64,000 nt of DNA. It comes from Mesostigma viride (taxonomy: Eukaryota > Streptophyta > Mesostigmatophyceae > Mesostigmatales > Mesostigmataceae). The stretch spans positions 60,001 through 124,000 of the forward strand of contig RPFO01000076.1 in NCBI GenBank assembly GCA_009746045.1, written 5' to 3'. Both the position numbers and the translations under genes were made by a program. The notes under the pieces are model-generated. The model searched no databases and had not been told where the DNA came from. It saw only the letters and a list, made by a program, of their open reading frames with translations. Shown here in pieces: positions 1 to 64,000 of the stretch. The stretch's first letter is position 1. Every line of letters begins with the position of its first letter.

Positions 1-918
1 ACAAACCACTGCCATCATGTGCCAGCAACTATGTTGGCCACATCATGGCAAGGCAAAACAGTTATAGCCATATCTATTGTTGTTTGAAACAATGGAAATA
101 TGCTTAACCTACCCATTATATTGGTGGTTGACACTTATAACATAACCCTTTGTTGGTAGGTATCCAAGCCCATTCCCTACATGCATGCATAGGCTCTCAC
201 TACATGATAAGGTATGATATACCTGAAGTATGATGATGCAAGTGTGTTGTCCTGTAATGCTTGAAGGGAAATGAGTTGATTGGGATGGTTGGTGGCCACG
301 GTGATGTAGTATGACCGCACTTACATGCTAGCAAAGTTAGCAAAAGCCCCATTCCTCTCCTGAGGACTGAGAGTTTTTTAATTGTTTCAGGCAGTTGCAG
401 TGGCCAAATGGAGCCCAGTTTTTTGCCACGCTTCAAGAACTATGTTGTTTACATGCCTATATTTTTTCTTCATGCACCAGGATTTGATTAAATTTTTCCC
501 ACTCGTTCTTATCCCGAAAAATGCAAATTCGCGAGGGGCGCCCAACGTCCGTGTAATTTTCAGGTGTTCGGGTCAAGTTTTCACATATGCAGTATTTTTG
601 CCAACAAAATGATATCTAGTACACCCCAGATCCACATCAAAACATTTGGGATGGACCCCCCACCTAGTCGCTACACGCGGTTGAAAATTGTCAACTCAGT
701 CCTCCTGTGAGGACTGAGTTGGGACAGACGACGAGCAAGCACAGGCACCCAGGGGGGGCTTGAGGAGAGGGCCTAGAAGGCCTGCATGACATATGGGGTG
801 GAGGGTATGTGGCTAGGCTATAGCTGGTGTACACATGGCATCTCAGCAGAGAGTAACTCCCTGCATAGGCATCGCATGGCTAAATTCGTAATGCATCATC
901 CATGGGAGGTCCCATAGG

Positions 919-1005
919 ATGCATGGATGCATGGATGCATGGATGCATGGATGCATGGATGCATGGATGCATGGGTGCATGGGTGCATGGATGCATGGAT
1001 GCATG
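919..1005. repeat. GCATGGAT minisatellite
   Basis: About ten tandem copies of the 8-bp unit GCATGGAT, with a few GCATGGGT variants. The unit is close to self-complementary (GCATGC-like core), so both strands give open frames of Met/His/Cys/Asp/Trp repeats. These are low-complexity artefacts, not genes. Confidence 0.9.
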
Positions 1006-3718
1006 TCATGTGGGGGAAGATCATCATGGCTATACAAGAGCTACTAAGGGCATGGCTTCTCAGCAGAGAGTGACTCCCTGCATGGGCACTGCATAATACA
1101 ATAAAGCTAGGCATCATCTGGAGGGTGGCTCATCATAGGCACACATGTGCATGACTAGAAATGCTAGGCCTCAGCTGGTATAGTGCCTGTTGTAGGCGGG
1201 CATGTACAAGGCCACTGTCTAACTATTCTACACTACTGCTGCTGTATTCCCCTAGGCTGGGGCTGCTGGGGTCACTGGGGCCGCGGTGGTCGAGGGGGTC
1301 GCGTGCCAGGGCTTGTGGCCGACGTAGATGGCCGCCCGGCCTTCCAGTACACCGGCTGGCCCGCCTTGGTCTGCCGGAGCTGGAGGTAGGTCGGCCATAG
1401 CTCCCGTCGCCGTTGTTGCTGCGCCAGGGTCAAGTCGTCGATGCATGGATGGATGAAGGGGCATATGGTTTTTAATACATTCTAGGCGACAACCTGCAGG
1501 TGAGGATGTAAACTGCCACGTCTACTCCACGTGCACAGCTGAGGTGCACCTGCACCACCATGATGTATCATACCTAAATGGCCTGGCATGGGGTGGAAGA
1601 CGATTATTAATTAACTAACTAATTAATTAATTTCAGCATAGTGGGCTCAGGTCATGTAGGACTACCGACTCCAGTGGGGAAGCGCCGGCGTGTTTGCAAA
1701 CGCCGGATCGAAGCATGCTAGCTAGAGAAGACCCTAGGGTAGAGCTAGGGCAAAATTGATATAGAATATATGATTGTTTTTTAAGATAGGTGGACCCTTG
1801 AATAGGACCAATTAGTGTCAACGCATGACCATGCTATCCACACGGTCCCTTGAGCATCTTACAGGCGCTAGGGGACCCTACGAGGCCTTGGGATGGCGGG
1901 GCAGCGTATAACAAGGCCATACCCTGCTGTGGCTGCCTCTATATATACGCGTGACCGGCTGGACCTGGAGGGCCAGCGGGCCCCATGGTCGGCGCGGACC
2001 TGGACGTCATATTGGCGTCAGCGCTTGTCGGTGGCGCTGACTCGGGCCATGGCTGACATCATGCTCCGCCGTACGCGGGCTGATTTTGCGGTGCAGCAGG
2101 GCTATTAGGTTCCTCCCGTTAGGCGTTTCCATTGGTCTTATCGTAGTATAGAGCTTTGACATGGCTCTGTATATAGGTTTATAGCTGGGCGTTTGCTTTG
2201 GTTTGAGTGATTTCACTCTGCTGTAAGTAATTATATTTTTAATATATACGCGTGCTTAACGGTGTCACAGATGGTGCAGGTAATGCAATATACGGTTGCA
2301 TGGTTGCTGAGGTTGCCCGGCTTGAACATGGCCCACCCCTTGCGGTAAACTTTCTCTAAGCATATGCCAAACCTTCTTTGACATCACGGACATGCTGGCC
2401 AACACCCAGCGATGAAAAAACAATGCATTTGCATTGCAACTAACACATGAATGCAGCCACGAAGTTACAGAACAACGTTGTGCTAACGTGCAACGCTTTG
2501 TGAGCAAATTCAGGGTGCATGTAACACGTAAACCATACTGTCTGTGTATACTGTCTGAGAACACCCTGAACGACTGCAGGCCATAGGACCATGGTTTATA
2601 ACTAACACATGAGTAAAACTGCTCTTACGCATGTGTGTTTTAGCTGCAGCGGACGACGAAGATAGAGACGTAAAAAATTGTATGACGTAAACCAACTATG
2701 TGTGACAGTTATGTGCACAGAGAGCGTCACCTCTTTATAGGCATAGCTTACTGACTCAAAACACCACGACAGCGTTGCCAGTTACACTCATGATCTAGGG
2801 CACCCCGGCACGCACCTGCTACTTACGTCGCCTCATTCCAGATGGTTGCAAAAAAGTCGCTGAAATCCGCAGCGAGGTCAGCTTTCCGAGAGCTGAGCGC
2901 ACCAAAGCTGGCCAACCGGTTCGAAAATGATATAAACCACGCTTGTGCTGCGTTCTAGGTCCAAGAAATACCGAAAGTGAAGACCTATAAGGTGCGCTCT
3001 GTATAGCATAAGCTATGCGTCAGCCTACCTATGGTATTGCACTGGTTGTATTGCACCCACAGTGTTGCGCCCCGGCACCATGCCGTGGAGAGAGCGCTCT
3101 GTGGCCTGCCCACCTGCGGCAGTGAGAGAAGCTAGGGCGCCCTCCCTCCTTCTCACTGTGTATATAGGGTTGAAGGTTCCTTTACTCTGTATTGGCACCC
3201 ACGTGACGCAGTCACGTGCTTATTAATTAATTATTAATTAATAAGGTGCGCTCGCTGCCCAGCCTGAACGTCCCTACTGAACATGGTCGACAATGGAAAT
3301 CGGGCAAGAATATCATGGCCCAGGCGCTCCCATGTCAAATACTCCGTTTATAAACTCCAGACTATAATCAAAATCGTCCACAAAAATTTCCTGGCTTGAT
3401 TCGCACCACCATTGCTAATACAGTAACATGTTTGTGCCAAAATCGACCCTCCGCGAGCAGGCGATCTGCGACCCATTTGTGTTGTGCCGCTGTGCTACAG
3501 CGCTACACATAAAAACTTGCGCAGAAAATTTCACAGCCTTTAAGCATAACTAACGACCTTTCGTTTTTGCTACTGGGCGCCCGAAATGATAAACGCACGT
3601 GAAAACGCCGGCCACGATTGTCAGGTCGCCATATCCACCTCAGATCATTCCTGCACCCACTTTTTCGCTCCAAAATCGGTTACATTTTTGGTCGAGGTAA
3701 CTACTTTCCCGCCATCAT

Positions 3719-3836
3719 ACCCGGTACCCGGGTACGGAATCCGGGTACCATGTGCCGGTACCACGGGTCGGGTACATCATGCCGGGTACGGTCCACATGG
3801 GGTACGGTCCATATAGTGACCCCCCCCCGGTACCTC
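3719..3836. repeat. GGTACC/GGGTAC-rich palindromic block
   Basis: A dense run of CCGGTACC, GGGTACGG and GGTACCGG-like words, many of them palindromic, ending in a C10 tract. It resembles the short-word expansions often found inside hAT-type MITEs, but I saw no flanking inverted repeats or target-site duplication. Confidence 0.6.
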
Positions 3837-3906
3837 GGTTATAGTGACCTCTAGGACAAATTAGGACAAAGTCTTAAATTTAGGACCGTGAGTGGATTAC
3901 ATAACA

Positions 3907-4248
3907 ATGGATGCATGGATGCATGGATGCATGGATGGATGGATGCATGGATGCATGGATGCATGGATGCCTGATGGGTGGATGCCTGATGGGTGGATGG
4001 GTGGACGAATTAATTTTTTAATTAGACTCGTGCTCCCGTTGGGGAGTCACGGAGCATTAACCCCAATGGATGGATGGATGGATGGATGGATGGGTGCAAA
4101 CAAGCCTACCGGTCTAATCTATCTACAACAGCTACCTACAACATCTATCGGCTAAAGCTATCAACATCCACTCTGGGTGGATGGATGGATGCATGGATGC
4201 ATGGATGGACGCATGGACGCGTGGATGCGATGGATGCATGGATGGATT
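3907..4248. repeat. GGAT/GCATGGAT minisatellite clusters
   Basis: Three clusters of the same word family as the block near 0.9 kb: 3907-4003 (GCATGGAT, then a GCCTGATGGGTGGAT variant), about 4065-4096 (pure GGAT) and about 4176-4248 (mixed GGAT and GCATGGAT). They are separated by unrelated sequence. The open frames through them encode Met-Asp-Gly-Trp repeats and are not credible genes. Confidence 0.85.
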
Positions 4249-5590
4249 ATTGGCTAACAAAGTGAGTGCTTGCGTGTCGTGCGCATGGGCATGTTAGTCC
4301 TCCTTGCCTCCCTCTGAAACTAAGGGTTGGGAAAGCAGGTTTGGGCTCGGCGGCTACCATATTGTAGTGGCATGCACACATGGGCTGTTGGGAGCCAAGG
4401 GGAAGGGAATATGAGAAATCGGGTTAGCCAGCGCTTCGATTGCCAATTTGTAGCCATCCACTAAGCTGCCTTTTAGAATTGTAGGTGCTTTTACACACTT
4501 TATACAGACGTCCACTTAAGCTAAATTTGGACTAATTGAGCTCTGAGACATCATGGTGGTGCCGGTCTACACGATCATTTCTAGCTTTTCTCATTCTGTC
4601 ATTTTTTGTTGGATGCAATATCAATATTGTGTAGACACCTCACTTATGTTATGATTTGGCCATTATGGATTCAAGAAACACCTGCCATGATCCTCCATTT
4701 GGCAACACTCACGCCATGGTGAACACCATTTTATTTTTTATTGCTTGATGGCATTTGTTGAGATCACCTAGTAAGACAGTTGATGTTGTGGGCGGGGGGT
4801 GGGCAAGGATCTGGCACTCAGACATGTCTTTGGCCGGTGGGGTTACATGTGTGGCAAGAGGCAGATGCCTGTTTGGGCAAACCAATGTTGGTGCAGTTAA
4901 TGGTAATTTTATTGACTGGTTATGTTGGTTTGCATAGACTACTCAAGTTTTGTTCCTTGTTGTGCGAGATCTCCCTTCCATTCATTCCATATCGACTTGC
5001 CATGCCTCCAGGTTGTCGAGGCCGGCAATGCATCTAGTGTAGGTTTGTATAGGTTACAATAAGACTTTTTCATGCAAGGGTTTATGGATTTATGTCTATT
5101 AATTAATGAATTAATTTATGGGTTTATGGGAGCATTAATTAATTGAATCATGAATTTACACGCAACTGTGTCACGTGAGCATGTATCCAAACAATCATTT
5201 ACCATCTGCCATAAGTCTGAATTTATTAATCAATTAATTAACAACATATCTCCGCTGGGAGCTTATGTAACACATAGCCCTGAGAGGGGGCATAGTAGTA
5301 TGGGTTTTAATACATCCTTAGCTACCACTTGCAGGTGGGGGGGGTGTAATCAGTCATAATGCTGTGCTCTTATTCTTTGCACACTGGTTTCATGCACCCA
5401 CGGTTGATGCCACCCTTTTTGCGTCTTCTGACCGAAACTGCATGTAAATGATCCAATTACAAATGGACTTGCGGATAAAGGCACGGGCCATAATTAACTA
5501 CTTCATTAAATTTACTCACCATAGCTTGCATTGATCAAATTGAGTTGGCCACAGATTTTAGTGTGCACAATTAATTAACCTAAATCGGCC

Positions 5591-5760
5591 AAAAATAGCG
5601 TCTTTTTCTATTTTTAGCACATAACGGTCACATGGTGCATGGGGGTAGTACACCCCCAAGTGGTTGGAAAAATTTTTTTTATCATATTTATGGTCCCCCA
5701 TCATAACTGGATTTTTATCACATGCCTAGGTATGGTTTCCAGAAAAGTGCCCTTTTGGGG
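5591..5760. repeat. dispersed non-coding repeat, copy 1
   Basis: This block starts with a GCGTCTTTTTCTATTTTTAG word. It is followed by an A/T tract, then GTATGGTTTCCAGAAAAGTG. The same ordered words recur at about 26620-26785, and an inverted version lies at about 26850-27000. The copies are clearly diverged. This is probably a MITE-like or satellite-like family; no ends could be fixed. Confidence 0.55.
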
Positions 5761-6391
5761 TGTCATGACATTTTTGGCCGATTTTCCCTAGGACAATGGG
5801 GAAACCCATTGTGGCCAAATCATATATTCCCATCTAATTGCAACCCTGGCCATTAATTCCAGCTAGTTTGCAGGTCAGAATAAGCATGTTTAGACACATT
5901 GAAATAGTTTACCCCAAAACACGTATTTTTTGGTGCCTAAAAAAATATATCAAATCATAGACACATGCAATGGGGTCAAATCATATAATCAAAATTGGCC
6001 CAGGGTTGCAATCACACAGCCCTAAAGTTTCAGCTCATTCTGACCACGTTTACTCACATTGAAATATGGTCATGTGCAAAAAAAATGATCGCTTTTTGTG
6101 GTTTGGAGCTCAAACACCACCACAAAGACACCCTTGCCCACCACAAACTGGGCCAAAACAACAGCCATTAGTTTATTTATGATGTTAGGAAGCTTGCTAT
6201 GAAATCCCAGGTCATTCTGAGCTAGTATGGCCATGTTACATCATATTATAGCAGCCACGCTGCGTTCCTGGTACAACATGGCATGAGGGGGCACACATGC
6301 ATATGACCCACCCAAGCAAGTCCCATCATGTCTTACGATGGCCAAATAATACAAGCACTGTCCTGCCACCTTGATAACACACAGGAAGGCT

Positions 6392-7185
6392 TTAGCCCTC
6401 GTCGGAATCGCCGTCCCCCATGCAGTTGGGGCAATACCAGGCACCCACCGGCATGGTTTTCTTTGTCAGGCCAAGGCAGAGCATGTGGGCACCATGCTCT
6501 TCCCCGCCTGCACCTGCCTCACACAGCAGGAAGGGGTTGTGATTCTTGTCCTCGCGCCCCAAGCATCTAATGCACCGGGCATCACCAATGCCGCTGCCCG
6601 TGCTGGTGCCACTGCTGCTGCTGTCATCCCCACCATCCCCCTTCTCCACCCCGGCTGGCCCCTTCCCCTTCCTGTCTGGTTTCTTGGCACCCCCCTGCCC
6701 CCCCCCCCTCCTCATACCCACATCCCCGGCTGTATGTGGCCCCCTTGTTCTCCTTGTCCTCCTTCCAGTGCTTCCCCTTCCGAAGTACCTCCTTGTTCTT
6801 CTTTGCCCGCTTCCAGGCGGGGTCCTGCTTGCGTGCTTGCTGCTCGGCACGCTCTTGCCGCAGCGTGTCAAGCTGGGCTGTCACGGCAGGGGTCACCGCG
6901 ATGCCCAGCCTGCCCGCCAAGGGCACCCAGAAGTCCTCCCCCATCTGAGCCTTCAGGATGCCCAGGGCAGCCGCATATGGCCATCGCTGGCCTGCAAACC
7001 CGCCCTTGCCCCCCGGCACGAAGCCCAGCTGCTGTGAGTGGTGGAACTCGTTCAGATTAGATGAGGAACCAGGGTTGCACCGTTCAAGCAGGGCGGGGGT
7101 TGAGTACTTGGCAAACGCACTCTGCACCACCCCCCACACGTCCACGGTCACCCCCTTGTTGTTCACCTCTGCCTTGGGCAGCCAC
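6392..7185 (-). pseudogene. C-terminal fragment of transposase-like protein with PHD finger
   Basis: The minus strand encodes a protein tail in two frames. The upstream part (to 7185) has a CNPGSSSNLNEFHHS stretch resembling the conserved Asn-Glu-x-x-His segment near the C-terminus of several eukaryotic DDE transposases. A basic lysine-rich linker follows. The frame then changes across a C-rich homopolymer near 6690-6712 and continues into an acidic/serine stretch. It ends in a PHD-like zinc finger (CIRC ... LLCE ... HMLC ... WYCPNC) whose second metal pair looks incomplete. The upstream end is cut exactly where the Copia-3 LTR begins, so the N-terminal catalytic part is missing. The transposase assignment is inference (KDZ-, Kolobok- or Mutator-like are all possible); the PHD finger is the firmer call. 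Confidence 0.45.
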
Positions 7186-7619
7186 AGTTGAATGCAACTT
7201 CACCACTGGCTAGCACGCCGGCGATGGAGACGGGATTTTTGTTGTTTGGGGAACCGATTGTGGGAGGCTGAGCCCGCAGCCGCCACTGATTGCTATTGAA
7301 CCCTTGCAGCTGGCCAGGCCGCAAGGAGCTCAGCGGCGCGGCGCTAACCGATAAGGCATGCTCGAGCCTCTAACCCGAGACTACCGGTAGGCTACCCGAT
7401 AGATAGTGCATGCTCGAGCCTCTAACCCGAGACTACCGGCACTCAGCGGATCTGTGCTACCGAGGGCGACGGTTCTCTGACCGTCCCGGCGCGCACTGGC
7501 TTCCGTACCTTGCTCAGGCACCGACTAGCATCTAGACACCAATCTTTGATGCCCACCTGACTAGGCGCCCAGGCCAGCGACTACCGGCCAGCGGATAGAT
7601 GCCACTCGGGAGCACAACT
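7186..7619 (-). repeat. 3' LTR of Copia-3
   Basis: A 434-bp repeat with AGTTG at the left and CAACT at the right, nearly identical to the 429-bp solo LTR at 35896-36324. This copy carries a short extra GATA duplication. It is flanked on the right (element-internal side) by a purine tract, sense AAAAAGAAAGTATGGG, which fits a polypurine tract. That is why I read it as an LTR rather than a MITE. Copia-1 and Copia-2 LTRs have the same kind of AGTT...AACT ends. Confidence 0.75.
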
Positions 7620-7956
7620 CCCATACTTTCTTTTTAAATAATTATCATAAATTATTTAAAGCGTGGGGCAATAGGGTAGCACTGACCCTACGTACGTTCA
7701 AGTAGAGAAACACGTAACGGCACACTGGCCGTCCCCAAATCCTAAACCCCAAGGAGGGTGCCCTACGCTGGGATCTGAGCACGCTAAAAACACCCGGGCT
7801 TCGCTCCCGGCCTCCTTTTCTACTTGGGTGCAACTGCACCACATGCATCATTATTAGGCACACTGGCCGCCTGTCAGGTCTAGGGAAATGTATTCACAGA
7901 TGAAAGAAGCGCCCATTCCCATGCAAAAAGACGACAGGTCACACGGTAAAAAAAAC
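7620..7956 (-). other. Copia-3 3' untranslated region with polypurine tract
   Basis: The stretch between the pol stop codon and the LTR holds no gene. The last 16 or so bases before the LTR are purine-rich on the sense strand and are the likely primer for plus-strand DNA synthesis. Confidence 0.6.
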
Positions 7957-10022
7957 TCATGTCATCATGAGCTGCCGCAGCAGCTTGTACTGAGGCCCCG
8001 ACAGCATCGCTGGCTTGGTCAAGGCATCGGCAATATTCTCGCTCTCGGGGATCCACCGCCGCTCATCCAACACCGTGCATGGCGGACTCGGCCAACACAA
8101 GGTAATCTAGTTTGGTGGTGGAGGCGAGCGGGTTATTCAGAAACTCAATTATTGACTTGCTATCTGTGCACAGCCGCATGCGGAGCGACAGCGCCACGCG
8201 GGCCTTATCCGCAATCCATTGCAAAAGATGCTGCACATAACACGCATGGTCGACAGCGGAAATGAACGCGCGACACTCCGCGCGATTGCTGTCTACCACT
8301 ACCCGCTGATGGATGCGGCTATACCAGTCGACAATAGTGGGCTGCCCAGTGGGGCTATCAAGAAAAAAGATGGCCGCCTCCCGCGCGCGCAGCTGCGTGA
8401 TGGTACGCGACTCCAGGTTCGCGTCAGAGTAAATGGTCATTGCCGCCGGGCGGGTGATATCAACCCCCCACACGCGCAGGCCCGGTGACGCCAAGACTTG
8501 CGTCCGAAGATGCTGCGCTCCCATGCCCGCAAGCACGGCGTCGGGCGCACGCGCGTAGATGGACAGGTCGGGTCGCACCGTGCCCGCGAGCCACCCCAGC
8601 TGGCCGCGCAAGTGCGGTCCCGCGGACGCATCCACCCGCTCAGGCAGCGATTGCGCGAGCTTGTCGGCGTATTCCTGCTTGGCCGCCATGTCAATGCACC
8701 AGCCAACCGGTGTGCGGTGCAAAGTGTAGGTTAGGCCACAGAAAGGGACGGGGGTGTCGGGGTCCGGCCAGCCACAACGTGCGGCTAGTGGGCAAAAGCT
8801 TGGCCACAGCAGTTATGAACTGCCGGACCCACGCCCGGGGTCCAATAAGCCGCCAGTCATCCCCATGCCATTGCATGAACGCGGGCTCGTGTGGGTTGGG
8901 TGTGTGGATGTGAAAGAGGTTGCTATCGATGCGGGAAAACACCGCCCCCATGCTAGCAAAGATGCGTTCAGCCGTCTTGCGAAAGATGATGGGGCTAGAC
9001 TGCAGGCCCTCCACACCAAGGAGAAGCCGCAAGTACACACACCGCAGCTCCCCCTGCCACACCAAAGGGACCTTGACCACATACACCGTGCCACGCCACA
9101 CTTCCTCGGCCACTGCCGGGTCGCTATGGAGAAAGGCCCGCTGAAAATCTGAGCAGGCCATGGCATAGTCCAACCCCCGATCCAACAGCCCCAAGAACAC
9201 CGATGTTAACACCCGGCTAGTGGTCTGCGACAGCCCGGGCGTAAACAATTCCTCCTCCGACAACTCAGACGAGCCCCTAAACTCCGTGACACAGGGCCGC
9301 ACATGAAATGTGACTGGGTCAGTGGGGAGGACCTGCTTATACTTGAGCACAAACTTCAAGTTCAGCTTTACCGCCCCTTGCGGCACCTCCATCAACTCCC
9401 CATACACCCCATACATCGCCCACTCCAGCTGCGCGCGCAAGAAAGCCGCGCGCCACTTATGGAACTTGACAGGGTCACGGCAGTCCTCCTTAAACTGCGG
9501 ATAACTAACAGGAGATTTAGTGGCGATGCTCCAGGGAAAAATGCCAAGACTGCTGGGGTGACACTTCTGCGGCTGCGTGACATCGGCTACCAGCGGCTCT
9601 GCCGTATATTCCGCCCCGCGAATGGCCCCTACTGCAGTGGCATAATCCTCAGGGTGATTAATAGCCTCGGGGGGACCCCGGCCCGTGAGGGCTGCAAGCG
9701 CTACGTGATATTGGTACAAGCCTATGCTCCCCACCCCCTCTAGGGTCACCAAGCCGGCTGACACAGAAAATCCGGGGAGGGAAACAAAAGGGTTACCTAT
9801 GAGGGTGATACCCTTGTAACCCTCTAGCACTTGCACAGGGACATCTACCCCTAGGATGGGCATGAGCACCTGCCCAGCCACCTTATAGGCCCGCTGCCCG
9901 TCAAACCCCGCAACTTCCTTCCAATTACTACTGGGCAGCAAAGGGTAATAGGCCTCGGCCGCCGCCGGGCTCGTGATAGACAGGCAGATGCCATCCGACC
10001 ATCGGGCCGACTCGATTCTGTC
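7957..10022 (-). pseudogene. Copia-3 pol (protease-like, RT, RNase H), frameshifted
   Basis: Reading on the minus strand, the order is a protease-like segment (with LGVDVPVQVLEGYKG), then RT (LQSSPIIFRK and the HGDD active site in MQWHGDDW), then RNase H (TIYSDANLES, AECRAF, CTDSKS), and last the ENIADALTKP tail typical of Copia elements. At least two frameshifts break it: one near 8700-8720 just after the RT palm, and one near 8078 before the ADALTK tail. The integrase is absent. The motifs line up in order with Copia-1, so the family call is firm. The copy is dead. Confidence 0.8.
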
Positions 10023-10024
10023 GC

Positions 10025-10832
10025 GTGTCACCCGAGGTCCGTTGGAGCAATTTCGGTTGTACCTCCGGAGAAATGTGGGAATCAAGGTGGAGACCCGCAC
10101 CGCAGTACCCGCGACGGTGTGGTGGTAGGCATCCGGGCCTGGGATACTCACGCGAGGGAGTGTCCCTGCAACAAGTGTATCACCACCGTCGAGGCAGGCC
10201 TGGCCTACCCGCGACTTCTGCTACTTCTAGTCCCAAAGCCGGCGCGGGACCTCCTAAGGTCCCGGTTTCCTCGGTATCTTCTGGCCCTTGGACACGGCGT
10301 TGCGGGAGGAAAAGTGCCAACAGGAGGGGCGATACTCCCTCGATCCGTATGGCATTGGATCGCATAGCGAAGATGGACGACGAGGACCAGGACAGTGGGA
10401 GTGACGGCTTTGATTCAGACGACTCTCCCCCACATGACCGACCTCGGGACCCTCCTCCGTTGGTAGGCGGGCTAGGACATCGTCCCGCGACAGGTTGGGG
10501 TCGTTACGACGCACCTCCGCCCGCGACAGGTTGGGGTCGGCAGCCCAGCCGGGAGCACCGGCCTTCTCAGACAGCGCCAGGGTGGGGTGAGCGGAGTCGG
10601 CCAGCTACAAGGCGCGAGACAGAACGACCTGCTCCCCGCCGTTCGTCCTGACCGCGTCCGCGATCTCAACCGGCAGCGAGGGCCGACGAGCGACCCTCCC
10701 GTCGAACGTCACCGCCCCGACCCAGCCGCAGGGACGATTTGCAATGGAAGCGGACGTGGGATGCCGCGCACGGACTCGAGGAAGCGCAGCGACGGCAGCA
10801 AGAGACGGTGGAGACAACACAGGAGCGGGCAC
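10025..10832 (+). pseudogene. 5' part of unrecognised LTR-P ORF (split by Copia-1)
   Basis: This frame has one internal TGA (at 10649-10651). It could come from a CGA arginine codon by a C-to-T change, but that is a guess. The protein is rich in Arg, Pro and Asp, with an acidic DDEDQDSGSDGFDSDD stretch and two ATGWGR repeats, and ends in a helical EEAQRRQQETVETTQERA segment. The frame runs without break into the sequence right of Copia-1 when the element and one GGCAC copy are ignored, which supports real coding. I recognise no family. A nucleocapsid-like or gag-like role is possible from the Arg-rich composition only. Confidence 0.4.
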
Positions 10833-11530
10833 AGTTAAGCTTTCTTCGCACACGCAATGTGAAGGATATGGTTGCAATGCAGCAATGTGTGAATATGGTT
10901 GGAAACGGAGCTTTGTTAAATCGGATAATGTTTACAGCGCTCAACACTTGAGGCTTGCACACGAGCTTGCCAAGTCAAGGCACAACACGTGAGGCGGGCT
11001 CGCAAGAGATGCCCATTTGGCACTGGCCTATTGTTTATATACTTGTGCACTGTGCTTGCTAGTCCTGAGCAGCCTAGGAGGCCTGCTCAGTAATAACACT
11101 CCCGGTACAGTATTCACTACCTGTACAGCGCCCAGCTCCTATACAGTAGGTCTGCCATACAGGCACAGTGACCACAGAGTACAGTCACCACAGTGATTAT
11201 TGCATCTGCACCTAGAAGTCCAGGACTAAGCCTGCGGTACCAACAGACCACAGGTTAAGGTTCCTATTTCCTGCGTACGACGTATTAATCCAATACCGTC
11301 GTAGGTACAGCACCTAATTCCTGTCAGCCCAGGAATTACTGTCGACCCCATATGTCGTCGGCAAATATTCACGTCCGACTTAGAAGAACAGCCGGCTCGC
11401 GCTCGCGCGCGACCGGGAAGTCGGAACGCCATAACTTTCTTGATACTTGTCGGAATGAACTCGTTCCGGTGCCGCTGGAATCGCAGAGATATGCCGAATC
11501 AGGATCACGCCAATGCGCTTGGCGTTAACT
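10833..11530 (-). repeat. Copia-1 3' LTR
   Basis: A direct repeat of 18168-18864. The ends are AGTTAAGC at the left and GCGTTAACT at the right, so the termini are AGTT/AACT rather than the usual TG/CA. The repeat contains a TTTATATAC box. Differences from the other LTR are a T indel in the AACAC-CCCGG region and one C/T change near the left end. Confidence 0.93.
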
Positions 11531-12278
11531 CCAATCCTTTCTTTTCTTGAGCTGTAGCAGCTCACACAAGTCTACATACAAACACACACAATGGGTACTG
11601 GATATCCTCCCCAGACTACAAGTCACAACCCGCTGGGCATGACAGTCAGCTTGGATTCCTTATTATATGTACATAGCACCCATACTGGCTCAGGAGCACA
11701 AACAAATTACAATGAGTCCCTATCCCTTCACGGGAGGCTCGTTGTGTTACCCATGTACAAGAGGTTGGCCAACTGTGGCAGCCCATAGGTGTTCAGCTAA
11801 GAACTTGAGAAGTATGTACAACCTTCAGGACCTTAGGCGAAACCCCACAGATCACCCACAACAGCTCATCAGAAAACATTGCTGACCCCCAGACGGGAGT
11901 CGGCGCCGGTCTGCTGCCCCTTATCGAACCAGACACAACATCTACGCGAAGCACATGCAAAACACAAGCTCCCATACTCGTTCCAACCGTGGAAAATCAG
12001 GGGACCTGTCGCCACCTCACCAGCATGGTGGATGGGTCAGCCAGTCCGTGAAACTCCGCCTTAAGACGGCACCAGGGAATCGAACCCCGCCCACAAACCA
12101 CAGATCTGGGGAAACCTCAGACTGAGATGAAAACCCCAGATAGACATCTCTCCATCAGAGACAATGTCAGACATTCCCACACCAGAGACATGTCTCACCC
12201 CTCAAGGTGTGCTCAGGATTATGTACAATCAAGCTCCCAGCCTGATATCCAGAGACTTAAGCACCCAGCTCTCAGCTT
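11531..12278 (-). other. Copia-1 3' untranslated region with polypurine tract
   Basis: No ORF. The 20 bases beside the LTR read AAGAAAAGAAAGGATTGG on the sense strand and form the likely polypurine tract, almost the same as in Copia-2. Near 12070-12090 the sense strand carries GGGCGGGGTTCGATTCCCTG, which matches the tRNA T-arm/B-box consensus and also occurs in Copia-2. Confidence 0.65.
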
Positions 12279-15200
12279 TTAGACAGATAGACCGACTTGA
12301 CAGTCAGCATTCATGAGCTTCCTCAGTACATTGTACTGGGCTGGGGCCTTGTGTGGCAGCTTTGTCAATGCATCAGCAGGGTTCTCCTCGCCAGGGATAT
12401 GCTTCAAGTCAACCAAACTGGCCAACTCCTTCAGCAACAAATAATCCAGGTCCCGGCTCCTGGCCAGCTGCTTGTGAACAAACTGGACCATACCCATGCT
12501 GTCTGTTAGCAACAACGTCTCCATCTGCAAGGTCCAAGGGGTAACTGAAGCCAGCTCCAGCATTAACTCCTTTATGTACAGGCTGGACTGGATCCCCTCG
12601 CATATGGCCCTGCATTCTGCCACATCTGAACTGATACAGACCCTCTTCTGCAGTCTGCTGTACCAGCTGAACAAACTTGCCCTGCTCTGATAAAAAGCAA
12701 ACAGAGCAGCAGATCTCCCCCTGACCTTGGTAACCTGGCGAGCATCCATGGAACTGTCAACAAAGATCTCCAAGGTGATAGGCTGGGCAAAGTCAATCCC
12801 AGACAAAATCAGATCAGGGGTACTCTCCACCAACCGGGCTATGACTCGAGGCTTCTCATCCTCAAGCACCTCATCAGGCATTCTGCTATGGACCATCAAA
12901 GACGGACCACAGATGCTGGCAAACCAGGCCCACATGCCTCTCAACTCAGGTCCTGCAGCCTGGGTGATCTTCTCTGGCAAGGCCTTCACAATGGTCTGTT
13001 TATAATCTCCTCCAGCCTGAAGCCTGATACTCCACTCCCCGTCCCTCCTGAACAGGGTAGCCTGCATTCCACAGAACACTACAGGCTTGTTGGGCTCCTG
13101 CCACAGCTCCTTGCCCAGTGAAAACTTGCCACTGATGACAGGAATAAACTTCTTCAGCCAGGTCGTGGGGGCTAGCAAATGCAGATCATCTCCATGCAAA
13201 CTAGCATACACTGGCAGACCCTCCCATTGGGCCAGCAGCAAACAGGGATCAACTGAAGACACTCTCAAGCCACACTCACTGATCAGAGCTTCCTGCAGCG
13301 TGAGTCTCCAGATGATTGGGCTCGACCTGAGTCCTTCCAGGCCCTTCAGAATAACCAGGAATTGTTGATGCAGCTCCAGCTTCCAGATGGCAGGCACCTC
13401 AACACAGTAAGGCTCATCCTGCTTCCACACCCTCCTGGCCACTTCTGGATCAGATTTTAAAAATGCCCTCTTGAAGTCCAGCAGCACTGATGACATAGCT
13501 GCTCCCCTGTTCAGCAACCCCACGTAGAGACATAGCAAAATTCTCCATGTGTCGTGTAGCATCCCTGGCGTGTATAGCTCCTCTCCTGGCAGACTCCCCG
13601 TGCCGTGATACTCATTCAGGACAGGCCTGACATGGGGCACTGATACCTCATCCACAACCTTCCTCTTCAGCACAAATCTCAAAGCAAGCTTCCTTGATGC
13701 TGGGGGACGTCTGTCTGTTGGTGCAGCACACTCAAACTGCAACCACTCCTCCAATGCCTTGGAGAAGGCGAGCTTCCAAGCCTCAAACAAAGTAGGCGAG
13801 CTCATCTCTTGGACCAGCTGGTCATATGTCAAAGGAGAGTGTGCAGCAAGGCTCCTGTGAGTTATGCCAATACTGCTGGGGTGCAACACAGCTGGAATCA
13901 CCAAACTGGCCGCTGGGGGCACCTCCCCTTCATCCCATTTTACACCCTTGACCGGCTTGGCCCTGCACCTGACTGGAAATGTTGTCCTGAAATTTTCTAG
14001 GGGAATCATCCCCCAGCCATCTCTTCTCAGAGCTGTAGCTCTGATAGAAATCCCAGGATTGCCCAGAAAATTCTGACCCAAAATCACAGGGCCATCATAG
14101 TCCTCTAGGACAAGGAAGGTCACATCCACACCCATGACAGGGGCAGTAACCTCTCCCAACACCCTTAGATGCGTCCTACCACTGAAATCAGACACCCAGG
14201 GGCAACTTGGTTCTCCGACCAGCAGTTCTCCTGTATGCTGAGGTCCCATGACAGAAACCTGTGCATTGGTATCTATCTCCATGGCAGCTACCTCAGGTTC
14301 ATCCAACTGGACAAGCTTGGACACCTTAGGCTCCTTCTTGGCTCTTTGCAAAGCCTGTACAATATCTGATAGACGCACACCCCTAGGCCTGGTGTCGGGC
14401 CGTTCCGGAGGTGCAGCCTGTCCGCCTGCTTGCCCAACCACCGTATGTGAAGGTACCCCAGGGGCCGGGCCAGGGTCACCCTGAGGGCTCGATACAGCTG
14501 TAGCACCCTGATCAGGAAGCTCCACGTCACCCCCGCCTTGTACACCAGCGGGCACCTGGAAGAGGTCTCCTTGATTACCTCCCCGGGGACGGATCTTTGA
14601 CCAGGACAGACGGTGCACTGCTTGGGAGCCATCAATGGCCACCCAGCACTTATGGCCAGCGGCTTCTACTCGGGTCACCACCCCATCATGCCAGCTGCCA
14701 CGTTTCCCTGGAAAGCTTGGTTCCTTCCACACAACAACCTGTTGTCCAACGTTAGGTTCTAGGACACTCCAGCCCTTGTCTTTCTGCCTCAGCTTGAGGA
14801 ACTTGGCCTCTAGCTTCTCCTTCCATGCCTGCTCAGCATCAGCTGGCAGCATCCTGGTATGCAGCATAAGAGGATTGATGGCAATGTCACCAAAGAACAT
14901 GGGAGTCCTCAGGTTCAGCCTGTCCTCCACAGAACGTAGCCATGCAGATGTCACAATGGCAGATGACGTCCTTGGAATCCTCTCCACCAGCAGCACAGTC
15001 TTGATCTCTTGGATGGCTCTCTCCACCACCCCTTGCTGGCCGTGGCTCTCCCTGGGTGTAATCAGCAACTCTGGAAACTCTGGCAGGTTCTCACAGCACT
15101 CAAACTGAATGTCACACTGCAACAACTCCAACCCAGGGTACCTGCTCCTTGTCAACTTCAGAGCAGCAATCAATGTAGGCTTCTCCATGTCAGGCAGGAT

Positions 15201-15836
15201 CTCTAGGGTCTTGTACTTGGTATATCTGTCCACTGCCACCAGCAGCTTCAAACCCCTGATTCTCTGAATATCTACCTGCACATGGCCTGGCTGCAAAATA
15301 GGAGTCCTGGCATGAGACTGCTTGGGCTTTCTAGCAACTAGCCTGCACTTGCAAGCTTGAGCAACCTGTTGGCAGATGGAGTACAACTCACTTCCTCCCA
15401 GCCGTCTAGCAACTTGCAAAGACTGAGCTGCATGGCCAAACATGGTATGCAACCTTGAGGCAATGTCATACAAGAGAGAAAACCTTTTATTGTCATTATT
15501 AGCACTCAAGGTATGTACAGATCCCTTATGTACAGGAGGCACCAGGGTCGTGCCTGTCAGACTGTCTCCAGCCCTATCCTCATCCTGACCATCCTGTGCC
15601 AGTCCTGCACGGTCAGAATGCTTCTGAGATCCACCTGGGTCCACATCACCAGGTCCTACCTCAGGCTCAGCACCGCCATGGCGGGCACGTTGGCGAGTAA
15701 CCACTGCAGCTACAGCTGGCATACTCTCTGTGGTAACCAAGCTTGCCCCATCGTGTCCAATAGGCTCTTTCACTAGAGCATGGGGCTGCCCCTCACTGCT
15801 GTCACTAGCAGCTTCATTACACACCCCTGGGGGCAC
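12279..15836 (-). CDS. Copia-1 pol: integrase, protease-like, RT, RNase H
   Basis: An unbroken polyprotein of 1185 codons. The integrase comes first: a degenerate zinc-binding region (H130, H135, C155/C162/C164) and the triad D189, D242, E272 with SHGQQGVVERA. The integrase C-terminal domain ends near residue 415. A retropepsin-like domain follows at about 515-600, with IDTNAQVSVMG (D522) and VILGQNFL. RT spans about 700-925, with the YASLHGDDLHLL active site (D883, D884). RNase H has D1027, E1074 and D1112, and the tail has the ADALTK signature. In Copia elements the protease normally precedes integrase; here it lies between integrase and RT, and the DT(S)G glycine is Asn. The listed start is a GTG codon. 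The frame is the same as the preceding gag segment, separated by one TGA, so readthrough or a later start are both possible. Confidence 0.9.
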   Translation of the reverse strand: MPPGVCNEAASDSSEGQPHALVKEPIGHDGASLVTTESMPAVAAVVTRQRARHGGAEPEVGPGDVDPGGSQKHSDRAGLAQDGQDEDRAGDSLTGTTLVPPVHKGSVHTLSANNDNKRFSLLYDIASRLHTMFGHAAQSLQVARRLGGSELYSICQQVAQACKCRLVARKPKQSHARTPILQPGHVQVDIQRIRGLKLLVAVDRYTKYKTLEILPDMEKPTLIAALKLTRSRYPGLELLQCDIQFECCENLPEFPELLITPRESHGQQGVVERAIQEIKTVLLVERIPRTSSAIVTSAWLRSVEDRLNLRTPMFFGDIAINPLMLHTRMLPADAEQAWKEKLEAKFLKLRQKDKGWSVLEPNVGQQVVVWKEPSFPGKRGSWHDGVVTRVEAAGHKCWVAIDGSQAVHRLSWSKIRPRGGNQGDLFQVPAGVQGGGDVELPDQGATAVSSPQGDPGPAPGVPSHTVVGQAGGQAAPPERPDTRPRGVRLSDIVQALQRAKKEPKVSKLVQLDEPEVAAMEIDTNAQVSVMGPQHTGELLVGEPSCPWVSDFSGRTHLRVLGEVTAPVMGVDVTFLVLEDYDGPVILGQNFLGNPGISIRATALRRDGWGMIPLENFRTTFPVRCRAKPVKGVKWDEGEVPPAASLVIPAVLHPSSIGITHRSLAAHSPLTYDQLVQEMSSPTLFEAWKLAFSKALEEWLQFECAAPTDRRPPASRKLALRFVLKRKVVDEVSVPHVRPVLNEYHGTGSLPGEELYTPGMLHDTWRILLCLYVGLLNRGAAMSSVLLDFKRAFLKSDPEVARRVWKQDEPYCVEVPAIWKLELHQQFLVILKGLEGLRSSPIIWRLTLQEALISECGLRVSSVDPCLLLAQWEGLPVYASLHGDDLHLLAPTTWLKKFIPVISGKFSLGKELWQEPNKPVVFCGMQATLFRRDGEWSIRLQAGGDYKQTIVKALPEKITQAAGPELRGMWAWFASICGPSLMVHSRMPDEVLEDEKPRVIARLVESTPDLILSGIDFAQPITLEIFVDSSMDARQVTKVRGRSAALFAFYQSRASLFSWYSRLQKRVCISSDVAECRAICEGIQSSLYIKELMLELASVTPWTLQMETLLLTDSMGMVQFVHKQLARSRDLDYLLLKELASLVDLKHIPGEENPADALTKLPHKAPAQYNVLRKLMNADCQVGLSV

Positions 15837-15869
15837 CCTCCAGGGTTCAGGGATGTGTGCAGGCTCATA

Positions 15870-17131
15870 TCAATGATCAGCAGCCTTGCCCTTGCCCTTG
15901 TCCTGGGATGGACCAGCCTTGTCCTTGCTGCCACCCTGAGCTGGCTTGCTCTGACCTTCCTGCCTCAGGTACGAGGGACACTCATTCCTGAAGTGACCCT
16001 TCCCCTGGCAGAAATAACATTCCACCTGACTGATGTCCCGTGAGGTCCCACTGCTGGGCCCAGCCTTGGGAGGACCACCCACCCTCTTGAAGTCAAACTG
16101 GGACTGTGGATGTCCCGACTTCGGCGGGGTCCCCCGTCCAGCCCTTCTGTCACGCCCCCTCCTGGACCTTCCTCGACCCCTTGAAGAGGTCTCAGGCCCT
16201 CTCGAGGACGCTGGGCCCCCGTGGCCCGATCCCCTCATGGACTTAACCGTGGGTTCAGTGGCCTCCTCATCATTCTGACGAGGGCGCTTACCCCCACGTA
16301 CTTGCCGCTGAAACACTCATACAACTGATCCGTCATGGCTGCCCAGCCATGGACCTGTCGCATGTGGATGGTCACATTATCCATGGTGACCGGATCCAGT
16401 TGCAGCGACTTGAGAAAGTCGCCCATGGCCATCCGATCTGCGACGAAGAAGCCCTTGGCCATGGCGTCCTCCCTCAGCTTGACGAAGTCTTCAAAGGCGT
16501 GGACCACTAGTTGCCCCTTGATGGGCTTGTAGTCCAGGTATTCTTGCTTCAGGTGGGACCCATCTATGGTCCTCTTGTCACTCAGGAACGACCTGAGTCG
16601 CGTCATAAACGCCGTCCAGGTGTCCCCCGCCGCGTGTCGCTCCCGAACAAACTTGAACAGCCGCCTCGCCGACTGCCGTATGTAGGCACTAGACGCCAGG
16701 ATGCGAAGCTTGTCACCGTTGTATATCTCCGTGTACAAGTTCATGTCCTCTAACATCCTCTCAGCATCCCGGGGCTGCCAATTGTCCTTGATGGACTGAA
16801 ACTGGCCTAGCACCGCGTACCCCTCAGCAACAGTTGGTCGCTTAGGCGCCGCTTGATCTGCGGCTGGCGCGTGCTGCCCGCCCTGCGATCCTTGGCTCTG
16901 ATTATCTGGCACCTCAGCCTGGTCTCCCAGCGCCTGGCCGTCCCCGCGTCCATCGCGTCCACCGCGTCCATCGCGTCCATCTCGTCCATCCAGCCCAGCG
17001 CCGCGCCGCCGAAGCCCATAAAGCCCGCTTGTTGGTTGATAGCTCCATCCTCCATGATGGCCTCTGTTCAGATCTGCTACAGCCAGCCAAGTGGCCAAGC
17101 AGCAATTAAAGCAATATAAGCTACTGAACAA
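15870..17131 (-). CDS. Copia-1 gag with CCHC zinc knuckle, two frames
   Basis: The upstream frame (17131 to about 16290) encodes the helical gag body (QSIKDNWQPRDAERMLEDM, LFKFVRERHAAGDTWTAF and so on). The downstream frame (about 16300 to 15870) encodes a basic RG-rich segment and a zinc knuckle CYFCQGKGHFRNEC (CX2CX4HX4C). The frames meet at a G5 run near 16293-16297 and need a -1 shift. The same spot reads GGGG/GTAAGC, so a splice donor cannot be excluded. The N-terminal region runs through an Asp-Gly-Arg repeat near 16930-17000 that is open in two frames, so the true start is uncertain (17055 in another frame, or 17131). It acts as the capsid/nucleocapsid of the virus-like particle. Confidence 0.75.
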
Positions 17132-17237
17132 GAAAGGAAAGTGCCAAGTGTTACCACTCAGGCAAGACCACCACGGCTGGCCCCAGGCGCGTCCTGGTTC
17201 TCCTTGTCGCTGTCGTCGTCGCTGTCGCTCACCACAA

Positions 17238-18074
17238 TCAGCTCTGGTACCCTGCTACCTGCTGCGCCGTCGTCGACCCGCTGTCGGCCCGCGATGACTG
17301 AATCGTCACCGTTGGTAAAGTAGACAGGTGACAACCCGTCGTTGGCCCTCGCGGATTGTACGTTGGCACCTCGTGGTCGCCAAGTGTCTCGTCGCCTAGC
17401 CCAGCGACACCCCCTGCTCCTACCTCAAGGTCACTATCGTACCCAAGAGGTGCAAACTCCTCCCAACGCGTCACACGAACGCGAAGGGGCGGGGCAGCTC
17501 CTGAAAAGGAACTCTTACTCGCTCTGGAAACCTGCCGACTCTTGTCGCGCGTGTCCTCCGGCGATGGCTTCCGCTGTCGCCCCGACCTCTGCAAGCCGCC
17601 TGTGATGCTCCGCTCCGCGTCGTTCACGCCTAACTGGCCCGCTGCAACACCCTCGTCGCCGATGCCGCCTGCGAAAGCACGTGGTACTCCCGCGCCCGCT
17701 ACTGTCGGCACAAACTCGTGTCGCCCTGCGCCAGCTGCCTCCGCAACCTCGCCTCGCCTTGCTGCCAACTCCGTCCGCACTCGCTCTGCTACTGCAGTAA
17801 TCACCGTCTGGATGCCGACCAACCCGTGAAGCTCCTGCTCAAGGTCGTCGATGCTCCGGTGCTCCGGAATGACGATGGTTTGTACGTGTCGCAGAATTCG
17901 CTCCCAATCTTCGACCTGGTCGTCGACGAATTGCACGAAGCTGCGATTTACAGGCGGACGATCTGCAAGCAACAAAGATAGATCCCGAACGACACGGCGT
18001 AATTCAGGAGAAATCGAACCCCCAGCAGACTGCCGAAACCGGAAATCCTGCTGCCGTTGTTCCTCCTGCACCAT
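17238..18074 (-). CDS. Copia-1 extra 5' ORF between LTR and gag
   Basis: A 278-codon frame that begins 93 bases inside the 5' LTR boundary, upstream of gag. The first half is predicted helical with heptad-like spacing (LRRVVRDLSLLLADRP, RSIDDLEQELHGLVG, ITAVAERVRTELAARR). The middle is low-complexity Gly/Ala/Arg. Near residue 215 an RWEEFAPLGYDSDLEVG stretch stands out. I recognise no family. Copia-2 has a frame in the same place with similar helical character. Its role is unknown; an accessory or extra gag-like protein is a guess. Confidence 0.6.
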   Translation of the reverse strand: MVQEEQRQQDFRFRQSAGGSISPELRRVVRDLSLLLADRPPVNRSFVQFVDDQVEDWERILRHVQTIVIPEHRSIDDLEQELHGLVGIQTVITAVAERVRTELAARRGEVAEAAGAGRHEFVPTVAGAGVPRAFAGGIGDEGVAAGQLGVNDAERSITGGLQRSGRQRKPSPEDTRDKSRQVSRASKSSFSGAAPPLRVRVTRWEEFAPLGYDSDLEVGAGGVAGLGDETLGDHEVPTYNPRGPTTGCHLSTLPTVTIQSSRADSGSTTAQQVAGYQS

Positions 18075-18167
18075 TCACCACCAGACGAGCTCCTCTCGTC
18101 GTAAACGCTGCACACCGCAACCGGCAACGACCCTCCTGGCCGTTCCGCTGAGACTGGTTGTAATTTG

Positions 18168-18864
18168 AGTTAAGCTTTCTTCGCACACGCAATGTGAAGG
18201 ATATGGTTGCAATGCAGCAATGTGTGAATATGGTTGGAAACGGAGCTTTGTTAAATCGGATAATGTTTACAGCGCTCAACACTTGAGGCTTGTACACGAG
18301 CTTGCCAAGTCAAGGCACAACACGTGAGGCGGGCTCGCAAGAGATGCCCATTTGGCACTGGCCTATTGTTTATATACTTGTGCACTGTGCTTGCTAGTCC
18401 TGAGCAGCCTAGGAGGCCTGCTCAGTAATAACACCCCGGTACAGTATTCACTACCTGTACAGCGCCCAGCTCCTATACAGTAGGTCTGCCATACAGGCAC
18501 AGTGACCACAGAGTACAGTCACCACAGTGATTATTGCATCTGCACCTAGAAGTCCAGGACTAAGCCTGCGGTACCAACAGACCACAGGTTAAGGTTCCTA
18601 TTTCCTGCGTACGACGTATTAATCCAATACCGTCGTAGGTACAGCACCTAATTCCTGTCAGCCCAGGAATTACTGTCGACCCCATATGTCGTCGGCAAAT
18701 ATTCACGTCCGACTTAGAAGAACAGCCGGCTCGCGCTCGCGCGCGACCGGGAAGTCGGAACGCCATAACTTTCTTGATACTTGTCGGAATGAACTCGTTC
18801 CGGTGCCGCTGGAATCGCAGAGATATGCCGAATCAGGATCACGCCAATGCGCTTGGCGTTAACT
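18168..18864 (-). repeat. Copia-1 5' LTR
   Basis: Direct repeat of the LTR at the other end of the element, with the same AGTT...AACT termini. As the 5' LTR of a minus-strand element it should carry the promoter. A TTTATATAC box lies about 200 bp from its right-to-left reading end. The GGCAC duplication follows directly. Confidence 0.93.
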
Positions 18865-20075
18865 GGCACCACGGCATCCTAGGGAGGAGGCCTCAGGCGA
18901 GGCCTCGGGTGGACCCGTGGAGACGAGCCAACTGGAACCGACCTTCACCGTTTCGTTGGAACCCCGCCCCCGGGCTGACAGGGCTGCACCGCCCTCGCCG
19001 CGTGCCGCGGAGGGACCCAGCGGGCCTGCCCGGGCTGACCTGCATTCGTCTCGTTCCGCGGAGGAGCCCAGCGGCCCTGTCAGAGCTGATGCGTCACTGT
19101 GCTGTGCGGAGGGGCCCAGTGGGGTTGGCAAGGGTGCCCTAGTGCCAATGGAGTCTACCGTACCCTACGAGGTACTCGTGGCAACGGTGCAGAATCAGCA
19201 AGAACTCCTTCGCCAACTGATGGCTCAGCAGGGTCGTCAAGCAGACCAGTCGGTAGCCACGGCAGTAGGCTATGATGCTGCATCCGGGGCCCCCGGGTTG
19301 CCTTATGAGGAGTGGACACTGGGGGAATTCATCCGGCCTCAGGCAGGCCGAGTGGTGGAGTATGGTGGGCCTCAGGGCCGCGCACGGAGAAATTGCGTAT
19401 GCACTTCGTGGGTCCGGCACTCCAAGCTCCTCTCGGAATGTATGTGCCTGAACCCCCGGTATTTCAAGCGGGGTCCTGGTGTGCTGTGGACCGCGGTGCG
19501 TACTGGGAGCAGCTGGAGATGACCTTCTCACCATTCCAGCCGCAGCCGGTGCCGGTGCCGCAGCCGTCCAGCCCGCATCTACCCTTCACTGTGGGGCATA
19601 TCGTGCGGTACGGCACGGAGGATTGGTGGGACTGGAAGTACTATGTGGACGGGGTGGCGCACACGGTGGCGCCCCCTAAGGTGGCTCCAGTGGATGGGCG
19701 CGCTTTCCTCGACAAGACGGCGCCAGACTTTGCGTGGACCTTGAAGACTACCTATGATGAGGATCACGTGCGCACCGCTGTGTTCAAGATGGGGGTGGAC
19801 TTCGTTGGTGCCCATTGTTGCGGGGTGGTGGATAAATCGGCTCTGACCCTGATGTTCACCCACCCTCAGTACCGGTTTCCTGGCCATGTGGCCCCCTGGC
19901 GCGTGGGTACGTGGAGCTCTCCAGGGTCGGCCGGCAGCTAGAAGGTGTCGCCCTATCAGGTGGCTTTTGAGACGTACCTGCGGACACACCCCGGCTGTCT
20001 GATTCAGACTATGACGCCATCGGGTCGTCAGGCCCTTATAGCGGCACAGCAACACAGGCGAGCCACCGGTCGTTA
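18865..20075 (+). pseudogene. 3' part of unrecognised LTR-P ORF
   Basis: The frame continues from the left side of Copia-1. After a Pro/Ala-rich stretch it has a helical, Gln-rich segment (YEVLVATVQNQQELLRQLMA). A frameshift near 19385 leads into a globular-looking domain rich in aromatic residues (AYWEQLEMTFSPF, WWDWKYYVDGVAH, APDFAWTLKTTYDEDH, GAHCCGVVDKSALTLMF). A stop at about 19941 with a further shift gives a short tail ending near 20075 (PYQVAFETYLRTHPGCL). I see no RT, integrase or protease motif. It lies just upstream of a polypurine tract and LTR, so it belongs to an LTR element. It may be a non-autonomous element or an extra 3' ORF. Confidence 0.45.
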
Positions 20076-20310
20076 AGGGGGTTGTGAGAGATATGTGTCG
20101 GATAGCGGAATGACCCTGTCACCTTGTTTCCTGCTACTATGTCAGGGTTGGTCCTGTGTATCAACCTCTAGAGGAATTGGTATTACTAACCCGCGGGTGG
20201 ACCGGGCTTGGGACATAGTACTCTTATAGTAGTATATAATACCTTGTCTTGCCCATCCCCATTACGAGGGCTCCGGCTACATCTCTTGTACGGTAGGGAC
20301 TACCGACCCC

Positions 20311-20620
20311 CGCGGAGGGGGAGGAGTGTTGCAGCCCGACCCCTTAGAACGGGCGCAACAATGGAATAAATTACCAAGGCAGTTTGGCCTGTTGTTCTAC
20401 CTTGTATGGATCTTGGTAGTCATGTGATTTGGACTAGTTATTTTGGTCCTAGGTCGTTATGTGCGACCTTCTAGGGGCCGGTGCAGTCGCGCCGCGCCAG
20501 TTGAGATCTTGCCTGTACTTTGCTTGGATCCTGTAGTTGAGGGTCGATGTCGGCCCGAGGATCTTGCGTGGAATGCATGCTTTGGAATTCCCTAGAGGAT
20601 CGGCGCTGTATCTGCGCAGC
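20311..20620 (+). repeat. LTR-P polypurine tract and start of 3' LTR
   Basis: A strong purine tract (GCGGAGGGGGAGGAG) is followed at once by TGTTGCAGCCCGACC, a TG-type LTR start at 20327. About 150 bp in, the word GGTGCAGTCGCGCCGCGC appears, and a little further on GGTCGATGTCGGCCCGAG. Both also lie in the Gypsy-B LTR at similar spacing (27435 and 27525), so the two LTRs are related. The right end of this LTR is not resolved and probably lies before 21090. Confidence 0.6.
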
Positions 20621-21098
20621 CACAGGCCTAGGTTAAATTAGTCCAAGGACGAGAGTCTCGTCCTCTTGGTTTGATGAATGCAAAGTGCGATGACGCCTTC
20701 ATATTGAACCTGGGGCAACTATCCATTTGTAATTGGTATTGCTAGCCATTATAAGTGTTGGCATCAAGCCGCGGTGCCAGATAACTCACGACTCACGTCG
20801 TGAAGCGCAATCTACATTAAGCCACCTGGAATATTCCTAATTCCGGCATGATTGATCTTTCGCTGCGTAGCTCAGGTTAGAAGTCTGGGCTGGGACGTAA
20901 CATAAATATTCAGCCACAAGCGTCGTAGACTTGGGTACTAGCATCCGGCGCGGCCCTTCACACCGGCCGGTACCCAGACTTGAACAAATCCAAGCCAAAC
21001 GGCTCCCGCGGAACCAAACCAAGGGAATTGAACCGGGCGTAAATGATTCGGTGAACAGTCGTTTCTCGCGTGCACGGACGTAAATGATCACGGACGTG

Positions 21099-21260
21099 AC
21101 ACCAGGGCTCCCCCTTGGATCCCAACAACTACCAAGAAGTCTGCATCCGGGGCACCACCCTCAAGATCTTCATGCGCCTGATTTTGGACCGCCTGCGCAA
21201 CGCCGTGGACGCCTGGACGTCAGTGAAAACCAGATGGGCTTTTGCCCGTGGAATGTCAAC
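21099..21260 (+). pseudogene. LINE reverse-transcriptase fragment (possible)
   Basis: A short plus-strand stretch reads DPNNYQEVCIRGTTLKIFM followed by RLILDRLRNAVDAW. This resembles the P-x-N-Y-R ... L-x-K-I/L ... RL block of non-LTR retrotransposon RTs. It is only about 50 codons and breaks off with stops, so the call is weak. Confidence 0.35.
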
Positions 21261-21393
21261 TTGATTGCCCCTGAGGACTATCAAAGAGACAACCAGCGCA
21301 GATTATCACTACAGTACTAAATACGATGGCCTCATCGGTGGTAACAGTCGACAACACTTTGGATGAAGATTACCTGTTTTTCGCCTAAATCAG

Positions 21394-22015
21394 GTGGAGG
21401 GCAAGTGCGGCCTGCTCGTCAAGAAGCTCGACGCCATCACCGCCCGAACCGAGGCCCTGGCCGCACAGGTCTCAGAGATTGCAGACGGCCACCATCGCTG
21501 CCCAGCCCACCCGGCCGGCAGATGGCAGCCTCTCACAGCACTCCTACGTGAATCTACTGCGGCCAGGGACCACCTCGACCACTGAGGCCGTCGCCACCAT
21601 GGCCAAGCTGCAGGAGATGGAAGCCCAACGCCGAGCCGACGCGTGCGAGGACACCAACCGCGCACGCCGCCAATGCCGAGTGGTGCTGCATCGTTTCGAG
21701 CAGCAGCCAGGGGAGACGGTCAAGTCTCTTGAGGCCGAGCTCAGGAGCAAGCTCCTTACCGATCTGGAACTCGTAGGTAAATTAGAACTGCGTGGGCACC
21801 TTCCCCACTCACGGGACAAGGCGGCACCCCCATCAGTCCTGGTTACCTTCCATTCCATTGAGGATAAGCGGCTGTTCCTCTCGTGCCGCAAGGCGCTGCA
21901 CGACCTCTCCTGGACGCTGGACGACGACCTGACCCCCGCTCAGCAGCAGCAGCAATGCGACCTGTGGCCGGAGTACCTCCGCCACAAGCAAGACCTGAAG
22001 CACGTGTCTAACTAA
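21394..22015 (+). pseudogene. LINE ORF1-like protein fragment, frameshifted
   Basis: A coiled-coil segment (LLVKKLDAITARTEALAAQV) is followed, in another frame from about 21479, by a segment resembling the RRM and C-terminal domains of L1-type ORF1 proteins. It has RRCRVV-like, SVLVTFHSIEDKRLFLSCRK and LDDDLTPAQQQQQ stretches and ends with a basic tail at the stop. ORF1 proteins bind the LINE RNA and chaperone it. The N-terminus is missing and no linked ORF2 follows, so this is a fragment. It is close to an RT fragment, but in the wrong order for one intact LINE. Confidence 0.5.
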
Positions 22016-22811
22016 TTGATTGATTAATGAAGATTACGTGCACCCCCAGATTATGCAGGACCGGGGACGCACAAAATGGACACATTTTGCAATTAGTGAA
22101 TGTGAGTTGTCTCATTCAATAACGACAATAAATCCCTGGTGTGACAAGCACATCCACATACCTAAAATAGAGGCACGATGATGGTAAAGGTGCCGTGCAT
22201 GTTGTCTGGCCTGCCCGCGTGTGGCGTTACTGGCTTCTAGACGCAACAGCGCCTTTCAAAGCCAGCAGCTTTGTTCCATGTTCCCACACGGCAATGCACT
22301 GACAGCTACTTTCAATTGCTCCCTCAGAAGGGATGGAAGTGCAGTACAGGTTATTTTGTACCATGGCAAAATTTAACAAACGGTAACTCGACGGCGAGAA
22401 GGTAAACTAAGCCATGCATGAATTGAGCCGGTTCGTGCCTTCAACAAACACAGCCTGTCAATGTTGCGCGAGGGCGAGCCTTATCCTGGGGAGATAGGAT
22501 TCCCTAGTCCTTGGCAGTCAGCAGATTTATAAGGCAGCCGATTCCCGGCATGCACGACGTCCAACAGGGCAGCACGGGTAAGACCCAGCATGAGAAACAC
22601 GGCAGCTCCGGGATATCTGAAGCCGCACGTGCCACGTGCCTGGGGCAGCAGGGTCATAGTCCACTAGGCCGAGGAAAGGCACGCTTGGCCATACGTAAGA
22701 GGAACGAGGAAGCTGGGCATCAGGACTACAGTCAAGGCGTGGCATACCGCCAGACCTCGTTGGGGACCATTCAAAAAAAAGAGGAAGGGTACGTCGTGCC
22801 GAATGAGCAGG
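22016..22811. other. intergenic, no feature recognised
   Basis: No convincing coding sequence or repeat pair. It forms the 3' flank of the TRM112 gene. Confidence 0.5.
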
Positions 22812-23186
22812 CTATTGGCATTCGTCCTCGACGAGCAACATGTTGGGAATCCCCTTCTTTACGTGGAACACGCGGCCAGATTCGGGACACGTAAGAGAGC
22901 CTTCTTCGACGTGAACTTCGAGAAGAGCGTGATGGAATTTCTTCAAAAAATCCTCGTCGTTCAAGCTTGTTTCTGAAACCGTTTCTGGAAGGCCGTCACC
23001 GACGCCTAAGCCAATTGCAGCATCCCGGAAAGCCTTCCACTCCACTTTTGGGTACATGTGTCTCAAAAAGTCCGCATTCAAAGGTACTTCCTTTATTTCC
23101 ACAGCTTGTGCCTCTATCTTCAATGGATAACCATTCTTCACACCTGCCATATTGCAGGCCAACATATTGTGAGTAAGGAGCCGCAT
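22812..23186 (-). CDS. TRM112: TRM112 family methyltransferase activator subunit
   Basis: A complete single-exon ORF of 124 codons, the usual length for this family. TRM112 is a small zinc-ribbon/helical protein that binds and stabilises several SAM methyltransferases acting in translation (eRF1, tRNA and 18S rRNA methylation; the MTQ2, TRM9, TRM11 and BUD23 partners in yeast). The N-terminus has the family hallmark MRLLTHNML and the C-terminus has CPESGRVFHVKKGIPNMLL. The middle carries FLRHMYPKVEWKAF and FLKKFHHALLEVHVEEG. Cys11 and the Cys of the TCPESG turn are in metal-site positions. The MRLLTHNML start resembles plant more than animal versions, which is part of the basis for a green-lineage host. 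It is the only intact host-type gene in the window, with no introns and no frame damage. Confidence 0.93.
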   Translation of the reverse strand: MRLLTHNMLACNMAGVKNGYPLKIEAQAVEIKEVPLNADFLRHMYPKVEWKAFRDAAIGLGVGDGLPETVSETSLNDEDFLKKFHHALLEVHVEEGSLTCPESGRVFHVKKGIPNMLLVEDECQ

Positions 23187-23538
23187 TCTCCAGGCGTCAA
23201 CGCAGAGCTATGGGGTTGTGAATTGGTGGACGCGTTTACCCATAAAGATAAAACAGAGGAAAAGCTGAAATTGCCGCTGGCTTTCTCCAGCGCAGTTCGT
23301 GTATTACAGCAATTTCGTCACAAACGGCACGTAAAATTATTCCTCGGGCAAGGACAACAGGCTGCCGAAAATTATTATTTCTTCACGCACAGGCTGCGCG
23401 CTTTGGGCCGCGCGGTAGAGTGCAGCTGCAGAGATTCGGGTGATTTTTTCTGGCGGAGCCCTGGCGGAGCCAATTTTCGGAAGAACCGTTAAGTTCGTCA
23501 GAAGTGGCGAAGCTTATAAGGCCGTACACGTGAGAAAG
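23187..23538. other. upstream flank of TRM112, no feature recognised
   Basis: This is the likely promoter side of TRM112. I see no clear TATA box, repeat pair or coding sequence here. Confidence 0.4.
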
Positions 23539-23540
23539 TA

Positions 23541-24449
23541 CAGTCATTCCCGCGTTAAGTTGCGATCGCCCCCCAAAACTTGACGCCGCAACTTAACGCG
23601 GGAACGCAACTTAACGGTAGAATTAGGCTAGCAGCCCACCACCTCCTCCTCTGACGGACTTCTATACGGCATTCGACAGCTCTCGTCAAGCCCGATCGAG
23701 GTGCAGCGTCAAAGCCGGCCCAAGTCCAATTTCCAGGCCAGATATCAGTTTAGTTGGACAAAGGCGGGCTGCAAAACACGCCGTGGGCAGCCATGCAGTT
23801 CCTGCGTTTTTGATACCACAAATGTAGTGTGTTTTAACCGCCATCTGACTTTGGCTCTCTTTTTGGCGGGTTACTTAATTGCCGGCCAGCCGGCTTCACA
23901 TTTGACTGTGACAAAACATGGGAACAGTCGTGAGGGAATGAGCTTCATTTACTGTCAATGGCCTGCATGCCGTGTAAACAATAATAACAACATGGAGGCC
24001 GCAGGCAGCGAGACTGCCTGTGGCCTCAACGACCATGTCTTTGCCCTTCTGTGGTGCATTCGGCATGATGGTGGTAATTTCCGGCAAGATGTCTCAATTA
24101 CAGACCCTGCATGGTCGTGGATTCTTATGTACCGCAGCCCGCAGGCTGCAAAACTGAATTTGTGAGGTTGCATTCGCGCTTTTCACCTAAGCCAGCAGGC
24201 GGGGAAATTTGCGCGCCAGTGGGGCTTGCGTATTTTGCCGCCTAAAATCACGTAGCGGGTCCGGACTTCCGCGGCAAAAAATGGCCTCCTGCGCGGCCAA
24301 AAATGGCCTGACACCTACAAATTGAGTCATTACCGCGTTAAGTTGCGATGGTCTCCATGCTTAAGTTGCGGTCGCCCCCCAAACTTCGGCGTCGCAACTT
24401 AACGCGGGAACGCAACCTTAAGAAACGCAACTTAACGCGGGAATGACTG
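23541..24449. mobile_element. pogo/Tc1-mariner-like terminal-inverted-repeat element, non-autonomous
   Basis: The left end reads CAGTCATTCCCGCGTTAAGT directly after TA (23539-23540). The right end is its reverse complement directly before TA (24450-24451). The GCGTTAAGTTGCG word recurs in both orientations near each end as subterminal repeats. TA duplication plus a CAGT start fits Tc1/mariner, pogo-type. The 909 bp contain no transposase, so it is a deletion derivative or MITE that would need a transposase supplied elsewhere. Confidence 0.75.
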
Positions 24450-24451
24450 TA

Positions 24452-26400
24452 GTCAAAGTACCCCCCCCCCCCCTCACGTTTAAGTTGGGGTCCGGCCGAC
24501 CCAGGGCTGCGATCGGGGACGGGACATGCCCGAATTTTTTGGCGCCAAAAAATTCGCGCCGGAACCGAAGGTCATAAATTTCACGTGCACGGTGCGCGCA
24601 CCCCTTGCGGAAGTGGCCATGGCGACTGCGTTCAGGCGAAACTACCACACCAGGGCAGGCGAAATGCAAAATTTTTACTCGAATCTAAAAGACGATGCGT
24701 TTATGATGTTAGTTTGTGGCGGAAATCAGCTGGTTGACAATATCGCTGTTGTTTTTTTATGCCATCGGCATGGGGGGTAATCTGAATTTTTTGGTCGCGC
24801 GGAAGGAAATAGAATTCATGATAGCGGCTGTAAAATCGCGGTTTTAAGGGTTGTTCTGACCGTGAAGCAGGCGTTCATATCGGTTGCATCGAATTCTAAA
24901 CCGATCTGGTGCTTTTGCCAGATTTTCGGCCATTATCGGTAAGTAATTGTTCAGACCTGCGCAGTGCGTGTCTGACGTGTCCATGGAAGAACGGCTGTTG
25001 TTGCGCGCCTGGGTGAGGGATTTACGAGGGCGAGGTACAGATTTGTCGCGAATGTTATCTGCTATCAGTGCTTTCTTCTATGAGCCCATCGTTCGAGGTT
25101 TTTTGCGTTCTTTTTGGGCAGTTTCCGCCAGCTAGCTCGCCGTCGCTTGCCGTTGTGTTGTCGAATATCTGGCAGCTTTAGATTGTTTTCGTTGATGCCG
25201 TGATCAGGGCCGCTTCAGTCGCAGTCTATAGCTCTTTGGGAAGGTATAAGGCATTTCATAAAACGCGTTCCGGCAAGGATGTTGTGCGTATGGACGCTTC
25301 TTGTTGTTTGAGAGTGACGCACCCTCTCTTCGCAGGCCACAGCGGCATCACAGCGCTCATGCGCTGAAGGGCCGCCAGTGGTTTCTTTGCATTTTATCGT
25401 GCAGGGATGGAAGTGTTTTAGTGATGATGATGTTGGAGATATTGCATTTGTGTGACTGCATGTAGATAGCTGGCACCAATGGTTGTTTGAGCTTTCCTTT
25501 GTTATGATGATGTGACAAGACTACAATGTGCTGAGCCAACCATGGTTGACATGCATGACTTCATGCAAGCTATATATACCATGTTCCTGCTTGGTTCCTC
25601 GCCCTCCATAGTCCCAGTTTGTCATCCATGCCGGGGAGGACAGTTTAGGAGGTGTTGTTGAGTTGATTAGCTTGGTTGGCATCAACCTTACACTCTAACC
25701 TGGGAGAAACATAGGAAATGCTGCTTAGGCGTATTAGGGCTACCATCGTCAAGGCTATGAACATATTTACAAGGCTGGCCATGCTGGAGGGATGATGAAG
25801 ACATATGAGGTGCGTGGCCACCCCTTTGTACATTGTAAACATACTCAGCATGGTTTTGGTGCATGTTGGATGGCATAAGAAGTGGCACTGTGGGGTTACT
25901 AACTTACTGAGTGGTCCTTAGCGCCTTGTCAGGTGGTCATATAGGAAACCCATCAACTTGAGTAGTTCTTGTCACAATGACCCCCACGTTGAGCATGCGT
26001 TGCCGTCAGCGTGCAAGAGTTAATTATGTGTGCTTTGGTCAGTTTGCAGATGTCTTTGATGAAGAAGGAGGTGCTAGTGTGGCTGAATGGTTACTATAAT
26101 TTCCTTGTAGTGTCTACATGGGTGGCCGTCTTGGAATGGTTGTAACTTGGGCAGTTCTTGTCGGAACGTCGTCAAACCTGGAACATACGAGGTACCATAT
26201 GTGCAGAGGATGGTAGTGTGTGGTTTGGCCAGTTTTCACGTGGCTTAGATGTATAAAGGGGTGTTAGTGTGGTTAAATACTAGCTAAAACCTCCGTCAGC
26301 GTCATCACAGGTGGCAATCTAGGAATATCCATCAAATAGGGCTGCGCTTGTCAGAATGACCTGAAAATTTGGGGCTGCATGTCCCCCCCTCTCTAGTATT
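24452..26400. other. intergenic region with a 26-bp perfect palindrome
   Basis: No gene recognised. A perfect palindrome with CGAATTTTTTGGC arms lies at 24531-24556, just after a C14 tract. Otherwise there are only short frames without family motifs. Confidence 0.5.
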
Positions 26401-26614
26401 TGAAAATATAAGATATGGCATGATTCTATGTGTTTATGATTTGTTTTATTTTTTTGGGTGAAAAATAGTACCCTTTTTGCAAGAAAATCCATAAATGTGT
26501 CTAAGCATCATTATTTTGTGCTCAAAATTAGGCAGACTTTCTCAGAAGTGGGGGAACTATATGGAAATATATGATTTGGTCCAAATATGTTTGCCCATGG
26601 TCCTAGGGAAAATA

Positions 26615-27005
26615 TGCCAAAAGTAGCGTCTTTTTCTATTTTTAGCGCGTAACCGGCATCTGGTGGGGGCTAGCACCCCCCCCAAGTGGTTGGAAAATAT
26701 TTTTTTAATCATATTTATGGTTCCCAATCATAATTGGATTTTTAGCACATGCATAGGTATGGTTTCCAGAAAAGTGCTCTTTAGGCATATCCCCTCCCAT
26801 GGAGGGTCCCATGGAATTGTATCAAAACTGAAGCTTCTTAATAACTACAGAAATGCAACTGCCAACCACTGAATGATGATTGGGGACCGCCATAAACATG
26901 ATGTTTGGGCATGCATACCACCACTTGTTGGGGGTACTACCCCCAGCCATACACCGGCTATGTGCTAAAAATAGAAAAAAAAACGCTGTTTTGGGCACAT
27001 CTTGC
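26615..27005. repeat. dispersed repeat in inverted arrangement
   Basis: The left half matches the block at 5591-5760 (GCGTCTTTTTCTATTTTTAG, then GTATGGTTTCCAGAAAAGTG). The right half carries the same words reversed (GTGCTAAAAATAGAAAA near 26960). The whole is an imperfect palindrome of almost 400 bp, as expected for a MITE with long diverged arms or an inverted duplication. Confidence 0.55.
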
Positions 27006-28532
27006 CCAGAACAGTGGGAGAACCAGTTGCATGCCAAAAGCACAAACCATATATAAAAATGTCATGGCACATGGGTTCTACCTTCTTGGATAAACAAAAT
27101 CAGCACATCCCTTCACTGATGTAATTAATTTTTTGCCAAAAAATACTCTTTTTCAGGGGGGCCATCCCGTAAACACTCATAACACATCAATTATGCCTGA
27201 AAAGCACAAGACAAATTCTGTCACGACCATAGAAGGCACTGTCAAAGTTTGGTGCCATTCTGAGTGTTACGTCGCGTAACTTTTGTTGTTGTTACGGACG
27301 TAAATTAGGTCCTTTGTTGCCTCAGCCATTCCGGAACAGTTCGCTGACTTTCCTATAGGCTTACGTGTAGTTAGGACCTTTTGGCCGGTCGGTACCGGGC
27401 CTTGTGACGTGGAAATAGTATAGTATGGTGGTTCGGTGCAGTCGCGCCGCGCTGCGTACTTTAGTAGTGGTCCTTTTATCCTCCGTGTGAACCTTGTGGA
27501 CATGCGTTGGTCCTGTAGGCAAGGGTCGATGTCGGCCCGAGCATACACGCCTGTCGGCGATCATTTATGCAGCAGCTGTCCTTCGTGAATTGCACCCGGC
27601 GTGTGTTTTGAATTAACACATATTAGCTAGGGTCATGGCAGTGTAGTAGTGTTTCCTTCGTAGTACCCTGGTTTTATTCGGTGTATGGCGTATTATAATC
27701 GAATGCATTGAGAACAGAGTCGTCACGTCCCAGGTCTTTCCACAACATAGCTCCTCATCACTAGGTACCCTCACTAGTTTAGGTGAAGTCAGGCTAGGCG
27801 TTTGGGATAGAGAGGAGCCAGGGCGTAATGTTCAATGGTAGCGGAGATAGTTTAGGTGGACGCGACGATATTCCCTTGCAACAGTCACCTTATACGCCAG
27901 AGGCCTTCCGCGGCCAGGGTACAGAAGAAGACAACCTCTTGACAGGTAAGGGGCGGGTCGCCTGCAAGCTAGGGGGGTAGTGCTGCCCGATTCGGGACAC
28001 GCCCTGCCTAGAAGTTAGACCTGCTCACAGCGGATGAACTCCTCACGTAGCTAGTTTCTTTTCCTTTTCCTTCTGTGTGTGCATTTCCTTGCTGGGTGCT
28101 GTTTGATGTTAGATAGTGGGTTAGCCGGTTCAATTGTGCTGGTTAGGGAGACGATTAGCGTCTCGTTAGACTCCACCTCTCTTTCCGTGCATGCGGCCAT
28201 TTTCCTTAGATTTTCCTGCGTGCAGAACCGTAAGTAAGCTAGCTCCTTTTCTTCCTATGTATACACGCGTTTCCTTGGAATGTTGTTTGATTACGTTAGC
28301 TAGGATTGACGGTTCAATAGGGCTGGATAGATAGTGGGACGATTAGCGTCTCTTTCGACTACACCTCTTTTCCGTGCATGCTGCTGTGTTTTCTTATATG
28401 CTTCCTCGTGCAGAATCTTGAGCCGGATGTTTATTTACCAACGGGCGCTGGTTTCAGGCGTCCTCGGCATTTCGGTAACAATAAGCTACAATAATGCTTA
28501 AGTGTTTTCCTTTGTTTCCTTTTTATTTTCTC

Positions 28533-28765
28533 CTTGATCAGATTTTATTTTATCCTTGATCAGATTTTAAATCATTCCTTCCTTTTCCTTGCTTAAGTGG
28601 TAGCCACTCCCCTTTGTTTTCTTGGTCATGCCCTTTTGATCTGATTTTATTTTCTCTTTGACCTGATTTTCTTTTAGCATTGATCTGATTTTATTTTAGC
28701 CTTGGTCAGATTTTTATTTTATCCTTGACCAGATTTTTATCTTATCCTTGTTCAGATTTTTAACC
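28533..28765 (+). repeat. T-rich tandem repeat in Gypsy-B leader
   Basis: Repeated units of about 22-25 bp built on CCTTGATCAGATTTTATTTT, roughly eight copies. A shorter version is at about 33525-33690 in copy 2. It forms a long pyrimidine-rich leader just before gag. Confidence 0.7.
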
Positions 28766-28805
28766 TTTCCTCGTCTAATGTATTTCTTTCATTTGCACAT
28801 CAAAC

Positions 28806-30320
28806 ATGTCCTCTCAAACGTCTCTTGGTGGGGGTAGGTCTCCCATTAACCAACGTTTCTCAGGTGTTAATTCTGGTACTCCTCAATTGGCTATGGGTAA
28901 TAGACGTGATTCCTTGGACACTGTCCATCACTTGACTCCTCCGTCTCAGAGTGTACGTTCTGACAGTACTACCTCTACTCCGTCCTTTCACCGTTCACCT
29001 ATTATTCCTCCTCCTACGTTTGAGGCACGTACTAGGTCTACTGCCCCAGCCTCTGCTATTCCTCCTGTTAATTCTGGGAATCCCTCTGTGTCTATCCCCT
29101 CTCAGGCTCCTCAGGTGTCAGCCCCTCGTAGTGTTCGTAGTCTGGCTCCTGTGGGCCCTACTGGGTATCCTACTGCCGTTCCTACACATCCTCCTGCTTC
29201 CTTGGCATACCTTGATACGGCCTATGAGGCAGCCCAAATCCCCTCACGTGTAGCAGAGTTAGAGATTAATCAGGATTTTAGCACCATGCCTCTCCATGAT
29301 AAAAACTATGATCATTTTTCCTATTCCACAATCAGAGAAGCATATACTGTTCCTCACACCTCGGGTCACCACCCTGCCTCTGTGGTGCCCTCAGGTCCTC
29401 TTCCTAAGACCTATCCTGCTCCTCATAATTGGTACGTTACTGCCTGAGTATGTGCCTGTGGAGTAGAGTGGGCCTATGGATAAAACTGATCCTTCTCGTG
29501 CATCTAAGCCCCCTCTCCTTCCCACTTTTGCTAGTGTGCCTAAGTTAGATACCAGTTCCACTCCTCAGCAGTTTTTCACCTTTCTTATGCTCCTCACTCA
29601 GCAGACGGCCTCTTGGGAACAGTATTATAGGTGGAAACTCCCTGATGTTGTTCTTGTCCCTCATTACCTTACCACGTGTGTGGCTCCTGCCCTTGCCACC
29701 CTTGTTCAATGTGAGTCCCTCGCGTCCCATGCATACCCTAACTCAGTAGCAGAATTGTTTAGGAGATTGGAAAATCATGTAGTGCCTCCAGACGCTGATT
29801 GGCAAGAGCGCCTTAACAGTTTTCTGCCTATCGTTTTCGTGACCTTCCTCTGGCTGCTGTTCGTACCCATCTCCTCCGTGTTGCTGATTTTATGTATGCT
29901 CCCTACCCTATCCGTACTAGGGTCCATAACCTTGTCCTCACTCCTGAAGAAGAAGAGGCATATGTAGAAGAATTAGATATTTGTGTTACAGATATATCTG
30001 CATTGGATGTGTCTCACATCACGTGTTATCACTGTCATGAGGTGGGCCATCTTAAGGGGGAGTGCCCCAAGTTTCTTTCTGGGGCCACCCCTCATCCCAA
30101 TGCCCGCCCTCCGCGTACTCCTCAGTGGGCCTCTCCCCTTCGCCCACCCTCTGGTCGTTCCTCTTCTGCTCCTCAACCCTCTAGGTTAAATGATGTACAG
30201 ACAGGCTCCTTAGTGAATCCCCATTCTGATCAGGAAGCCGTCCCCTCTCAATACCCTCGTGATCCTCCAGCAATGGCTTTCTTCTCCGGGGTTTCCTCCC
30301 AGGTTCGTTCCCTTGGATGA
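28806..30320 (+). pseudogene. Gypsy-B copy 1 gag with zinc knuckle
   Basis: The gag starts MSSQTSLGGG and first gives a Ser/Pro/Thr-rich N-terminal domain. After a stop near 29445 the capsid-like part follows (QQFFTFLMLLTQQTASWEQY). After further frame changes the C-terminal nucleocapsid has CYHCHEVGHLKGEC (CX2CX4HX4C) near 30023-30065 and a Pro/Ser-rich tail. At least two frameshifts and an in-frame stop separate these parts. Compared with copy 2 it lacks a stretch of the capsid C-terminus. Confidence 0.75.
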
Positions 30321-30459
30321 TGTGGGGGGGGAGGGAAAACAGTAGACCTATCAGCAGGGGGTAGCCTGGTAAGGTTCTCAGCTAGTACCCCAAGCTCAGA
30401 AAATTTTTGTTTACCTGTTTTGTCACTACTGTGGATGCTGCATTCTCTGCACCCCTGCG

Positions 30460-30780
30460 TGTTCGTCCTTTGATGTGTCTAAATGGTGGCCTTACCGTTC
30501 CTACTACCGTTGTAGACCCTCTTCTGCATCCTCTGCACCCCTGCGTGTTTGTCCTTTGATGTTTCTAAATGGTGGCCTAAGTTACCGTTCCTACTACCGT
30601 GGTAGACCCTTTTCTGCATCCTCATGGTATCCTCAATGCTTCTGTCCTCGTAGATAGTGGGGCTGCCAGCTCCTTTGTGAGCGAGGCCATTGTTAGGAGA
30701 CTAGGATTACATAGTAGCTATCCCTAGCTCATTCCTCTCATGTGACTGTGCACTATATATGCTGATGGTCGCACTTGTCA
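30460..30780 (+). pseudogene. Gypsy-B copy 1 aspartic protease remnant
   Basis: The reading gives VLVDSGAASSFVSEA (near 30640-30690), a classic retropepsin active site of Asp-Ser-Gly, followed by VRRLGL. A small tandem duplication of the sequence just upstream (the YRSYYRxRPxSAS frame) and stops show decay. Confidence 0.7.
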
Positions 30781-31192
30781 CTCTCATGGGACTGTATCCT
30801 TACCACTCCTCGTTCAGGGTCGGGAGATTAAATTAGTGGCGACCATAGGCCCAATAACGATTGTTGATATATTGTTGGGCTTAGATCGGCATCAAGGCCA
30901 TAAAATCACATAATTATAACACTATGGTCCTAGGTTCGATTCCTTGCTGGTAGCTTCTAGGCTTTCTTACTTTCTGTGTTCCGCGGAATCTCAGATTTGG
31001 GCAGCTAGCGTTTTCATATTTGTTGCCTTTTGAGGAGAACATGACACCATGGTTGTAGTAAGCATCGGGTCGGAGGCTAGCTGTTACCTGGTTCCCTGAT
31101 AGCACCTAGTAGTTGCCGGAACGACACTGTAAGGTAGAGAATATATCCTCAGTAGATGTAACCCCTATTGAGTTACCCGGTGATCCTCCTGT

Positions 31193-32347
31193 ATGACCTA
31201 TGGCTGGTCATTAATGACCAACAATGACAATAGATGTTTTATTGCGTATGTTCCTCCGTGTCTTACCAATGAAGTCCGTTACATGTCTATTATAGATTCC
31301 TCTCGGGTCTTTGAAGAAAAGACTCCCTCATACTCTCCTCCTCGTGTGGTTTTCTCCGATGTATCGTATGGGCCCCTCCGAATTATAAGAGTTAAAACAA
31401 ATACTTGTGTCGTTATTTGAAGCAGGTTTAAGGGATCCTAGTAATTCCCCATATTCTAGTAACCAGTGTTTTGCTAGTTCCTCTGTCCAATGGCAAATTT
31501 AGCCTAGTTACAGACTATTGTAAAGTTGATCATGATAATCGCCGTGCAAAATATTACGCAGACATCACTTCCTCATGGCCTAGTATTTTCCTTTCTTGGG
31601 CTGATGCACGTACTGTGATTAATAACCCCTCCGTTTACGTGAGTAGGTATAAGAAGTTTCACCTATTTGAAGAAGCACATCAGTTCTGTCTTTGGTATCA
31701 AAGAGATATTCATCAACAGTTCATGTCTTTGGTGTAGCCAAACCGAAATAGGAATACATCCTCGTCCTGCAGGTCCTCCTCCTACAATTCGTACAGAAGT
31801 TGTTCCTTCTCCATTTCATATCCCTGACAGATTTCTTACTCCTTTACCTTCTCCAACCCGCGAACGGGGTTTCTTCCTCCTCTATGGAGACCCAGGGCTC
31901 TTACTGTGGAATTTGGTTCCTTATCAATCACGGTGACTAGGAAGGAGTGAGCTAAATAGTCCTTTCCTTTCTGCGTGGTTTTTGTTGTCAGCAGACTCCT
32001 GCCCTCGTCTTGCCAGATACATCGAAAATGTTTGTATTAGCTACTAACACTAGTAAGGTAGCCATTGGGGGTGTTCTCCTCCAAGACCAGGGTCATGGCT
32101 TGCAACACATCGAATACATCTCTAGGACTATGTTACCTGCTGAGCGCAACTACCCTGTTCACCAACAAGAGTTGTTGGCTGTGGTATACTGCTGTCATGC
32201 ATGGCAACATTTCCTTTAAGGTGCCCACTTCGATGTCTGTATCAGTGAGCCTTGTGATGCTGACCCTTACCGGTTGGTTATTCAAACCGACCATCGTCCT
32301 CTGATTCACCTCCTGTCACAACCTAAACTCACTCCTCGGCAAGCGCG
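31193..32347 (+). pseudogene. Gypsy-B copy 1 RT and RNase H remnants
   Basis: The RT N-terminal block (PLSNGKFSLVTDYCKVDHD) is present, but the YxDD palm region is deleted. RNase H follows (KMFVLATNTSKVAIGGVLLQ, ISRTMLPAERNYPVHQQELL, VIQTDHRPLIHLLSQPKL) with the first Asp changed to Asn (ATNTS). It ends at PRQAR, where the next LTR starts. Confidence 0.7.
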
Positions 32348-33737
32348 TGTTACGTCGCGTAACTTTTGTTGTTGTTACGGACGTAAATTAGGTCCTTTGT
32401 TGCCTCAGCCATTCCGGAACAGTTCGCTGACTTTCCTAGGCTTACGTGTAGGTAGGACCTTTTGGCCGGTCGGTACCGGGCCTTGTGACGTGGCAATTGT
32501 ACAGTATGGTGGTTCGGTGCAGTCGCGCCGCGCTGCGTACTTTAGTAGTGGTCCTTTTATCCTGCGTGTGAACCTTGTGGACGTGAGTTGGTCCTGTAGG
32601 CGAGGGTCGATGTCGGCCCGAGCATACACGCCTGTCGGCGATCATTTATGCAGCAGAGCTCTGTCCTTCGTGAATTGCACCCGGCGTGTGTTATGAATTA
32701 ACACATATTAGCTAGGGTCATGGCAGTGTAGTATTGTTTCCTTCGTAGTACCCTGGTTTTATTCGGTGTATGGCGTATAATAATAGAATGCATTGAGAAC
32801 AGAGTCGTCACGTCCTAGGTCTTTCCACAACATAGCTCCTCATCACTAGGTACCCTCACTAGTTTAGGTGAAGTCAGGCTAGGCGTTTGGGATAGAGAGG
32901 AGCCAGGGCGTAATGTTCAATGGTAGCGGAGATAGTTGAGGTGGACGCGACGATATTCCCTTCCACTCACCTTATACGCCAGAGGCCTTCCGCGGCCAGG
33001 GCACAGAAGAAGACACCCTCTTGACAGGTAATGGGCGGGTCGCCTGCAAGCTAGCTAGGGGGGTAGTGCTGCCCGATTCGGGACACGCCCTGCCTAGAAG
33101 TTAGACCTGCTCACAGCGGATGAACTCCTCACGTAGCTAGTTTCTTTTCCTTTTCCTTCTGTGTGTGCATTTCCAATTTTCCTTGCTGGGTGCTGTTTGA
33201 CGTTAGTTAGCTAGTGGGTTAGCCGGTTCAGTGGGTTAGCTCCTTTTCTTCCTTTGTATACACGCGTTTCCTTGGAATGTTGTTTGATTACGTTAGCTAG
33301 GATTGACGGTTCAATAGGGCTGGATAGATAGTGGGACGATTAGCGTCTCTTTCGACTACACCTCTTTTCCGTGCATGCTGCTGTGTTTTCTTATATGCTT
33401 CCTCGTGCAGAATCTTGAGCCGGATGTTTATTTACCAACGGGCGCTGGTTTCAGGCGTCCTCGGCATTTCGGTAACATTAAGCTACAATAATGCTTAAGT
33501 GTTTTCCTTTGTTTCCTTTTTATTTTCTCCTTGATCAGATTTTAGATTATTCTTTCCTTTTTCCTTGCTAAAATGGTAGCCACTCCCCTTTGTTTTCTTG
33601 GTCATGCCCTTTTGATCTGATTTTATTTTAGCCTTGGTCAGATTTTTAGTTTATCCTTGACCAGATTTTTATCTTATCCTTGTTCAGCTTTTTAACCTTT
33701 CCTCGTCCAGTGTATTTCTTTCCTTTGCACCTCAAAC

Positions 33738-33951
33738 ATGTCCTCTCAAACGTCTCTTGGTGGGGGTATGTCTCCCATTAACCAACGTTCCTCAGGTGTT
33801 AATCCTAGTGTTAATTCTGGTACTCCTCAATTGGCTATGGGTAACAGACGTGATGCCTTAGACACTGTCCATCACGTGACTCCTCCGCCTCAGAGTGTAC
33901 GTTCTGACAGTACTACCTCTACTCCGTCCTTTCACCGTTCACCTATTACTC
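33738..33951 (+). pseudogene. Gypsy-B copy 2 gag, 5' portion
   Basis: The same MSSQTSLGGG start as copy 1, open up to the insertion site of Gypsy-DNMT. The last four bases, ACTC, are the left target-site duplication. The next 21 bases of this gag reappear at 45120-45140 and the remainder at 52978. Confidence 0.8.
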
Positions 33952-34094
33952 TGTCGCGTCTGCGTGCCACAATCTCCGGCGCCACCATGGCGGCTGGCCA
34001 CTCAGCTTAATTTGGTAAAACCCAAATGAGCTGAGCTGATGTGCCTGCCTTAACTGCATGCCCTGTGGGGTGGGCGAGGACCTGTCCCATGATT
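33952..34094 (-). repeat. 143-bp segment X, outer copy at Gypsy-DNMT 3' end
   Basis: Identical, as far as I can read, to 35233-35375 on the inner side of the 3' LTR-like repeat, but absent next to the 5' repeat. It lies inside the ACTC duplication, so it was inserted together with the element. It contains a short inverted repeat around TTTGGTAAAACCCAAA. Confidence 0.85.
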
Positions 34095-35230
34095 AAAGAA
34101 AGGAGGGCTCTCAGCCGAGGACAAGGAACTGTCCCTCGTGCCTGATAACCACCTTATTGCCTCCCCTGCTATAGAATAATGCTTTCAAAACACATACTTT
34201 GCACAGTCTGATGATGAAGCCGCACATGCGGAGTTTATTGAGAAAGTTAATACAATTACAACACGTTGATAGTCTCAATATCGATGCACTCCATGCTCAC
34301 GAGCCCGCAGTTAGGCAGCGCTCCATGACATGCTACCGGCCTTGCTCCCAAGAAAAGGGAGAAACACGAAGGCCACTAACGAGAGACTCGAAGAGACTAC
34401 ACGCTGCGTGAGAGTCCTCTTCGACTATGAACCAAACCATTCGTCATGCCACACGCATGACACACGCCACACTTGTCAGTCCAGCCAGGAATGCCAAAAC
34501 TATCTTGCTGCCTGAACCATGCGAATAGAAACCGCATTCCAGTTGCCGTCCTGGCTTTCTACCACACATGCCAACAAAAGCAGGAAGGCATCCCGACAAA
34601 TCTAAATTGCTACCCTGTTGCCGATCTCATCTCCTAGAGGCTCCGGCATTTCTGTCCCTGGGAATGTCCGACATTGAGTCACGTCCAGCAAGGTCGAAGC
34701 ATAATATCCTTCAGACAATCTGCACGCTCACACCTTGCGTGTGAGTGGCCCAGCAAACATTGCGTCTAATCGTTCCTTTCTAGAAGAAATCCCTTTTTAG
34801 GGCTGCCAGCGATTTCGCATTCATTCCAGCGATCTGGCTCCGCACCGCAAATTGTCCTTTTCCATTTTCTGTCCAGTCCTCATAACGTTGACCCGCTATT
34901 CTACACCACAAAGACACCTGGCCTGTCAATAGCCTCGGCGCTGTTGAAGTCCAGCAGTCCAGCTTCAGCTCCAGCTGTCCACTAACACGCGTATGATCCT
35001 CTCGACGCTGCACACTTGTGCTGCCGTCCGCTCAAGTCAGTGCTGCGCGCCCAGCTGTGCCTGGCCCGGCGCGCGTGCACGTACACTTTCGTCCGCTCTT
35101 ATGCTGCAAGTGCTAGTGTCCCCCCCGGTCACTAGCCTTTGTCGAAAATGCGTAGAAGACAAATTCCTTGCGCACGTCACCGGTCTTGTGCATAGTGGGC
35201 GCCCGGATGACATAGCGCGCGTCCGTGACA
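34094..35230 (-). repeat. Gypsy-DNMT 3' LTR (main body)
   Basis: 1137 bp matching 43978-45115. The sense start is TGTCACGGACGC and the sense end CCTTTCTTTA. Of the two base differences from the 5' copy, one (TCG versus TCA near 35148) is a CpG to CpA change, as expected from deamination of methylated cytosine. There is no gene in it. Confidence 0.9.
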
Positions 35231-35232
35231 GC

Positions 35233-35401
35233 TGTCGCGTCTGCGTGCCACAATCTCCGGCGCCACCATGGCGGCTGGCCACTCAGCTTAATTTGGTAAA
35301 ACCCAAATGAGCTGAGCTGATGTGCCTGCCTTAACTGCATGCCCTGTGGGGTGGGCGAGGACCTGTCCCATGATTCCCCCCCTCGCTGGCGACCGGCCCC
35401 A
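35233..35401 (-). repeat. inner segment X copy plus polypurine tract
   Basis: The inner 143-bp X (35233-35375) is separated from the LTR body by GC, giving the palindromic junction ACAGCTGT. On its upstream side (35376-35386) the sense strand has a GCGAGGGGGGGAA purine tract, the best polypurine-tract candidate. This suggests X may be the 5' part of the real 3' LTR. Confidence 0.6.
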
Positions 35402-35895
35402 TCACGAAGACAGCGATCGTACCAAGACAAGGGCAGCGGTGACCGCAGTCAAGCTGCGGGAGGTAAACTGCGCAGCGGTGCACACTGGACAAAACCAATC
35501 CCCCTCCGGAATGCTGGTGACCACGGGCTGCAAGCACTGCATGTGCCAACCACAGTTACACTGATCACACAATAACATGGACTCCGCCTGATCGACCCGG
35601 TGACAAACCTGACACTGGGCGTCCTTGACTCGGCGAGATGTGTGCGGTTGGAGGTCGTGGACCAAATTGGCCAGTGAGCAGGGACTGAGATTGCTGAGGT
35701 TGTCTGTCGTACGGCTCCCGTCGGCGCCCTCCAAAATTGCCACTCCCGATGGTTTGATAGCCACAATGCGCAAAATGGTGGGCCCCGCCTCCACATCCAA
35801 AGTGTGCTTCAGCTGAGTGCGCAGGAAAACATACTGCCCTGGCCTAAACCGCAGCTGGCGAGCCATGTATGCGCCCCCCCGGCGCTGAGCGTAAC
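35402..35895 (-). CDS. displaced pol C-terminus of Gypsy-DNMT: integrase C-terminal domain and PHD finger
   Basis: The first 60 residues (FRPGQYVFLR, GPTILRIVAIKPSGVAIL) match the SH3-like integrase C-terminal (GPY/F-type) fold that usually follows the catalytic core in Gypsy elements. Residues 85-129 form a full C4HC3 PHD finger: C85, C88, C100, C103, H108, C111, C126, C129, with the typical LLCDQC, WHMQC and WFCPVC words. The frame continues upstream to the solo-LTR insertion point at 35895, in phase with the main pol frame if that insertion is ignored. PHD fingers commonly read histone H3 tails, so this one may steer integration, as chromodomains do in chromoviruses; that role is inference. 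It has no start codon context of its own. Confidence 0.85.
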
Positions 35896-36324
35896 AGTTG
35901 AATGCCCTTCACCGCTGGCTAGCACGCCGGCGATGGAGACGGGATTTTTGTTGTTTGGGGAACCGATTGTGGGAGGCTGAGCCCGCAGCCGCCACTGATT
36001 GCTATTGAACCCTTGCAGCTGGCCAGGCCGCAAGGAGCTCAGCGGCGCGGCGCTAACCGATAAGGCATGCTCGAGCCTCTAACCCGAGACTACCGGTAGG
36101 CTACCCGATAGTGCATGCTCGAGCCTCTAACCCGAGACTACCGGCACTCAGCGGATCTGTGCTACCGAGGGCGACGGTTCTCTGACCGTCCCGGCGCGCA
36201 CTGGCTTCCGTACCTTGCTTAGGCACCGACTAGCATCTAGACACCAATCTTTGATGCCCACCTGACTAGGCGCCCAGGCCGGCGACTACCGGCCAGCGGA
36301 TAGATGCCACTCGGGAGCACAACT
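35896..36324 (-). mobile_element. solo LTR of the Copia-3 family inside Gypsy-DNMT pol
   Basis: A 429-bp block with AGTTG/CAACT ends, flanked by GTAAC on both sides (35891-35895 and 36325-36329). It is nearly identical to the Copia-3 3' LTR at 7186-7619. It interrupts pol after the integrase catalytic core. Its presence without internal sequence implies LTR-LTR recombination after a full insertion. The strand follows the sense of the Copia-3 LTR. Confidence 0.85.
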
Positions 36325-39300
36325 GTAACGCAGGGAGTCCCTGTGCTGAGCAATGAACAAGTTGTTCATCGCGATGGGCATGACCTTCTTAAAAGTCTCT
36401 GCCCTGGCCAGCACCTCAACCAAAAATTGCTGAGCGTTGTCGAAGGCCATGGGTTCGGGGTGCGCAACCTGTGCCTCCGTAGGCAAAAGAGGATTACGCC
36501 CGAACAGAAGGAAATACGGGGAGAAGGTAGCGAGAGACTCCTGGGGAGACATGCGATAACCCATGGCAATCCATGCCAACTCGCGATCCCACCTGGCCGA
36601 CTCCGGCACCTGCAGGCTCCACTTGCGCAGCGCCTGCTTGACGGTCTGCACCAATCTCTCAGCCAAACCATTGGCCTGAGGATGCTCCCGAGAAGTGCGA
36701 CGGTGATCAATAAGACATCCATCCAGCAACTCCTGGAACTCACCCCTGAACTCACCACCCTGGTCCGTGACTACCTCCGCGGGAGCCCCAAACCTGGTGA
36801 TGATGTCTGCAAAATGCTTCGCTGTGGTAGCGGCATGCTTGTCAGCAATGGGGATCAACTCAACCCATTTGCTAAAGCTCTCCACGCATACCATGACATA
36901 GAGGTTGCCGTCAGGGCTCTCCTGAAACGGCCCGCACAGATCGACGTGCCAGCGATAAAACAAGCCCTTGATGGGAAGCGACATCAGCTCCTTGGCACCA
37001 TGATCTGCGCTAAAGTTAGCCTTGGTTCGAGCACACGGGACACAGCTGGCCACTACCTGGGCCACTGTGTGTCGCATGTTATTCCACCAATAGCTGGTCC
37101 GTACGAGGCTGAGCGTGCGATTGCCACCCAAGTGACCATACCGCTCGTGGTACGCCTGCACTATAGCAACGCGCTTGTCAGGCGGTGGGACGACCACCCT
37201 ACGCTTGCCCAACAGCTTGTACAAAACCCCATCTTCCCAACCATAGGTTGCAGCCCTGTGCTGCACCCTGTTCAACTCCGTCGCCTTCTGAGCAGGAGTC
37301 CAATCGACTGGAGTAGGAGTCAAGACAGCACCCTGCACTTGCTCCAAAACTCGACCATCTAGCCAGATATCAGCGGTGTAGCAATCAGCAAGAGAGCTAC
37401 GCGCTAAGAGAGCCTGCACAGCGATCAGCTGCTGCAGAGAAGGATCAATGTCAAAGGACAGAGACCTACCCTCTTCCATAGCGCACACAGCTTTGGATGG
37501 CGTGAATGGCGACGGCCGCACCGGGTCGTCGCTGATGCCGAAGTCCGCCACAGAGTACTCGACACTGCGCCACCACGCCTCCTCCTCATCGTCGGCCGCA
37601 TACCCAGCAGCGTTCACAAAGACCACAGAACCCGACGAGCCCTCGGCACCCATGGCCCGGGCTCCAGTGTGGTCAACAGTGGTAGGCATGGCGTATCGGG
37701 ATAGCACATCGGCGTTGACATGGTCCTTGCCGGCCCGATGCACAATGGTCATGTGGTACTCCTGGATAATCATGGCCCATCGGGCGAGCTTACCCGTCAG
37801 GTTGGTGTTGGTCATTAGCCACTGAAGCGGCTGGTGGTCTGTCACCAGAGTAAACACGCGCCCAACTAAATACGGGCGAAAGTGCTTGATGGCCCACACC
37901 ACAGCCAGTGCCTCCCCCTCATAGGAAGAATACCGGCTCTCCGCTGGGTTGTTGCTGCGACTAGCATAAGCAATAACGTGCTCGCGCCCATCACCATCCT
38001 TTTGCGCCAAGACCGCACCCAGTCCTACCTTGGACCAGTCGGTATATAACACAAACGGCAAAGCATAGTCAGGGGCGCGCAGAATCGGGGCCGACGTGAG
38101 CTCCTGCTTGATTGTCTCGATGGCGCGTTGCTGTGCGGGACCCCACGCCCACACGCACCCCTTCTTGAGTAACTCGGTCAAGGGCTTCACCTTGCTGCTG
38201 AAGTTCTCAATGTAACCTCGGTAATAGCCAGCCAAACCCAAATACGCCCGCACCCCTGAGACATCCGTGGGTACGGCGGCCTGCACAATGGATTCGACCT
38301 TGGCGGCATCAGGCGTCCGGCCACCCGGCACAATCTGATGACCAAGGAATGAGAGGGTCCGCTGGGCGAACTTGCACTTCTCAGGGTGCAGCCGCATATT
38401 ATGCTCCTCGAGAGCCAAGCGAACCTGCTCCAAGTGCGCCAGGTGCTCCTCAAATGTCGCGCTAAAGACGATTACATCATCAATGTAACAAGCGGCGAAA
38501 GGAAGACCTGCAAGCACTTTGTCCATAGCTCGTTGGAAAACAGCACTAGCGTTGCGGTGCCCAAAGGGCATGCGCACCCACTCATACAAATTGCCGCCCC
38601 CCCAGAATGCAAGCTTCCGCTGATCCTCCGGCGCAACTGCGATCTGATGAAAGCCGCTACGCAGGTCCAGCGAGGACACAAACTTCACATGAGGAGATAT
38701 CTTATCCAGGACATCATCCACACGTGGCATGGGGTAACGGTCCACGGGTGTGTGTGCATTCAGCAACCGCAGATCGGTGGCCATGCGCATACCCGTCCAT
38801 GCCCCGGTGATAGCGTCCTTCTTGGGCGCAACGACAACGGCAGCGGCATAGCTGGAGGAAGATTGCCTGATGATACCGGCATCCTCTAACTCCTTGCATT
38901 GCTCGGCTACAAAATCCAACTCGGCCTGACTCAGGCGATGCTGGCGTCGGAACAAAGGGGTGTCAGTGTCCAATGGAACACGCATGGTCCCACCATTGAA
39001 ACACCCCAGTTCATCACTTGTGAAAGCGAAGGCCCCCCTTGCAGTGCCTAGCCACTTTAGCATGGCTGAGCGCTGCGCATCAGAAAGGTGTTCGCCAATA
39101 GCCCAGGGGTGCGTATCCGCGGGATCACCCACAGCTACCGCATGTGCCTCAAGATGCGGCGCCCTAGCCGCATCGTCGTGGAACAAGGAAAAGGCTGCCA
39201 CGCCTGGTGTGACACCCACCGCCGGAGCCTCGCGTGCCGCACGGTGTATTACCCGATGCAGCGTGGGCTCGCCGGCCAGCACGGTGCTGGTCAGCAGGGC

Positions 39301-41874
39301 GGTCATGAGAATGATAGTCCACACCTGTCGCAGACGCCACCCCCATGCTGATGAAGTCCCCGTCGCTGCAGGGCGCTTCAGTTTGGCTGCGCGCGCCTCA
39401 ACCTGCTGAGGCGGATTGGCTGGGGACGCCCCCCCAGACTGGCGCACGGCAACCGATGCAAGCAGCACATACCCGACCTGCAACACCGACATAGCCTGGC
39501 CTATCAAAGACCAGCGCTCACTCTCGAGCACGCCCGGCAGCGCCGAGGCCCCGACATGAAAACCCATGCTGGCCTCACGAAATTCTGCGGGTGGCTGCAC
39601 CAACAGACCGGTGGTAGTGTCCCAAACGAGACCCTTACCCCGATCACGGTATGCTGTCGACCCTTGGTAACTGACCAGGGTCGGCAGTGCACACATGGGG
39701 CTCCCGACCCGGTTGACGCGTGCATACGGTGGGCGATCCTCGCTATCCACCTTCTGCGTGACTAGGTGGGAAGGCAATGCTACCTCCGCAGACACACTCG
39801 GATGCTGCCTTGCTACGGCCCCCAAGACCGCCTGCACATCGGTCGCACACGCCACGTTGGTCCAATAGGCACGCAAACGATGCGTGAGCCCACCCAGCCC
39901 TGCGTTGTCACACACGATGGGCTCCCCCAGGAGTGCCACGATTGTAGCCCAGTCCTCCCGCACCGCCTGATGTGGGCTGTCACCCGCCACAACGTTCTCA
40001 AACAGATACGCAGGCGGATGGGGCTGACGCGACTGCAACAGTCCCACCACACGCAACAGTTCCCAGAACAGCGCGCTACGCGGATCGGCTAGCCCCCGCC
40101 CTTGCCCTGCCTGGCTCAGGCCCTGGCACTCCCAACCCGCAATTACCAAGTCGATGGCATGATGCCTGCGCAACAACTGCTGCACCTGCACCTCACCGAT
40201 GGCTCGGATATCTTGAGGACATTCCCCAAACGGGTCACGCCATGCTGATGGCGGAAACTGCGCGGGATACTCTCGCGACAACACGCCACAGTGACTGAAG
40301 TACACCTGACGCGCCTTGTGCGATGGCTCTACCGCGATGAGTTTACGGCACACGCCGCCTGCGGCCAAAAAGCCTGCAATGCCCCCTCCGATCCCCGCAA
40401 ACAGTTCCAACACTACCGCACCCTTGGCAAAATCAGGGGCCTGCGGTAAGATTGCAGCAGAAAAATTACCTTGGGCCTCCGAGACACCCGGTTGCAGCAA
40501 AGTGAGGCCATGGCTGGCCATCTGAGGAATGGTGATGACGGCTTCAGTTACCCGCTTGCGCATAGCCAGCTGCCGCGTGGACGTCACAGCATCCAGCGAC
40601 CACTGCGTGCGCATCTTGGCAATGCTCGCCGTTGGCTGGGGCAGCACCGTCCGATGCTTGTCCCACGCCGATGAGCCCGCCGCCCGTACCTCCACCATGC
40701 TGACCTCCACCACGCCCGCAGCCGCGGAAGGGTTGAGGCGTGCAGCCCCGGCTGAAGAACTGAAGCATGAGACCGGCACGCTGGCCCGCTTCAGGCCAGC
40801 CCCATCCCAATCAGGGATGTAAGATGCCTCCTCCGCCCTATAGTCCACCTGAACCATGGCGCGAGCAAGGACATCCACCCCGAGTAGTGCGGAATATCCA
40901 CACTTGTTGACCACCAGCGCATACGCGGACACGGTGGTCATGCTAGAGGCGCGCAACGGATTGAAAATCACGTTGACTTTAACCGCCGTCATAGCGTACG
41001 GCTTACTAGCCGGACCCTGCCAACCTGACACAGACACGGGGCTTTCCACTAAGCCACCGTTCTCGTAGGTCAGGTTCAGCATGGTGGCCAAGTCCGTGCT
41101 GATGACTAGCGGCTGAGCACCGCTATCAAGCTTGACTGCGCCAACCAACGGACATGTCACCATGTCGCTCCATACATCTCCACAGGCTCCAACTGCTTGG
41201 AACGCCATGGACGGCTCACCATTGGGGTATGGAACCACCGTGGGAACCTGGGGGACTGCACTAGTGCGCTGCTGGCTACTTGTGCTGACCACTCCCGCTT
41301 GCACCACGGGCACTGCGGCTTCTACCGGCTGGCGCCCGTAGGTGACGGACTCAGAATTGCGCAAGGTGCGCACATCATGCCCATCTGCGAACAACTGGAT
41401 CTCGGACACAACCGACCCCAGCCACTCAACCCCCTTCTGCCCGAAGGTGTCGACCACCTGCCGTGCTGAAAACATGGGTACGTCCACAATGAACGGCATT
41501 GGGTACACAGGCGCCAATCGCCTACGCTGCTCCAGCCCAGCAGGGTTCGCATGCTCAAAAGCAGATTGCACCCCAGCCAGCGGCATGGAAAAGGACGCGG
41601 GCAACTGCCCGGCAGGCAACATGGGTGCCTGCTGAAAAGAAAGCGGGCTGCGTGCCTGCTTGCCTTTGGTAGCCTCCGCAGCGTTGATCTCGACGTCACC
41701 CGGCATGGGCGCCCAGAATGGGTCCTCCCGGTACACCGTCTCGAATTGGTTGGGGGGCGCCGTCGCCTCCTCACCATGCTTGATGGCAGCCACCTGGGCT
41801 TCCATCGAGTCGGTCTTGCCCGCCATCTCGGCGAAGTGGACCGTCTTGATGCCCGCGGCTGGACACTTGTTCAT
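36286..41874 (-). CDS. Gypsy-DNMT pol: protease, C5 methyltransferase, RT, RNase H, integrase
   Basis: 1862 codons without a stop. Aspartic protease about 245-345 (VKLDSGAQ, D250; LLGVDVL). C5 cytosine methyltransferase about 484-812. A hydrophobic stretch 851-867 (VWTIILMTALLTSTVLA) could span a membrane. RT about 975-1190 (VSSLDLRSGFHQI, D1070; YIDD 1130-1133; FLGHQIVPGG). RNase H (YTDWSKVGLGAVLAQ D1279, E1319, D1346). Integrase zinc finger H1576, H1581, C1611, C1614 and triad D1645, D1704, E1739. The last dozen residues are read from the inserted solo LTR, so the native C-terminus is the separate segment at 35402. The frame is open upstream of the first ATG and contains a zinc knuckle CFLCDKDGHLSREC just 5' of it, so pol is probably made by a -1 shift from gag near 42011-42017. 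Confidence 0.95.
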   Translation of the reverse strand: MNKCPAAGIKTVHFAEMAGKTDSMEAQVAAIKHGEEATAPPNQFETVYREDPFWAPMPGDVEINAAEATKGKQARSPLSFQQAPMLPAGQLPASFSMPLAGVQSAFEHANPAGLEQRRRLAPVYPMPFIVDVPMFSARQVVDTFGQKGVEWLGSVVSEIQLFADGHDVRTLRNSESVTYGRQPVEAAVPVVQAGVVSTSSQQRTSAVPQVPTVVPYPNGEPSMAFQAVGACGDVWSDMVTCPLVGAVKLDSGAQPLVISTDLATMLNLTYENGGLVESPVSVSGWQGPASKPYAMTAVKVNVIFNPLRASSMTTVSAYALVVNKCGYSALLGVDVLARAMVQVDYRAEEASYIPDWDGAGLKRASVPVSCFSSSAGAARLNPSAAAGVVEVSMVEVRAAGSSAWDKHRTVLPQPTASIAKMRTQWSLDAVTSTRQLAMRKRVTEAVITIPQMASHGLTLLQPGVSEAQGNFSAAILPQAPDFAKGAVVLELFAGIGGGIAGFLAAGGVCRKLIAVEPSHKARQVYFSHCGVLSREYPAQFPPSAWRDPFGECPQDIRAIGEVQVQQLLRRHHAIDLVIAGWECQGLSQAGQGRGLADPRSALFWELLRVVGLLQSRQPHPPAYLFENVVAGDSPHQAVREDWATIVALLGEPIVCDNAGLGGLTHRLRAYWTNVACATDVQAVLGAVARQHPSVSAEVALPSHLVTQKVDSEDRPPYARVNRVGSPMCALPTLVSYQGSTAYRDRGKGLVWDTTTGLLVQPPAEFREASMGFHVGASALPGVLESERWSLIGQAMSVLQVGYVLLASVAVRQSGGASPANPPQQVEARAAKLKRPAATGTSSAWGWRLRQVWTIILMTALLTSTVLAGEPTLHRVIHRAAREAPAVGVTPGVAAFSLFHDDAARAPHLEAHAVAVGDPADTHPWAIGEHLSDAQRSAMLKWLGTARGAFAFTSDELGCFNGGTMRVPLDTDTPLFRRQHRLSQAELDFVAEQCKELEDAGIIRQSSSSYAAAVVVAPKKDAITGAWTGMRMATDLRLLNAHTPVDRYPMPRVDDVLDKISPHVKFVSSLDLRSGFHQIAVAPEDQRKLAFWGGGNLYEWVRMPFGHRNASAVFQRAMDKVLAGLPFAACYIDDVIVFSATFEEHLAHLEQVRLALEEHNMRLHPEKCKFAQRTLSFLGHQIVPGGRTPDAAKVESIVQAAVPTDVSGVRAYLGLAGYYRGYIENFSSKVKPLTELLKKGCVWAWGPAQQRAIETIKQELTSAPILRAPDYALPFVLYTDWSKVGLGAVLAQKDGDGREHVIAYASRSNNPAESRYSSYEGEALAVVWAIKHFRPYLVGRVFTLVTDHQPLQWLMTNTNLTGKLARWAMIIQEYHMTIVHRAGKDHVNADVLSRYAMPTTVDHTGARAMGAEGSSGSVVFVNAAGYAADDEEEAWWRSVEYSVADFGISDDPVRPSPFTPSKAVCAMEEGRSLSFDIDPSLQQLIAVQALLARSSLADCYTADIWLDGRVLEQVQGAVLTPTPVDWTPAQKATELNRVQHRAATYGWEDGVLYKLLGKRRVVVPPPDKRVAIVQAYHERYGHLGGNRTLSLVRTSYWWNNMRHTVAQVVASCVPCARTKANFSADHGAKELMSLPIKGLFYRWHVDLCGPFQESPDGNLYVMVCVESFSKWVELIPIADKHAATTAKHFADIITRFGAPAEVVTDQGGEFRGEFQELLDGCLIDHRRTSREHPQANGLAERLVQTVKQALRKWSLQVPESARWDRELAWIAMGYRMSPQESLATFSPYFLLFGRNPLLPTEAQVAHPEPMAFDNAQQFLVEVLARAETFKKVMPIAMNNLFIAQHRDSLRYSCAPEWHLSAGR
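39436..40428 (-). other. C5 cytosine DNA methyltransferase domain within pol
   Basis: Motifs in normal order: I, VVLELFAGIGGG (residues 487-498); IV, AGWECQGLSQAGQGRG with catalytic Cys583; VI, YLFENV with E626-N627; VIII, THRLRAYW (R666, R668); IX/target-recognition end with the MGF word at 770-772; X, ERWSLIGQAMS (786-796). The order is that of ordinary C5 methyltransferases, not circularly permuted. The usual Pro before the catalytic Cys is Glu here (WECQ, not PCQ), and the Gln of the usual QxRxR is not in place. The domain would methylate cytosine in DNA using SAM. Activity is plausible, as the Cys, ENV and RxR residues are kept, but unproven. Confidence 0.92.
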
Positions 41875-43709
41875 CAGGTGCCACTTCGTGTCTGCCCCAT
41901 GCGGCTTCGTGCAGCGGCTTGGACACTCGCGACTAAGGTGCCCATCCTTGTCGCAAAGGAAGCAGCCCGATTTGCGCGCATCCGTCCTAGTACCCGTCTG
42001 TGAGGACGTGCCCCCCCAGCTCGCGTCGGGGCGGCAGCGTCTTTGTTGCCGCCAGCGGCGTTACCCTGGGTTGCATCATGCGATGAGGCGTTGCGAGACC
42101 CCCCTTGGTTCCTGCTAGCACCGTGGCCGCCTTGCGGGCGCGCTTGTCTTGTGGCAGACGACTCACCCGACTTGGCCTTGGTCAGCGCGTCGACCTTGGC
42201 CTGCAGCTCGGCCACCACCGTGCTTACCGAGATCCGGCCTTGCGCGTGTCGTCGCATCATGGCCCTGACCTCAATGCACAGTGACCGCAATCGCCACGGC
42301 TGGCCGTTGGGCGGCGTGGGCAGCTCCATCTCCTTGGAGCCTAGCGCTTGCAGCCATTTCTGACACGCCAGCTTTTCGGACCAGTCCTCCACTTCGCCGG
42401 CGAACTCCATGAGGCGCTCGTAAGATTGCTCCGGGGTTTCACCCTCGGCTATCTTGAAACTGCGCCACTCACGCTCTGCCTTGATGGTCTCCACCGGGTA
42501 TTCCTGGCGAAGGAGGCCCCACAGTTCCTCGGCAGGGTCGACACCATACATGATGTTGTCATAGTCGGGCTGGCCACGCCCGTCGAAGCCGAACCACACG
42601 TCCGTGTGACGCGTGTACAGCGAGACCTCTCTCCACTGCTCCACCAGCCTAGCCACTCGCCTCAGCGTAAGGCCGTGAAAGAAAAAATGCATGTTGTTCA
42701 TCACAAACTCATGCATTACAGCGCCTTGCGTAGTCATGTATTGCAGATCAATCCATGACTTGTACGCGTTGTAGGCCTGCGCCAGCGTGGCCAGATTGCC
42801 GGTTGTGGAGAACTTCTCGCGCATGTCCACCCGTGGTAGGGTGGGCATCTTCGCGCCTTCCGGTATGAGGCGCACCCTTTGCGGGTACTGCACCCCATCG
42901 GCATCCTCCGGCGGTCGCTGAGCTGCGCGTCCCTGCGCCAGCGTGCTTGGTCGTGCTGCCTCCCGTACTCGGAAAGCCAGCGGCGTGGTTATGTCCTCCA
43001 TGGGCGGAATGCGCCCGATTGGCACACTTGACCACCGTGCAGTCGACCCGCCGGTCAGCGCCCCACCGCCTCGCCCAAACGGAATTGAGGCCCCGCCTGG
43101 CAGCATGCGTCCTGGTGCACCCCTGTGTGGGTCCATCGCGCGCGCCAGCCCTGCCCCGTTCTCCTCGTGCAATCCGTCTCGCGCTTGATCGAAAGGCAGG
43201 CGCCTGGGCGCCAGCGTATACTCGCCCCGTGGCTGACCATCCGCCTCACCAAGCAAGTCGTGTTGGGTTAGCGACCCAGCCAAAACCCCCGGTTCCATCG
43301 AAGCCCTTCCCGCCGCATTACCTGAGGTTGGCGGCTGGTCCCGCTCCCTCGGCTCCGCGGCAACACCACTGGGGCCCGGCATCGATGCCTGCCCGTCCCA
43401 TGGTGTGGACTGCAGATGACGACCCTCTACGGCCACCAATCTGTCGGTCACTTCCCGCATCTGCAGCGCCAATTGCTGCTGCAACTGTTGCGACTGTTGC
43501 TGCATCTGCGCTTGCATCTGCGCGAACAGCGCCACCATACTCAGCGGCGCTTCTTGGTCGCGACTCTCACCCACTGCGGGTACGGCGGGAGGAATCCCGC
43601 CATTCGACCCCGGAGCGGACGTGTCGGCATCTGCTCTATTTGCATCTGCCATGGCTCGAGTCTGCGCTCGCGTCAGTGGCATGCACCAGCTGACCGATGG
43701 GCAAAACAA
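41874..43709 (-). CDS. Gypsy-DNMT gag
   Basis: 611 codons; the likely start is the Met of MPLTRAQTR or MADANRAD a few codons in. The N-terminal third has a glutamine-rich coiled coil (LFAQMQAQMQQQSQQLQQQL). The middle is Pro/Arg-rich. The capsid-like helical domain runs from about residue 290 to 500 (TTGNLATLAQAYNAYKSW, WFGFDGRGQPDYDN, EREWRSFKIAEGETPEQS, KLACQKWLQALG), matching the retrotransposon gag pattern. The C-terminus is Gly/Ala-rich. The zinc knuckle is not in this frame but in the -1 (pol) frame. The frames can join at a G7 run (plus-strand C7, 42011-42017), after which the last 45 or so gag-frame residues are probably not native. Confidence 0.85.
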   Translation of the reverse strand: MFCPSVSWCMPLTRAQTRAMADANRADADTSAPGSNGGIPPAVPAVGESRDQEAPLSMVALFAQMQAQMQQQSQQLQQQLALQMREVTDRLVAVEGRHLQSTPWDGQASMPGPSGVAAEPRERDQPPTSGNAAGRASMEPGVLAGSLTQHDLLGEADGQPRGEYTLAPRRLPFDQARDGLHEENGAGLARAMDPHRGAPGRMLPGGASIPFGRGGGALTGGSTARWSSVPIGRIPPMEDITTPLAFRVREAARPSTLAQGRAAQRPPEDADGVQYPQRVRLIPEGAKMPTLPRVDMREKFSTTGNLATLAQAYNAYKSWIDLQYMTTQGAVMHEFVMNNMHFFFHGLTLRRVARLVEQWREVSLYTRHTDVWFGFDGRGQPDYDNIMYGVDPAEELWGLLRQEYPVETIKAEREWRSFKIAEGETPEQSYERLMEFAGEVEDWSEKLACQKWLQALGSKEMELPTPPNGQPWRLRSLCIEVRAMMRRHAQGRISVSTVVAELQAKVDALTKAKSGESSATRQARPQGGHGASRNQGGSRNASSHDATQGNAAGGNKDAAAPTRAGGARPHRRVLGRMRANRAASFATRMGTLVASVQAAARSRMGQTRSGT

Positions 43710-43977
43710 GAACCAACAAGCCTAGGTTTCGCTGAGAAGAAGCAACAACCAAAGGCTTTATAACAGGTGTCAAGGATAACGACTCGACTAGCCTGCCAGA
43801 AAAAGACAAGAGCCAGCAAATTCTGGCTAGTTCTATTTTCTTAAAATCTGTCTCAAGACACTTCCTTTACAAACTGTCAGCCAGGCCGTTCCCTGTACTG
43901 CTGATGGTTGCTAAACACTAAAGCCAACGTCTTGGCTTCGAACAGAAGGAAGCAGACTACCGGGTAGTCTCTTCGAG
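43710..43977 (-). other. Gypsy-DNMT 5' leader
   Basis: 268 bp between the 5' LTR-like repeat and gag. I saw no TGG-starting primer-binding site beside the LTR edge, which is consistent with the odd LTR arrangement noted in the findings. Confidence 0.5.
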
Positions 43978-45115
43978 TAAAGAAAGGAGGGCTCTCAGCC
44001 GAGGACAAGGAACTGTCCCTCGTGCCTGATAACCACCTTATTGCCTCCCCTGCTATAGAATAATGCTTTCAAAACACATACTTTGCACAGTCTGATGATG
44101 AAGCCGCACATGCGGAGTTTATTGAGAAAGTTAATACAATTACAACACGTTGATAGTCTCAATATCGATGCACTCCATGCTCACGAGCCCGCAGTTAGGC
44201 AGCGCTCCATGACATGCTACCGGCCTTGCTCCCAAGGAAAGGGAGAAACACGAAGGCCACTAACGAGAGACTCGAAGAGACTACACGCTGCGTGAGAGTC
44301 CTCTTCGACTATGAACCAAACCATTCGTCATGCCACACGCATGACACACGCCACACTTGTCAGTCCAGCCAGGAATGCCAAAACTATCTTGCTGCCTGAA
44401 CCATGCGAATAGAAACCGCATTCCAGTTGCCGTCCTGGCTTTCTACCACACATGCCAACAAAAGCAGGAAGGCATCCCGACAAATCTAAATTGCTACCCT
44501 GTTGCCGATCTCATCTCCTAGAGGCTCCGGCATTTCTGTCCCTGGGAATGTCCGACATTGAGTCACGTCCAGCAAGGTCGAAGCATAATATCCTTCAGAC
44601 AATCTGCACGCTCACACCTTGCGTGTGAGTGGCCCAGCAAACATTGCGTCTAATCGTTCCTTTCTAGAAGAAATCCCTTTTTAGGGCTGCCAGCGATTTC
44701 GCATTCATTCCAGCGATCTGGCTCCGCACCGCAAATTGTCCTTTTCCATTTTCTGTCCAGTCCTCATAACGTTGACCCGCTATTCTACACCACAAAGACA
44801 CCTGGCCTGTCAATAGCCTCGGCGCTGTTGAAGTCCAGCAGTCCAGCTTCAGCTCCAGCTGTCCACTAACACGCGTATGATCCTCTCGACGCTGCACACT
44901 TGTGCTGCCGTCCGCTCAAGTCAGTGCTGCGCGCCCAGCTGTGCCTGGCCCGGCGCGCGTGCACGTACACTTTCGTCCGCTCTTATGCTGCAAGTGCTAG
45001 TGTCCCCCCCCGGTCACTAGCCTTTGTCAAAAATGCGTAGAAGACAAATTCCTTGCGCACGTCACCGGTCTTGTGCATAGTGGGCGCCCGGATGACATAG
45101 CGCGCGTCCGTGACA
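43978..45115 (-). repeat. Gypsy-DNMT 5' LTR (main body, without X)
   Basis: 1138 bp matching 34094-35230, with one extra C in a C8 tract. Its right end, TGACA, directly abuts the ACTC duplication. It is not accompanied by the 143-bp X found on both sides of the 3' copy. Confidence 0.9.
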
Positions 45116-45145
45116 ACTCCTCCTCCTACGTTTGAGGCACGTACT
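45116..45145 (+). pseudogene. 30-bp Gypsy-B gag islet between two insertions
   Basis: ACTC (duplication of Gypsy-DNMT), 21 bases of Gypsy-B gag (CTCCTCCTACGTTTGAGGCAC shortened by its ends) and GTACT (duplication of Copia-2). Comparison with copy 1 at 29008-29037 shows it is the gag sequence between the two insertion sites. Confidence 0.9.
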
Positions 45146-45761
45146 AGTTGTATGAGAGTGAATGCCACGAATTCCGCCATGGTTCTTGCAGGAAGTTGCC
45201 TTTATTAATAACAGGAAACACAGACGTAAGTCACGTCACTTCCAAGACTGCACGCAGCACAGACGACAGGGTCGCAGTGCCAAGAGAACGTGCACGCAAG
45301 AACTAGCGTCCCGGTGCGACCAAGTCACACATATAGGTTGTTAGGGACGCGTCCAAGTATTCAGCTGCACTGTCACAGCTGAACTGTCAATCAATTGATT
45401 ACACAGACTCTGGCACGCCTTTGGCGCGGAGATCTATCAATTGTCCATACGGCTAGTCCTGTGGACCTATCCGTACACTACTCAGCATCAATTGTCTCAT
45501 AGGTCCTGGCGCGCTACAGCGCGCCTACCTATCAATTGACCATCAAGTCCTGTACAAGTCCTGTCAACGTCCTGCGGACTATCAAAGTGACACTTGTACA
45601 TCCTGTGTCCGTACGCGCCCACAGTGGCGCGCCGGGTACTGTCGGCACAGCCTAGGAAACGTCATAACTTTTACGTTCCTTAACCAAATGAGGCGTTCAA
45701 GGTGCCGTTGGAAAGAGCGTAACAATCTCTATCCATCTAACGTAAATCCTTTACGTTAACT
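45146..45761 (-). repeat. Copia-2 3' LTR
   Basis: 616 bp, ends AGTTGTATG and CGTTAACT, matching the 5' LTR throughout as far as read. The termini are AGTT/AACT, not TG/CA. The body holds several ATCAATTG words and palindromic GGCGCGC pieces. Confidence 0.95.
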
Positions 45762-46711
45762 CCAATCCCTTCTTTTCTTTAGGGATCACATCCCCTGCCA
45801 GGGACCCTTGAAGTAGCTTGAAATGTCCTTCACTCCAGCTTGAAGCTTGAACAGATGTCTTTAATGGCCATTGCCATTCCCCCAGCCTTTTCTTTTAAGG
45901 AACTGGAAAAGAAACAGATCTGCCACAGGGAAAACCATTCCATGAGAAATGGATAAAAACCTATGGAAGTGGCATTACAGAGTACCACCAGATATTAGAA
46001 GCACACAAAATTAAATACATACAGGTTAATTCTATGAGGTCTTCTCCAGGAATTAATCCCATCACCTCGGTAGAGCCTCCAGTACAATGACCTTCTGGCG
46101 GTGAGTTACATTAATCCCAGATACTAATCCCATAAAACCCAGTACATATTCAATATAAGTACAATAAATCCATGACAATTAAAATACCACTTGACAAAGT
46201 AAGGCGTATTACAATAGTTTGCCTGTCATTCTCTCAACAGGGGTCTATTGGCGCCCGTCTTACGGCGCCCGTCTACTTGCCAGATGGTAAACTGCCACAG
46301 CAAACAAATGACAAAATGAAACACATAGGCAACAATTAAATCCTGCCCTGGGGAACTAGGGAAGTCTGAACAGGCAAACACCTGAACAGGCCAGCTTGTA
46401 GAAACATAATACCAGGGAATCGAACCCCGCCCTATAAACCCCAGAATAAAGGTTCCCAGACCATTGTGAGAGGTATGTACAAATATACATTTCTTTTAAA
46501 ATAGAATACATGGTCTGTAATGGACCTGTCAACCTTGTGTAGTCAACAGCATGAACCCCAGCCAAAACCTGGCTGTATCCTGATTAAAATCAGAGTGAGT
46601 GTACCATGGTCCATGAGCCTTAGTACAGACTAAAATACAGGTATTATGCCAGTCACAATGCTGACACTACCACACAATCTGCTCTCCAATGCCCTATAAC
46701 CATGCACCAGC
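45762..46711 (-). other. Copia-2 3' untranslated region with polypurine tract
   Basis: Beside the LTR the sense strand reads AAAGAAAAGAAGGGATTGG, the polypurine tract. Near 46412-46431 the sense strand has GGGCGGGGTTCGATTCCCTG, the same T-arm-like word as in Copia-1. No coding sequence. Confidence 0.7.
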
Positions 46712-47462
46712 TTAGACAGCTTGCTGAGATGGGTCCATCAGAGACTGAAGAACCTTGTATTGCACTGCTGCCTTCTGCACTAGCTTGGTCAAAGCATCAG
46801 CAGGATTGTCAACCCCAGGGATATGCTCAATATTGGCCAAGGAGGACAACTCCTTAAGAAGGAGATAATCCAAGTCCCTACTTCTGGCCATCTGCCTGTG
46901 CACAAACTGCACCATCCCCATGGAGTCTGTTTTTAGAAGAGTGGTAACCTGAAGTGGCCAAGGAGTGTTAGAAGTCATCTGATGAAGCAACTCCTTCAGA
47001 TAAAGGCTTGTGTGAATGCCTTCACAAATAGCCCTGCATTCTGCCACATCACTGCTGACAGCCACCCGTTTGTGCAGGCGACTAAACCAGCTCACCAAAC
47101 TCCCCAGGCCTTCCTGTCTGAGCACAAAGAGCCCTGCAGCCCTGCCCCTGACCTTGGAGACCTGCCTGCTGTCCATTGAGCTATCCACATACAGCTCCAT
47201 GCAAATGGGTTGTGATAAATCCACTGCAGACAACAGAATGCCAGATGAAGCCCTGACCTGATCAGCCACCTTGGCAGACCCTAGCTCCACCAGCATGTCA
47301 TCAGGCAACCTGGCTATGACCATAAGGTCTGGCCTGGAAATGCCTGCCACCCAAGCAACCATGCCCCTCACCATAGGACACAGTGCCTGTGTGATGGTTG
47401 GAGGAAGCTTGCTAATGAGGGTCTCTTGATAATCATTGCCCCCCACCAGCAGCATACGCCAC
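46712..47462 (-). CDS. Copia-2 pol C-terminal part (end of RT, RNase H)
   Basis: Continues pol in the -1 frame: MLLVGGNDYQETL, then the thumb/connection (MVRGMVAWVAGISRPDLMV). RNase H has LYVDSSMDSRQV, DVAECRAI and LLKTDSMG as the three acidic blocks, and the tail has DNPADALTK. It matches Copia-1 block by block. It is separated from the main pol frame by one missing base in the G7 run (plus C7 at 47464-47470). Confidence 0.85.
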
Positions 47463-50196
47463 TCCCCCCCTTCTTCACCAGTGTGGCCTCCATGCCCACA
47501 AACAGCAGAGGCTCATTCTCCACCTGCCATTGCTCCCTACCCAGAGGAAACTTGGACTTAATGATGGAGATCAGCTCCTTAAGCCACGACGTGGGAGCTA
47601 TCAGATGTAGGTCATCCCCGTGCAGCGAAGCATACACTGGTAGGCCTTCCCATTGCCCCAGAAACAGACAGGGGTCTACAGGAGAGACCTTCAAGTTGCA
47701 ATGCTCCTTCAGGAAACGGTTGAGAGTCTCCCTCCAGATTATTGGACTTGACCTCAGGCCCTCCAGGCCCTTGAGGATTTTAAGGAACTCCGTGTGGATG
47801 TCCCTTTTCCATACAGCAGGCACCCTAACATAGAAAGGCGTCTTGCCCTCCCACTTTTCCTGTGCCACATCTGCATCCCCCTCCAGAAATGCCCTCTTGA
47901 AGTCTACCACCACTGAGCCATAGTCCAAGCCCTTGTTGAGAAGGCCTAGAAATACACACAGCAGCAGCCTCCAAGTGTCATGCAACATGCCAGGGGTATA
48001 CAACTCCTCAGCAGTGCACTCACCAGTACCCTTGAACTCATTCAGCACTGGCCTGACATGTGGTACCTTGACCCCGTCCACCTCCTTCATCTTGATGACA
48101 AACTTGAGCTTGAGTAGACGTCGTGCAGGAGGCAGGTCATTGACAGGTTCCACGCATTTCTTGGAGATCCAGTCCTCCCCAGATTTAATCAGACCCAGTG
48201 TGACCTGGGGACACATAATGGGAGAGGACATGAGCTTCACCAGGCCTTGGTAGTTGATAGGGCTGTGTCCAGCAAGTGAGTGAGGACCAATGCCCAAACT
48301 GCTTGGATGACTAGCAGCTGGCAGTATGAGGTCATCAACCAAGGGCTCCTGCCCCTGGCACACTTGCACACGCTTAACCGTCCTGGTTACTGCACGTGAT
48401 AGGTGAGTGGTCCTGAAATTAATCAGTGGGACCTGACCAGCCCCTTCCTTAGTCAGGAGAGAGGACGTGATCACTACCCCATCCTGGCATAGGAAATTCT
48501 GCCCCAGAAGAGCAGGTCCTTGATAGCCCTCCAAGACACAAAAAGCAGTGTCCTGTCCAAGGATAGGAATGAATACCTCACCCAGTACCTTCACGTGTAC
48601 CCCGCCACTGAAGTCAGACACAAACTGATAGCTGGGTTCAGACATGCTGTACCCTGCTGCAGCCCTGGTCCCAATGATGGAAACCTGAGAATTAGTGTCT
48701 ACCTCTAAGGCAGTGTCCAGCCCCAGATTGCCATGCCACCTGAGCTTGGCTACCTTGGGCTGCTTCTTGGCTCTTTGTAGAGCCCCAATCAATCCAGCCA
48801 AACTTGTCCCCCTGGGCTTGGTTAGTGCCTTGGGCTTGACAGTTGACTCCCCAGCTGTTGACCTTGCAGCCTGTTCAACAAGTACCTCTGCAACCTGGCC
48901 AGGGCTGACAGATTCCCCTGCAACAGATGTGGTCGTTGCGTCAGTGATGTCACTTGGGACCTGAAAATCCTGCAGATCCTGTGAGCCTTGTGCCTGACTG
49001 CCCTCATTCATCAGGTTAGGCTTGACATATGACCAACTCAGCCGGTGCACATGCTTTGGTTCGTCCTCCATGCTGACCAAGCATGCGTGGCTAGCTTCAT
49101 CAACCTGGGTAACCACCCCAGGACTCCAGCTACCACGTTTGCCATAAAGGCTAGGTTCCTTCCAAGCTAGGACCTTCTGACCCACTTGTGGCTCCAGCAT
49201 CTTCCAACCCCGGTCCTTCTCCCTCAGCTTGGCAAAGGTGACATGTGCAGCATGTTTCCAGCCCTCCAGCACATGTGGTGGGCACAGGCCATGATATAGA
49301 CCCATTGGGCTGACAGCAACTCCATCATAGTAGAAGTTAACCCTGCTGTTCAGCTGCTGCTCCACGTTCCTCAGCCATGCACTCCTGACAAGTGCAGGTG
49401 CAGACAAGGGTACCCAGTCTTCAGAGATGATCAATTTCTTGACCTCCTGGATTGCCCTCTCGATAGCACCCTGCTGCCCATGAGCCTCCCTAGGTGTAAC
49501 CAGCAACTCAGGAAGGGTAGGATCACCCTTGAGATGCTGAAACTGCATGTCCACCTGGATCCTTGTGGTAGGAAACTTGGCTCTTACATTCTGCAGGGCA
49601 GCCAGCAAGTACCTGTTCTTCATAGAAGGTAAATGCTCTAGCACCTTGTATTTCGTGTACCTGTCCACGCACACCAACAGTTGCATGCCCCTGATGTGTT
49701 GGATATCACACTGCAGATCACCAATGCTCTGAGGTAGAGCTTTGGCATGTGATTTCCTGGGCTTGTTGGAGGACAACTGGCACTTACACCGTGAGGCAGC
49801 TTGCTGACACGCCTTAAGAAGGGGTGCCCTGCCCATACGGAAGGCAAAGTTGTTTGACAGAGAAGTGGCATGCCCAAACATGTTGTGGATTCGGGCACCC
49901 AACTCCTGGTACACAGAGGAAGCAGTCCCTGGCACAGTCAGGACTGTGCTGTCAGGTTGTCCAGCATCACCATGCTGACTTCCATCCTGTTCTGACTCAG
50001 AGCCTGAGTCACCCTGCTCATGCCCAACACCTGGACCGCCAGCAGGGACCACATGCATACCACCAGAGGCCTTCACACCCCTCTGTGGTTGTACATTGGT
50101 TTCTCTCAAAATGAGAGGTCCACCCTCGTGCCCAGCACGAGGATGCATGGGGTCAGACATTCTTACAGCTGCATCAGCTGTCAAGGACGTCTTCAT
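47463..50196 (-). CDS. Copia-2 pol main part: integrase, protease-like, RT
   Basis: Integrase about 95-390: zinc-like region (H104, H109, C130, C137, C139), triad D164, D216, E246 with HGQQGAIERA, and C-terminal domain VLAWKEPSLYGKRGSW. Protease-like domain about 490-575: LEVDTNSQVSIIG with D500, later ALLGQNFL. RT about 690-900: HVRPVLNEF, VVVDFKRAFLEGD, LRSSPIIW and YASLHGDDLHL (D861, D862). So the order integrase-protease-RT and the DTN motif are as in Copia-1. The main frame ends with a junk tail beyond the G7 frameshift. The pol frame is preceded by a TAA near 50307, and it is not in phase with gag. Confidence 0.88.
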
Positions 50197-50336
50197 AGGA
50201 ACCTGTACCTCTCCAGGTGACCTGGGGCCACCCTGAACCTGGAGATCACCCTCTTGTTGCCCAGATATAAAATCTGCATTGGAGCACCTGGCCTCCCCCT
50301 GGGTGAATTAAGGTGTGTAGGGGTTGCCTCAGACAG

Positions 50337-51448
50337 TCACTGCTCCTTGTTGTCTTCTTGCTGACTGCCCTTTGAAGGCTGGCCTGCCTGGGACTTGTTG
50401 TTGTTCTTCTTGTTGTTGTTGTTATTCTTGTTGCTGCCCTGGCCCTGGGACTTCTTGAAGCTGGGACACTCCTTCTTGATGTGCCCCCACCCCTTGCACA
50501 GGTAGCATTGTATCTTTGACTTGCCCTGGCCTCCCCCCGTTGTCAGACGCGTTGCCCTGCTTGGGCTGACCACCCACCCGCCTGAACACCGACTTGGAGT
50601 GTGACCTCCTGTCAGAGTCGGGTGAATGATCGCCCTTGCGCTTGTTATGGTTGCCCCTCGTCCTCCTTGGCTTCTGTCAGCCTCAGACGTCTTGGAGCCC
50701 CCTGGGTACGCCCACCTGCCTGGGTAGCCTTCACTGCTGGCACTCCACCCTCAAACAGCTCCTCTGCCTCGAGTGCTTGTTTGATTATGACCTTGTAGGC
50801 CTTGAGGGTTGAGTGTGGGGCACACATGACCTTTAAGGAGCCACGTGTCGCCTTATCCAGCCCAGAAACCTTGAGCCAGTTGGTCAGGGCTATGTTATCA
50901 GCAACATTAAAGCCGTGAGCCCTGCCCTCCTCAACCATTTTACAATAGTTAAGGAAGTTCTGGATCAGGTCTCCCTTGACCTCCCACCCCTGGTATTTAT
51001 CCTGCCAATGGATCCCCACTTTCTTCCTCTGATCCTCTAGCAGCTCCTTTAACTCTGCCACGTAGCTGGACCAGGCCTTGTTGGCCTTCTTACACTCTCT
51101 AGTGAGGTCCTTTATCTGATCTGTACACTTGCCAAAAGTCTGGCTACCTATCCAGATCTGGTAATAGTTTGTACCACCGTACAAACTTGGAAACCCCTCT
51201 AGCCCCTCCACAAACTCCTCAGCCTGCTTGGGCTTTGTGTCTGACGTGACAGGTTGCAGTTGATTCACAATAAGCAAACCCTGGGTAGTGAGATCATAAC
51301 CAAGAACAGCTTGTGCATTATTATTATTGTGATGAATGTTGGTAATCTCTCCGGTAACCCCCACGTCATCTACGTGAGCGGTCCCACTACCAGCACCACC
51401 ATTATTCCCACTGGCTGGGGCACCTTTGCTACGGCGCCCGTCTGCCAT
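50337..51448 (-). CDS. Copia-2 gag, two frames, with zinc knuckle
   Basis: The first frame (51448 to 50645) starts MADGRRSKG and has the gag helical body (KPKQAEEFVEGLEGFPSLY, AWSSYVAELKELLEDQRKK, NWLKVSGLDKATRGSLK). It stays open to a stop at 50645. The second frame (to 50337) carries CYLCKGWGHIKKEC (CX2CX4HX4C) and an Asn/Lys-rich tail. The two frames do not overlap, so there is at least one frameshift around 50575-50650. It is the structural protein of the particle and binds RNA through the knuckle. Confidence 0.8.
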
Positions 51449-51756
51449 TCTGCACTACAAGCTATTCAAAAACACCTCAGCAATGCAGCAGAATAAAGTA
51501 TGTACAAAGAATTGTCGCAACTGCCGCCTGCGCCGGTGTCGCCTCCGCCCCCGCAAATCGCCGTTGAAAAATCGACAAAATTGTCGACGAGTACTGGAAA
51601 AAAAAAATTGGCCGACTTAGTAGTCAAGGCCCCGGAAGTCGCAGTACTCATATGCGAACTCACGATCCTCCATATCCGGCGTGTGTGCCGGAGCTGCGCC
51701 GGTATGTATCAAAACCGGTGTGCTCCCCGTCGCGAAAGTTGCGATGCGCCGACGCG

Positions 51757-52332
51757 CTACGAGGCGCAGAGGATGTGTAAAAATCGACAACAATTCCCAA
51801 CCTGCGGGAATCCACTCTCGCAAAGATGCGAGAAAAGCCACCAGGTTAATGAGAACCTGGCGTTCGCGACTGCGTACGCCGCGTGTGAGCAGCGACAGCA
51901 ACGCGAGGTCTTGAAATAAGTTTGTCGACACCACCGGCGCCCCCCCGTGCGTAGTGATGCCCAGTTTTGTAAATTTCTTTGGTAGCCGGTGAGTGAAGAG
52001 ATGGCGTTGTCCAGCTCCTCAATGGCAGTGGTGACTTCGGTCACCGACCGCAAACCTCCACGCACCTGGACCGTAAATTGCGACAAAATGTTGCGAATCT
52101 GGTCCAATGGCGTGCGTATAGCCGGCACCAACTGCGGCAAATCGGGGTCCTCGGGGAAATCCCCGAGCAATGGATGAGCTGCGCGCTGCCGACGATGAAG
52201 TTCGTCCAGCGATATCGTGACCTCGTCAAGCAATTGCTGCCACGACGGCGCAGCCGGTCTTGGTAAAGGATCAGCCGGCGGAGCGGCTATCTCCTCATCG
52301 CCGGGAATTCGGAATTCTTCAGAATTTGGCAT
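51757..52332 (-). CDS. Copia-2 extra 5' ORF between LTR and gag
   Basis: A frame starting 25 bases after the 5' LTR (MPNSEEFRIPGDEEIAAPP). It is helical (WQQLLDEVTISLDELHRRQ, VRGGLRSVTEVTTAIEELDN) and likely real for its first 130 residues. The frame then probably switches near 51930 to one continuing toward 51617 (FATGSTPVLIHTGAAPAH, MEDREFAYEYCDFRG). No family recognised. Position and helical content match the 278-codon ORF of Copia-1, but the sequences are too diverged to align by eye. Confidence 0.5.
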   Translation of the reverse strand: MPNSEEFRIPGDEEIAAPPADPLPRPAAPSWQQLLDEVTISLDELHRRQRAAHPLLGDFPEDPDLPQLVPAIRTPLDQIRNILSQFTVQVRGGLRSVTEVTTAIEELDNAISSLTGYQRNLQNWASLRTGGRRWCRQTYFKTSRCCRCSHAAYAVANARFSLTWWLFSHLCESGFPQVGNCCRFLHILCAS

Positions 52333-52356
52333 ATTTGGAACGAGGCGTGTAATACG

Positions 52357-52972
52357 AGTTGTATGAGAGTGAATGCCACGAATTCCGCCATGGTTCTTGC
52401 AGGAAGTTGCCTTTATTAATAACAGGAAACACAGACGTAAGTCACGTCACTTCCAAGACTGCACGCAGCACAGACGACAGGGTCGCAGTGCCAAGAGAAC
52501 GTGCACGCAAGAACTAGCGTCCCGGTGCGACCAAGTCACACATATAGGTTGTTAGGGACGCGTCCAAGTATTCAGCTGCACTGTCACAGCTGAACTGTCA
52601 ATCAATTGATTACACAGACTCTGGCACGCCTTTGGCGCGGAGATCTATCAATTGTCCATACGGCTAGTCCTGTGGACCTATCCGTACACTACTCAGCATC
52701 AATTGTCTCATAGGTCCTGGCGCGCTACAGCGCGCCTACCTATCAATTGACCATCAAGTCCTGTACAAGTCCTGTCAACGTCCTGCGGACTATCAAAGTG
52801 ACACTTGTACATCCTGTGTCCGTACGCGCCCACAGTGGCGCGCCGGGTACTGTCGGCACAGCCTAGGAAACGTCATAACTTTTACGTTCCTTAACCAAAT
52901 GAGGCGTTCAAGGTGCCGTTGGAAAGAGCGTAACAATCTCTATCCATCTAACGTAAATCCTTTACGTTAACT
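52357..52972 (-). repeat. Copia-2 5' LTR
   Basis: 616 bp, same ends and apparently the same sequence as the 3' LTR. It is followed by the right GTACT duplication, then Gypsy-B gag resumes. Confidence 0.95.
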
Positions 52973-52977
52973 GTACT

Positions 52978-54545
52978 AGGTCTACTGCCCCAGCCTCTGC
53001 TATTCCTCCTGTTAATTCTGGGAATCCCTCTGTGTCTATCCCCTCTCAGGCTCCTCAGGTGTCAGCCCCTCGTAGTGTTCGTAGTCTGGCTCCTGTGGGC
53101 CCTACTGGGTATCCTACTGCCGTTCCTACACATCCTCCTGCTTCCTTGGCATACCTTGATACGGCCTATGAGGCAGCCCAAATCCCCTCACGTGTAGCAG
53201 AGTTAGAGATTAATCAGGATTTTAGCACCATGCCTCTCCAATAAAAACTATGATCATTTTTCCTATTCCACAATCAGAGAAGCATATACTGTTCCTCACA
53301 CCTCGGGTCACCACCCTGCCTCTGTGGTGCCCTCAGGTCCTCTTCCTAAGACCTATCCTGCTCCTCATAATTGGTTACTGCCTGAGTATGTGCCTGTGGA
53401 GTAGAGTGGGCCTATGGATAAAACTGATCCTTCTCGTGCATCTAAGCCCCCTCTCCTTCCCACCTTTGCTAGTGTGCCTAAGTTAGATACCAGTTCCACT
53501 CCTCAGCAGTTTTTCACCTTTCTTATTATGCTCCTCACTCAGCAGACGGCCTCTTGGGAACAGTATTATAGGTGGAAACTCCCTGATGTTGTTCTTGTCC
53601 CTCATTACCTTACCACGTGTGTTGCTCCTGCCCTTGTCACCCTCCTTCAATGTGAGTCCCTCGCGTCACATGCATACCCTAACTCAGTAGCATAATTGTT
53701 TAATTAGGAGACTGGAAAATCATGTAGTGCCTCCAGACGCTGACTGGCAAGAGCGCCTTAGATTTGGATCCCTCGAGCAAGGCAATGAAACTTATAGGGA
53801 ATACCAATGGGAATTTGATGCCCAGATGGTACGCATATTCGAGACCTCTCGGGTGCGGAAGTCCGTGCTCGCTTCTTGCAAGGTCTTAATAAAAACCTCT
53901 TGCGTGAAGTTAAGAAACAGTTTTTTGCGTATAGTTTTCGTGACCTTCCTCTGGCTGCTGTTCCTACCCATCTCGTCCGTGTTGCTGATTTTATGTAATG
54001 CTCATGCTCCTGTGTGTACTAGGGTCCATAACCTTGTCCTCACTCCTGAAGAAGAAGAGGCATATGTAGAAGAATTAGATATTTGTGTTACAGATATATC
54101 TGCTTGGGATGTGTCTCACGTAACGTGTTATCACTGTCAGGAGGTGGGCCATCTTAAGGGGGAGTGCCCCAAGTTTCTTTCTGCCCCCCCCCCCCTCATC
54201 CCAATGCCCGCCCTCCGCGTACTCCTCAGTGGGCCTCTCCCCTTCGCCCACCCTCTGGTCGTTCCTCTTCTGCTCCTCAACCCTCTAGGTTAAATGATGT
54301 ACAGACAGGCTCCTTAGTGAATCCCCATTCTGATCAGGAAGCCGTCCCCTCTCAATACCCTCGTGATCCTCCAGCACCCTCTGGTCGTTCCTCTTCTGCT
54401 CCTTAGCCCTCTAGGTTAATTGCTGTACAGACAGGCTCCTTAGTGAATCCCCATTCTGATCAGGAAGCCGTCCCCTCTCAATACCCTCGTGATTCTCCAG
54501 AAATGGCTTTCTCACCGGGGTTTCCTCCGGGGTTCGTTCCCTTGG
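52978..54545 (+). pseudogene. Gypsy-B copy 2 gag, 3' portion
   Basis: Resumes the gag of copy 2: Ser/Pro-rich N-domain, then the capsid-like part (QQFFTFLIMLLTQQTASWEQ). A fuller capsid C-terminus than copy 1 follows (QGNETYREYQWEFDAQMVRI). The nucleocapsid is CYHCQEVGHLKGEC. A tandem duplication of about 127 bp of the Pro/Ser tail lies at roughly 54245-54500. Several stops and frameshifts mark it as dead. Confidence 0.78.
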
Positions 54546-54699
54546 ATGATGTGGGGGGGGAGGGAAAACAGTAGACCTGTCAGCAGGGGGTAGCCTGGTA
54601 AGGTTCTCAGCTAGTACCCCAAGCTCGGAAAATTTTTGTTTACCTGTTTTGTCACTACTGTTGATGCTGCATCCTCTGATATCACCTGAGACTACTGTG

Positions 54700-55120
54700 G
54701 ATGCTGCACCCCTGCGTGTTCGTCCTTTGATGTTTCTAAATGGTGGCCTTACCGTTCCTACTACCGTGGTAGACCCTTTTCTGCATCCTCATGATATCCT
54801 CAATGTTTCTGTCCTCGTAGATAGTGGGGCTGCCAGCTCCTTTGTGAGCGAGGCCCTAGTTAGGAGACTAGGATTACATAGTAGCTATCCCTCATGCCTC
54901 TCATGTGACTGTGCACTATATATGCTGATGGTCGCACTAGTCACTCTCATGGTACTGTATCCTTACCACTCCTCATTCAGGGTCGCCATATTAAATTAGT
55001 GGCGAATCCTTACCACTCCTCATTCAGGGTCGCCATATTAAATTAGTGGCGACCATAGGCCCTAAAACGATTGTTGATGTATTGTTGGGCTTAGATCGGC
55101 ATCAAGGCCATAAAATCACT
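54700..55120 (+). pseudogene. Gypsy-B copy 2 aspartic protease remnant
   Basis: Contains VLVDSGAASSFVSEA and VRRLGLHSSY, the Asp-Ser-Gly active site, near 54810-54870. A 47-bp direct duplication (TTACCACTCCTCATTCAGGG repeated at 54961 and 55008) follows. Confidence 0.72.
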
Positions 55121-55412
55121 ATTAATTATGACACTATTATGGTCCTAGGTTCGATTCCTTGCTGGTAGCTTCTAGGCTTTCTTACTTTACGTGTTCCGCG
55201 GAATCTTAGATTTGGGCAACTAGCGTTTTCACATTTGTTGCCTTCTGACGAGAACATGACACCATGGTTATAGTAAGCCTCGGGCCGGAGGCTAGCTGTT
55301 ACCAGGTTCCCTGATAGCACCTATTAGCCCTGTTGCCGGAACGACACTGTAAGGTAGAGAATTTATCCTTAGTAGATGTAACCCCTATTGAGTTACCCGG
55401 TGATCCTCCTGT

Positions 55413-57465
55413 ATGACCTATGGCTGGTCATTAATGACCAACAATGACAGTAGATGTTTTATTGCATATGTTCCTCCGTGTCTTACCAATGAAGTCCGTT
55501 ACATGTCTATTATAGATTCCTCTCGGGTCTTTGAAGAAAAGACTCCCTCATACCCTCCTCCTCGTGTGGTTTTCTCCGATGTATCGTATGGGCCCCTCCA
55601 AATTATTATAAGATAATAATTATAAGAGTTAAAACAAATACTTGTGTCGTTATTAGAAGCAGATTTAAGGGATCCTAGTAATTCCCCATATTCTACCAGT
55701 GTTTTGCTAGTCCCTAGCTCTGCCCAATGGCAAATTTAGCCTAGTTACAGACTATTGTAAAGTTGATTATGATAATCGCCGTGCAAAATACTACGCAGAC
55801 ATCACTTCCTCATGGTCTAGTATTTTCCTTTCTTGGGCTGATGCACATAAGTATGTGATTAATAACCAAATTCAATACTGTGATTAATAACCCCTCCGTT
55901 TACGTGAGTAGGTATAAGAAGTTTCACCTATTTGAAGAAGCACAGCTCTGTCTTTGGTATCAAAGTCGAGACATTCATCAGCAGTTCATGTCTTTGGTAT
56001 AGTCAAACCGACATAGGAATACATCCTCGTCCTGCAGGTCCTCCTACAATTTGTACACAAGCTGTTCCTTCTCCATTTCATATCACTGACAGATTTCTTA
56101 CACCTTTACCTTCTCCAACCCGCGAACGGGGTTTTCTTCCTCGTGGATTGAGACCCCTCTTACTGTGGAATTTGGTTCCTTATCAATCACGGTGACTAGG
56201 AAGGAGTGAGCTAAAATGTCCTTTCCTTTCTGCGTGGTTGAAGTTTTTGTTGTCAGCAGACTCCGGCCTGCGATCCTCGTCTTGCCAGATACCTCGAAAC
56301 TGTTTGTATTAGCTACTGACTAGTAAGGTAGCCCTTGGGGGTGTTCTCCTCCAAGACCAAGGTCATGGTTTGCAACCCATCGAATACATCTCTAGGACTA
56401 TGTTACCTGCTGAGTGCAAGTACCCTGTTCACCAACAAGAGCTATTGGCTGTGGTATACTGCTGTCATGAATGCATGGAAACATTTCCTTAAAGGTGCCC
56501 AGTTTGATGTCTGTATCAGTGAGCCTTGGATGTTGACCCTTCCCGGTTGGTTATTCAAACCGACCATCGTCCTCTGATTCACCTCCTGTCATAACCTAAC
56601 TTCTTCACTCCTCGGCAAGCGCGGTGGATGGAATTCCGTGCGCAATTTGCCCCCTTTAAATTGCAATACGTCAAGGGTGTAGATAATATTGTCCCTGACG
56701 CTTTATCCCGACGTCCTGACTATTCCTTTTTCGAGGATCTAGATGTCCTCACTACCACCCTCGTTCCTACTCCTCTTCTTGGTGTTTTCCCATATGGTGA
56801 CTTCCCTCATGACGGGCAGTATACAGGACTACCTTTTCCATACCTCTGTTCGTTTTCCTGATCTCCTCTCTCGTGTGGGCCTTTCTCTTCGTTGTGAGGG
56901 CACACCTGTCACCTCGGTGGGGGGGGAGGATACGAATAAAATCATTTCTTTTCCCCTCCGTCATGTGTCCACTAGGGCTGGGAAGTCGTTGGTAATCTTG
57001 TTCCTTCTAGTCCACCCCTCTTTTTGGTAAAGTTGTGGGTGACTTCCTGTAGAACCTTCTGTAGATGCCTCGGTAGCCAGTCCTACGTCAGATTTAGAGC
57101 GTCTTATCAGTGTTTACGGCCACTGAGCTGGAAGCCTTAGTCGCAATATCCTCACACCCTCGAAAATTTGGGAAGTACCCGTGCAAGTTTGTGGTTGGCT
57201 TCTTGTATGTGTTATTAAAGGATGATCCTCTGCAATGACGTTTGTATTTCCCCCTTATTTGCCGCTCGTCCTTGTTGTTTGAGTTACATGATTTAGCTGC
57301 TCACCAGCTAGGGCGGGAAGCGTGTGCGGGATTTGGTAACCCGTTCATACTTCTGGCCCTCCCTCCTCAGCACTTGATGTGGATGAATATGTTGGTAGGA
57401 CATGCCAATCATGCCAGGCGATGAAACCTAGTAATGTGGGTCAGATAGCAGATCGAGCCAGTGTA
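55413..57465 (+). pseudogene. Gypsy-B copy 2 RT/RNase H/integrase remnants
   Basis: After short RT remnants, RNase H blocks are visible in broken frames (SRTMLPAE-like, QTDHRPL). Then come FKLQYVKGVDNIVPDALSRR, the end of a Gypsy RNase H, and integrase N-terminal zinc-finger pieces (LLFELHDLAAHQLG, CQSCQAMKPSN). The integrase catalytic core is missing beyond about 57465. Numerous stops. Confidence 0.72.
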
Positions 57466-58020
57466 CAGCCATACGCAATACGCAGCCATACGGGGCCCTT
57501 GTGTATGGTGTATAATACGCCATACGGGGTATAATACGCAAACCATACGGGGACTCTTGAAAATGCTGTTTTTTGCATGGTTCAGGGGGTTCTTCAACAT
57601 TCTGACCAATCAGGCATGTTTTTTTTGTGTTCTTGCAACACCACTTGCCTTTATTTAACACATCATCACATAATATTGCCGTTGCCGTCGCTGCATGCCT
57701 ACAAATACAAGCATTGTACATCTGTTGTTATTAATAATGTCTGTAAATAGCACAAAATAACAAAGTTGTATGCACAATCAGTGCACACCTGAAAAGGATA
57801 ATAACACAAGTAGATATGCATGCACATTGACACTTGCAGTGGTATAGAGATCGCTGCCACCATTACTGTATGTTGAAGTTAAAAAACCATGCCATCACTG
57901 CATGGAATGGCTATACTAGGACTGAAATACTGCACATGGTCAGTCGGCCAACTTGCCAAAAGTAATAAGACATTGTGCCAGAAACAGACATCTTGCCTAC
58001 TCGTGGTACACTAGGAAGTC
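57466..58020. other. intergenic, no gene recognised
   Basis: Starts with a few CCATACGGGG/ATACGC repeat words (57466-57560) directly at the truncated end of Gypsy-B copy 2. Nothing else recognised. Confidence 0.5.
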
Positions 58021-58335
58021 GGGTTCTGAGATTTTTCTCAGGAATCCTGAGATTTCCTGAGATGAACTCAGGATTTCCTGAGATTTTCTCAGGATTTCCT
58101 GAGATATCCTGATTTTTTTCTCAAGATGTCCTGAGAAATCCTGAGAAAAACTGAGATTTTCTCAGGAATCCTGATATTATATCAGGACTTCCTCCTGAGA
58201 ATCCTGAGAAGTGCCCATGAGATGCGTCTCGCGAAACACTGAGAAACACTGAGAATCCTGAGAAAATCCTGAGATCCTGAGAAAAATGTCGAAACAACAC
58301 AAAAAATCTCAAGATCTTGAGATTTTCCCGCTGAA
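58021..58335. repeat. CCTGAGA/TCTCAGG palindromic word array
   Basis: About twenty interspersed copies of TCCTGAGA and its reverse complement TCTCAGGA, in mixed orientation. The array could fold into many alternative hairpins. No coding capacity. Confidence 0.8.
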
Positions 58336-58339
58336 TCAG

Positions 58340-58447
58340 AAAAAAATCAGGAAAATCAGGACACTTAGCATGGCACAAAAAATCAGGAAAATCAGGACAC
58401 TTAGCATGGCACAGAAAATCAGGAAAATCAGGACACTGAGCATGACA
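58340..58447. repeat. three tandem 36-bp units
   Basis: Units of AAAATCAGGAAAATCAGGAC plus CACTTAGCATGGCAC. The first two are identical and the third has three changes. One frame reads the 12-residue repeat IRKIRTLSMAQK, but there is no sign of a real gene. Confidence 0.85.
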
Positions 58448-58871
58448 CTTGAGAACTCTCAAGTGCATGAAGACAGGACACTTATGCATTATATGTGGAT
58501 GCAGAAATGATGCAGTTGACACACATGTTCATTGGAAATAAATAAATATAATGCATGGTCCGGATTCTCCCGATTTCTGGCCTGCGCTGGTTGTCTCCTT
58601 GATAATGCAGTGCGACAAGCACACAACAAGTTACATTACAGGCATCATTGCCAGAAATATAATCAATGCCACTCCTCATCAGTGTATGCAGCACTGTCAG
58701 AGTTGTCCGCATAATTTACTACAGCACGCTGCCTCTCACTTCTCCTTTGTGAGGGAATGCATGCCTCACCGTTGCTGCTGAACGACGAAACACTAGCTAT
58801 GTCATCAGGGCTCGATGCGCTGACACTAGCCGCTGCCATGGACTTGCCAGCAGTGCGGCTCTTGCCACGCG

Positions 58872-59254
58872 AGCGGTTTGGTAGTGCAGCGGCTGTGTGT
58901 GGTTCTACCAAACGACTTTGAGAAATATGTGCCTACTCCATGGCCCCACGTGAGCACGTGCAAAACTCAAGGTATTGAAGAGGCCGCTATCAGCTCACAT
59001 CAATCGGAGCACTACAGAACAGCATTGGGGCAACTACAGAACAGCAACCCGCGACCTTCAACCATCTTTACGTCATCGCAGCTCCGTCCGGAGTCATGGT
59101 TCATGGCGGCAAAGACGGGGTTCGGTATAGGCGCAGCATCACTTACATTCTGCAAGCGCTCCCGCTACTTGCCGCGATGGGGCCATGGAGTAGGCACATA
59201 TTTCTGAAAGTCGTTTGGTAGAACCACACACAGCCGCTGCACTACCAAACCGCT
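58872..59254. mobile_element. fold-back/MITE with 77-bp inverted repeats
   Basis: Arms 58872-58948 and 59178-59254 are reverse complements with one mismatch, starting AGCGGTTTGGTAGTGCAGCG. The spacer of 229 bp has no gene. I found no target-site duplication beside the arms. Long TIRs suggest a Mutator-like or fold-back element. Confidence 0.75.
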
Positions 59255-59342
59255 TGAAGGCGGGTCAGAGCTAGTGATATACTATCTGAGCAAGTGACTT
59301 GACTAGTGCGAGACCCAAAGTGGAAATGCCGTGTCTATTCCG

Positions 59343-59456
59343 GCCTAACATGGCTGATGAAGGCGTTTATGGAATGGTGCGGCTAGGTGCAGGGTTGTGT
59401 TGCCTAACATGGCTGTTGAAGGCGTTCATGGGTGCGGCTAGGTGCAAGGTCGCGTT
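59343..59456. repeat. two tandem copies of a 55-59-bp unit
   Basis: CCTAACATGGCTG..TGAAGGCGTT..ATGG..TGCGGCTAGGTGCA occurs twice in a row with small differences. No gene. Confidence 0.75.
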
Positions 59457-59892
59457 GCCTAATCGCAACCTTTCTAAATTTTTCGCTCGTTGGACCAACG
59501 GTCTACCAGGTAACGGTTAAGAGAGGTAGGGCGCGAAGTTGAAAGTTTGGAACGGCACTGTCGTCATGCGGCTATTTCACGGCACCATAACGGCCTTTAT
59601 TTCAGTTATGTTCAGTTCAGTTTATTCCCACGCCGGTTCCCTAGCCTTGCCCGTACCGGCTTCGGAATAAACGGATGCCGGAACCGTATCCTTGTTCCAA
59701 TTTTTAACAGGCAGGTACTACTTCTATAAAGCCCGAACTAAGAGCTCTTTTGTAGAATGTTCTCACTGCCTAATTGCTTTAGTGACTTTGCGTTAATAAT
59801 TGTCGGCTGTCAGTTGTTTGGATTGGGAGAGGAGACTAATGGGTTTTACACAATGCCTTGTGCTTGGCCTTGCTACCCACACACCTTGCAGG

Positions 59893-60644
59893 TGCTGAAA
59901 GAAAGAGAGGTTGAAGACAATTTACGTGGAAGAATAAATGGCTTTATTAGAATATAATAGTTGGAGAAGAGCTTGAATGGAGGTTGAATGGAGGTTGAAT
60001 GGAGGTTAAATGGAGGTACCTGCCCTTAGGGGGCAGTTTCCTTTTATACCTTTTAGGCTAGGAAGGATGACATCAGCAATGACATCATCACAGAAGCTTG
60101 TAGAAACATCCTAGCATATTCCTAGCATATTCCCAGCATATTCTCAGTATATTCCAGGAATATTCCTGGCATATTCTTAGAACATTCCTAGAACATTCTA
60201 GACATGATCCAATGAGCTGGCATAATAGCTAGATGCCAAGTGTCTACGTAATAATGTGCCACATAACATGATTAATAAAGTGACACATCTCTTCTCCTTG
60301 GAGTGACAAGTGTCATGCAATGAGTCTACCCACTTGTCATCATGTAAGTCATAACATGTGTCATCATGAGCTTCCAACACTTGTCAGCTCATGGACCAAA
60401 CACTTGTCCAATAGGCCATAGCACCACTTGTCAATCAAATACGTGATGCTACTAGGCTGACTCAGGTTACAAGTCATCCATGTCCAAGTATAGGACTATG
60501 GCACATGAATATTGATCAGCTCATTGAGCCCAATTCATCTAGCTTATCAAAGCTATCAAATTCCCAGTCCATATGGAATAAATCCAACAAGAAATAAATC
60601 AGGCTGGGATATATTGTGGCCAGGTGGATATAATATCCCTAACA
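59893..60644 (-). repeat. Copia-4 3' LTR (probable)
   Basis: On the sense (minus) strand this starts TGTTAGGGATATTATATCC and ends CTTTCAGCA, so it has TG...CA ends. It has an AATAAAG polyadenylation-type word near its end. A GGGGGG purine run (AAGGGGGG) lies directly upstream, fitting a polypurine tract. The LTR holds an 11-bp GGTTGAATGGA repeat (about 59966-60019) and a TCCTAGCATAT-type repeat (about 60108-60195). Its 5' partner would be beyond the window, so the call rests on the ends and the purine tract only. Confidence 0.5.
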
Positions 60645-60775
60645 CCCCCCTTAGCCACATGGGCACAAAGCAAAAGATGACTGGGTAGGTGGAAACTCAA
60701 CACCCCCCTTGGCCACATGGGCACAATGCAAAAGATGTCTGGGTAGGTGGAATCTCAACACCCCCCTTAACCACA
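60641..60775 (-). repeat. 58-bp tandem repeat carrying polypurine-like words
   Basis: Two full 58-bp units and a partial third. On the sense strand each carries AAGGGGGGTGTT, the same word that forms the boundary between the polypurine tract and the LTR start. The array therefore gives three potential plus-strand primer sites in a row. Confidence 0.7.
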
Positions 60776-61858
60776 TGCTCGTAGCATGCCGTCCAGTTGC
60801 TAGCATGGTGCAACTGAAAATGAAGATGCCGTCCTCGTGAAACGCTTGAAGCTCCAACATGCGGTCATGAGCCGCACTACCGCCACTGATCCGTCCCCCC
60901 CCGGCAACGCGAATGAGTGTCCTACCATAGCAGCAACGCACTAGCTGCCCATCCTGGATGGCTGATACCCAACCCTTAGTTGGAAAAAGTGCTCTAGATG
61001 CTACATTCCCCCCTCACTCAAAGCGGATGCCCATGGACACAATAGGGGCACACAGTCCCACACATATAATACGGCAACACATGCCAACAAAGAAAGTCCC
61101 TATGAGCTAACCCAAACGGTATAGAGGTAGGGCAACGGCAACAATACGTGCTGTACACACACGGAGCAACATAACATACGCCATCTCACACAATAAATGA
61201 CACCAACATCACGTTTTACGCCAAATAAACGGGGTGATCAAGCAAACAAACATATTGGCAACAAATGCCACACAAACAAGGTACAATACAACCTTCAACA
61301 CAAAACACAGTGGCCATAACAGATAAACACGCTTCATAGCAAAGAAAAACAGGACGTGCAAAACATTACCGCCACAAAGGCGAACACAAGTAACGATTAC
61401 TTGGTCACGATTCACAAATCAGTGCCCGAGAGTAAACATTACGTCCGACATTACAGGCTATGCCGAAATGCACAGCCAAATTCGACACAAAGGACGTAAG
61501 CATTTGCATAAAAGCAATGCTCTCAGCACAAAACAAAATAACACACGCGTCACAGGCACTTAAACTTACGAAAACAAGTCGTAGACGACGATACAACGGC
61601 GCTTCACTACGCCGCAGACTAGTGCCACAAATAGCGTGCAAAAACTCTGGATATACACTCCAGGTACGTAGAAAACGTCTCGTGGGAACAATCCAATAAT
61701 GCGTGGGCCATTGCCACTGAACGCATGGCAAAATAAACACATAATTGCTGGAAGAACACAAAGAAAGAACCAGAACACGCACGCTTACGGCGCCTCACAA
61801 TTTCCAGCAAACACGACACAAAAGTCGACATACAAGTTCATTTCCCACAGACAAAACA
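60776..61858 (-). other. Copia-4 internal non-coding region
   Basis: No RT, integrase or RNase H motif was found in any frame of this stretch between the gag-protease ORF and the LTR. Short open frames lack family features. Confidence 0.45.
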
Positions 61859-62229
61859 TTAGGGCAACCTTGAGGAGTGGGGTCTGTGCATCCTGGGCGA
61901 CAATTTCCAAGGGTCGTTGCAGCTAGCGCAATTGCAAATGCCATGGCCTGGCCGAACACCGTCAACTGACCGACGTGATGCCTTGGCAGCATTTTGCAGT
62001 CGACTTGACCGTTGGTGCTTGACCGCACTTTGGCTGACAGGTCGCTGTCCACGACGTGGTCGGCTCGCTCGAGGCCTCGCGCCAGCACCGGACTTGGCAG
62101 TCCAGGACTTGGAAAAATTTGGCAGCTTGGTCGATTTCGCCCTCGCGTCACGAATTTGTTCCCCCTCAGTTAGGCTGGCAGCGTTCGAGCGCCGCGCCTT
62201 TGGTCTGGTCGCCGGACTTTGGTTACTAG
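61859..62229 (-). pseudogene. Copia-4 gag-protease ORF, C-terminal part
   Basis: The reading frame from the right of the hAT-type MITE continues here in phase if the MITE and one duplication are ignored (NQSPATRPKARRSNAASL onward). It ends at a stop at 61859 after a basic, Ser/Arg-rich tail. The tail resembles no integrase or RT. Confidence 0.6.
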
Positions 62230-62881
62230 TAGGGCTGGCACATCCGGGTCTTTTCTCGACCCGGACCGAACACGAACACCTGGGGAGAGTACCCGAACCC
62301 GAACCCGAACATGTTCGGTACATTCCCAGGTGACCCGAACACGAACACGAACATGTACTGTTTAGGATTGAGTGACCCGAACCCGAACCCGAACATACCC
62401 GAACATTCTACCGAACACGAACAATTCATTAAATAAATTAAAATAAGTGAGAAACTATACATAGTTTGTTGTCACTTTTCATAATACGCAATAAATTAAT
62501 AATGATTACGTAATCATTACCTAAACTAGTCCGGTCGTGCTTAGACAATTCTACTACCGTACAACAGCTTTGCTCTTGCCAGCGTGTCGGCGGACTAATC
62601 TAGGCCGCTTTTTCATCAGAGAAGCGTTGCCTAGTCGGATCACTGGATGGTACTACAGGGATTCCGCCAGAAATGTTCGGTACCGGGTCAGAGGCGAACA
62701 TGTTCGCCCGGTTCCCAGGGTGACCCGAATACGGACACGAACATGTTCTGCAAGTTTCCAGGTGACCCGAACCCGAACAGCACATGTTCGGCCGAACATT
62801 TTTGCCGACCCGAACACCGCACATGTTCGGTATTCGCCCGAACATGTCCGTGTTCGGTATGCGGCGGATGTGCCAGCCCTA
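62230..62881. mobile_element. hAT-type MITE with CCCGAACA-rich interior
   Basis: The terminal inverted repeat TAGGGCTGGCACATCCG (left) has its complement at the right. An 8-bp target-site duplication GTTACTAG flanks it (62222-62229 and 62882-62889). The 8-bp duplication and TAGGG start are hallmarks of hAT. The 652-bp interior is largely expanded ACCCGAAC/GTTCGG words with no transposase. It inserts a stop codon into the Copia-4 ORF at the junction. Confidence 0.88.
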
Positions 62882-64000
62882 GTTACTAGCACCAGTATCA
62901 CCTGGTATGCTGGCGGCGACAACGCGCTCCGCCTGCACTGGGCCGGTCTGGACCGCAGTTTCTGGAAGTACTTCAGCGTCTGACACGGACTTCTCCATTG
63001 CGCTGGAAACTTCTCGAATTGGCGTGAACTTGCACTGGGCCGGCGCAGAGTATATAAAGCCACGCAGTGTGCGAGTAATGCCCAGTAGGCCGCCCCCGAT
63101 CCCGCATACACGGGCAAGCATGGCCAGTATGACCGTTAGGCCCACGGCCAGCCACTCCGCCGCGTGTCCCGAGGCACGTGAGATGCTGCGCTCGCTGCTC
63201 GCCATTTTCTGCCCTTGACAGGCAGCGTCGTTCTTGAAGCTCGTCGCCGACGATTTCAGCTCTGGGATGGCGTCCATCGCTGCGTCCGCACCGTGCGCGG
63301 GCAAAAAGTAGGTGTTGTTCCTCGTCCCGATGCTGCAGTGCCTGCTGTCCAGCACAGCAACCCGCTGGGCGAGGTCGACCTTGTGGCCATCCTTGACGAG
63401 CTGGCCGACTGATAGAAGTCGGGTGCTCAGCCTGGGAACGAGCAGCGCGTTTTGGAGGTGCACGTCTGCCTCCTGGCCCGGCAGCTTCATCTTGACAGTC
63501 CCGATGGCTGTCGCCTTCAGTTTGCCGCCTGAGCCGGCGATTTCCCTGTCGTGAGGGTGCAGGCACACGAAATCCGACGGGCATGGCGTCATGTGACAGC
63601 TCGCTGCAGAATCCAGCACCCAGCTGGTCGGCGCCTTCTTTTCATATTGCGTGAGTGCAGCAGTGTCCGACGGCGATGGCGACTCGGCGATGGTGGCGAA
63701 GACGAAGCCGGACGGCAGCTCTGCAGCCTCCTGGGTGATGTGCGCCTCGCTGGCACCTGGTGAGTGCCCCTTTCTCGCCGCCGATGTCGCGTGGTTCCGT
63801 CGCGTCGCCTGGTTCTTGCGTTCTTGCTTCAGCTCTGGATGCTTCTCCCAGCACTGGGCCTCCACGTGCCCGAGCTTCTTGCAGTGATAGCACCGCTTTC
63901 CTCCACTTTTCTTGGTAGTAGCGTGGAAAGCTTGGCCGTCCGATGAGCTCTCCTTCTTTGCTTCAGCAGAACGCCCTCCCATCAGCATGTCCTCCGCCTC
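62882..64000 (-). CDS. Copia-4 gag-protease ORF (runs off the window)
   Basis: The frame is open to the window edge, so the N-terminal gag is missing here. Zinc knuckle CYHCKKLGHVEAQC (CX2CX4HX4C), then a linker and a Copia-type protease WVLDSAASCHMT (Asp-Ser-Ala where Asp-Ser-Gly is usual), then LLVPRLSTRLLSVGQLVKDG, as after many Copia proteases. After NNTYFLP, where the GAG-pre-integrase region should start, the sequence instead has a hydrophobic helix (EWLAVGLTVILAMLARV) and a Thr/Ser/Ala tail. It stops at the MITE junction. It is a different lineage from Copia-1 to -3, nearer ordinary plant-type Copia. The absence of integrase and RT suggests a non-autonomous element. Confidence 0.75.

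What the first reader, a model, noticed from the sequence alone, without database searches (positions are those of the whole stretch)
39436..40428. Cytosine DNA methyltransferase embedded in a Gypsy polyprotein between protease and RT
Motifs I, IV, VI, VIII, IX and X of C5 methyltransferases are all in one unbroken pol frame, upstream of RT, RNase H and integrase. Retrotransposons carrying cytosine methyltransferases have been described in Symbiodinium and Klebsormidium, so the concept is known. This domain position and the green-algal host may make it a separate acquisition. An element that methylates its own or neighbouring copies could control its own silencing.
Basis: partly seen in the sequence, partly recalled or inferred. 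Interest (0 to 1): 0.95.

Follow-up and report, generated by a model that had tools for sequence, protein, structure and literature searches.

The report
Gypsy element carrying DNA methyltransferase
A jumping gene in a probably algal genome carries its own DNA-methylating enzyme and a chromatin-reading finger, and its repeats are arranged as if it inserted itself from a circle rather than a line; carrying the methyltransferase is already a known trick, the insertion route would be the new part.

Summary
A C5-cytosine methyltransferase (pol residues 545-870, window 39451-40428, minus) lies in one open pol frame between a (weakly scored) aspartic protease and RT-RNaseH-integrase of an 11,164-bp Ty3/Gypsy element (33952-45115) with TG..CA ends, a 4-bp target duplication and a paralogous empty site. 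Its A repeats differ at three places in about 1,137 bp, so it is young. A 429-bp solo-LTR-like insertion has since broken the integrase C-terminus; beyond it lies a PHD finger. The concept is published: KnitGypsy-Dnmt3 of Klebsormidium nitens (PMC5890265) has a Dnmt3 in a Gypsy pol and the same DIRS-like repeat order. I could not name the host or search for other copies, so this may be that family.

Added here: a 15-nt self-primer/PBS match and a polypurine tract define the reverse-transcription LTR as B+A, yet the integrated ends lie at the internal B|A palindrome (CA-GC-TG), and A2|B2 is a blunt joint of the two implied cDNA ends. The copy looks like a two-LTR circle opened at B|A. Methyltransferase activity is untested; the Pro before the catalytic Cys is Glu, and a tree did not resolve its origin.

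The parts
33948..33951 (.). target-site duplication ACTC, left
   Evidence: matches 45116-45119; paralogous empty site at 28985-29035
33952..34094 (-). repeat B2, outer end (TGTCGC.. on + strand)
   Evidence: identical to B1 over 143 bp
34095..35230 (-). repeat A2
   Evidence: three differences from A1 inside the repeat (two substitutions, one 1-nt indel)
35227..35236 (.). B1|A2 junction palindrome GACAGCTGTC (CA-GC-TG), inferred integrase attachment site
   Evidence: its two halves are the ends of the integrated element
35233..35375 (-). repeat B1
35376..35384 (-). polypurine tract GAGGGGGGG directly before B1
35402..35890 (-). far-side ORF: GPY/F-like integrase C-terminus (by eye) and PHD finger (about 35480-35614)
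   Evidence: PHD PF00628 E 4.4e-10; PDB BAZ2B PHD 3.8e-15; ORF
35896..36324 (-). 429-bp solo-LTR-like insertion (AGTT..AACT, 5-bp TSD GTTAC) that interrupts the integrase C-terminus; second copy at 7186-7619
36286..42060 (-). pol ORF: CCHC, protease, C5 methyltransferase, RT, RNase H, integrase
39451..40428 (-). C5-cytosine methyltransferase domain, motifs I to X in canonical order
38332..38826 (-). reverse transcriptase (YIDD present)
   Evidence: RVT_1; motif
36658..36957 (-). integrase core (D1707, D1766, E1801; 34 residues between the last two)
   Evidence: rve residues 1702-1794; motif positions
41874..43721 (-). gag-like ORF; pol lies in the -1 frame relative to it, 187-nt overlap
   Evidence: no Pfam match
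43964..43978 (-). primer-binding site ACTCGAAGAGACTAC, directly after A1
   Evidence: exact complement of 44270-44284
44270..44284 (-). self-primer GTAGTCTCTTCGAGT inside A1 (also in A2 at 34386-34400)
   Evidence: 0 of 2000 resampled A1 sequences and 0 of 292 control windows reach 15 nt
43979..45115 (-). repeat A1, outer end TGTCAC..
45116..45119 (.). target-site duplication ACTC, right

Best explanation
A Ty3/Gypsy retrotransposon of the KnitGypsy-Dnmt3 kind. SHOWN in sequence: pol carries a C5 methyltransferase between protease and RT, and a PHD finger lies behind the integrase; the genomic order is A-coding-B-A-B with a 4-bp TSD. INFERRED from the junctions: the RNA starts in A, its 5' end primes minus strand at the PBS next to A, plus strand starts at the polypurine tract next to B, and the linear cDNA is BA-coding-BA. 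Its ends (AATC.. and ..CTTT) lack TG/CA, are joined blunt to a two-LTR circle (the A2|B2 joint), and the integrase cuts the circle at the B|A palindrome CA-GC-TG, leaving 2-nt 5' overhangs, and inserts it. INFERRED, weaker: the methyltransferase marks the element's own double-stranded DNA, most likely this circle, before or at insertion, and the PHD finger steers the integrase to chromatin. This copy moved recently and was later disabled by a solo-LTR-like insertion.
For: Domains. Repeats A and B. TSD, TG..CA ends and empty site in the paralogous element. Self-primer/PBS: 15-nt exact complement at offset 0 from A1; 0 of 2000 resamplings (longest 13) and 0 of 292 internal control windows (longest 12) reach it. 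Polypurine tract directly before B1. The A2|B2 joint equals the last base before the PBS joined to the first base after the polypurine tract, to within one shared A. B1 and B2 are identical; A1 and A2 differ at three places. Foamy virus integrase cleaves the LTR-LTR palindrome of two-LTR circles in vitro (passages of PMC1180852). Purifying selection on the DNMT of K. nitens copies and the same repeat layout are reported (section 9).
Against: One copy only; the own-genome search did not complete, so regularity of the structure in the family was not tested here. In retroviruses linear DNA, not the circle, was shown to be active for integration (passages of PMC11054761). The Pro before the catalytic Cys is Glu (Pro in all 156 of 186 relatives that my pattern matched; 30 not matched, not examined) and motif X Asn is Gln, so the enzyme could be weak or dead. 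CpG o/e of the element is 0.85, higher than in the other repeats measured (0.47-0.61) and like two flanking stretches (0.82, 0.84), so there is no deamination trace of self-methylation. The internal region holds 5 G7 runs, of which the tract before B1 is one, so the polypurine tract alone is weak.
Confidence: 0.6

Rival explanations
1. Same element, but the split repeats arise by a DIRS/PAT-like route in which an internal B-A region templates the joining of the cDNA ends into a circle; the Gypsy integrase then opens it. The methyltransferase role is the same.
For: The order A-coding-B-A-B is the DIRS order (figure legends in PMC5890265).
Against: It gives no reason for a PBS at offset 0 from A1 and a polypurine tract directly before B1, both of which were found. 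No tyrosine recombinase was found in the gag, pol and far-side ORFs scanned.
Confidence: 0.2
2. The permuted structure is an accident of this one insertion (a rare capture of a two-LTR circle); the family normally integrates linear DNA.
For: Only one copy was seen here; for retroviruses linear DNA is the active form.
Against: The linear ends implied by PBS and polypurine tract have no TG/CA, whereas the B|A site has both with a 2-nt spacer. The K. nitens family is drawn with the same repeat layout (legend).
Confidence: 0.15
3. The methyltransferase is inactive cargo or acts on RNA or on host DNA, and gives the element no self-methylation.
For: Glu in place of Pro before the catalytic Cys and Gln for Asn in motif X; no CpG depletion of the element; the K. 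nitens domain showed no activity in yeast, which its authors call inconclusive.
Against: Cys, ENV Glu and RxR arginines are kept in an open frame; purifying selection reported for the K. nitens domains; SymbioDIRS domains methylate CG in yeast.
Confidence: 0.3

Closest known systems
KnitGypsy-Dnmt3 (Klebsormidium nitens, PMC5890265; Results sections 6, 7, 9, 10 and the Discussion read, other passages by word search; figures and supplements not seen)
   Same: Cytosine methyltransferase within the Pol ORF of a Gypsy element, intronless, unrearranged domain; repeats in DIRS order A-coding-B-A-B
   Different: Position within Pol, a TSD of this element, priming sites and a PHD finger are not mentioned in the text read (main text: 'PHD' 0 hits, 'self-prim' 0 hits); host and sequence identity could not be compared
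SymbioDIRS-Dnmt3 and SymbioLINE-Dnmt (Symbiodinium, same paper)
   Same: Retrotransposon-borne DNMT; DIRS-order repeats in SymbioDIRS
   Different: Tyrosine recombinase or LINE endonuclease there; integrase core of the rve type here
Foamy virus integrase on two-LTR circles (PMC1180852, passages)
   Same: Palindromic junction as integrase substrate, 2-nt loss
   Different: There the junction forms from joined LTR ends; here it is built into the LTR at B|A and the joined ends lie elsewhere
Tf1 self-priming LTR retrotransposon (recalled, no call)
   Same: 5' part of the RNA pairs with a PBS directly after the LTR
   Different: No DNMT and ordinary LTR order there
Chromoviruses (abstract starts in search listing)
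   Same: Chromatin reader at the integrase C-terminus
   Different: Chromodomain there, PHD finger here

Membership tests
C5-cytosine DNA methyltransferase | PF00145 match above curated cut-off | tested here: met
   42.3 bits against cut-off 22
C5-cytosine DNA methyltransferase | Pro-Cys motif IV, ENV, RxR, motif X | tested here: inconclusive
   Cys, ENV and RxR present; Pro is Glu and motif X Asn is Gln
DNMT3/DRM clade | groups with eukaryotic DNMT3/DRM in a tree | tested here: inconclusive
   50-row tree (first 150 residues of the domain): window row on a branch of 3.06, in no well-supported set; grouping with DNMT3A, NtDRM and AtDRM2 not rejected (p-AU 0.302)
DNMT3/DRM clade | fold nearest to DNMT3 | tested here: inconclusive
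Ty3/Gypsy | order RT-RNaseH-IN with rve core | tested here: met
Ty3/Gypsy | TG..CA ends and short TSD | tested here: met
   ACTC, 4 bp, with empty site
Ty3/Gypsy | two identical LTRs at the ends, between PBS and PPT | tested here: not met
   repeats are A-coding-B-A-B
DIRS-like | split direct repeats | tested here: met
DIRS-like | tyrosine recombinase | tested here: not met
   Pfam on the gag, pol and far-side ORFs gives an rve integrase and no recombinase
DIRS-like | no target-site duplication (recalled) | tested here: not met
   4-bp TSD
KnitGypsy-Dnmt3 | cytosine methyltransferase in a Gypsy pol with DIRS-order repeats | tested here: met
   against section 9 of PMC5890265
KnitGypsy-Dnmt3 | sequence relationship of RT and DNMT to the K. 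nitens copies | not testable with these tools
   no eukaryote collection offered; the genome search unanswered in all 11 calls
Self-priming (Tf1-like) | RNA 5' segment complementary to the PBS next to the LTR | tested here: inconclusive
   15-nt exact complement at offset 0, but that it lies at the RNA 5' end is assumed, not mapped

The most novel reading that the evidence does not exclude
A Gypsy element whose LTR carries a built-in circle junction: reverse transcription makes BA-coding-BA, the ends are joined to a two-LTR circle, and a DDE integrase uses the internal B|A palindrome as its attachment site. The CpG-rich attachment site (by eye) and a nuclear circle would give the element's own methyltransferase a substrate, so that methylation could protect the circle or license its insertion, with the PHD finger choosing the place.
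Probability: 0.35. Interest if true: 0.85.

Novelty: new member of a known kind. Interest (0 to 1): 0.58.

Why it matters
Retroelements that carry a DNA methyltransferase are known, but its role is unclear. This copy gives a nucleotide-level record of how such an element integrates. If sister copies agree, it would be a natural case of integration from a two-LTR circle, a route claimed for a retrovirus in 1984 and then set aside in favour of linear DNA (PMC11054761, passages). It would also explain why a Gypsy element can have DIRS-like repeats. A writer (methyltransferase) and a reader (PHD finger) in one retrotransposon bears on how elements deal with host silencing.

Tried and rejected
Chance match of the methyltransferase: rejected. 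Chance repeats: rejected (junctions, TSD, empty site). Host identification: TRM112 at 22815-23207 shows a eukaryote; its resemblance to green-plant TRM112 is recalled, not tested; species not found. Relatives of the methyltransferase: tblastn found 303 of 50,697 phage records and 32 of 72,556 plasmid records, none covering 80% of the query. I did not look for RT genes beside these. Origin tree: unresolved. CpG depletion as a trace of self-methylation: not seen. A -1 slippery heptamer (triplet followed by an A or T triplet) in the gag/pol overlap: the script listed none; a G-run lies there. RNA fold after A1: z -1.18, not special. The first self-primer test used an A1 end two bases off (13 nt, reached by 2 of 300 resamplings, 0 of 77 windows); redone with the right end. 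Among the 50 rows shown no DRM chain appears; that excludes nothing.

Papers: ten searches. 'KnitGypsy' is held in one paper only. Besides it, passages of PMC6338049 and PMC12344493 (a 2025 survey that names LTR Copia and DIRS as the carriers) mention retrotransposon-borne cytosine methyltransferases and cite the 2018 work. For a Gypsy element with split repeats I saw the listings (8 of 8; 7 of 7), for a PHD finger on a Gypsy integrase that (12 of 140 listed); no title there names either, but the papers were not read (apart from PMC5890265) and most subscription journals are missing.

Full report
OBSERVATION. The pol ORF at 36286-42060 on the minus strand is 1924 codons from stop to stop. Pfam places, in order, a weak zinc knuckle, a weak aspartic protease, a C5 DNA methylase (residues 550-690, E 8.5e-11, 42.3 bits against a cut-off of 22), RT, RNase H, the H2C2 finger and the rve integrase core. 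It also matches TIGR00675 (6.7e-12, below its curated cut-off) and PHROG 116 (4.7e-18). Motifs run I, IV, VI, VIII, X without the rearrangement of plant DRM.

THE ELEMENT. The element runs from 33952 to 45115 with TG..CA ends and ACTC on both sides. It sits in an older repeated element of which a second copy, lacking it, is in the window: the joined flanks and the empty site (28985-29035) differ by one base near the duplication. On the coding strand the order is A1 (1137 bp), PBS, gag, pol, B1 (143 bp), GC, A2, B2. B1 and B2 are identical; A1 and A2 differ by two substitutions and one 1-nt indel inside the repeat, so the insertion is young. This order is the DIRS order (legends in PMC5890265), but the integrase core is of the rve type and a 4-bp duplication is present, unlike DIRS elements (the latter trait recalled).

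HOW IT REPLICATES. Directly after A1 stands ACTCGAAGAGACTAC, whose exact complement lies inside A at position 832; no control reached 15 nt (0 of 2000 resamplings, 0 of 292 windows). This is the layout of self-priming elements such as Tf1 (recalled). AATAAA follows at about position 993 of A. Directly before B1 stands GAGGGGGGG, one of 5 G7 runs in the internal region. By standard reverse transcription the LTR is therefore B+A and the cDNA is BA-coding-BA. The integrated copy is the same sequence moved round by one B, and its A2|B2 joint is the last base before the PBS next to the first base after the polypurine tract (one A is shared by both boundaries). The integrated ends are the two halves of the B1|A2 site GCGACA-GC-TGTCAC. 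The simplest account is a two-LTR circle opened by the integrase at B|A, 3' of CA on both strands, which leaves the usual 2-nt overhangs. Foamy virus integrase does this to its LTR-LTR palindrome in vitro (passages of PMC1180852); for retroviruses in general linear DNA is the accepted precursor (passages of PMC11054761). The single copy is the main weakness.

A BROKEN END AND A READER DOMAIN. The pol ORF ends inside a 429-bp insertion (35896-36324) with AGTT..AACT ends and a GTTAC duplication; a 98% copy lies at 7186-7619 without a matching duplication. Two other LTR elements in the window have AGTT..AACT ends and 5-bp duplications (read by eye), so the insertion looks like a solo LTR. Beyond it, an ORF (35402-35890) shows a GPY/F-like stretch by eye and a PHD finger (PF00628, 4.4e-10; BAZ2B PHD 3.8e-15, ATXR5 PHD 1.1e-12). 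Several of those PHD fingers read the unmodified H3 tail (recalled). The element thus coded for a methylation writer and a chromatin reader, and this copy is now probably disabled.

WHAT THE METHYLTRANSFERASE DOES. The best guess is methylation of the element's own double-stranded DNA before or at insertion. de Mendoza and colleagues proposed cDNA methylation for the DIRS kind, showed CG methylation by SymbioDIRS domains in yeast, and saw none with the K. nitens domain in an assay they call inconclusive (sections 10 and 11). A circular nuclear intermediate would be a natural substrate. The element's CpG content is not depleted (o/e 0.85 against 0.47-0.61 in the four other repeat stretches measured, and 0.58, 0.84 and 0.82 in three further stretches), which gives no support for self-methylation but is also expected for a young copy.

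COMPARISON AND VERDICT. KnitGypsy-Dnmt3 shares the two defining traits (section 9). Neither host nor sequence identity could be tested, because the genome search did not complete (11 calls) and no eukaryote collection is at hand. Window GC is 0.524. I file it as a new, possibly identical, member of that kind, and put the new value in the permuted LTR and the PHD finger, which the main text of that paper does not discuss ('PHD' 0 hits; supplements and figures not seen).

Noticed in passing
22815-23207 (-): Single-ORF TRM112 gene (Pfam 3.7e-8; PDB TRM112-like protein 3.7e-31), the only clear host gene among the ORFs scanned; the host is a eukaryote.
   Followed up: partly
10833-18864 and 45146-52972: Two related LTR elements, Copia-like on weak evidence (RVT_2 below its cut-off in the second), with AGTT..AACT ends rather than TG..CA and 5-bp duplications (GGCAC, GTACT; by eye). 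The second inserted about 30 bp from the Gypsy element, in the same older repeat.
   Followed up: partly
27264-33951 and 52973-56623: Older nested repeat element with about 1.7-kb repeats that holds both insertions; not classified.
   Followed up: no
6395-6880 (-): Another PHD-like finger (PF00628 E 8.4e-5, just below cut-off) close to the second copy of the 429-bp insertion.
   Followed up: no
39271-39321 (-): Hydrophobic, membrane-like stretch (pol residues 914-930) between the methyltransferase and RT.
   Followed up: no
36052-36144: Two tandem 45-bp repeats inside the 429-bp insertion.
   Followed up: no
58872-59254: 77-bp inverted repeat, 99% complementary, 229 nt apart, perhaps a small DNA transposon.
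   Followed up: no
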